Shown piece by piece: positions 1-29,886 of a stretch of 29,886 bases of DNA (the first letter of the stretch is position 1; every line of letters starts with the position of its first letter). The translations under genes and the position numbers were made by a program. The stretch is from a virus. Under the pieces are notes generated by a model. It had not been told where the DNA came from. It ran no database searches and saw only the letters and a list, made by a program, of their open reading frames with translations. The stretch is taken from IMG/VR virus record IMGVR_UViG_3300009320_001195, positions 1 through 29,886 of that record; one strand, 5' to 3'.

Positions 1-234
1 GGCGTGGGGCGGAAGTTCTCAGGGGTGTACTACGTTCAGGGCGTGCGGCACGAGATCGGCGAGAGCGGGTATTCCTGCGAGTTGAAGCTCAAGCGCAACG
101 CCCTCGGCAAGGGCGCGGGCGACAAGTCCGAGGACGCCCAGGGCCAGGAGAACGACAGGGAAGCGCCGCCAGTGCCCAAGGAAGAGACGCCGGAGATGGT
201 GACCGTGGACGCGGATACGGGGGAGGAATCGTGA
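1..234 (+). CDS. C-terminus of gpD-like (late control D / gp27-like) tail hub protein, 5' truncated
   Basis: The reading frame is open from base 1 and ends at TGA 232-234, so only the last 77 residues are visible. The pattern G-V-Y-Y-V-Q-G-V-R-H-E-I followed by G-Y-S-C-E-L-K-L-K-R-N is the usual last beta-strand and exit of phage late control gene D proteins. These form the trimeric hub at the base of a contractile tail tube. After the RN motif comes an acidic, Pro/Glu-rich tail of about 40 residues that looks disordered. The gene overlaps the next one by 4 bases, and that gene encodes the spike protein, the normal gpD-gpV order. The family call rests on the C-terminal motif plus context, because the diagnostic upstream part lies outside the window. 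Confidence 0.7.
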   Translation, partial: GVGRKFSGVYYVQGVRHEIGESGYSCELKLKRNALGKGAGDKSEDAQGQENDREAPPVPKEETPEMVTVDADTGEES

Positions 235-1217
235 TCGACGTCTACGAAAAACAGCACGAGGAGCGATACAAGAACCGGTGGTTCGGGAAGTACCGGGCCT
301 TCGTGCGCGACCATCACGATCCGGAGCGCCTCGGCCGCATGCGGCTCGAAGTCCCCGCGGTCCTGGGCACGGGCGATGAGAACTGGTCGGACTGGGCGTC
401 GCCGTGCTTCCCCTACGGTGGGAACGACGATATCGGCATGTTCCTGGTCCCTGAAGAAGGCGCGTCTGTCTGGGCCGAGTTCGAGGGAGGAGACGCGCGG
501 TATCCGATCTGGGTCGGCGTCTGGCTGGCCAAGTCCGATCCCGGCGAGCAACCCGAGGAGGCGAAACGGCTCTGTAGTGAGGCGAAGTGCAAGGACTGCG
601 AGGACAAGAACGAACACCAAGCCAACCCAGCCGACGACGAAGAACACAAGAAGTTCCACCAGCATCCCGACTACTACTGCCCTCGGCGCAAGGTGCTGCT
701 TAAGACCGAGACCGGCCACACCATCGTAGCCGACGACAAGGACGAGGAGGAGTTTCTGAAGGTCATTGACCGCGCGGGACAGATGCTCCACTTCTTCTGT
801 CCGGTGAAGGCCGACAAGAACGAGAACAACGCGCTCCGCCGCGGCACGCAGGAGGCCGAGGGCGGACGTTGCCTGGACGTGGCCGAGGACATCAAGGACG
901 GCAAGGCGCGGATCGAGATTACGGATCTGTGCCGGCAGTTCGTGCGGTGGGAGGCGTGGCAGGACGAGGAGAAGATACACATCCAATCCTGTGACCATAA
1001 TCGCTCGCGCATTCAGAAGCTCCTGCTGGACACCACGAAGGACAAGGAGCGGGTGGTCCTCTCCGGCCTCAACTTCCAGCAGGAGATCATCATCGATTCG
1101 ACCGCGGGCCGGGAGCGCATCCTGGTCCGCGATAAGGTGGGAAGCACGATTGTCATGGACGCGGTGAACGGCAACGTGACCGTCAACGCGAAGAACAAGG
1201 CCTTCATCAATCCGTAG
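231..1217 (+). CDS. gpV/gp5-like baseplate spike protein with OB-fold
   Basis: 328 residues from a GTG start at 231, with GGGAGGA just upstream; ATG is not available nearby. Residues about 15-105 look like the OB-fold of baseplate assembly protein V, gp5 and VgrG (Y-R-A-F-V-R-D-H-H-D-P-E-R-L-G-R-M-R-L, then W-A-S-P-C-F-P-Y-G and G-A-S-V-W-A-E-F-E-G-G-D). The C-terminal 60 residues (I-I-I-D-S-T-A-G, G-S-T-I-V-M-D, G-N-V-T-V-N-A) have the short-strand periodicity of the spike beta-helix. Between them lies an acidic insert with Cys115, Cys120, Cys123 and Cys150 and several histidines, which may bind metal. No lysozyme domain is visible. The protein should trimerise on the hub and carry the PAAR tip encoded next. 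The family assignment is firm; the insert's role is unknown. Confidence 0.82.
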   Translation: MIDVYEKQHEERYKNRWFGKYRAFVRDHHDPERLGRMRLEVPAVLGTGDENWSDWASPCFPYGGNDDIGMFLVPEEGASVWAEFEGGDARYPIWVGVWLAKSDPGEQPEEAKRLCSEAKCKDCEDKNEHQANPADDEEHKKFHQHPDYYCPRRKVLLKTETGHTIVADDKDEEEFLKVIDRAGQMLHFFCPVKADKNENNALRRGTQEAEGGRCLDVAEDIKDGKARIEITDLCRQFVRWEAWQDEEKIHIQSCDHNRSRIQKLLLDTTKDKERVVLSGLNFQQEIIIDSTAGRERILVRDKVGSTIVMDAVNGNVTVNAKNKAFINP

Positions 1218-1230
1218 TTTGGACAAGGCG

Positions 1231-1280
1231 TTGAAGACTCAAGCGTAGCGCTTCGGGCGCTTCGCATTGAAGGCTCAAGC
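1231..1280 (+). repeat. Pair of 14-bp direct repeats flanking a TTCGG-loop hairpin
   Basis: TTGAAGACTCAAGC (1231-1244) and TTGAAGGCTCAAGC (1267-1280) differ at one base and lie 36 bp apart, start to start. Each copy contains TTGA...TCAA, so each is itself a short dyad. Between them AGCGC-TTCGG-GCGCT (1247-1261) can fold into a 5-bp hairpin. The second copy runs directly into the terminator stem. This fills most of the only sizeable non-coding gap in the tail operon. The function is not known. Confidence 0.6.
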
Positions 1281-1326
1281 CCGGTGATCGAGAGCAAATG
1301 TTCTCGGTTTCCGGGCTTTTTGTTTT
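1278..1326 (+). terminator. Rho-independent terminator between spike and PAAR genes
   Basis: AGCCCGG (1278-1284) pairs with CCGGGCT (1311-1317). An inner hairpin GAGA...TCTC (1290-1305) stacks inside it, and a T-rich tract (1317-1326) follows. This is a standard intrinsic terminator. It separates the gpD-gpV pair from the PAAR/Cys-repeat/radical SAM/baseplate genes, so full expression of the downstream part needs readthrough, antitermination or another promoter. No good promoter is visible in the 20 bases left before PAAR. Confidence 0.75.
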
Positions 1327-1346
1327 GGAGTTCTCTGGAGAACGAC

Positions 1347-1610
1347 ATGGCGCGGCCGCAGGCGAGGTTGGGCGACATCAGCAGTCACGGAGGCGTCATC
1401 GTGACCGGCGCGCGGCGAACCTTTGTGAACGGCCGCCCGGCGGCGCGCATGGGCGATCTCCACGTCTGCCCGCTGCCGTTCCACGGCATGACGCCGATCT
1501 GTACCGGCGACACGGACACCATCATCGAAGGACGGCCCACCGCCCGGATCGGCGACATCGCCGCGTGCGGCGCGGTCATCGCGACCGGCAGTGAAGACAC
1601 ATTGGCATAA
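1347..1610 (+). CDS. PAAR-domain spike-tip protein
   Basis: 87 residues from ATG 1347, chosen because GGAG lies 6 bases upstream; an upstream in-frame extension would run through the terminator. The sequence has the PAAR repeat pattern: G-D-I-S-S-H-G-G, then V-N-G-R-P-A-A-R-M-G-D-L-H-V-C-P, then F-H-G, then I-I-E-G-R-P-T-A-R-I-G-D-I-A-A-C-G. The His/Cys positions match the zinc-binding residues of the family. PAAR proteins cap the gp5/VgrG spike and can carry cargo or effectors. This one is a bare PAAR with no extension. Its stop codon lies 4 bases before the ATG of the Cys-repeat gene, so the two are likely translationally coupled, which suggests the repeat protein might work at or near the tip. 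Confidence 0.9.
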   Translation: MARPQARLGDISSHGGVIVTGARRTFVNGRPAARMGDLHVCPLPFHGMTPICTGDTDTIIEGRPTARIGDIAACGAVIATGSEDTLA

Positions 1611-1614
1611 CGAA

Positions 1615-3438
1615 ATGGACTGTCAAGCACTCGACAACCTGGACCTCGGCTACTGGGACATCGTTCCCAAGGTCGTGCGCGTGCAGTGCGAGGAGGAGGC
1701 GATCAGCTTCCCCCTCACCGCCTACGGAAAGCGCAAGACCGATCTGGGCTACCGCGTCCTGAACCCGGACATCGCGCAAGTGACCGGTTCGGGCAACGTG
1801 TCCCTGGGCCCCGTCGCCGGCGTCACCATGATCCTGGCGTGGCCGCTCGATGACCCGTGCGACATCAAATACATCCAGCTCGAAGTCGTTTGCGAGGACG
1901 CCTTGGCCTGCGGCGCATGTGAGACCAGTTGCCAGGCAGGATGCGAGCTCAGCTGTGAAACCGGCTGCGAGGTCACGTGCGAGACGGGATGCGAAACCGC
2001 CTGCGAAACCGGGTGTGAAGTCAGTTGTGAGACCGGGTGCGAGATCGCCTGTGAAACCGGCTGCGAGATCTCATGCGAGACGGGCTGCGAAGTCTCTTGC
2101 GAAACGGGATGTGAAATCGCCTGCCAGACCGGCTGTGAGATGGCTTGCGAGACGGGTTGCCAGGTCTCCTGCGAAACGGCCTGTGAGGTTGCCTGCGAGA
2201 CGGCTTGCGAAGTCACCTGCCAGACGGCCTGCGAGGTCGGCTGCGAGACCGGTTGCGAGATTTCATGCGAGCAGGGATGCGAACTCACGTGCGAGCAAGG
2301 CTGCGAACTCCACTGTCAGGAGGCGTGCGAGATCACGTGCCAGAGCGGCTGTGAGATCGCCTGCGAGTCCACGTGCGAGGACCAGTGCGAAGTTTCTTGC
2401 GAAGTTGGCTGCGAGGTGGCCTGCGAGACGGCATGTGAAACCACGTGCCAATCGGGCTGCGAATTGCTCTGCGAGAGCGGATGCCAGCAGTCCTGCGAGA
2501 CCCAGTGCGAAGACGGTTGCCAGACCGGATGCGAAGTGGCTTGTGAGACCGGTTGTGAACTCGCCTGCCAGACGGGGTGCGAGCAGACGTGTCAGACGGG
2601 TTGTGAAGCGGCGTGCGAGGTCGCGTGTGAAGCAACCTGCGAGACCGACTGTGAACTCGCCTGCCAGGAAGCCTGCGAGAACGCCTGTCAGACCGGATGC
2701 GAACTTAGTTGCGAGACGGGTTGTGAACTGACGTGCCAGAGTGCATGCGAAGCCACCTGCGAAACCGGCTGCGAGTTGACCTGTGAGACGCCATGCGAGT
2801 TGGCGTGCGAGACGGGTTGTGAACTCACCTGCGAGGACGCCTGCGAGGTGGCCTGCCAGAGCGCCTGCGAGTTGGCTTGCGAGACTGTATGTGAGACCAC
2901 ATGTGAAACGGGGTGCGAACTGACCTGCGAAACCCCGTGCGAGATGGCCTGTGAGACAGGGTGCGAACTGACGTGCGAATCGGCCTGCGACCTCGCGTGT
3001 CAGACCGGTTGCGAACTCTCCTGCGAGGCCGCGTGCGAGATCACGTGTGAAGCGCCGTGCGAAGTGTCGTGCGAAACCGGTTGTGAGGTCGCCTGCCAGG
3101 TCGGCTGCGAACTGACCTGTGAGACTACCTGCGAAACCGCGTGCGAGACGGGGTGCGAGGTCGCCTGTGAACTCGGATGCGAGACAGCCTGCGAGCCGGG
3201 TTGCGAAACGAGTTGTGAGGTGGGCTGCGAGCTCACGTGCGAAGTCGGCTGCGAAATCGTCTGTGAGGCCGGGTGCGAGACGGGATGCGAAATCCAGTGC
3301 GAGACTGGATGTGAGGTCACCTGCGAAGTCGGGTGCGAGGTGGTTTGCGAGACAGGTTGCGAGGTTACCTGCGAGACCGGCTGCGAAGTGTCCTGTGAGA
3401 CGGGCTGCGAGGTTCAGCAAGAGGGAGGCTGTTCTTGA
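1615..3438 (+). CDS. Giant CXXX-repeat protein with N-terminal Ig-like domain; probable radical SAM substrate
   Basis: 607 residues from ATG 1615 (an in-frame GTG at 1591 would overlap PAAR). Residues about 20-95 resemble a bacterial Ig-like group 2 domain: Y-R-V-L-N-P-D-I-A-Q-V-T-G-S-G-N-V-S-L-G-P-V-A-G-V-T, given here by key residues. From Cys102 to Cys598 a Cys occurs at exactly every fourth residue, 125 in a row without one slip. The residue after each Cys is almost always Glu, sometimes Gln, once Asp. Units tend to alternate C-E-T-G with C-E-(V/L/I)-(S/A/T), an 8-residue super-period. There is no signal peptide. The protein ends C-E-V-Q-Q-E-G-G-C-S. Two SPASM radical SAM enzymes follow 43 bases downstream. 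Database families for short CXXX-repeat radical SAM targets exist as far as I recall, so a heavily thioether-linked product is plausible. Unmodified disulfide-rich or metal-binding protein is the alternative. The coding call is certain; the function is inference. Confidence 0.9.
   Translation: MDCQALDNLDLGYWDIVPKVVRVQCEEEAISFPLTAYGKRKTDLGYRVLNPDIAQVTGSGNVSLGPVAGVTMILAWPLDDPCDIKYIQLEVVCEDALACGACETSCQAGCELSCETGCEVTCETGCETACETGCEVSCETGCEIACETGCEISCETGCEVSCETGCEIACQTGCEMACETGCQVSCETACEVACETACEVTCQTACEVGCETGCEISCEQGCELTCEQGCELHCQEACEITCQSGCEIACESTCEDQCEVSCEVGCEVACETACETTCQSGCELLCESGCQQSCETQCEDGCQTGCEVACETGCELACQTGCEQTCQTGCEAACEVACEATCETDCELACQEACENACQTGCELSCETGCELTCQSACEATCETGCELTCETPCELACETGCELTCEDACEVACQSACELACETVCETTCETGCELTCETPCEMACETGCELTCESACDLACQTGCELSCEAACEITCEAPCEVSCETGCEVACQVGCELTCETTCETACETGCEVACELGCETACEPGCETSCEVGCELTCEVGCEIVCEAGCETGCEIQCETGCEVTCEVGCEVVCETGCEVTCETGCEVSCETGCEVQQEGGCS
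1918..3417 (+). repeat. 125-unit, 12-bp-period coding repeat (CXXX array)
   Basis: Cys codons sit at 1918, 1930 and so on to 3406, an exact 12-bp register (1488 bp = 124 intervals). Synonymous choice is strongly mixed: TGC/TGT, GAG/GAA, ACG/ACC and GGC/GGA/GGT/GGG all occur in neighbouring units. The array therefore does not look like a fresh DNA-level expansion. It looks like an old array held to its protein pattern. The periodic composition also creates long meaningless open frames on both strands. Confidence 0.95.
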
Positions 3439-3481
3439 TGAATCGCAGTGTCATTGATCGAGAAGGGGACTGGACGCGGCC

Positions 3482-4606
3482 ATGAATCCGACGCTGCAAA
3501 CGATCTGTATCGGCGACTCCCGTCACTGTAACGCGGGATGCACGTATTGTCCCTCGTGTGGCATGGACGCCAAGAAGAAGATCCCCCTGCGCGACCTCAG
3601 GAAGGTGGTCGACTTCTTCATCGCCTACACCAACGACGTCCAACGGAAGCCGCGCGCGTTGTCGTTTGTCCTGAACACACTCGGGGAATCGAGCCTTGCC
3701 ATGGACAACGTCATTGGACTTGCCGATTACGTCGCTCACGTCAACCGCTCAGGCGGTTGTGCCGTTCCGATCTACTTCTTCATGGCTTCAACCAACCTTC
3801 TGGAAGTGACGGATGACCTGGTGAAGTTCGTCAACGGATATGGATACGCGACCGTTTCGCTGCATGGCCGACCAGTGGCCGAGTACGCGGGGCGCATCCG
3901 CAAGTTCGACGCGCACGTCACGCTGGAAGGAACCGACGTCATCCCCAAGCGCCCACTCAATCTGTACGCCAGATACCGCGAGATTCTTGAGCACTTCGAC
4001 CTGGCGTCCATGCGTCCTGTCCGGGAACGCGAGATGGTGATGGACGATTCTTCTCTGTGGATCAAGGAACTCTCTGAGTGTGTCGCAACTCTCATGGCGC
4101 TTCCCGACGCGGAGCTTGCGGGCTACCTGACCCGATTGTCCTTCAACGACACCATCCTGAACGCGCTGCTGTTGTTGGACAGAGGCGCGCAGTTGCACTA
4201 CCGCTGCGTGGCGGGAATCTCCTCGCTCCAGGTCACGCCGGAGATGGAGTTCTATCCCTGCATGTTCACGCAGTACCCCGATCTGCGCATGGGCGATGTC
4301 GAACGCGGCCTTGACCTCGCCTGGCACCGGCGATTCGAAGCGCGCAGGCGCGCAGGCGCGAGACCGGAATGCGCCTCGTGCGAGTTGCTGGGCGCCTGCG
4401 GCGGCTCCTGTCTGGACTGGGCGCGGAAAGACCCGACCGGCGACGGCTTCTTCAGCCCAACGGAGTGTTTCTACAGGCGCGGGCTGTTCAGAGTTGCCGC
4501 TTGGTTCCTTGAGCACATCAAACAAAGGCCCCCCGTCATCAAGGCCCTGCGCAGGCATTTCGGTCTACGTCAAAAGGACTGGCGACCCAAATCGAAGGGA
4601 GAATGA
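3482..4606 (+). CDS. Radical SAM/SPASM enzyme, first of pair
   Basis: 374 residues from ATG 3482, preceded by GAAGGGG. The radical SAM 4Fe-4S motif CX3CX2C is C16-N-A-G-C20-T-Y-C23, unusually close to the N-terminus, with a further Cys at 26. The C-terminus has a SPASM-type cluster: Cys260 (F-Y-P-C), then C297-X2-C300-X5-C306-X3-C310 and Cys329. SPASM enzymes use auxiliary clusters and commonly modify ribosomally made peptides (sactipeptide and ranthipeptide thioethers, quinohemoprotein and mycofactocin pathways). The gene lies directly after the Cys-repeat gene and overlaps the second radical SAM gene by 4 bases, so the repeat protein is its obvious candidate substrate. There is no leader-recognition domain at the N-terminus, unlike its partner. 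The family call is firm; the reaction type cannot be read from the sequence. Confidence 0.9.
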   Translation: MNPTLQTICIGDSRHCNAGCTYCPSCGMDAKKKIPLRDLRKVVDFFIAYTNDVQRKPRALSFVLNTLGESSLAMDNVIGLADYVAHVNRSGGCAVPIYFFMASTNLLEVTDDLVKFVNGYGYATVSLHGRPVAEYAGRIRKFDAHVTLEGTDVIPKRPLNLYARYREILEHFDLASMRPVREREMVMDDSSLWIKELSECVATLMALPDAELAGYLTRLSFNDTILNALLLLDRGAQLHYRCVAGISSLQVTPEMEFYPCMFTQYPDLRMGDVERGLDLAWHRRFEARRRAGARPECASCELLGACGGSCLDWARKDPTGDGFFSPTECFYRRGLFRVAAWFLEHIKQRPPVIKALRRHFGLRQKDWRPKSKGE

Positions 4607-6024
4607 GGATGTTCAAGATGTTGAATGCGACACGTCAGTGCCGGTTCCAGACGCAGCCGACGGAACCGGAGATCGAGATCGTGCAGCTGCCCGGCCACAC
4701 CATGCTGTATGACGTGAACAGCATGGCGGTCGTGGAGGTCGATGACAACTTGGCGGAAGCTGTCGCCGCGGGCAAAGAGAACGTCGCCCTCTGTAAGGTG
4801 CTGCATTGTAACCGCAAGCCGCAGTTCCCATTCTACAACCAGACCGAATGCCGCTACATCGTCCTGGAGGTTACGCACGCCTGCAATTTGGCCTGTGCCT
4901 ACTGCTTCGTGCGCAACTACTACGAGGACCAGGGCGGCATGATGACCATGGACACTGCGCGCCGCGCCATTGACATGATCCCGCCCGGGCATCCGCTATC
5001 CGTGGGCTTCTTCGGCGGCGAGCCCTTCCTCAACTGGGCGCTGATCCAGGAGGTCACCGCCTACGTCACGGACCTTGCCGCCAAGCGCGGCGTGGGCAAG
5101 AGCCTTCACGCCACCACGAACGCCATTCTCCTCGACGATGAGAGGATCGGGTTCCTCGACGAGAACGGATTCTCGCTCATCGTCAGCCTCGACGGCCCGG
5201 AAGAGATTCACAATCGGCTGCGGCCCGCCAGGGACAAGGGGCTGAACAGCCAGCAAGCAACACTCGCGAACCTGCGCCGGTTCAAGGACACGAAGAACCT
5301 GAAACGTCGGACGACGCTGCGCAGCACCTACACCGGCCTTGGCGCGAATCTCGTCGGACGGCTGGAATATCTCAATGCACTGATCCACGAGGGATGCGCA
5401 GCGCACGCCAGCGTGGAGCCGTGCAGCCTGAACGAATCGGCCTGTCTCCGATTGCCGGACGGACACCCCCTGGCCATCACGCCGGCACATTTCGACGCGC
5501 TCAACGAGGAATATCACGCCGCCGCGGAGTGGTACGTCGCGGAGATACGCGCCGGCAGACACCCGGCATTCCACCACTTCATGAAGCCCCTGGAGCGGCT
5601 GCTCTATACCATCCACGCGCCGTCTGAATGCGGGGCCGGCTGTGGCTACATGGCCATCGACTCCGCCGGCAACCTCTACGGCTGCCACCGGGAGAGCAAG
5701 TCCATCATCGGCCACCTGGACACCGGTGTGGATGAGGAACCCCGCGCCAAGTGGCGCGACAACCGCATCTACGCGCGTCCGGACTGCATGACCTGCTCCA
5801 TCAGGTACGTCTGCGGCGGCGGCTGCCGCCTGGACAGCCTGGAGCGTCACGGCGACATCCACAAGCCGGACAAGGTCGGCTGTTTCTTCAAGCGGAGGAT
5901 GTTTGAGGAGGCGCTGTGGATCATGTGCGAGTTGGGCCCTGACAAACTCCAGACGCTCATTCCCAATCCACGTGAGCGCCGGAGAAAGCAGACGGGACGT
6001 CGGCCGCAGTCCAGGAACCCGTAA
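4603..6024 (+). CDS. Radical SAM/SPASM peptide maturase, second of pair
   Basis: 473 residues; ATG 4603 overlaps the preceding stop. An N-terminal segment of about 85 residues (with L-Y-D-V-N-S-M-A-V-V-E-V-D) resembles the substrate-binding N-terminus of ranthipeptide/QhpD-type maturases. Then come the radical SAM motif C94-N-L-A-C98-A-Y-C101 and the G-F-F-G-G-E-P motif near residue 145 for SAM binding. The SPASM region has C395-X2-C398-X5-C404-X3-C408 and Cys427, with extra cysteines upstream (E-C-G-A-G-C, Y-G-C-H-R-E). This is the standard architecture of enzymes making Cys sulfur-to-carbon thioether bonds. The adjacent protein has 125 regularly spaced Cys, each followed by an acidic or amide residue. 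Having two maturases may mean two modification types, or one acting on each of the alternating units. Maturase role very likely; substrate inferred from position. Confidence 0.92.
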   Translation: MRMFKMLNATRQCRFQTQPTEPEIEIVQLPGHTMLYDVNSMAVVEVDDNLAEAVAAGKENVALCKVLHCNRKPQFPFYNQTECRYIVLEVTHACNLACAYCFVRNYYEDQGGMMTMDTARRAIDMIPPGHPLSVGFFGGEPFLNWALIQEVTAYVTDLAAKRGVGKSLHATTNAILLDDERIGFLDENGFSLIVSLDGPEEIHNRLRPARDKGLNSQQATLANLRRFKDTKNLKRRTTLRSTYTGLGANLVGRLEYLNALIHEGCAAHASVEPCSLNESACLRLPDGHPLAITPAHFDALNEEYHAAAEWYVAEIRAGRHPAFHHFMKPLERLLYTIHAPSECGAGCGYMAIDSAGNLYGCHRESKSIIGHLDTGVDEEPRAKWRDNRIYARPDCMTCSIRYVCGGGCRLDSLERHGDIHKPDKVGCFFKRRMFEEALWIMCELGPDKLQTLIPNPRERRRKQTGRRPQSRNP

Positions 6025-6049
6025 GAACGGAAAGGAGTCTCGTCACCGC

Positions 6050-7039
6050 ATGAACATCCGCATCCTGAGAGAGGCCGGCGGCATCGGCGACGTGGTCTGC
6101 ACTCTCCCCGTGGCCCGCGCGGCAAAGGAGAAGTGGCCGGAGGCGAAGCTCACCTACTTCGGCCTCGAGGACTATCGCGACCTCGTAGCGCACTGCCCGG
6201 ACATAGACGCGTTCGTGCCCGTGCCGCCAAAGGGACGGCGTCCCCGGGATCGGGAGCCGGATGCAGAGCAATGGCCTTACCTCGCGCCCGAAGCGCTGCC
6301 GGAACCTGTCCGCCGCAGCCTTGGCGAAGGCGGATTCGATGTCACGCTCGACTGCTGGTGTCCAGCATTCCGTTACGAGCGAGCGCGCGGCCCGGATGTG
6401 TCACAGAGCCGGATCGAGTCGTTCTGCGACGCGAACGGTCTCAAGCCTTCCGACTGCTGCCCGCATTACGTCGTGACGGACGAAGAGAGAGCATGGGTGC
6501 AAGGCTGGATTGAGGGCCAAGACCTTCACCGGAAGCTGGTCGTCGGCCTCCAGCCGTTCAGCACAAACAGCCGGCGCAACTGGCCGCTTGCCAACTGGAT
6601 CGATCTGGCCCAAGCGCTTCTCAAGCAGGGAACGGCGGTCCTCGTCTTCCACAGCTTCCTGCGAAGGGTCGTGACCGTGCCCGGGCGCAAGGCCACGGGC
6701 CTGGCGCTATGGAAGGTCGCGGCGCTGTTGACGCAGTGCGATTGCGTTGTCACGCCGGACAGCGGGCTGTTTCATCTCGCGGCCGCCATCGAAACACCGG
6801 CCCTCGGCCTCTTCGGCTCGACCAGCGCCGAGCAGACGGCCAAGCATTATCCCTTGCACAAGACCCTCTGGCCGAAAGACGAACCGCGCGCGAAGGAGTG
6901 CAGGACGCCGTGCTACTGCTTCGAGTGGTGTGGCTGCGATGAAGCGTGCGCGGAGAACGGCTGTGAGATTCTGTCGAAGATCGCGGTCCGAGACGTTCTG
7001 GAGGCTCTGACGCCCATGTTGAAGAAGCAGGAGGCCTGA
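6050..7039 (+). CDS. Glycosyltransferase family 9 (heptosyltransferase-like)
   Basis: 329 residues from ATG 6050, preceded by AAAGGAG at 6030-6036. It shows the GT9 signatures: G-G-I-G-D-V-V-C-T-L-P near residue 10, L-Q-P-F-S-T-N-S-R-R-N-W-P in the middle, and V-T-P-D-S-G-L-F-H-L-A-A-A then G-L-F-G-S-T in the nucleotide-sugar half. The C-terminus has an unusually dense Cys cluster (C284 to about C307, including C-Y-C-F-E-W-C-G-C), richer than the few Cys normal for this family. GT9 enzymes usually add heptose to lipopolysaccharide core. Here the gene sits between radical SAM genes and a baseplate gene, 25 bases after one and 2 bases before the next. Glycosylation of the Cys-repeat protein or another tail part is therefore more likely than LPS work. 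Fold call strong, acceptor unknown. Confidence 0.85.
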   Translation: MNIRILREAGGIGDVVCTLPVARAAKEKWPEAKLTYFGLEDYRDLVAHCPDIDAFVPVPPKGRRPRDREPDAEQWPYLAPEALPEPVRRSLGEGGFDVTLDCWCPAFRYERARGPDVSQSRIESFCDANGLKPSDCCPHYVVTDEERAWVQGWIEGQDLHRKLVVGLQPFSTNSRRNWPLANWIDLAQALLKQGTAVLVFHSFLRRVVTVPGRKATGLALWKVAALLTQCDCVVTPDSGLFHLAAAIETPALGLFGSTSAEQTAKHYPLHKTLWPKDEPRAKECRTPCYCFEWCGCDEACAENGCEILSKIAVRDVLEALTPMLKKQEA

Positions 7040-7041
7040 TC

Positions 7042-7581
7042 ATGCCGGGTTGTGGAGTCATCATCCCAGCCGAGGCCAAGGCGCAGAAGATGACGCTGGA
7101 GATCCTCTGCTACCTGGCCAACAAGATGGACGAGCTTCAAGCCACGGTCCAAGCCATGCACGACGACCAGCTTGCGCTGAAGGCCGAGGCCGAGGAGGTC
7201 CTTGAACAACACCGGCAGTCGGCGGAGACCTACTTCGCCAGCTTCCCCGATCCGTGCGGCGACGAGGGCTTTGATCCGTGTCCGTTCGAGTCGCTGCCGG
7301 TCGGCACGAAGCGGCGCGACCTGGACCGCGGAAACTTCGTCTTCATCCTGCCGGACGGCACGATCTTCCGGGTCAATGACGACGGTATCACGGCAGCCCT
7401 GCCGGACGGCGTCGTGGAGAATCTGTCTCCCGATGACGCTTATCGGATTCACACGTCTGACGGCAGGACGTTCCAGCTGAACGAGGAATGCGCGAACGTC
7501 CCGGAGCCCGGGGGTGAGACGCCGGAGCCGGGACCGCCGGAGATCCCGCCCGATCCGGCTGACTGCGAGGAGCCCGAATGA
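7042..7581 (+). CDS. Coiled-coil protein of unknown function in tail operon
   Basis: 179 residues, ATG 7042, 2 bases after the glycosyltransferase stop; its TGA overlaps the gp25 start. Residues about 15-65 are predicted helical and probably coiled coil (M-T-L-E-I-L-C-Y-L-A-N-K-M-D-E-L-Q-A). A middle segment with D-P-C-G-D-E-G-F-D-P-C-P-F follows. Next comes a beta-rich part with short repeats of the type F-I-L-P-D-G-T-I-F-R-V, A-L-P-D-G-V-V and T-S-D-G-R-T-F-Q-L. The end, from about residue 153, is Pro/Glu-rich and probably disordered. I do not recognise a family. Position suggests a structural or chaperone role in fitting the modified protein to the tail, but that is only inference. Confidence 0.75.
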   Translation: MPGCGVIIPAEAKAQKMTLEILCYLANKMDELQATVQAMHDDQLALKAEAEEVLEQHRQSAETYFASFPDPCGDEGFDPCPFESLPVGTKRRDLDRGNFVFILPDGTIFRVNDDGITAALPDGVVENLSPDDAYRIHTSDGRTFQLNEECANVPEPGGETPEPGPPEIPPDPADCEEPE

Positions 7582-7991
7582 GCGAGCACGACTTCCTGGG
7601 CAAGGGCGTGGCGTTTCCATTCCGTTTCGGGGACGCCGACGGCGCGGTCGCCGTTTCGGATGGCGAGCCGCCGGACCACGCCCACATCAAGGAGAGCATC
7701 CAGCACATCCTGTCGACGCGACCGGGCGAGCGCTTCTTCCTGCCGGAGTTCGGCAGCCGACTCCACGAACTCGTGTTCCAGCAGAACGACGTGGTGCTCA
7801 AGGCTCTGGCCCGGCAGTACATCGTGGACGCGATCAAGCGGTGGGAGAAACGTGTGAAGGTCGCGAAGGTGGAGTTCTCAGACGATCCGGAGACCACGGA
7901 GCAGAACCGGTTTCTCATCCGTATCACGTACCAGGTTATCGGGAGCCAGGTTGAAAGCAACCTGGTGTATCCGTTCGCAAGGGAGGTGTGA
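7578..7991 (+). CDS. gp25/GPW-like baseplate wedge protein
   Basis: 137 residues from ATG 7578, overlapping the previous stop by 4 bases. The middle carries the family pattern: H-I-K-E-S-I-Q-H-I-L-S-T-R-P-G-E-R-F-F-L-P-E-F-G-S, with the conserved R-P-G-E-R and P-E-F-G-S. Helices and the C-terminal strand I-R-I-T-Y-Q-V-I-G follow. Members (T4 gp25, P2 W) belong to the baseplate wedge and touch the first sheath disc. Length is normal. Only 3 bases separate it from gpJ, the standard W-J order. Confidence 0.92.
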   Translation: MSEHDFLGKGVAFPFRFGDADGAVAVSDGEPPDHAHIKESIQHILSTRPGERFFLPEFGSRLHELVFQQNDVVLKALARQYIVDAIKRWEKRVKVAKVEFSDDPETTEQNRFLIRITYQVIGSQVESNLVYPFAREV

Positions 7992-7994
7992 CAC

Positions 7995-9407
7995 ATGGCG
8001 CTGGCGCGGATTCCCTACACGTCCAAGGATTACGAGGCGATCCGGCAGGAACTGATCGACCGCATCCCGACGATCACCGACCGCTGGACCGACTTCAATC
8101 AGAGTGACCTCGGCATGACGCTGCTGGAGCTCTTCTGCGGCGTGGCCGACATGCTGTGCTTCTACCTGGACAACCAGGCCAACGAGGCGTACCTGCCAAC
8201 CGCGCGCCAGCGCCAGAACGTCATCAACCTCACCGATCTCGTGAACTACCGCCTCGACCGACCGGTCACAGCGACGACGACCCTGTACTTCACGCTGCCA
8301 GCGGCCCTTCCTTACCACGTCTCGATCCCCAAGGGGACGCGCTGTCGCGCATCCACGGAGAGCGGCAACGTCGACTTCGTGACGGCCGAGACGCTGACCC
8401 TCGCCGCAGGAAACACGTCGGGGCAGGTCGGCGCGGTCCAGGGCACACCGGCGGAAGAGCAATTCATCGCGAGCGGTGAGACGGATCAAGAGGTATCTCT
8501 CGCCAACAAGCACGTCGCCCAGGACAACCTCGAAGTGTGGATCGATGGCGAGAAGTGGTCCGAGGTGCGGACGTTCTACGAAAGCGCCTCGACCGACAAA
8601 CACTATGCCGTCGTCACCGACGCACTGGACAACACCCAGATCATCCTCGGCGACGGAAACTACGGTCATCTGCCCAGTGCCGGGCAATCCATTGTCGTGC
8701 GCTTCCTGGAGACCAAGGGCGCGGACGGCAACATCGGCAAGTACCTGGTGAACACGATCCTCGACCCGGTCTATCACGATGCAGAGCAGGTGAAGCTGTC
8801 GGTCACTAACATCGAGACCGCGTCCGGCGGCGCGCCCCGCGAATCCCTGGACCATGCCCGCAAACAGGCCCCCGCAGAGATCGCCACGCTGTGGCGCGCG
8901 GTCACCAAGTCCGACTTCATCGCCCTGGCCGAGGGGTTTCCCGGCGTGGCCAAGGCGCAGGTGCTCGACGTGAACGACTGCATCAATCTCGGCTATTACC
9001 ACGTCTGCGTAGTCATCGCGCCCGATGGCGGCGGGTTGCCCTCACAACTCCTGAAGCAGGACATGCAGACCTTTCTGGACGGGCGCAAGGTGCTGACCGT
9101 GGTGGTGGAGGTGAAGGATCCGGTCTACATCCCGATTGACGTCAACGCCACGATCTACGTCTACCGCAACTACAACCGCTTCCTGGTCGAGGACGACGTG
9201 CGACAGCGGATCGAGGAGTTTCTGGCCTTTGACGCGGTGGGCTTCGGCCAGGACATCCACTTCTCGGACCTGGTCTCGCTGATCGATTCGACCGAGGGGG
9301 TGAGCCACGTCGTAATGTCGAACCCGACGACGGACGTCATGCTCGGCCCAGGAGAACTGCCCTACGAGGGCAGCACCGTCATCAACTCGACCTACGTTTC
9401 CACGTGA
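7995..9407 (+). CDS. gpJ-like baseplate wedge protein
   Basis: 470 residues, ATG 7995. The N-terminus I-P-Y-T-S-K-D-Y-E-A-I-R-Q-E-L-I-D-R-I-P, D-F-N-Q-S-D-L-G-M-T-L-L-E-L-F and D-N-Q-A-N-E-A-Y-L-P-T-A is typical of baseplate J proteins. The central beta region (V-S-I-P-K-G-T-R-C) and the block G-G-A-P-R-E-S-L-D-H-A-R-K-Q-A-P also fit, as does the C-terminal I-D-V-N-A-T-I-Y-V. The protein should form the arms of the wedge with gp25 and gpI. Length is larger than P2 J (about 300) but in the range of many contractile-injection and Bacillus-type homologues. No irregularity is seen. Confidence 0.92.
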   Translation: MALARIPYTSKDYEAIRQELIDRIPTITDRWTDFNQSDLGMTLLELFCGVADMLCFYLDNQANEAYLPTARQRQNVINLTDLVNYRLDRPVTATTTLYFTLPAALPYHVSIPKGTRCRASTESGNVDFVTAETLTLAAGNTSGQVGAVQGTPAEEQFIASGETDQEVSLANKHVAQDNLEVWIDGEKWSEVRTFYESASTDKHYAVVTDALDNTQIILGDGNYGHLPSAGQSIVVRFLETKGADGNIGKYLVNTILDPVYHDAEQVKLSVTNIETASGGAPRESLDHARKQAPAEIATLWRAVTKSDFIALAEGFPGVAKAQVLDVNDCINLGYYHVCVVIAPDGGGLPSQLLKQDMQTFLDGRKVLTVVVEVKDPVYIPIDVNATIYVYRNYNRFLVEDDVRQRIEEFLAFDAVGFGQDIHFSDLVSLIDSTEGVSHVVMSNPTTDVMLGPGELPYEGSTVINSTYVST

Positions 9408-9413
9408 GGCGCA

Positions 9414-10109
9414 ATGAGCACCTTTGCCGACAAGCTGTATTCGCTGCTCGCCCAAGTCCACCGGCAGGAGGACAACGGGGATCTCAGCGACTTCCTCGCT
9501 GTCTTCGCGCCGACGTTGGATTGGCTGAAGTCGCTCATCGATGATTTCCTGGAGTTGTGGGACATCGATGCCGTGCCGGACGAGTTTTTGCCCTACCTGG
9601 GCACTCTCATCGGCTATCCCTACAACTACACCCGCGATCCGGGCGTGCAGCGGAAGCTGATCCGGTTCCGGATCGAGTTCTATAGGCGCAAGGGAACGCG
9701 GGCGTCCCTGGAACGCATTCTCGAGGAGAACGGCGTCGCGGCCACCATCCTGGAGAACGTGCCGCATGAGGGCGTCTACCAGGTGATCGCCGACACGCCC
9801 CCGTCCTGGCTGCCGGAGCTTCTCGAAGAGGTCCATCCCGCGGGCACGAAGTGGGTGTACTTCATCAACTGGGCGAAATACGCGGAGGATCTCACCGTGC
9901 CCGTGACCGCGATTGGTTGGATCGTGCTCCGGGCAAGCGAATCATGTCTGGCCGCCTGCGGTTATGTGGAGACGCGGACGCTGTCCTGGGAGGACCTGAT
10001 CCGGGACATCTGCCGGAACTACGGCGCGTCCGAGCAGGACATTGATGGACTGGACTACATCGGTCTCTTGGAACTGTGGCGCGATCTGACCGCGGCCGCC
10101 TGCGGATAG
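9414..10109 (+). CDS. gpI-like phage tail protein
   Basis: 231 residues, ATG 9414, 6 bases after the J stop. Family features include F-L-A-V-F-A-P-T-L-D-W-L, W-D-I-D-A-V-P-D-E-F-L-P-Y-L-G-T-L-I-G-Y-P and R-K-L-I-R-F-R-I-E-F-Y-R-R-K-G-T-R-A-S-L-E, the core of the tail protein I domain. P2 I and T4 gp53/gp6-related proteins sit at the wedge periphery, and fibres attach near them. The last 70 residues (with C-L-A-A-C-G-Y-V) fall outside the core domain and are not recognised. Confidence 0.85.
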   Translation: MSTFADKLYSLLAQVHRQEDNGDLSDFLAVFAPTLDWLKSLIDDFLELWDIDAVPDEFLPYLGTLIGYPYNYTRDPGVQRKLIRFRIEFYRRKGTRASLERILEENGVAATILENVPHEGVYQVIADTPPSWLPELLEEVHPAGTKWVYFINWAKYAEDLTVPVTAIGWIVLRASESCLAACGYVETRTLSWEDLIRDICRNYGASEQDIDGLDYIGLLELWRDLTAAACG

Positions 10110-10122
10110 GAGAACACGAACG

Positions 10123-10416
10123 ATGCCGACTGAACTCGAACTGCTGCAACAGATCGCCGACAACACGGCGAACTACCACTGTCACAAGTATCGCCAGGCC
10201 CCGGTCGAAGTGCCGGACGGCGTGATCGTCACGTTCACGCTGCCGAACAGCGAAGCCTACGAGGCTGGCACGCTGGCCGTGCGCATCGACGGCGTGGCTC
10301 TCGATGCCGACGGCGACGTGACCGAAAACGGCCCCGGCAACACGACGTTCACACTGGCGACGCCCCCCGTGACGGGCGCGGCACTGAAGATCGACTACAT
10401 CCTCAAGCGAGAATAG
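10123..10416 (+). CDS. Small beta-rich tail-associated protein
   Basis: 97 residues, ATG 10123 with AGGAGA upstream. After a short N-terminal helix (E-L-E-L-L-Q-Q-I-A-D-N-T-A-N) the rest is beta-strand rich: V-I-V-T-F-T-L-P, G-T-L-A-V-R-I-D-G-V-A-L-D and G-A-A-L-K-I-D-Y-I-L. The strand pattern (tests as value, then Y-x-x-G-x-L-x-V-x-x-D-G) is common in phage tail and fibre accessory domains. It lies between gpI and a fibre-like gene. No catalytic residues seen. Probably structural; the family is not identified. Confidence 0.7.
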   Translation: MPTELELLQQIADNTANYHCHKYRQAPVEVPDGVIVTFTLPNSEAYEAGTLAVRIDGVALDADGDVTENGPGNTTFTLATPPVTGAALKIDYILKRE

Positions 10417-10429
10417 AAGGGACCACCCA

Positions 10430-10984
10430 ATGGCTGAACATGCACTGGTTGTCGATATGGGTCGCCTGCTCACGGCTCGGCTCCTGAAAAGCGATGACGT
10501 TGAGGGCATCACGCACTGCGCGCTGGGCGACGGTGACGCGACCTTCATCGACCCGAACGACCCGCCTGCGCCGGCGGCGGACCAGACGTCGCTGAAGAAC
10601 GAGTTCATCCGGAAGCGGTCCTACAAGACGGCGTTCCTCGTGGAGGACCCCGAGGGCAACATCACCGTGGATGGCACGAACTACTCCGAGACAGAAACCG
10701 AGGGCGACATCATCGGCGTATTTTTCCGATTCGATGATTACGAGGCCACGGCGAGCGTCATCAAGGAGATGGGCTTCTTCGGGGGGACGGTGGAGTATGT
10801 CGCCGGCGTCACCGGCGACACGGCCATGGATGGCGTCTATGACGAGACCGGTAACCCTGACGGCGAGGTACTCGATCCGGGCTATCTCTACGAAGTGCGC
10901 AACATCCCGGACTACTCCAAGGACGGACACACCATGCTGGAGCTGATCGCCATCGTGAAACTGGCCGAGTGCCCCGCCCCATAG
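10430..10984 (+). CDS. Putative tail fibre/collar N-terminal domain-like protein
   Basis: 184 residues, ATG 10430, 13 bases after the previous stop. The start V-V-D-M-G-R-L-L-T-A-R-L-L-K-S followed by I-T-H-C-A-L-G-D-G-D resembles the N-terminal part of P2 H-type tail fibres (DUF3751-like: the chain enters, then a G-x-G-D-G turn). F-F-R-F-D-D-Y-E-A-T-A-S-V-I-K-E-M-G-F-F-G-G also fits that domain. It is too short to be a full fibre and has no receptor-binding region. It occupies the gpH position after gpI. The resemblance is by pattern only. Confidence 0.6.
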   Translation: MAEHALVVDMGRLLTARLLKSDDVEGITHCALGDGDATFIDPNDPPAPAADQTSLKNEFIRKRSYKTAFLVEDPEGNITVDGTNYSETETEGDIIGVFFRFDDYEATASVIKEMGFFGGTVEYVAGVTGDTAMDGVYDETGNPDGEVLDPGYLYEVRNIPDYSKDGHTMLELIAIVKLAECPAP

Positions 10985-11002
10985 CGAAAGGAAAGAACAT
11001 CC

Positions 11003-11317
11003 GTGCCCGATAAGCAAGGCTCCCTGGAACAGACCAACGGTTTGCGCCACGCCTTCACCGAACGCGTCCTGGAAAGCCTCACTGAGGTCGCCGAGATCAA
11101 GGCCGAAGTGCGCGTCGGCATGCGCGCGCTGGATGAGAAGCTGGACCGGTCGCTCGCCTCGGTGCACGAGAAGCTGGATCGAATGCTGCTGCTGGAGCAG
11201 AAGGTCGAGCAGCACTCCACGTCCATCACGCGGCTCAAGACCTGGTGGTCGGTCGTCGCGGCAAGCGTCGCCTTGGCCGCCTCCCTCATGAAAGACTGGC
11301 TGCTCAAGGGGCGCTGA
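11003..11317 (+). CDS. XhlA-like coiled-coil protein with C-terminal membrane anchor
   Basis: 104 residues from GTG 11003, with AAAGGAAAG upstream. Residues about 25-75 form a heptad-rich helix (V-A-E-I-K-A-E-V-R-V-G-M-R-A-L-D-E-K-L-D). One transmembrane helix near residues 82-97 (W-W-S-V-V-A-A-S-V-A-L-A-A-S-L) and a short charged end follow. Length and layout match XhlA-like proteins of Bacillus PBSX-type phages, which accompany holin and lysin genes, but no holin or amidase is next to it here. It closes the tail operon. Host-membrane association is likely; a lysis role is unproven. Confidence 0.65.
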   Translation: MPDKQGSLEQTNGLRHAFTERVLESLTEVAEIKAEVRVGMRALDEKLDRSLASVHEKLDRMLLLEQKVEQHSTSITRLKTWWSVVAASVALAASLMKDWLLKGR

Positions 11318-11677
11318 TTGCCACGGCTACAAGACGTCCTTCAGACCGTGCGCTGCTGTGCAGATGCTGGCCGTGCATGTGTGAAAGCGTTGCCACTCCC
11401 GCCCAAGTGTCAAGGCTTTCACACAACCGGGGTTCGCGCTCAGACGGCCCCTTGACAGCAGCATCGTGGGCGCTTGCACACCACCCTCGCAAGATTCTCT
11501 CGCCAACATTCTTCCGGCTTCTCCCCATCTTCCCGTAACTCGCGCCCCCCTCGCCGCTTATAGCCCGCCTAAGTTGTTGCCATGCAGGCACTTCCATCAT
11601 AACTCCCCTTGCTATCCGTTGCACACTATGCCCTTATGTGTCTGACGCAAGTGATTGATGCCAAAGGAGATAAGCAC
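11318..11677 (+). other. Intergenic stretch between tail operon and amidoligase cassette
   Basis: About 360 bases without a supported gene; it is C-rich and has stops in all frames at short intervals apart from weak ORFs of unlike composition. It holds the long inverted repeat listed separately. I find no convincing -35/-10 pair; TTGCTA (11609) with CTTATG (11633) is weak. A good ribosome site (AAAGGAGAT, 11663-11671) serves the next gene. Confidence 0.6.
11378..11425. repeat. 20-bp inverted repeat forming a large hairpin
   Basis: Left arm 11378-11397 (TGTGTGAAAGC, G, TTGCCACT) and right arm 11406-11425 (AGTGTCAA, G, GCTTTCACACA) are complementary at 18 of 20 positions, around an 8-base loop. 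The outer 11 bp are perfect. No T-tract follows, so it is not a classic terminator. It may be a bidirectional transcription barrier, a binding site for a dimeric regulator, or a remnant of recombination at the module boundary. Confidence 0.7.
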
Positions 11678-11881
11678 ATGCGACGCAAGGCGAAGCGAAC
11701 CATGGTCGCGAGGGAACTGACGGGCAGGATCGAGAGGCTGTCCTGGCGGCGGCTAACGGAGATCTACCTGAACACGCGCAGCCAGGCGGTCCGGAAGATG
11801 ATCGAGAAAGAGGCGCGCCGGTGCGGCTACCGGATGAGCGGCTTCATCCTGGCCCAGGCCCTGAACAGACAAAGCACGTGA
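11678..11881 (+). CDS. Small basic protein, first gene of amidoligase cassette
   Basis: 67 residues from ATG 11678, chosen for the strong AAAGGAGAT 6 bases upstream; an earlier in-frame start at 11609 lacks a site. The protein is very basic (many Arg/Lys), probably all helical, with [22 protein letters not shown]. It could bind nucleic acid or act as a modified or adaptor protein. No family recognised. It is followed 10 bases later by the amidoligase. Confidence 0.65.
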
Positions 11882-11891
11882 GGGAACACCT

Positions 11892-12890
11892 ATGGACATG
11901 CGAGACCTCAAGTTTGGGATCGAGATCGAGACGATCAGACGCACTCGGCAGTGCGTGGCCGAGGCCATCCAGGCCGTCGTCGGCGGTCAGGTGCGGCACA
12001 CCGGAACACCCGCTTGCTACGACCCCTGGGAGGTGACCGACGCCCAAGGCCGCGTCTGGAAGGTCGTGGCAGATAGCTCGCTGACCATGGTCGCGAGCCA
12101 TCTGCGGGCGGAGGTGGTCAGCCCGGTGCTGACGTACCAGGACATCCCCGAGCTTCAAAAGGTCGCCCGTGCGGTACGGACACTGGCTGGCGCGAAGGTG
12201 GACCGGCGCTGCGGGATTCACATCCACATCGACGCCTCGGCCTTCGACGGTCGCAAGCTCGCCAACCTAGCCAAGATCACCTACAAGCAAGAAGAGCTCA
12301 TCATCCGTGCGCTCGGCTTGGGCGGCACGCGCCTGGCCCAGTACTGTCGGCCTACCCGCGACGAATTCATCCGCAACATCGAACGTCGCCGACCCCGCAC
12401 CCGCGAGCAGCTCAACCGCCTCTGGTACGGATTCCGCAACAGCAACCCCATGCACTACGACGCCACGCGGTACCACCTGCTCAACCTGCACAGCGTGTGG
12501 TACCGGGGCACGGTCGAGATCCGCGCCTTCGGCGGAACGCTTCACGCGGGCAAGGTGAAGGCCTACATCCAGTTCTGCCTAGCGCTCGCAGCCAAGGCGC
12601 TCAACGCTCGCGCGGCATCGAGCAAGAAGCGCCGCGCCAACGGCCACAGCGACAAGTACGACTTCCGGGTCTTCATGCTGCGGCTGGGACTAATCGGCGA
12701 CGAGTTCAAGACCTGCCGCAAGCACCTGCTGGCGAACTTGGCGGGAAGCGCGGCGTGGAAGAACGGACGACCCGCGCCGAGCGTGCAGCAGACTCCCGCG
12801 CCGGAAGACGCCACTCAACCCACCAACGCCTCGGAACAGAGCGACGGCGGCAATGAAGGAAGGGAGGACAACCCATGCTTAAGCTCGTGA
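11892..12890 (+). CDS. Putative amidoligase (Amidoligase_2 family)
   Basis: 332 residues, ATG 11892. It shows the glutamine-synthetase-like pattern of putative amidoligases: F-G-I-E-I-E-T near residue 9, then A-E-V-V-S-P-V-L near 77, C-G-I-H-I-H-I-D near 105, and a late Y-H-L-L-N-L-H-S with [11 protein letters not shown]. These acidic and histidine residues are the expected metal and ATP site. Family members are predicted to form amide or isopeptide bonds between a carboxylate (often glutamate) and an amine. The C-terminal 60 residues are Pro/Ala/Glu-rich and look disordered. It overlaps the next gene by 16 bases. The companions (class II amidotransferase and gamma-glutamylcyclotransferase) are known genomic partners of this family. 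Target unknown. Confidence 0.88.
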
Positions 12891-13297
12891 TGAGAGACGC
12901 CGAGATCTTCGAGGGCGAGACGCACCTCGACCTCGTCTGCGCCATGAAGGGCGCGACGATGTTTTGCGACGTGAAGAACGTCCTCGAGTACATCGCCGTG
13001 GTCCAGAGGCGCGCGCATGAGATGGAGGGACTCGACCTCGAGGTGATCGGCGAGAAGATCGACGACCGGTGTGAATCGCTCGTTGCACAGCTTGAGCGGG
13101 CCAAGCTGGCTACGGTCGAAACGATCCCTGCAGGTGAAACCGGTCAGTTGGCGCGACTCGTGCAGTTGTGCGCGGATACACTCTACGACGGTGACCTGGT
13201 CGGCACATGGCCGTTTCTCCGCGCGCGGTTGCGGCTGACCCGAAGCGAGCGAAATGAGGTCGAGCGGCAGCTTGGCCTTGCCACAGCGAAGGCATGA
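12875..13297 (+). CDS. Hypothetical protein in amidoligase cassette
   Basis: 140 residues from ATG 12875 inside the end of the amidoligase gene; GGGAGGA lies just upstream. The first 25 residues look beta-rich ([20 protein letters not shown]) and the rest mostly helical ([14 protein letters not shown]). No membrane segment or catalytic motif stands out. I do not recognise a family. Overlap with the amidoligase implies co-expression. Confidence 0.75.
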
Positions 13298-13310
13298 ACG
13301 GAGGCGAAGG

Positions 13311-13571
13311 ATGGACAAGATCATAGTGACGAGGGAAGTGCTCGACGGCCTGGAGGCGGTCCGAACGTCCGGCCTGACCAATATGCTGGATAGGCCGGTG
13401 GTAGTCGAACTGGCGCGGCAGATGGGATTCGACGAGACGGCCCGCTGGATCGAGGTCATCGCAAGGAGTACGCCGAAGGCATATTCCAGGGCTTCGAGGC
13501 CGAAGGAGGTGATGGATAGTGTGTGGGCTGGCAGGAGTTATCCTGGGAAAGAAGCGCAGGCGGCGCGATGA
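13311..13571 (+). CDS. DUF5049-like small protein
   Basis: 86 residues from ATG 13311 with GGAGGCGAAGG upstream. The stretch V-L-D-G-L-E-A-V-R-T-S-G-L-T-N-M-L-D, then V-V-E-L-A-R-Q-M-G-F-D-E-T-A and a later K-A-Y, fits DUF5049-type proteins of phages and plasmids, which recur beside amidoligase and gamma-glutamylcyclotransferase genes. The match is from memory of the pattern. The last 25 residues overlap the amidotransferase gene by 53 bases in another frame and may be dispensable. Role unknown. Confidence 0.7.
   Translation: MDKIIVTREVLDGLEAVRTSGLTNMLDRPVVVELARQMGFDETARWIEVIARSTPKAYSRASRPKEVMDSVWAGRSYPGKEAQAAR
13503..13512 (+). promoter_or_regulatory. Strong ribosome binding site deciding a GTG start
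   Basis: AAGGAGGTGA is a near-perfect anti-Shine-Dalgarno match, with 6 bases to GTG 13519. It fixes the amidotransferase start so that Cys becomes residue 2, as an N-terminal nucleophile enzyme requires. It lies within the coding region of the preceding small gene. Confidence 0.85.
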
Positions 13572-14283
13572 GCTTTGCGTCATCGGTGGGATATTCACTG
13601 AGTTGCTGGTCTTGAATGAGGCGCGCGGAACCGATGCCACGGGCATCGCGGTCGTCCGCAAGGACGGGGACTTCAAGCTGCTCAAGCGTCCGGGACCGGC
13701 GGGCATCCTTGTCGAGGACAAGCTCTACCACACCGTGCTCGATCTCGACAACAAGGTCACGGTCGTCCTCGGCCACACGCGGCGCAAGACGCGCGGCACT
13801 GAGCGCAACGCACTGAACAACCACCCGATCCGCGCGGGGCGCGTCATCGGCACGCACAACGGCTACATCGCCAATGCCGATTCCCTGGTCCGGAAGCTGC
13901 GTCTGCCCAGGCACGCCGAGGTGGACTCCGAGGTCTTGTTCCGCCTGGCTGACCGCGCAAGAGACAAGGGCGAGTTCCTTCGACTGCTTCGACGCTGCCG
14001 GGGCCGCATCTCAGCCGCGTTCGTGTGTCTCGACGAGCCGACAAGCGCGTACCTGCTCAAGGGGGACATGCCGCTCCATGCCGCCCACGTCCCGAAGCTG
14101 CGCGCGGTGTTCTACGCCAGCGAGGAATGGATGCTCGCCGAGACTCTCACCGGCTGCGACTGGCAGGCGCTCGAAGTGGACCCACTGACGCTTTCGACGT
14201 TCGACGTGGAATCCCTGCTTGATTTCTCGCAGAAGGATGTGTCATTCAGAACCCCGGAGGCAACCCTATGGCCGACGACGTGA
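13519..14283 (+). CDS. Class II (Ntn-type) glutamine amidotransferase
   Basis: 254 residues from GTG 13519. The sequence opens M-C-G-L-A-G-V, so Met removal exposes Cys as the catalytic N-terminal nucleophile. Further family features are R-G-T-D-A-T-G-I-A-V near residue 35, G-H-T-R near 79, N-N-H-P-I near 96 and G-T-H-N-G near 113. These match GATase class II domains of the GlmS/PurF/AsnB group. No synthetase domain is fused, so the ammonia (or the glutaminyl group) must pass to a separate partner, most simply the amidoligase. It overlaps both flanking genes. The enzyme class is firm; the physiological acceptor is inferred. Confidence 0.9.
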   Translation: MCGLAGVILGKKRRRRDELCVIGGIFTELLVLNEARGTDATGIAVVRKDGDFKLLKRPGPAGILVEDKLYHTVLDLDNKVTVVLGHTRRKTRGTERNALNNHPIRAGRVIGTHNGYIANADSLVRKLRLPRHAEVDSEVLFRLADRARDKGEFLRLLRRCRGRISAAFVCLDEPTSAYLLKGDMPLHAAHVPKLRAVFYASEEWMLAETLTGCDWQALEVDPLTLSTFDVESLLDFSQKDVSFRTPEATLWPTT

Positions 14284-14678
14284 CAACATTATTCGTCTAC
14301 GGCACGCTCATGCGGGGCCAAGTCAACCACGCACGATTCTGCGGCGATGCCCTGACCATCGAGCCGGCGGTCACCACGGGCCGACTCTACCATCTGCCCT
14401 TGGGCTTCCCGGCCATGGTCGAGTCCGGCGACGGCCAGGTCGTCGGGGAAGCCATGACCTTCCCCGACCTCGCGGCGGTCTTGACACGAACCGATCTGTT
14501 GGAGGGCTATAACCCGCTCCAGCCTGACCTATCCACGTACCGCCGCGTTGTCGTGCCCGTCCTGATCGAGCCATCGGCCCGGCGCGTCACGGCATGGACC
14601 TACATCTGGAATCGCGCCCTTCCGCAGGCCGCAATGATGCTGCCGACTGGGCACTGGCGCGACCACCGGCGGATATGA
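14268..14678 (+). CDS. Gamma-glutamylcyclotransferase-like (GGCT/AIG2) protein
   Basis: 136 residues from ATG 14268, overlapping the amidotransferase by 16 bases. The N-terminal L-F-V-Y-G-T-L-M-R-G is the family signature that binds the gamma-glutamyl group, and L-E-G-Y-N-P contains the expected catalytic Glu. The W-T-Y-I-W near the end is also typical. Family members release 5-oxoproline from gamma-glutamyl amines or peptides. In this cassette it could remove or recycle links made by the amidoligase. Length normal. Confidence 0.88.
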   Translation: MADDVTTLFVYGTLMRGQVNHARFCGDALTIEPAVTTGRLYHLPLGFPAMVESGDGQVVGEAMTFPDLAAVLTRTDLLEGYNPLQPDLSTYRRVVVPVLIEPSARRVTAWTYIWNRALPQAAMMLPTGHWRDHRRI

Positions 14679-14734
14679 GCTACTTGCCACCCGCAGGATC
14701 TGCCCGCCCGGGTCACGCATCCTCAAATACCACA

Positions 14735-14763
14735 TTGACATGGCGGCACGCTTGCGGCATACT
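14735..14763 (+). promoter_or_regulatory. Sigma70-type promoter of restriction locus
   Basis: TTGACA (14735-14740) and CATACT (14758-14763) are separated by exactly 17 bp. A short dyad TGCT-TT-AGCA (14771-14780) lies just downstream, about where transcription would start, and could be an operator for the XRE regulator encoded 40 bases further on. The -35 is perfect, the -10 matches 4 of 6. Confidence 0.72.
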
Positions 14764-14817
14764 GCTCATGTGCTTTAGCATGTGATCAACCAAGCGGCGT
14801 AACGAGGAGATCCCGAT

Positions 14818-15054
14818 TTGACTCGGAACACCGACCCAGCGGCATTAATCCGGGAAGTCCGGGCACGCCTTGGCCTCACGCAGGAGAAGTTCGCGGCCAG
14901 ACTCGGTGTGACGTTGCCGACGATCAACCGGTGGGAGAACGGCCGCACGAAGCCTTCACCCCTGGCGATCCGGAACCTGCGGGAACTGGTCACCGGCATG
15001 GGCGACAACGGCAAAGACCTAATGATCGGGTTCCTCTCTGGACGGGAGAAGTGA
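14818..15054 (+). CDS. XRE-family helix-turn-helix regulator
   Basis: 78 residues from TTG 14818, with GAGGAGA 7 bases upstream. Residues about 10-60 form a clear HTH: I-R-E-V-R-A-R-L-G-L-T-Q-E-K-F-A-A-R-L-G, then T-L-P-T-I-N-R-W-E-N-G-R-T-K-P-S. It is the first gene after the promoter and lies 6 bases before hsdM, so it probably acts as a controller of the restriction genes. Its weak start codon should keep levels low. Confidence 0.88.
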   Translation: MTRNTDPAALIREVRARLGLTQEKFAARLGVTLPTINRWENGRTKPSPLAIRNLRELVTGMGDNGKDLMIGFLSGREK

Positions 15055-15060
15055 ACACGA

Positions 15061-17133
15061 ATGGGGATGGATAACGGACAACTGAACTGGATCGCGGGCT
15101 TCATCTGGAACATCGCCGATGACGTGCTGCGCGATGTGTATGTCCGCGGCAAGTACCGGGACGTCATCTTGCCCATGACGGTCATCCGCCGGCTCGACGC
15201 CGTGCTGGAACCCACCAAGCAGGCCGTCCTCAAGCTGAGCAAGCAGCTTGACGATGCGGGCGTGGCCAACAAGCACGCGGCGCTGTGCCAGGACTCCGGC
15301 AACGCTTTCTACAATATCTCGCCGTTCACGCTCCGGGATCTCCGCGCCCGCGCTAAGCAGCAGCAGCTCAAGGCCGACTTCGAGGCCTACCTCGACGGCT
15401 TCTCGCCTAACGTCCAGGAAATTCTGGACAAGTTCAAGTTCCGCAACCAGATCCCCACGCTCGTCGAGGCCGACATCCTCGGCAGTCTGATCGAGAAGTT
15501 CACCTCGCGCGACATCAACCTCGGCCCCGATCCGGTCCACGATCAGGAGGGCAACGTTCGCCTCCCCGGCCTGGACAACCACGCCATGGGCACGATCTTC
15601 GAGGAATTGATTCGCCGTTTCAACGAGGAGAACAATGAGGAGGCCGGTGAGCACTTCACGCCACGCGACGTGGTCAAGCTGATGGCCAACCTGATCTTCT
15701 ACCCCGTCGCTGACGACATCCGCGACGCGACCTACCGCGTCTATGACGGCGCGTGCGGCACCGGCGGCATGCTCACCGTCGCGGAGGAGACGCTCCAACA
15801 ATTGGCCGAGGATCATGGCAAGGAGGTCTCTATTCACCTGTTCGGCCAAGAAGTCCAGCCCGAAACCTACGCTATCAGCAAGGCCGATCTGCTGCTCAAA
15901 GGCGAAGGTCAGGCCGCCGAGAACATGAAGTACGGCTCCACGCTTTCCTCAGACGCCTTCCCGTCGATGGAATTCGACTTCATGCTCTCGAACCCGCCCT
16001 ACGGAAAGAGTTGGAAGATAGACCTTGAGCGCATGGGCGGCAAGAAGAACCTCGCCGATCCGCGTTTCGCCGTTCAACACCAAGGCGAGGCGCTTCCTCT
16101 TGTCACTCGGTCCAGCGACGGCCAACTCATGTTCCTCGTGAACAAGCTGGTCAAAATGAATCACCAGACCCCGTTGGGCAGCCGCATCGCCGAAGTGCAT
16201 AACGGCTCGTCGCTTTTCACGGGCGATGCCGGGCAGGGCGAGTCCAACATTCGCCGCTGGATCATCGAGAACGACTGGCTCGAGGCCATCATCGCGCTGC
16301 CGCTGAACATGTTCTACAACACCGGCATCGCCACGTACATCTGGGTGCTCACGAACCGCAAGCCCGACCGGCGCAAGGGCAAGGTCCAACTCATCGATGC
16401 GACCGGCATCTACACGCCACTGCGGAAGAACCTAGGCAAGAAGAACTGCGAACTGTCGGACGCGCAGGTTAAGCAGATCACCGACCTGTTCATCGCCTTC
16501 GAGGAAACCGAACAATCGAAGATATTCCCCAACGTGGCTTTCGGCTACTGGAAGATTACCGTCGAGCGCCCGCTGCGGCTGGCGATCCACGTCACGCCCT
16601 CGAAGCTCGCTGCTTTCAAGCGCGACGCTCCGGCGAAGTTACACAAGGCCGCTGACGCGCTTGCGGAGATCGCGGGAGGTCCTGATCCGCACCGGGACTT
16701 CAACGCCGTCCAGGAGCGATTCGAGTCCGCCTTGAAGAAAGCCGATATCAAGCTCCGCGCCCCGGACATGAAAACGATTTACGCCGCTTTCACCTCCAAG
16801 GACGAGTCGGCCGAGCCGGTTATCAAGAAGAAAACCAGGGACGGCGTCCAGTACGAGCCAGACACCGACCTGCGCGACGCCGAGCAGGTTCCGCTGCTGG
16901 AGGAAGGCGGCATCGAGGCGTTCTTCCAGCGCGAGGTGCTGCCCCACGTGCCGGACGCCTGGATCGACCATGACAAGACGCAGATCGGCTATGAGATTTC
17001 CTTCACCCGACACTTCTACAAATCGACGCCGTTGCGCTCCTTGGACGAAATCAGGGCCGACCTGGAAACCCTACAGACCGAGGCTGAGGGGCTGCTCGAC
17101 CAGATCGTCGCGGGCCCTGGAGGTGCGCCATGA
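15061..17133 (+). CDS. hsdM: Type I restriction-modification N6-adenine methyltransferase subunit M
   Basis: 690 residues, ATG 15061 (a second ATG at 15067 is possible). The N-terminal helical domain with I-W-N-I-A-D-D-V-L-R-D and I-L-P-M-T-V-I-R-R-L-D is HsdM-type. Then F-T-P-R-D-V-V-K-L-M, the SAM motif D229-G-A-C-G-T-G-G-M and the catalytic N311-P-P-Y follow. All expected motifs are intact. The length exceeds classical HsdM (about 500-530) because of a long helical C-terminal part (after about residue 520), as in one common subfamily. It overlaps the next ORF by 4 bases. Confidence 0.95.
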   Translation: MGMDNGQLNWIAGFIWNIADDVLRDVYVRGKYRDVILPMTVIRRLDAVLEPTKQAVLKLSKQLDDAGVANKHAALCQDSGNAFYNISPFTLRDLRARAKQQQLKADFEAYLDGFSPNVQEILDKFKFRNQIPTLVEADILGSLIEKFTSRDINLGPDPVHDQEGNVRLPGLDNHAMGTIFEELIRRFNEENNEEAGEHFTPRDVVKLMANLIFYPVADDIRDATYRVYDGACGTGGMLTVAEETLQQLAEDHGKEVSIHLFGQEVQPETYAISKADLLLKGEGQAAENMKYGSTLSSDAFPSMEFDFMLSNPPYGKSWKIDLERMGGKKNLADPRFAVQHQGEALPLVTRSSDGQLMFLVNKLVKMNHQTPLGSRIAEVHNGSSLFTGDAGQGESNIRRWIIENDWLEAIIALPLNMFYNTGIATYIWVLTNRKPDRRKGKVQLIDATGIYTPLRKNLGKKNCELSDAQVKQITDLFIAFEETEQSKIFPNVAFGYWKITVERPLRLAIHVTPSKLAAFKRDAPAKLHKAADALAEIAGGPDPHRDFNAVQERFESALKKADIKLRAPDMKTIYAAFTSKDESAEPVIKKKTRDGVQYEPDTDLRDAEQVPLLEEGGIEAFFQREVLPHVPDAWIDHDKTQIGYEISFTRHFYKSTPLRSLDEIRADLETLQTEAEGLLDQIVAGPGGAP

Positions 17134-17411
17134 AGGCTTTCGAGCGAAACCGGTCGAGGACTGTCACCGATATGGGACGTCTATGGGACATGAACGCAGT
17201 GCCAGGCGTGAATCGTGCCAGTAACGCGCCATTCGTGCCATCCGAGGCGGACCTTCCCATCCCAATTGGCTCAGGAATGGCTCAAATGGTTCATTGCGTC
17301 CTATCGAGAGGGGCCGCGAAGAGGCCAAACGGGCCAGACGTCAACGCGCTTGAGAAACGGGACGTGAAGGGGACATCCGGCGCAAGCGACACGGAGGGCG
17401 ACCGCCTATGA
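17130..17411 (+). CDS. Small ORF of uncertain reality between hsdM and the YhcG-like gene
   Basis: 93 residues. It starts at an ATGA overlap with hsdM (17130) and ends at an ATGA overlap with the next gene (17408), which favours real translation or at least coupling. The sequence itself is unlike a folded protein: low in large hydrophobics, rich in Arg, Gly, Pro and Ser, with no recognised motif. Another frame here reads S-Q-L-A-Q-E-W-L-K-W-F-I-A-S-Y-R-E-G-P-R, which looks more protein-like but is short. It may be a decayed gene remnant. Confidence 0.4.
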   Translation: MKAFERNRSRTVTDMGRLWDMNAVPGVNRASNAPFVPSEADLPIPIGSGMAQMVHCVLSRGAAKRPNGPDVNALEKRDVKGTSGASDTEGDRL

Positions 17412-18481
17412 GCAAACGCGGCCAACATCCCGCAAAGAAACAGGCATCGACGCCGAACGGCTCCGACCTCTTCGCCGATGTTCGGCGCATGATCGAGGAG
17501 ACGCGGGCAGGCGTCGCGGTCACGGTCAACGCCGGGCTCACGATGTTGTACTGGCGGATCGGCAGGCGGATCGGTCAGGAGATATTGAAGGGTGAAAGGG
17601 CTGAATACGGCAAGGAGATTGTCTCGGCGCTGGCGAGACAATTGACGACCGAGTATGGGCGAGGGTTCTCCGAGAAGAGCTTGCGGCACATGATCCGCTT
17701 CGCGGAAGCCTTTCCCGATGAGCGAATTGTCTCAGCGCTGATGAGACAATTGAGCTGGACCCACTTCCTGGCCATCATCTACCTGCCGGAACCTCTGCAG
17801 CGCGATTTCTACGCCGAGATGTGTCGCGTCGAACGCTGGAGCACCCGCACACTCCAGAAGAAGATCGGCGGCATGCTGTACGAACGCACCGCCCTGTCCC
17901 GCAAGCCGGAGGAACTCGCCCGAATCGAGCTGGACGCTCTGCGCGACGAGGACCGCATGGCCCCGGACCTGGTCTTCCGCGACCCGTATCTGCTCGACTT
18001 CCTCGGCCTCAAGGACACGTTCCTGGAACAGGATCTCGAAGCGGCCATTCTGCGTGAACTGGAATCCTTCCTGCTCGAACTGGGCGCGGGGTTCACATTC
18101 GTCGCCCGGCAGAAGCGCATCACCCTCGATGGGGACGATTTCTACCTCGACCTGTTGTTCTTCCACCGCGACCTGCGACGGCTCGTGGCCGTTGAATTGA
18201 AGCTCGACCGGTTCCGGCCCGACCACCTTGGCCAGATGGAGATGTACCTGCGCTGGCTGGACAAGCACGAACGCAAACCCGGCGAGGAGGCGCCCCTGGG
18301 CATTATCCTCTGCGCCGGGAAGAAGCAGGAGCGAATCGAGTTGCTGGAACTGGACGCCTCCGGCATTCACGTCGCGGAGTACCTGACCGTCCTGCCGCCC
18401 AAGGACGTGCTGCGGCGGAAGCTGCACGCCGCCATCGAGTTGTCGCGCCGGCAAATCGAGAACCGGGAGCCGGAAGCATGA
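17408..18481 (+). CDS. YhcG/DUF1016-family PD-(D/E)XK nuclease-like protein
   Basis: 357 residues, ATG 17408. The N-terminal half has the DUF1016 pattern (V-N-A-G-L-T-M-L-Y-W-R-I-G-R-R-I, Y-G-K-E-I-V-S-A-L-A-R-Q-L and F-S-E-K-S-L-R-H-M-I-R-F-A-E). The C-terminal half has the nuclease core: D248 in F-Y-L-D-L-L-F-F-H-R and E263-L-K265 in V-A-V-E-L-K-L-D, followed by G-Q-M-E-M-Y-L-R-W-L-D. Active-site residues are therefore intact. Members of this family are frequent passengers in type I restriction loci. Whether it cleaves DNA or another target is not known. It overlaps hsdS by 4 bases. Confidence 0.9.
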   Translation: MSKRGQHPAKKQASTPNGSDLFADVRRMIEETRAGVAVTVNAGLTMLYWRIGRRIGQEILKGERAEYGKEIVSALARQLTTEYGRGFSEKSLRHMIRFAEAFPDERIVSALMRQLSWTHFLAIIYLPEPLQRDFYAEMCRVERWSTRTLQKKIGGMLYERTALSRKPEELARIELDALRDEDRMAPDLVFRDPYLLDFLGLKDTFLEQDLEAAILRELESFLLELGAGFTFVARQKRITLDGDDFYLDLLFFHRDLRRLVAVELKLDRFRPDHLGQMEMYLRWLDKHERKPGEEAPLGIILCAGKKQERIELLELDASGIHVAEYLTVLPPKDVLRRKLHAAIELSRRQIENREPEA

Positions 18482-20388
18482 GCCTGCAACCCTATCCCGA
18501 ATACAAGGACTCCGGCCTGCCTTGGCTGGGACAAGTGCCGGCACACTGGGAGGAGAAGCGAGGCAAGTTCTACTTCCGGGAAGTGGACGAGCGATCCGCC
18601 AGCGGAGAAGACCCCTTGCTTTCTGTGTCGCATGTTACGGGCGTTACGCCGAGAAAAGCCAACGTGACGATGTTCATGGCGGAGTCGAACATCGGCCACA
18701 AGGTCTGCCGCCCCGGCGACTTGGTGATCAACACGATGTGGGCATGGATGGCGGCGATGGGTGTGTCGCGGCAGGTTGGTCTTGTCAGCCCCTCATATGG
18801 CGTCTACCGCCCGCGCGGTGGTGACCTGTATTCTCCAGATTACCTCGATCACCTTCTAAGAAGTCAGCCATACGTTTCCGAGTACGTATGCCGGTCCACT
18901 GGCATCCGAGCGTCACGATTGCGCCTTTACCCGGACGACTTCCTCGATATCCCCGTGGTTCGCCCTCCCTTGGAAGAACAGGGCGCGATGGTCAGATTCA
19001 TCGCACATCACGACGGCATGGTTCGCCGTTTCATTCGCAATCGACGAAGGCTGATCGAGGTGCTCAACGAGCAGAAGCAGGCCATCATCAATCGGGCCGT
19101 CACCCGCGGCCTCGACCCCAATGTGCCTCTCAAGCCATCGAGTATCGACTGGCTCGGAGACATCCCAGAGCATTGGGAGGTGCTTCGCCTGAAGAACATT
19201 GCTACTGTCGTCCTTGGGAAGATGCTGAAAACGTCGCCTTCCCCTGGATACAAGCTGCGGCCATATCTCCGATCCGCCAATATCCAGTGGTGGGAGCCCC
19301 GATTGGACGACGTGGCCGAGATGTGGTTTTCGGATGCCGAGATGGACCTGTACCGGCTTTCGACAGGCGATCTACTCGTAAGCGAGGGAGGAGAAGTCGG
19401 CAGGGCGTGCATCTGGAATGGACAGATCGAGGAATGCTACATTCAGAATTCGGTGCACAAGGTTTCACCGAATGAGCGTGTCCGCTCACAATTCTTACTT
19501 CTTCAGTTCTTTCTACTGGGGAAGTCAGGCCGATTTGAAGCCATCACGAACCGAGTAAGCATCGGGCACTTGACCCGCGAGAAGCTTGTGGCTGTGTGCG
19601 TAGCAGTGCCACCAATCAACGAGCAGGATCAGATAGTGAACCGAGTGGCTGAAAGCACCCACTCAATCAACGCGGCCATCAGCCGTGCCCAGAGCGAAAT
19701 CGCCTTGATCCGCGAGTACCGGACGCGCCTGATTACGGACATCGTGACGGGCAAGCTGGATGTCCGGCAGGCTTTGACCGTTGCGGCTCCGGTGAAGCGA
19801 ACGAAACGAACCGCAAACATCCATTTCCAGCGCTCGGTCTTCGCAGCGGAGATTGTCCACCGCCTCTACCAGGAACCGACCTTCGGCCACGTGAAGTTCC
19901 AGAAGCTGATTTTCCTCTGCGAGAAACGATGCGGCATCGATACGGGTTCCACATACCATCGGCAGGCTGCCGGGCCCTATGACAACCGTGCTCTGCGGTC
20001 TATCGACAGCCAGATGAAGAGGCAAGGATGGTACGAAGCCAGCAAGGTAGATAAGGGCTACCGCTATGTTCCCTTGGGCAAGGCAGGTAACCATAGGCAG
20101 TACTTCGACCGCTACTTCAGCGAGGTGGTCCCGCTACTTGACGAGGTCATTGAGATCTTCCGTAGAGCCAAGACGGTTCAGTGCGAGATCGTGGCCACTC
20201 TTTACGCCGCCTGGGAAGACCTGTTGGCTCAGGGCGGCAACGTGACCGACACTCAAATCATTGACGAAGTGCTTGATTGGCATCCATCGAAACAGGAAAT
20301 CACCGAGGATCGCTGGCGACGAGCGCTTAGGTGGATGAAGGAAAAGGGCCTGACGCCTGAAATGGGGGTGAGCAGTGTCAGCGACTGA
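18478..20388 (+). CDS. hsdS: Type I specificity subunit S fused to a DUF4065/Panacea-like domain
   Basis: 636 residues, ATG 18478. The first about 430 residues are a normal HsdS. The opening Y-K-D-S-G-L-P-W-L-G-Q-V-P-A-H-W-E begins target recognition domain 1; the same block (I-D-W-L-G-D-I-P-E-H-W-E) starts domain 2 near residue 222, and helical spacers follow each. The standard end I-V-T-G-K-L-D-V-R-Q-A lies at about 421-431. A further 200 residues follow, with F-G-H-V-K-F-Q-K-L-I-F-L-C-E near 465 and A-G-P-Y-D near 497. That is the pattern of DUF4065 (SocA/Panacea) domains known in antitoxins and regulators. The fused domain may sense or gate the complex. The fusion shows no frame disruption. 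Confidence 0.9.
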   Translation: MSLQPYPEYKDSGLPWLGQVPAHWEEKRGKFYFREVDERSASGEDPLLSVSHVTGVTPRKANVTMFMAESNIGHKVCRPGDLVINTMWAWMAAMGVSRQVGLVSPSYGVYRPRGGDLYSPDYLDHLLRSQPYVSEYVCRSTGIRASRLRLYPDDFLDIPVVRPPLEEQGAMVRFIAHHDGMVRRFIRNRRRLIEVLNEQKQAIINRAVTRGLDPNVPLKPSSIDWLGDIPEHWEVLRLKNIATVVLGKMLKTSPSPGYKLRPYLRSANIQWWEPRLDDVAEMWFSDAEMDLYRLSTGDLLVSEGGEVGRACIWNGQIEECYIQNSVHKVSPNERVRSQFLLLQFFLLGKSGRFEAITNRVSIGHLTREKLVAVCVAVPPINEQDQIVNRVAESTHSINAAISRAQSEIALIREYRTRLITDIVTGKLDVRQALTVAAPVKRTKRTANIHFQRSVFAAEIVHRLYQEPTFGHVKFQKLIFLCEKRCGIDTGSTYHRQAAGPYDNRALRSIDSQMKRQGWYEASKVDKGYRYVPLGKAGNHRQYFDRYFSEVVPLLDEVIEIFRRAKTVQCEIVATLYAAWEDLLAQGGNVTDTQIIDEVLDWHPSKQEITEDRWRRALRWMKEKGLTPEMGVSSVSD

Positions 20389-23300
20389 CACCAGCGAGAA
20401 GGGCCTGGAGAAGCTAATCGTCGAGGCACTGACGGGCTGCCCGTCCACGCCGGTGACCACGGGCAGCGCGGTAGCCGAGGCGACTACCCCATGGGGCGGC
20501 GCTGGTTACGTTCAGGGCGATCCGCAGGACTATGACCGCGACCATGCCGTGGACCTCGCCAAGTTGCGCGAGTTTGTCGAAGCGGCACAGCCGCAGGCCG
20601 GGGAGGCGCTGCAACTGGGACAGGACGGCCCCAAGCGGACGCAGTTCCTCCATCGGCTGCAGGGTGAGATCGCCAAGCGCGGCGTCATCGACGTGCTTCG
20701 CCACGGCGTCAAGCACGGGCCGATATATCTGGACGTGTTCTACGGCACGCCGACGCCCGGCAACATCAAGGCCAAGGAGCGCTTCGCGACCAACATCTTC
20801 AGCGTGACCCGCCAATTGCGCTACAGCAAGGACGAGACGCAACTGGCGCTGGACCTCTGCCTGTTCATCAACGGACTTCCCGTGGCGACGTTCGAGTTGA
20901 AGAACCGCCTGACCAAGCAGACGGTCGAGGATGCCGTGCAGCAGTACAAGCGCGACCGCGACCCGAAGGAACTGCTGTTTCAGTTCGGCCGGTGCATGGT
21001 CCACTTCGCCGTAGACGATCAGGAGGTGCGGATGTGTACGCACCTCAAGGGCAAGGACTCTTGGTTTCTGCCGTTCAACAAGGGGTTCAACGACGGCGCG
21101 GGCAACCCGCCAGACCCGAAGGGGCTGAAGACGGCCTACCTGTGGGAAGAGACGCTGACAAGGACGGGGCTGACCGACATCATCGAGAACTACGCCCAAG
21201 TCGTCGTCATCGAGAAGCGGAAGCGGAACCCCAAGACGAAGAAGGTCACCGTCCGGAAGCAGACCGTTCAGATCTTCCCCCGCTATCACCAGCTCGATGT
21301 GGTGCGGAAACTGCTGGCGGACGCGAAGGCCAGCGGCGTCGGCAGACGCTGCCTGATCCAGCACTCCGCTGGCAGCGGCAAGAGCAACTCCATCGCCTGG
21401 CTGGGGCATCAGATCATCGGGCTGGAGGCAGATGGCGCGGCGCTGTTCGACTCGGTCATTGTCGTGACCGACCGGCGCGTGCTCGACAAGCAGATCAAGG
21501 ACACGATCAAGCAGTTTGCCCAGGTCTCGGCCACGGTGGGCCATGCGGACCGCAGCGGCGATCTCCGGCGGTTCCTGCGCCAGGGCAAGAAGATCATCAT
21601 CACGACGGTGCAGAAGTTCCCGTTCATCCTCGACGAGATCGGCGACGAGCACCGCGGGCGGAAGTTCGCCATCGTCATCGACGAGGCCCATTCGAGCCAG
21701 GGCGGCCGCACGTCCGCAAAGATGAACATCGCGCTCTCCGAAAACGGGGCCGAGGAGGAAGAGGAGACCTACGAGGACCAGATCAACCGGATCATGGAGG
21801 CGCGGAAGATGCTGGCCAACGCCAGCTACTTCGCCTTCACGGCCACGCCCAAGAACAAGACGCTGGAGATCTTTGGCGACCCCGTACCCGAAGGGGACAA
21901 GGTGCGCCATCGCCCCTTCCACTGCTACACGATGAAGCAGGCGGTCCAGGAAGGGTTCATCCTGGACGTGCTGGCCAACTACACGCCGGTGGACAGCTAC
22001 TACCGGCTCATGAAGACCGTGGAGGACGACCCGGAGTTCGACACGGCCAAGGCCAAGAAGAAGCTGCGGCGGTACGTCGAGTCGCACGACCATGCGATAC
22101 GGCAGAAAGCCGAGATCATAGTCGACCACTTCCACGCGCAGGTGATCGCGCGGCGGAAGATCGGCGGCCAGGCGCGGGCGTTGGTCGTCTGCAGCGGCAT
22201 CAGGCGAGCGATCCAGTATTACCATGCCGTATCGGTCTACCTGACCGAGCGCAAGAGTCCGTATCGGGCCATCGTGGCATTCTCCGGCGAACACGAATAC
22301 GAAGGACGGCAAGTGACAGAGGCGTCGCTGAACGGCTTCCCGAGTTCGGGAATCGAGGATTGGATTCAGGAAGACCCGTATCGGCTCCTGATCGTTGCGG
22401 ACAAGTTCCAGACCGGCTACGACGAGCCGCTGCTGCACACGATGTACGTGGACAAAATCCTGTCCGGCATCAAAGCGGTGCAGACGCTGTCGCGCCTGAA
22501 CCGCGCGCACCCGCAGAAAGGCGATACGTTCGTCCTTGATTTCATGAACGACGCCGACACGATATCGCGGGCGTTCGAGGACTACTACCGCACCACGATT
22601 CTCAGCGAGGAGACGGACCCGAACAAGCTGCACGATCTCAGGGCGGCCCTGGACGGGTATCAGGTGTACGCCTGGCAGCACGTGGAGCAATTCGTCGAAC
22701 TGTTTCTTGGCGGCGCGGATCGTGACAAGCTCGACCCGATTCTTGACGGCTGCGTGGGCGGCTACATCAGCGATCTCGACGAGGACGGACAGGTTGACTT
22801 CAAGGGCAAGGCGAAGGCTTTCGTCCGGACCTACCAGTTCTTGGCCTCGATCCTGCCGTACACAAACCGCGAGTGGGAAGAACTGTCGGTCTTCCTGAAC
22901 TTCCTTATCCCGAAGCTCCCGGCCCCTGTTGAAGAGGACTTGTCCAAAGGCATTCTCGAAGCCATCGACATGGAAAGCTATCGCAACGAAGTCCGGGAGA
23001 CCATGAAGCTGACCCTCGCCGACGAAGATGGCGAGGTAGGTCCGGTACCCACGAGCGGCGGAGGCCGCAAGCCCGAGCCGGAGTTGGACCGGCTAAGCAA
23101 CATCATTAAGGCGTTCAACGACCAGTTCGGCAACATCGACTGGAAGGATGTGGACCGCATCCGCAAGGTCATTAGCGAGGAGATCCCCGGCAAGGTCGCA
23201 TCCGACAAGGCGTACCAGAACGCGATGAAGAACAGCGACCGCGCCGCCGCGCGCCTCGAGCACGACCGCGCCCTTGAGAAGGTCGTCATCGGCATGCTGG

Positions 23301-23404
23301 CCGACCACACGGAGTTGTTCAAGCAGTTCAGCGACAACCCGAGCTTCAAGAAGTGGCTGGCCGACACCATCTTCGGCGTGACGTATCAGAGCGCGGTGAG
23401 TTGA
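20375..23404 (+). CDS. hsdR: Type I restriction endonuclease subunit R
   Basis: 1009 residues from GTG 20375, overlapping hsdS by 14 bases, with TGGGGGTG upstream. The nuclease domain includes F-E174-L-K176-N. The motor has Walker A (A-G-S-G-K-S, about 332-337), Walker B/DEAH (D436-E-A-H) and helicase motif III (F-T-A-T-P) with the later Q-T-G-Y-D-E-P and Q-T-L-S-R-L-N-R. All elements of an ATP-dependent translocating type I nuclease look intact. The gene order M-(YhcG)-S-R is a common arrangement. Confidence 0.95.
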   Translation: MSATDTSEKGLEKLIVEALTGCPSTPVTTGSAVAEATTPWGGAGYVQGDPQDYDRDHAVDLAKLREFVEAAQPQAGEALQLGQDGPKRTQFLHRLQGEIAKRGVIDVLRHGVKHGPIYLDVFYGTPTPGNIKAKERFATNIFSVTRQLRYSKDETQLALDLCLFINGLPVATFELKNRLTKQTVEDAVQQYKRDRDPKELLFQFGRCMVHFAVDDQEVRMCTHLKGKDSWFLPFNKGFNDGAGNPPDPKGLKTAYLWEETLTRTGLTDIIENYAQVVVIEKRKRNPKTKKVTVRKQTVQIFPRYHQLDVVRKLLADAKASGVGRRCLIQHSAGSGKSNSIAWLGHQIIGLEADGAALFDSVIVVTDRRVLDKQIKDTIKQFAQVSATVGHADRSGDLRRFLRQGKKIIITTVQKFPFILDEIGDEHRGRKFAIVIDEAHSSQGGRTSAKMNIALSENGAEEEEETYEDQINRIMEARKMLANASYFAFTATPKNKTLEIFGDPVPEGDKVRHRPFHCYTMKQAVQEGFILDVLANYTPVDSYYRLMKTVEDDPEFDTAKAKKKLRRYVESHDHAIRQKAEIIVDHFHAQVIARRKIGGQARALVVCSGIRRAIQYYHAVSVYLTERKSPYRAIVAFSGEHEYEGRQVTEASLNGFPSSGIEDWIQEDPYRLLIVADKFQTGYDEPLLHTMYVDKILSGIKAVQTLSRLNRAHPQKGDTFVLDFMNDADTISRAFEDYYRTTILSEETDPNKLHDLRAALDGYQVYAWQHVEQFVELFLGGADRDKLDPILDGCVGGYISDLDEDGQVDFKGKAKAFVRTYQFLASILPYTNREWEELSVFLNFLIPKLPAPVEEDLSKGILEAIDMESYRNEVRETMKLTLADEDGEVGPVPTSGGGRKPEPELDRLSNIIKAFNDQFGNIDWKDVDRIRKVISEEIPGKVASDKAYQNAMKNSDRAAARLEHDRALEKVVIGMLADHTELFKQFSDNPSFKKWLADTIFGVTYQSAVS

Positions 23405-23412
23405 AGGCCCAT

Positions 23413-23447
23413 GTTACGACGTAGCTGACATCTCGTTACGGCGTAAC
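23413..23447. promoter_or_regulatory. Two palindromes two helical turns apart (possible operator pair)
   Basis: GTTACG-G-CGTAAC (23435-23447) is a perfect dyad, extended by C/G on each side to 23434-23448. GTTACG-A-CGTAGC (23413-23425) is a copy with one arm mismatch. Their centres (23419 and 23441) lie 22 bp apart. They sit 10 bases after the hsdR stop and upstream of the transporter operon, so a dimeric regulator acting on that operon is a reasonable guess. Confidence 0.55.
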
Positions 23448-23468
23448 GGCGGAATGGACGCCAGGCTG

Positions 23469-23510
23469 CTTGGGGCCTCAGCCAAGACCACCGGGCATGT
23501 GCCGATGCCC
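23469..23510 (+). other. Two short hairpins upstream of transporter operon
   Basis: CTTGG (23469-23473) pairs with CCAAG (23482-23486). GGGCAT (23493-23498) pairs perfectly with ATGCCC (23505-23510) around a 6-base loop. No T-tract follows either. They could end hsdR transcription with Rho or help form a structured element. I see no known riboswitch consensus here. Confidence 0.4.
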
Positions 23511-23568
23511 AGCTGTGTCAATGGGTTACGTCTATCGGCAGCGTTCCGGACGAATGCGGCATCGGATG

Positions 23569-23577
23569 TGCTATAGG
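23569..23577 (+). promoter_or_regulatory. Possible extended -10 promoter element of transporter operon
   Basis: TGC-TATAGG is an extended -10 type element without a recognisable -35. Transcription would begin near 23584, which agrees with the choice of ATG 23616 rather than 23580 for the first transporter gene. Confidence 0.35.
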
Positions 23578-23615
23578 CTATGGTGGAAGTCGCTCTCTGT
23601 GCGTATCCAGGACCC

Positions 23616-24386
23616 ATGAGCATAATGATCCAAGTCTCCAATCTGTGTGTGACCTATGCCCCGCGCAATGGCAGCCCGGCGGTTCCGGCGCTGCAGGAGC
23701 TCTGTGTCCAAGTGCGGAAGGGCGAGTTCTTCAGCATTGTGGGGCCATCCGGGTGCGGCAAGACAACGCTCCTCAGATGCTTGGGAGGCCTGATGGCCCC
23801 AACAGAGGGAGTCATTCAGATCGGGGGCAACGATCCGGAGACGGCCCGGAAGATGCGGATGTTCAGCTTTGATTTTCAGGACCCGGCCCTCATCCCATCC
23901 AGAACCGCACTCCGTAACGCCCAGCTTCCGGGGGAAGTGCTACGGAGCCGTGAGGTCCTTGATCGTGCGAGAGATATGCTGGTTCGAGTTGGGCTCGGGG
24001 ATTGCGAGGAACTTCTTCCTGGACAGCTTTCCGGCGGAATGCAGGCCCGAGTGGCCTTGGCACGTGCGTTGAGCGTGTCGCCGCAGATTCTTCTCATGGA
24101 CGAGCCGTTCGGCAGCCTGGATGCTCTGACTCGCGAGAAGCTGAACATGGACCTCCTGAAGCTCTGGCGGCAGAACGCCTACACCGTTGTCTTCGTTACC
24201 CACAGCATTCCCGAGGCATGTCTGCTGTCAGATCGCGTTGCCGTGATGACTCCTCGTCCCGGAAGGATGGCGGAGGTGATTGATATCCCCATTGATAGGC
24301 CGCGCAGTCTGGCTTCGCAATACGCAGTCGGCTTTGGTGAGACAGCCGACAGAATCCGGGCCGCTATGGCGGAGAACGGACAATGA
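23616..24386 (+). CDS. ABC transporter ATPase, nitrate/taurine/NMT1 type
   Basis: 256 residues from ATG 23616; an in-frame ATG 12 codons upstream lies at the putative transcription start and is less likely. Walker A is G43-P-S-G-C-G-K-T-T, the signature is L-S-G-G-M-Q-A-R, Walker B is I-L-L-M-D-E-P-F-G-S-L-D, and the switch His is in F-V-T-H-S. The P-F-G-S-L-D-A-L-T-R sequence and length mark the NitT/TauT/SsuB/ThiZ group of importers. Its stop overlaps the permease start by 4 bases. Confidence 0.93.
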   Translation: MSIMIQVSNLCVTYAPRNGSPAVPALQELCVQVRKGEFFSIVGPSGCGKTTLLRCLGGLMAPTEGVIQIGGNDPETARKMRMFSFDFQDPALIPSRTALRNAQLPGEVLRSREVLDRARDMLVRVGLGDCEELLPGQLSGGMQARVALARALSVSPQILLMDEPFGSLDALTREKLNMDLLKLWRQNAYTVVFVTHSIPEACLLSDRVAVMTPRPGRMAEVIDIPIDRPRSLASQYAVGFGETADRIRAAMAENGQ

Positions 24387-25195
24387 CTCCTCCACAAGGA
24401 CTCCATCCCAAGCTCTCCATGAGCCGATTGCTCGCGAAGACGACTCGGTCCGCTGGGCCGCCTCTGGGATTGTTGTTGGCCGTGTTTCTGCTCTGGCAGT
24501 TCGCCGTGCCCGCCTTCGGCATCAAACCATACCTTATCCCCACCCCGACAGACATCGCCGCTGAGATCGCCCAAGGCCCAATCAAGCTCCTCATGCACAC
24601 CGGCGTGACGCTCTTGGAGTCGGCACTCGGTTTCGTCCTGGCTTGTCTCATCGGGTTTGTGACGGCCGTGGTCTTTGTCCATTACAGGCCAGCCGAGCGG
24701 CTTGCCTACCCCTATGTCGTTGCTTTCAAGGCCATCCCGCTGATCGCCATGGCCCCTCTCCTGATTGTCTGGTTCGGGAATGGCCTGTCGGCAAAGGTGA
24801 TCATGAGCGCGATGATCTGCTTCTTCCCGATAGTCGTCAGTACGACGGTTGGGCTTCGTGACGTGAGTTCAGCGTCGCTGGACCTCATGCACTCACTTTC
24901 TGCAAGTAAGTGGCAGATACTCATGATGGTCCGTCTGCCAGGCGCTGGCCCGCACATCTTCGCCGCGCTCAAGGTAGCGTCAACACTGAGCGTCATAGGC
25001 GCGATAGTCGCAGAGCTTACCGGGGCGGATCGTGGTCTCGGTTACCTCATCGTGGTGAGCTCTTACCGGATGGAAACGGCCGCGCTATTTGCGGCCATTC
25101 TGGCCAGTGCCCTAGCCGGGGTGAGTCTCTTCGGTGTCTTAGCCTTTGCCGAAAGGCGACTCCTCTCATGGCATCAAGCGTTCCGTGAGCCGTGA
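24383..25195 (+). CDS. ABC transporter permease, NitT/TauT type
   Basis: 270 residues with about six hydrophobic segments, beginning with L-G-L-L-L-A-V-F-L-L-W-Q. The cytoplasmic EAA-type loop is S-A-S-K-W-Q-I-L-M-M-V-R-L-P-G-A-G-P, which docks on the ATPase. The sequence F-K-A-I-P-L-I-A-M-A-P-L-L-I-V-W-F-G is characteristic of the SsuC/TauC/ThiX group. ATG 24383 overlaps the ATPase stop. Substrate is set by the binding protein downstream. Confidence 0.92.
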   Translation: MTPPQGLHPKLSMSRLLAKTTRSAGPPLGLLLAVFLLWQFAVPAFGIKPYLIPTPTDIAAEIAQGPIKLLMHTGVTLLESALGFVLACLIGFVTAVVFVHYRPAERLAYPYVVAFKAIPLIAMAPLLIVWFGNGLSAKVIMSAMICFFPIVVSTTVGLRDVSSASLDLMHSLSASKWQILMMVRLPGAGPHIFAALKVASTLSVIGAIVAELTGADRGLGYLIVVSSYRMETAALFAAILASALAGVSLFGVLAFAERRLLSWHQAFREP

Positions 25196-25285
25196 GGATC
25201 CGGCGAGAGTCGTTTTGGCGTTCCAGCAGTATGGTCATATGGCCTGCGCGCGGGCCATGGTTCCTATGAGAACAAGGAGTTGCAG

Positions 25286-26335
25286 ATGAGCGATGGTGAA
25301 CTGAAAGCCGGAAACAAGCGCCTGTTTATCGTCATCGGCGTGATTCTTCTCGTCGTGGTCGTGGGAGCGGTCGTTCTCCTCAAGTCAGCTGCGCCTGAGC
25401 CGGCCAAGGACGGTCAGCAAGGGAGTCAGAAGACCCTCACACGGTGTTCACTGCGGCTGAAGTGGATTCTCGTGAGCGGCTTCGCGGGAGAGTTGGCGGC
25501 AAAGGATCAAGGCTACTTCGAGGAAGAAGGTCTGGACGTCACGATTCTGCCGGGTGGGTTCGAGAACAAGCCGGAGAAGCTGGTCGCGGCGGGCTCTGAC
25601 ACTTTCGGCATCACCGGCGCGGATGGAGTGCTCCTCGCACGCCAACAGGGAGTGCCGATCGTCGCATTTGCCGCTCAATACTCCCGGAACGCAACAGCCT
25701 TCTTCTCCCTCAAGTCATCCGGGATCACCAAGCCGCAACAGTTTGCTGGCAAGAAGGTAGGGGTGAAATACGGACTGGAGATGGACCCCATCTACAGAGC
25801 TCTTCTCAAGAAGACGGGTGTCGATGCCTCAGGCATTACCGAGGTGCCCATGTCATACTCGATTGCCCCTCTCTTGGAGGGACAGGTTGACGTGTTCCCT
25901 TCATACATGAATTCCATCTTTCCGGCAGCGACAAAGAAGGGGGCTGAGGTCAACGTCATCGATCCAAACGACTATGGCGTTCGCTTCCACGGCAATGTCT
26001 ACTTCTGCACCGAGGAGACGTACAAGAACAAGCCGGAGTTGGTGTCAGCCTTTGCGCGCGCCGTGATAAAGGGCTGGCAATGGGCAGCGGAGAACCCGGC
26101 CAAAGTTGGGGAGCTCGTGAAGAAGTTCAATACCGAAGCCGATCCGGAAGCGGAAGTTGAGGCCTTCCGAGTGGTTTTGCCGTATCTGAAACCGGCGAAC
26201 GGGAAGATCGGCTGGCTAAACCGGACCGTTGTTGAAGGAACAAAGGCAATCCTCATGGACGCAGGGTCGCTCAAGAAGGACGTCCCCATCGATGAGGCGT
26301 TCACCTGGGACATCCTCAATCAGATCTACAAATAG
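25286..26335 (+). CDS. NMT1/ThiY-like substrate-binding protein with N-terminal membrane anchor
   Basis: 349 residues from ATG 25286, with AAGGAG 6 bases upstream. A single N-terminal hydrophobic segment (about residues 14-35, L-F-I-V-I-G-V-I-L-L-V-V-V-V) has no lipobox Cys, so it probably stays as a membrane anchor. The mature part starts C-S-L-R-L-K-W-I-L-V-S-G-F-A-G-E-L-A-A-K-D and continues G-Y-F-E-E-E-G-L-D-V-T-I-L-P-G-G, the NMT1/THI5-like pattern seen in ThiY and related proteins. Binding of a pyrimidine-type thiamin precursor is possible. Other aromatic or sulfonated ligands also occur in this fold, and no thiamin genes or TPP riboswitch are next to it. Confidence 0.88.
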   Translation: MSDGELKAGNKRLFIVIGVILLVVVVGAVVLLKSAAPEPAKDGQQGSQKTLTRCSLRLKWILVSGFAGELAAKDQGYFEEEGLDVTILPGGFENKPEKLVAAGSDTFGITGADGVLLARQQGVPIVAFAAQYSRNATAFFSLKSSGITKPQQFAGKKVGVKYGLEMDPIYRALLKKTGVDASGITEVPMSYSIAPLLEGQVDVFPSYMNSIFPAATKKGAEVNVIDPNDYGVRFHGNVYFCTEETYKNKPELVSAFARAVIKGWQWAAENPAKVGELVKKFNTEADPEAEVEAFRVVLPYLKPANGKIGWLNRTVVEGTKAILMDAGSLKKDVPIDEAFTWDILNQIYK

Positions 26336-26397
26336 GCCCTACGCACGGCATGGCTATCGCGCCTCCTACGACCCGCCGCCATGCCTGAGGAGAAGAC

Positions 26398-27168
26398 TTG
26401 AAGCCTGCTGAATTCAAAGCGAAGGTCGCCACGGCATTCGACGAACTGCTGCCGCTGTGTGAGACCATATCGACGCAGAGCCGCTTTCTCGACGACGAGG
26501 TCTTGGCGTATGCACCAGACAACTGCACTCACACAGTTGACCTTGGCTGCGGATACGGCGACTTGAGCAGAAAGCTGGCCGGCTGTTGTGACAACGTCAC
26601 AGGCTACGACATTTCGCACCGCATGATCGATGAAGCTCGGAAGCGAAACGAGCGTGCCGAAAGCGGAAACGTCACATTCGTGGAAGGTGATTGCGAAGAA
26701 CTCATCCATGACTTCCGCGACGTAGATTACGTTGTCTGTGTCCGCGCAATCCACTATTTCGACATTGCTGCATTACTCGGCCTTCTGCGGGCCACAGCCA
26801 AGCCAGGCGCGCGACTCATCGTTGTCGGGATATCGAGGAAGTTCCATCGGAACGCGTTCCTCAACCTTGTTCTGGAGTCGGTGTTTTATGCGGCGCATCC
26901 GTGCTTGGCTTGGCGATTTGTCAGGCGATTTGGGCTTAAGCTCTTCATCGAGATACATAGGCTGAAGTTCCTTCTGGATCGCTCGCCCCTCTGGAACAGG
27001 CACATCGACAGTCTGATCTTCGACGGCATGTTGACAACATATAGTGAGTGCGCCAGACTTTACCGTGACCTCCTGCCAGGATGTTCCATCGAACGGATCA
27101 CGGTGAGGGAGTTCATTGTCAGGTGGGAGAAGGTAGAATTTGCGGATGCCGACCGAGTTACGAAATGA
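26398..27168 (+). CDS. Class I SAM-dependent methyltransferase
   Basis: 256 residues from TTG 26398, with GAGGAGAAG upstream. Motif I is V47-D-L-G-C-G-Y-G, and the acidic end of strand 2 is G-Y-D-I-S. V-E-G-D-C-E-E-L matches motif II and D-Y-V-V-C-V-R-A-I-H-Y-F the later strand. The remaining C-terminal 100 residues are hydrophobic and basic and not specific. This is the small-molecule/lipid methyltransferase type (Methyltransf_11/25). Its end overlaps the kinase-like gene by 23 bases. Substrate unknown. Confidence 0.85.
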   Translation: MKPAEFKAKVATAFDELLPLCETISTQSRFLDDEVLAYAPDNCTHTVDLGCGYGDLSRKLAGCCDNVTGYDISHRMIDEARKRNERAESGNVTFVEGDCEELIHDFRDVDYVVCVRAIHYFDIAALLGLLRATAKPGARLIVVGISRKFHRNAFLNLVLESVFYAAHPCLAWRFVRRFGLKLFIEIHRLKFLLDRSPLWNRHIDSLIFDGMLTTYSECARLYRDLLPGCSIERITVREFIVRWEKVEFADADRVTK

Positions 27169-29359
27169 CCGATTCCTGGAATTGCTGCGGGCGCTGTGGG
27201 CAGCGAACGGCCCTGCTGACGCAATTCGCTACGCGAGTCAGAGCCGCAGCTTGGCTTGCGTCAAGCAAGATATGGGATCGAGTTTTACTCGCCTGTTGAC
27301 CGCTTACCGAAGTGTCTACGAGATCAGCGAAGACCGAGGGAACTTGGGCTGGCTCCAATCGCTTCTCCTGCATGAGCAGTCTCTCTCCGTCCTGCGAAAC
27401 ATGGGGTTCCTGTATGGCGCCTTCTTTGTTTCCGACCTCCGGGAGAAGACCTTCAGTTTCCCCAATATCGATTGTTCCCCTCACTCCATTACCCTTCCGC
27501 TTGTCTTTCCAGAGGAGCCCCACAAGGGCAACACGCGCAAACGGCTTCGTTGGGTTGCGGAGCACCTCGTTACCATGTACGGGGTGTTCAGGCAGCCCTT
27601 CGAACTCTGGCAAAGTGAATTCCGAGCCCTTGACGCAAATCATCTTCGCTCGCGCATCCAGCAGCGACTGACGAAGCATGATGACCGGGGCCACGTCCTT
27701 AGGCCCGTCTTCGCCGATCCGTCGCGATTCGCCGGACTCTTGGCCGGAACAGTCTCGCCAGACGAAGGCGTGGATGTTCTTGATGATCTCTTCTCCGGTT
27801 TCCTGGTGGCCGAAGAAGACGAACTAGTACGCCTTACAGCCCTGGTCGTGGTTTTGGGGCACCTTTTGACATATGTGATCCACGCGTTCTTCAGCCAGAA
27901 GCCATCTGAGCCGTCTGAGCTTCCCTGGTCCGTCGATTGCTTTCTCAATGGGATGGTAGGCACAACCACTCTGGAGAAGCGCCTGTCCTGCATATACGTT
28001 GAGCCTGGCGAGGTTGCCTGGGGGATTCTCTCCAGAATACGCTCATCTAAGGAGGATGGAGCGGAAGGCTCACGGGCCTTTGACGACAGAATGAGAGCCT
28101 ATGAACTCTCGCCTGTTGGCGGAGGTTTAGGCCGTACGGCGGAGGATGTTGTCTCATGGCTGCGCAAGGTGCTGATCGTGATGCCCGAGGACTATGCTGA
28201 CGTGCTAACGCGATACATCACCTGCCCATCGGGGGCGGCGAGCGGTTGGGAGGAACGGATTGGCGAGCTTGAGGCCGCCTTGGTTGGTGGGGACGCCAAG
28301 GCAGTTTGCAGCGCTCTGGATCGCTTCCAGCCCGCTCACGAATCCGGCTATCGCTTCAACGTTCCCTTACAACTCGTGCTGAAGCACAGAGACTGGGGCG
28401 ATTGGGCGTTCGGGTACCGCCGGGGATACCTCTTTGTGCCATGCTCGACGGTGCAGCTAGAGGCGGGGGACTGTGACGAGTTCTCCGTCGCATCGCTGAA
28501 CATCGACGCACAGTTCCTTGAGGAGCGCTTCCGGAAGCAAGCGGATCCGAACGGCAATGGCCTACTCTCGACGCGGGACGAGTACGCTACGTTGTTGCGA
28601 AGCACTGTTGGCGACCTCAGCCTGTTCTGTGCGGTTCTTCATGGGGCAGCTGACTACGAGCGTCGACGCGCCATTGTGATCCAAGCCGGGCGTACCGCAG
28701 AACGCTTCCTCATGAGCAATCTGTTGCTTGTTCGTTCGAACCATGACTTGGGCACGCTGCAGACGCAAGTGGGTGGAGGCGTTACTAGTCTTCTCGATGA
28801 GTGGGATCGCAGGTCCGACGCAGAGAAACGCGAAGACTTGGAGGAAGTTCTCGCGAACACCCAGCTTGCTTTCTTGGGCGCGGAACTCGATCTCCCTTGG
28901 GTAGAATCGGGCAGACCGTTGGACATGGAATCCATTTCCCACCTTAAGAGCCTGCTTGAACCCGCCGTTCGGTTTCGAGGAGTGCGAGTTGCTTTCCATG
29001 GCGATTGGGACAAGACAACTGAGGTCCCCAAGGCGCTTAGGGTCGTGTTCTCGAACCTGATTCGGAACGCCATCGACATGGTAGGAAACGAGGAAGTCGT
29101 CCTTGAGGCTCGTGTCTGTGAAACTGCGGCTGAGTTTATCTGCCGCAGCCAGAGGCCAATGGTTGCGTTCTTCCGGCATCAGGCTTTCATCGGACCTCTA
29201 TCCCCCAAGCCACCTCTCGAACATCGGGGTCTCTGGATATGCCGTCGGTTTGTTGTAGATTTGTGTCAAGGAGAGTGGTCTCTGGCGGAGGAAACAGATA
29301 AGTTCCAGACAAACATTCGAGTATGTGTTCCTCTCGGACTAGGGAGTAGGCAGAAATGA
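27146..29359 (+). CDS. Large protein with degenerate histidine-kinase-type ATPase C-terminus
   Basis: 737 residues from ATG 27146 (AGAAGG upstream; a TTG two codons earlier is weaker). The first about 500 residues are mostly soluble, mixed helical, and match no domain I know. Near 530 lies S-N-H533-D-L-G-T-L-Q-T-Q-V, which resembles a histidine phosphoacceptor helix. The end has an N-box-like V-F-S-N637-L-I-R-N641-A-I-D and a late G-L-W-I-C-R-R-F-V-V-D-L-C-Q-G with F-Q-T-N-I-R-V-C-V-P-L, as in HATPase_c domains. The usual G1 D-x-G-x-G is missing. It overlaps a response regulator gene by 4 bases, supporting a two-component role. No transmembrane sensor is visible, so the input should be cytoplasmic. 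Active kinase, pseudokinase or other ATPase are all possible. Confidence 0.7.
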   Translation: MPTELRNDRFLELLRALWAANGPADAIRYASQSRSLACVKQDMGSSFTRLLTAYRSVYEISEDRGNLGWLQSLLLHEQSLSVLRNMGFLYGAFFVSDLREKTFSFPNIDCSPHSITLPLVFPEEPHKGNTRKRLRWVAEHLVTMYGVFRQPFELWQSEFRALDANHLRSRIQQRLTKHDDRGHVLRPVFADPSRFAGLLAGTVSPDEGVDVLDDLFSGFLVAEEDELVRLTALVVVLGHLLTYVIHAFFSQKPSEPSELPWSVDCFLNGMVGTTTLEKRLSCIYVEPGEVAWGILSRIRSSKEDGAEGSRAFDDRMRAYELSPVGGGLGRTAEDVVSWLRKVLIVMPEDYADVLTRYITCPSGAASGWEERIGELEAALVGGDAKAVCSALDRFQPAHESGYRFNVPLQLVLKHRDWGDWAFGYRRGYLFVPCSTVQLEAGDCDEFSVASLNIDAQFLEERFRKQADPNGNGLLSTRDEYATLLRSTVGDLSLFCAVLHGAADYERRRAIVIQAGRTAERFLMSNLLLVRSNHDLGTLQTQVGGGVTSLLDEWDRRSDAEKREDLEEVLANTQLAFLGAELDLPWVESGRPLDMESISHLKSLLEPAVRFRGVRVAFHGDWDKTTEVPKALRVVFSNLIRNAIDMVGNEEVVLEARVCETAAEFICRSQRPMVAFFRHQAFIGPLSPKPPLEHRGLWICRRFVVDLCQGEWSLAEETDKFQTNIRVCVPLGLGSRQK

Positions 29360-29784
29360 CCGAGCTCGAAAGACCTGCGTCTCAGATATCTGTGCTTGTT
29401 GTTGAGGACAGTAAGACCCTTCGCACCGAGTGGCTTCGCAGTATCACGCATGCATACGAGGGCATTTCTGTGCATGAAGCGGACTCGTTTGACGGCGTCG
29501 CAGAACTCCTGGAGGGAGGGATCCGGCCGGCGGTCGCCGTAGTCGATCATCGCCTGAAATCATCAGAGCGATGCCCCACGGCCAGCGGACTGGACGTTGT
29601 CAAACGGTTGAAAGCAGATTGCCCAAACATCCGTATCCTCGTCATGAGTGCCTACTCCATGGACACAATAGATGGTGAGAAGGTCTACAGGATGTACCTG
29701 ACCGTCGCGCAAGATGTTGAATTCCTGGACAAGGCACCCGAGGGAGTGGTGGCCACAGGTTTCGCGGCCCTAGTGGCCTGTTGA
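29356..29784 (+). CDS. Single-domain response regulator (REC)
   Basis: 142 residues, ATG 29356 overlapping the kinase-like gene. The receiver core is complete: V-L-V-V-E17-D18-S, phosphoacceptor D64 in A-V-V-D-H-R-L, S98 in I-L-V-M-S-A, and K126 in F-L-D-K-A. No output domain follows, so it signals by protein contact, like CheY/Spo0F-type regulators. It is most likely the partner of the preceding protein. It is slightly long for a bare REC because of a loop around the D64-S98 region. Confidence 0.87.
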   Translation: MTELERPASQISVLVVEDSKTLRTEWLRSITHAYEGISVHEADSFDGVAELLEGGIRPAVAVVDHRLKSSERCPTASGLDVVKRLKADCPNIRILVMSAYSMDTIDGEKVYRMYLTVAQDVEFLDKAPEGVVATGFAALVAC

Positions 29785-29866
29785 AGAAGGCGACTTGCAC
29801 TTTGGGTGATCGTTATGGTACACGTTGACGCATGGCAGATATCCCCCCTCAGAGGAGTCCCTGACC

Positions 29867-29886
29867 ATGTGTCTTTACGTTCGCCG
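29867..29886 (+). CDS. Possible start of next gene (truncated)
   Basis: ATG 29867 has AGAGGAG 9 bases upstream, and 20 bases of open frame (M-C-L-Y-V-R) remain before the window ends. Too short to name. Confidence 0.35.

Follow-up and report, generated by a model that had tools for sequence, protein, structure and literature searches.

Introduction

Radical-SAM/SPASM maturases encoded beside Cys-repeat substrates are known from the ranthipeptides SCIFF/thermocellin (CteA/CteB) and freyrasin (PapA/PapB). The SCIFF peptide, 45 residues long and containing six Cys, has a single identified bond, the thioether of CteA joining Cys32 to Thr34 or Thr37 (PMC8326336), and PapB forms Cys-Asp and Cys-Glu bonds (PMC11002830). 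Radical-SAM thioether cross-linking is also found in a non-RiPP protein, the gamma subunit of quinohemoprotein amine dehydrogenase, where QhpD forms S-Cbeta bonds with Asp and S-Cgamma bonds with Glu (PMC8326336); this target is a small enzyme subunit and neither a repeat array nor a virion part. In addition, NCBIfam lists CXXX-repeat targets and maturases (TIGR04114, TIGR04115 and TIGR04117), which combine a Cys at every fourth residue with a radical-SAM partner and which, according to their annotation, have neither a known function nor an assignment to phage tails.

Covalent Cys cross-linking of a contractile tail and baseplate has been proven for Agrobacterium phage Milano, which carries a disulfide network including one sheath disulfide that must break for contraction (PMC10811340). 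In a search of open-licence journal papers, we found no report that joins radical-SAM enzymes with phage tail proteins, tail fibres or Cys-rich baseplates.

Here, we describe a 29,886-nt stretch of viral DNA (IMG/VR record IMGVR_UViG_3300009320_001195; hereafter the window), in which, as in the ranthipeptide loci, radical-SAM/SPASM maturase genes lie beside a candidate Cys-repeat substrate. In contrast to SCIFF, the repeat comprises 125 units at the end of a 607-aa tail-operon protein, for which we propose enzymatic cross-linking. Related loci are referred to by L and G numbers.

Results

An uninterrupted array of Cys units

The array protein and its neighbors are listed in the table below; use of an alternative GTG start at position 1591 would extend the protein to 615 aa. 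Its Cys residues occupy positions 102, 106 and so on to 598, and all 124 gaps between them are exactly four residues, so that a recount of the open frame returned precisely the 125 uninterrupted Cys-Xaa-Xaa-Xaa units between residues 102 and 598 that a preliminary description of this DNA had reported. The residue after Cys, which had been described as nearly always Glu or Gln, is Glu in 107, Gln in 17 and Asp in one of the units (E/Q in 124 of 125). At the +2 position Thr (45), Val (25), Leu (19) and Ile (9) prevail, and at +3 Gly (44), Ala (33), Thr (21) and Ser (14).

The 8-residue alternation of C-E-T-G with C-E-aliphatic-small, also claimed earlier, is borne out statistically, even though its phase slips at several points of the array. 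Thr or Ser at +2 is shared by only 8 pairs of adjacent units (shuffle mean 21.3) and by 36 pairs of units two apart (shuffle mean 21.0), and the corresponding values for Gly at +3 are 3 and 27 (shuffle mean 15.1 each). None of these values was attained in any of 5,000 shuffles.

Features of the array locus in the window
Feature	Position	Strand	Evidence
Baseplate spike protein (Phage_base_V)	231..1217	+	PF04717 7.8e-19
PAAR spike-tip protein	1323..1610	+	PF05488 8.7e-23
Cys-array protein, 607 aa	1615..3438	+	open frame, ATG 1615
N-terminal domain, residues 1-101, predicted all-beta, weakly Ig/BIG2-like	1615..1917	+	AF2, Foldseek
Array of 125 contiguous C-[E/Q/D]-x-x units, C-E-T-G / C-E-aliphatic-small alternation	1918..3417	+	
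Radical SAM/SPASM enzyme 1, PapB-like	3482..4606	+	CNAGCTYC (CxxxCxxC) + SPASM cysteines
Radical SAM/SPASM enzyme 2	4603..6024	+	CNLACAYC; PF04055 2.9e-14
Glycosyltransferase family 9, possibly part of the module	6050..7039	+	PF01075 3.2e-19
179-aa protein between glycosyltransferase and gp25	7042..7581	+	no family match
Baseplate wedge gp25	7578..7991	+	PF04965 4e-22
Baseplate J-like protein	7995..9407	+	PF04865 6.1e-21
Tail protein I (Tail_P2_I)	9414..10109	+	PF09684 6.9e-10

A regular repeat of this kind could also arise from low-complexity drift, a wrongly read frame or faulty assembly, and many matches in our pattern scan of viral contigs (see below) are indeed simple 12-bp DNA repeats. 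The 22 CETG units of the window, however, are encoded by 18 distinct 12-mers, where about 16 are predicted under free codon choice. This scrambling of codons indicates an old repeat that has been kept by selection at the protein level and not a recent DNA tandem repeat. Moreover, a sibling contig (L003; IMGVR 3300013120_000913), which terminates within the array, is 100% identical in a shared stretch of 2,170 bases that takes in the first 21 units, making an assembly error unlikely in that part. As radical-SAM genes are also strongly associated with the arrays, and records with simple repeats behave differently, drift or artefact is extremely improbable, and a simple-repeat artefact was rejected on the grounds of the scrambled codons, the identity of the sibling contig and the behavior of the controls.

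A contractile-tail module around the array gene

The array gene was described earlier as part of a contractile-tail operon, and the gene content agrees with this: the spike proteins gpV and PAAR are encoded upstream, and gp25, baseplate J and tail protein I downstream. The sibling contig continues further upstream with genes for a major head protein, a tail sheath (phrog_23, 3.4e-87), a tail tube, a tape measure and tail proteins. Based on these sheath, tube, tape-measure and head genes of an identical sibling, the source of the window is identified as a contractile-tailed, myovirus-like phage or a prophage. Tail protein I of the window lacks an array, whereas in relatives the Tail_P2_I domain itself bears one. 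For the 179-aa protein, no homologue was found at the array loci searched.

Judging by their translations only, frames resembling an amidoligase, a class II glutamine amidotransferase and a gamma-glutamylcyclotransferase-like protein lie in a row downstream of the tail genes (11892-14678), followed by putative HsdM, HsdS and HsdR genes of a type I restriction-modification system (15061-23404) with an extra nuclease-like gene (17408-18481). The region 23580-29784, beyond the phage part, encodes an ABC transporter with substrate-binding protein, a methyltransferase-like protein and sensor/response-regulator-like proteins, and is perhaps the host flank of a prophage.

Two radical-SAM/SPASM enzymes directly downstream of the array gene

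Both maturase genes are intact and directly follow the array gene, suggesting the array as a radical-SAM substrate. Enzyme 1 scores above the cut-off of the NCBIfam SPASM model TIGR04085 and matches the PapB model (1.8e-14), although with only 53.7 of the 340 bits of the PapB equivalog; a Pfam search returned no match for it. Relatives of enzyme 1, 69% identical in L225 and 61–62% in L002, are each encoded directly after an array gene. For enzyme 2, the SCIFF maturase model ranks first (1.2e-59), followed by nif11, PapB and QhpD, all under equivalog cut-offs (202 of 425 bits for SCIFF and 168 of 340 bits for PapB). Thus, neither window enzyme passes the equivalogs TIGR03974 and NF047865, and with scores this far below the NCBIfam cut-offs any bond type is an extrapolation. 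While the array has the Cys at every fourth residue that marks CXXX-repeat targets, an NCBIfam scan of the array protein gave no match, and the CXXX family models are passed neither by the target nor by a maturase (enzyme 2 on TIGR04115: 51 of 350 bits).

A scan by peptide pattern did not reveal a viral relative of enzyme 2, but array loci found later by DNA pattern contain enzymes that are about 33–43% identical to it and that lie beside arrays (L237, L227, L236, L238, L228, L233, L224 and L052).

Cys arrays and radical-SAM genes in other phages

Viral contigs were scanned for the pattern (C[EQ]xx)6 only, which is blind to enzymes, yielding at least 120 stretches. The pattern itself selects E/Q after Cys and so accounts for part of the E/Q preference seen in these other arrays; the window array was not chosen by it. 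Real arrays were sorted from simple 12-bp repeats by eye before the radical-SAM search, leaving, among the matches listed, 30 records with real arrays (29 further viral records found by pattern and the sibling L003).

Among the matches listed, the radical-SAM family PF04055 occurs in 24 of the 30 records with real arrays, compared to 3 of 42 controls with simple DNA repeats (Fisher p = 1.5e-10). In all 24 positive records a radical-SAM match lies within 2.4 kb of the array gene, in 22 within 1.5 kb and in 18 downstream (matches listed). Four of the six negative array records among these matches end inside the array, and in a fifth (L067) a radical-SAM-like gene escaped the Pfam search. The PapB, SCIFF and QhpD maturase models are matched at E <= 0.001 by each of the 27 partner enzymes aligned.

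The main chemical rival to a radical-SAM substrate is a disulfide-locked or redox-switching tail element, with the enzymes acting elsewhere or making few bonds. Evenly spaced Cys residues could pair within or between chains, and the disulfide network of phage Milano sets a proven precedent (PMC10811340). However, the inter-subunit disulfides of Milano join structural proteins with 2.1% Cys, compared to 22% in the window protein, no maturase is reported, and the Milano paper makes no mention of radical SAM (PMC10811340). Disulfides would also leave unexplained the radical-SAM genes beside arrays in 24 of the 30 records listed, or the Glu/Gln at +1, and we regard this explanation as unlikely.

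The array proteins themselves carry tail domains: among the 53 proteins in the matches listed, 14 contain the phage tail domain TIGR02242, seven Tail_P2_I and three fn3, and in 36 the array ends at most 25 aa from the C-terminus. The neighbor families (matches listed) include Radical_SAM (19), gp25 (8), Phage_base_V (6), Baseplate_J (6), tape measure (5) and GT9 (4), in agreement with PHROGs. The tail domains, together with gp25, gpV, baseplate J and tape-measure neighbors, argue for a structural part of the tail. The preliminary description had proposed a radical-SAM target in a tail operon, a view that homologues located away from radical-SAM and tail genes would have contradicted; the arrays found by pattern instead adjoin radical-SAM genes and lie in tail modules.

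The same neighborhoods bear on a further reading, in which the array binds or carries metals or clusters, with Cu(I), Zn or Fe-S held in its CxxxC ladder. Closely packed CxxxC motifs typify thiolate metal sites, and acidic neighbors could supply ligands. On the other hand, metal binding does not account for the radical-SAM genes, the arrays are fused to tail domains and lie in baseplate modules, and a metal transporter or chaperone family is absent among the listed neighbor families; this makes a metal element very unlikely.

In three loci (L237, L238 and L233) the genes share the order gpV-gp25-J-array protein(s)-radical SAM-GT9. Their radical-SAM enzymes are 38–41% identical to window enzyme 2 and are directly followed by GT9 homologues. 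The window thus looks like a rearranged version of this module, with the array on its own protein after PAAR. This position is a common one for effectors, which are often encoded directly after PAAR, and bacteriocins exist among radical-SAM peptides, so that the array could be a non-structural cargo of a PAAR/VgrG-like spike, namely a radical-SAM-modified antibacterial or effector. Most relatives, however, carry the array as the C-terminus of a tail protein or downstream of baseplate J and not after PAAR, and neighbor scans revealed no processing peptidase, transporter or immunity families. Cargo is therefore quite unlikely, and nothing was found in favor of the toxin role considered earlier.

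The array had also been called extreme. This holds for its perfect run but not for its number of Cys residues, as L225 has an array with 138 Cys and L002 encodes a protein of 1,192 aa that contains 191 Cys, differs from the window protein in domain context and is directly followed by the relative of enzyme 1; the array is thus one of a widespread kind. L049/G030, a record that also has baseplate J, encodes a maturase that truly belongs to TIGR04115 (486 bits against a cut-off of 350) next to an array of 23 Cys, which ties this annotation family to a phage context.

Several loci show further variation. One phage record (L224, G003) harbors three array genes within 10 kb (1825-12016), and several other records have two in tandem. 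In L230 (G010), a 520-aa protein with CSGGCVYC and SPASM-like cysteines (4620-6182), missed by PF04055, is encoded upstream of a 119-Cys array and is possibly a divergent radical-SAM enzyme. Relatives outside the scan pattern use other residues, such as C-S/T/G in the cultured Erwinia phage phiEaH2 (L248; NC_019929.1). Here, two similar Cys-rich frames (DCGGTCSW...; locus positions 3063-3452 and 3395-3862) lie about 2 kb from the tandem radical-SAM genes gp083 and gp084; they are read in other frames than the annotated gp087/gp088 and are likely missed genes.

A tblastn search of the array against phages and plasmids, in which BLAST masks low complexity, returned only MT837480.1 and low-identity plasmid matches. 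Real arrays were also detected at about 11 bacterial and archaeal genome loci. One of these (L188; Phycisphaerales CP070678.1, 4648-6633) is a chromosomal gene for a 661-aa protein with a signal-like N-terminus, 144 Cys and the CETGCEVS motif of the window array. This case speaks against the proposed substrate role, as no radical-SAM gene is visible within the 8-kb locus, either in the roughly 4.6 kb before the array gene or in the 1.4 kb after it. In 294 genomes of the same phylum, no relative of enzyme 1 was detected at E <= 1e-15.

Predicted folds of the array protein

For the N-terminal domain, AF2 predicts an all-beta fold with low confidence. BIG2/Ig-like phage domains are among its Foldseek matches (best E 0.008), with nothing at E <= 0.001, and the only homologue found is that of the identical sibling contig L003. 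The Ig-like assignment made earlier is thus only weakly supported.

It had further been calculated that the array would be about 75 nm long as one continuous alpha-helix. In AF2 without alignment, the window array is instead predicted to consist of strands of six residues separated by turns of two (pLDDT 71–85 from residue 121), in conflict with a low-confidence helix for the array of another phage (L012; pLDDT 49). We therefore dropped the 75 nm helical rod and claim neither fold. Weak matches to designed helical-repeat proteins in a PDB sequence search were considered compositional noise.

Discussion

Proposed cross-linking of the array

Taken together, the array protein is probably a structural part of the tail, and its C-terminal 500 residues would serve as a polymerised substrate of both radical-SAM/SPASM enzymes and become stapled by thioethers, a reading that draws on gene neighborhood and sequence comparison. 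The two adjacent enzymes would move along the array, linking Cys sulphurs to carbons in residues close by, as in ranthionine thioethers. This chemistry is suggested by the matches of all aligned partner enzymes to the PapB, SCIFF and QhpD models together with the published bonds of QhpD and PapB. It has to be weighed against the fact that radical-SAM enzymes normally act on short leader-bearing peptides, as the window protein, with 607 aa and a 101-residue N-terminal domain, is not a short precursor of leader and core; the diverging fold predictions for the two arrays also count against it.

Two kinds of acceptor are best motivated: Thr at +2 of a C-E-T unit, by analogy with SCIFF, or alternatively a Glu/Gln at position +1, +5 or +9, modelled on the Cys-Glu bonds of QhpD and PapB. 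The SCIFF units (QTS, QSA and KTS) have the same C-x-[TS]-x-C spacing as the array, and the SCIFF bond originates from a Cys in one of these units (PMC8326336). In the SCIFF peptide of L246 (MT835472.1), C24-QTS-C28-QSA-C32-KTS-C36-T37, the numbering C32-K33-T34-S35-C36-T37 makes C-E-T-G of the array correspond to the cross-linked unit C-K-T-S. As Thr is found at +2 in only 45 of the 125 units, a pure SCIFF pattern cannot cover all Cys. The L246 record itself, deposited as a bacteriophage from faeces, encodes a clostridial SCIFF peptide (7423-7635) with its maturase and is probably bacterial DNA.

Stapled covalently in this way, the protein would form a rod, needle or fibre that withstands reduction, located at the tail tip or baseplate, and the GT9 enzyme might glycosylate it in addition; rod, needle and adhesive fibre cannot be told apart.

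Meaning for phage tails

While CXXX-repeat targets of radical-SAM enzymes are known as NCBIfam families, our analysis suggests that tail-borne versions of 100 units are apparently unreported. Dozens of unrelated phages carry similar arrays on tail proteins, beside radical-SAM enzymes of a type known to form Cys thioethers, which points to a so far unrecorded class of virus tail parts that are cross-linked by enzymes. More tentatively, and with somewhat less than even confidence, many phage lineages may build virion parts stapled by up to at least 100 radical-SAM thioethers per chain, in effect a polymerised SCIFF core on tail proteins.

If this is true, the array would offer a template for reduction-proof protein rods, that is, a genetically encoded and enzymatically cross-linked protein material. 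Radical-SAM thioether chemistry would then extend beyond small peptides to the building of large, covalently stapled virus parts, with more than 100 possible bonds per chain compared to the six bonds of freyrasin. It would also give a function to the CXXX-repeat target families, which so far exist as annotation only, and would explain why radical-SAM genes (phrog_1802 and relatives) are found inside the tail operons of many phages.

Follow-up and report, generated by a model that had tools for sequence, protein, structure and literature searches.

The window analysed here, which is the whole stretch of DNA under study, comprises the 29,886 bases of an IMG/VR record, and its left part is occupied by the baseplate cluster of a phage, as identified from gene reading and Pfam matches. 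The gene for a cysteine-array protein, the genes for two radical SAM/SPASM proteins (E1 and E2) and the gene for a heptosyltransferase-like GT9 glycosyltransferase are contiguous (Table 1). Since the PAAR gene is located immediately 5' of the array gene, the array can be assigned to the baseplate cluster. The protein without assigned function is followed by gp25, gpJ, gpI and a tail-fibre-network-like protein.

Table 1. Features of the array locus and its flanking genes; positions refer to the window.
Feature	Position	Strand	Remarks
gpV-like protein	231-1217		
PAAR tail-tip protein	1344..1610	+	PF05488 6.9e-23; directly upstream of array protein
Array protein, probable substrate	1615..3438	+	607 aa; N-terminal domain of ~98 aa, then Cys array
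C-[E/Q]-x-x array	1909..3411	+	Residues 99-599
E1, radical SAM/SPASM protein without N-terminal RRE	3482..4606	+	374 aa
E1 CX3CX2C cluster motif	3527..3550	+	C16/C20/C23
E1 SPASM cysteines	4205..4468	+	C242, C260, C297, C300, C306, C310, C329
E2, CteB-like radical SAM/SPASM protein	4603..6024	+	473 aa
E2 N-terminal RRE-like (leader-binding) region	4603..4833	+	Predicted strands then helices; aligned with CteB from residue 1
E2 CX3CX2C cluster motif	4882..4905	+	C94/C98/C101
E2 GGEP motif	5014..5025	+	FFGGEP at 136-141
E2 SPASM cysteines	5629..5883	+	C343, C361, C395, C398, C404, C408, C427
GT9 (heptosyltransferase-like) glycosyltransferase, probable third partner	6050..7039	+	PF01075 3.2e-19
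Protein without assigned function	7042-7581		After GT9

The window shares the stretch from gpV into the array with a near-identical contig from another record (G005; L009, with L396). This record carries genes for a major head protein, for head morphogenesis and for neck proteins; a sheath-like protein and a long ORF of the tape-measure type were also read from its sequence. The combination of head, neck, sheath-like and tape-measure-like genes indicates a phage with a contractile tail and not a tail-like particle. In this relative, a 1337-aa DNA methyltransferase-like ORF is located between the head morphogenesis and major head genes (L396:6399-10412). In the window, genes for an amidoligase, a glutamine amidotransferase and a gamma-glutamyl cyclotransferase (GGACT) are grouped after the tail cluster (11892-14678). 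Beyond approximately 15 kb, the gene content (type I restriction-modification, an ABC transporter and a two-component system) resembles that of a host chromosome. Positions 15061-23404 probably represent host sequence or a prophage boundary and encode the type I restriction system HsdM, HsdS and HsdR, in which HsdM and HsdS are separated by a DUF1016/YhcG nuclease gene.

The array consists of a run of 128 cysteines, of which 98% are followed by E or Q and 98% are spaced by four residues. Between the array units, codon positions one and two are 67% identical, as compared to 45% for position three, and the stronger divergence at third positions indicates that the pattern is kept at the protein level. 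In divergent phages, E or Q follows 63-100% of the array cysteines, usually more than 80%, and the arrays sit within different tail proteins, such as Tail_P2_I proteins and one protein with Big domains. Further arrays were recovered by a DNA pattern search of viral contigs, and a SPASM protein was present in 26 of the 32 array-bearing records tested (three of the 32 being cellular genomes). When genome contigs were searched with a 6-unit C[E/Q]xx DNA pattern, the matches were mostly frame-shifted or simple tandem repeats, and only a few true arrays accompanied by an enzyme emerged (L159, L176, and L164 together with its contig). The last of these is a planctomycete contig from a cellular genome (CAIUPP010000138.1; L164 and L410), which encodes an array protein, a relative of E2 and a GT9 protein; the locus is probably a prophage and a clue to the host.

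The two enzymes beside the array had been recognized in the original prediction as unequal SPASM radical SAM proteins acting on one substrate, a description that did not mention the adjoining GT9 gene, the many relatives with a single enzyme or the phage baseplate setting. The description of the pair is borne out: both proteins are of the peptide-maturase type, all cluster ligands are present, and a single cysteine-array candidate substrate lies next to them. The E1 gene starts 43 nt after the array stop codon and overlaps the E2 ORF by 4 nt (ATGA), and the two were confirmed as intact, unequal and translationally coupled radical SAM/SPASM proteins. Their catalytic parts are homologous over the whole length (hhalign probability 98.3%, 325 columns). 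In the phylogenetic tree, E1 forms a separate clade (support 100/100) on a branch of 3.66 changes per column, while E2 of the window groups with the E2 proteins of two other phages, G008 and G009 (99/98). A recent duplication of one enzyme gene into the other is ruled out by these separate clades and the long E1 branch.

Both enzymes score above the cut-off of 27 bits for the SPASM model TIGR04085 (E1, 40.2 bits; E2, 50.4 bits). E2 also matches the Radical_SAM model PF04055 with 54 bits (gathering threshold 29.5), and E1, which hhalign links to E2 with 98.3% probability, had no match to this model up to an E-value of 0.01 in the Pfam scan. The cluster motif of E1 begins at residue 16, as predicted, and this motif and the seven SPASM cysteines are invariant in all three E1 homologs, as are three additional cysteines, C9, C93 and C200. 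Likewise, the cluster motif and SPASM cysteines of E2 are invariant across the eight aligned relatives, so that the cluster residues have not been lost in the homologs of either enzyme. One E2 relative, in record G011 (L271:1-2310, minus strand), contains two long insertions, each of which starts at a SPASM cysteine; they begin with CFSGDT and CFTGDT, end in N before Cys, and look, from these boundary motifs, like inteins within the SPASM domain.

The N-terminal substrate-binding-type segment and the GGEP motif attributed to E2 were both recovered. The predicted structure of E2 (pLDDT 78) aligns over residues 21-445 with residues 1-450 of CteB (5wgg) with a Z-score of 32.9 and an rmsd of 2.7 (393 aligned residues), and the N-terminal region of the model thus sits where CteB has its RRE. 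E1 had been said to lack both features, which is correct only for the first. Its alignment to CteB starts only at CteB residue 93, leaving no room for an RRE, but the position of GGEP is occupied by LGES, and by LGEP in both homologs, so that the motif is degenerate, not absent. On this basis, the CteB-type architecture of RRE, radical SAM and SPASM domains is predicted for E2 only, not for E1. The structure prediction for E1, from an alignment of three sequences, gave a pLDDT of 46 and was set aside, and these same three sequences underlie the conclusions on E1. The weak radical SAM score, with no PF04055 match in the Pfam scan, and the altered GGEP motif might suggest that E1 is a non-catalytic or decaying partner, such as a scaffold or substrate-delivery protein; we consider this highly improbable, given that none of the three CX3CX2C or seven SPASM cysteines varies among the three homologs and that dN/dS values of 0.17-0.31 indicate purifying selection.

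We compared both enzymes to known maturase families. The best family matches of E2 were to SCIFF (1.2e-59), PapB (2.6e-49) and QhpD (6e-49), with CteB at 3.6e-75, and those of E1 were to PapB (1.8e-14), QhpD (1.6e-12) and SCIFF (5e-8), with CteB as the match in the PDB (6.6e-15). As judged by sequence similarity, the best-scoring families of both enzymes are thereby thioether-forming maturases, although all maturase-family scores were far below the equivalog cut-offs. For the SCIFF (thermocellin) maturase CteB (TIGR03974), which is closest to E2 by sequence and fold and has the same predicted domain layout, the scores were 202.4 bits for E2 and 32.2 bits for E1 (cut-off 425); the SCIFF substrate is a six-cysteine peptide of 45 residues, whereas the candidate substrate here, a phage tail protein, has more than 100 cysteines. 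Among the NCBIfam models, E1 comes closest to the freyrasin maturase PapB (NF047865), which also ranks with the nearest models of E2 (53.7 and 168.2 bits; cut-off 340). The PapB substrate is likewise a Cys-acid repeat peptide, but with a CX3D pattern in PapA as compared to cysteines directly before E or Q and spaced by four in the array. PapB crosslinks Cys with Asp or Glu across spacers of 0-6 residues (PMC9413430). QhpD, of quinohemoprotein amine dehydrogenase maturation (TIGR03906; E1 46.8 bits, E2 167 bits; cut-off 453), forms methylene thioethers between Cys and Asp/Glu within a protein subunit (PMC8172795), and so acts on a structural protein rather than a small peptide; it differs in that a single enzyme acts on a small subunit with three thioethers and no repeat array. 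The anaerobic sulfatase maturase model TIGR03942 was rejected, with scores of 17.8 bits for E1 and 70.2 bits for E2 against a cut-off of 349.45, and neither enzyme falls in a non-peptide family. The suggestion that E1 may be an epimerase found no support at the sequence level, as no epimerase family was among the matches listed for E1 or E2. The CXXX-repeat peptide maturases (two models are so named, TIGR04115 and TIGR04119) take their name from CXXX repeats in the target, and the scores for TIGR04115 were weak (E1 27.1 bits, E2 51.3 bits; cut-off 350). We know of no link between these maturases and phage tails, E/Q residues or GT9 proteins. A literature search, with most subscription journals outside it, found no report of phage tail arrays modified by radical SAM enzymes and no paper naming TIGR04114, TIGR04115 or TIGR04119.

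That E1 catalyzes a different reaction on the same protein, such as C-C crosslinking, dehydrogenation or modification of Gln or Thr instead of thioether formation, would be consistent with its long branch to E2, its extra invariant cysteines and its altered GGEP motif. Since the closest families and the closest solved structure of E1 are thioether formers, we regard this as unlikely.

E1 was located in three phages only, those of the window and of records G001 and G004, and in each of them its gene directly follows the array. E1 and E2 were found together only in the window; the contigs of G001 and G004 (L003 and L317) end 3-5 bases past the E1 match, likely because the virus caller trimmed them at a gene boundary. 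The truncated E1 contigs belong to the records IMGVR_UViG_3300032163_001976 and IMGVR_UViG_3300033153_015519. The arrays of the three E1 phages are the longest among 24 records, with 128, 188 and 137 cysteines compared to at most 80 elsewhere (Mann-Whitney p=0.003, uncorrected for the relatedness of these phylogenetically non-independent records; array lengths are lower bounds wherever a contig ends). A single PF04055 match was identified in seven E2 records of 20-63 kb (G007, G008, G009, G012, G015, G020 and G023), of which G012 also has a weak remnant of a SPASM sequence containing a stop codon. In a scan that started from the enzyme, a C[EQ] array was present within 6 kb at 21 of 29 viral E2 loci with at least 32% identity and at 16 of 50 less similar loci; the scan is not fully independent, as its E2 alignment was derived from loci found via arrays. 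A tblastn search of phage GenBank records gave no match for E1, and among the matches listed for E2 the radical SAM genes were all distant, with 28.7% identity at the most. Likewise, a search made without a positive control found no relative of E1 in 392 genomes from the phylum to which the planctomycete record G010 belongs. Four array phages have two or three neighboring radical SAM genes of other types, one of which is often short (276-357 aa; L341, L350, L356 and L369), and the presence of more than one radical SAM enzyme per array thus recurs with enzymes of other types.

The original prediction also proposed that each enzyme acts on one type of alternating unit, which would mean that E1 modifies either CETG or CE[VLI]x and E2 the other. 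The array of the window does alternate between polar and hydrophobic residues at the +2 position far above shuffled arrays (91 of 126 transitions, 63 expected, p<0.0005). The alternation is weak in the E1-bearing contig L003 (p=0.015) and absent from L317 of the E1 phage G004 (59 of 135 transitions, 67 expected, p=0.93). The E2-only phages G008 and G009 contain seven and five CETG-CE[VLI] pairs, with no second radical SAM gene detected within 38-44 kb. Alternation thus does not follow the presence of the second enzyme, and such a division of labor is very unlikely.

It could also be argued that E1 or E2 acts on another tail protein and that the array is merely linked by disulphides or metal. 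We infer the substrate from gene order and co-occurrence, and regular CXXXC spacing could bind metal or form disulphides. This alternative appears quite unlikely, as E2-type genes repeatedly accompany arrays in tail settings that are unrelated to one another (Tail_P2_I proteins, the Big-domain protein and others) and each of the three E1 genes comes straight after an array.

A GT9 gene was found in 19 of 25 E2-family and E1 records, as compared to 2 of 36 comparison records (Fisher 9e-9); among the latter are 11 array phages whose radical SAM enzymes are of other types, and none of these phages has GT9. The GT9 gene mostly lies directly behind E2, and in 18 records the GT9 domain starts 408-2148 bases downstream of E2. 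The core module thus appears to consist of the C[EQ]xx tail array, E2 and the GT9 glycosyltransferase, and E1 is best read as a lineage-specific second maturase, which has the look of an add-on to the longest arrays; close relatives manage with one of the two radical enzymes. The GT9 protein of the window matches PF01075 and LPS heptosyltransferase models only, and the model for the BAHT autotransporter heptosyltransferases is unmatched. The BAHT enzymes, such as TibC, are GT9-like and hyperglycosylate a long repetitive surface protein, which is reminiscent of the role proposed here. Four cysteines near the C-terminus are common to most of the GT9 proteins and recall the four-cysteine iron-finger of TibC (PMC4358343), although they are spaced differently and the resemblance need not mean kinship.

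Taken as a whole, we tentatively favor the explanation that the array, E1, E2 and GT9 form a tail-protein maturation module of a contractile-tailed phage or prophage, with E2 as the core thioether enzyme, E1 as a second maturase and GT9 for glycosylation. E2 would bind the array protein via its RRE-like N-terminal domain and install S-to-carbon thioethers of the non-alpha, ranthipeptide type that link array cysteines to side chains in their vicinity. The near-invariant E or Q after each cysteine may be the favored acceptor or a recognition residue. Because the nearest families form non-alpha-carbon cysteine thioethers and Glu and Gln together are about as numerous in the array as Cys, chemistry of the PapB or QhpD type would fit; no precedent for Gln as an acceptor was found. 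E1 probably acts on the same array, either directly or via the binding domain of E2 or of another protein, and would complete or extend the modification along unusually long arrays. By analogy, it could use a binding protein in trans, as the RRE-less PqqE uses PqqD (PMC8326336). GT9, encoded downstream, probably adds sugars to the same array protein, and the product would be a tail fibre or spike that is rigid and resists chemical attack.

More broadly, it is conceivable, at a similarly tentative level, that in many tailed phages dedicated radical SAM enzymes and GT9 turn C[EQ]xx arrays, grafted onto a variety of tail proteins, into a thioether-stapled, glycosylated fibre, and that one lineage added a second, RRE-less enzyme for arrays of more than 120 cysteines. 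The system would offer testable substrates that are unusually long and regular, and natural one-enzyme and two-enzyme versions that can be compared. If the proposal is correct, RiPP-type chemistry would serve a structural part of the virion, with possibly a hundred or more crosslinks per chain, and radical SAM peptide chemistry, so far associated mainly with small natural products and one dehydrogenase subunit, would also make parts of virus particles.
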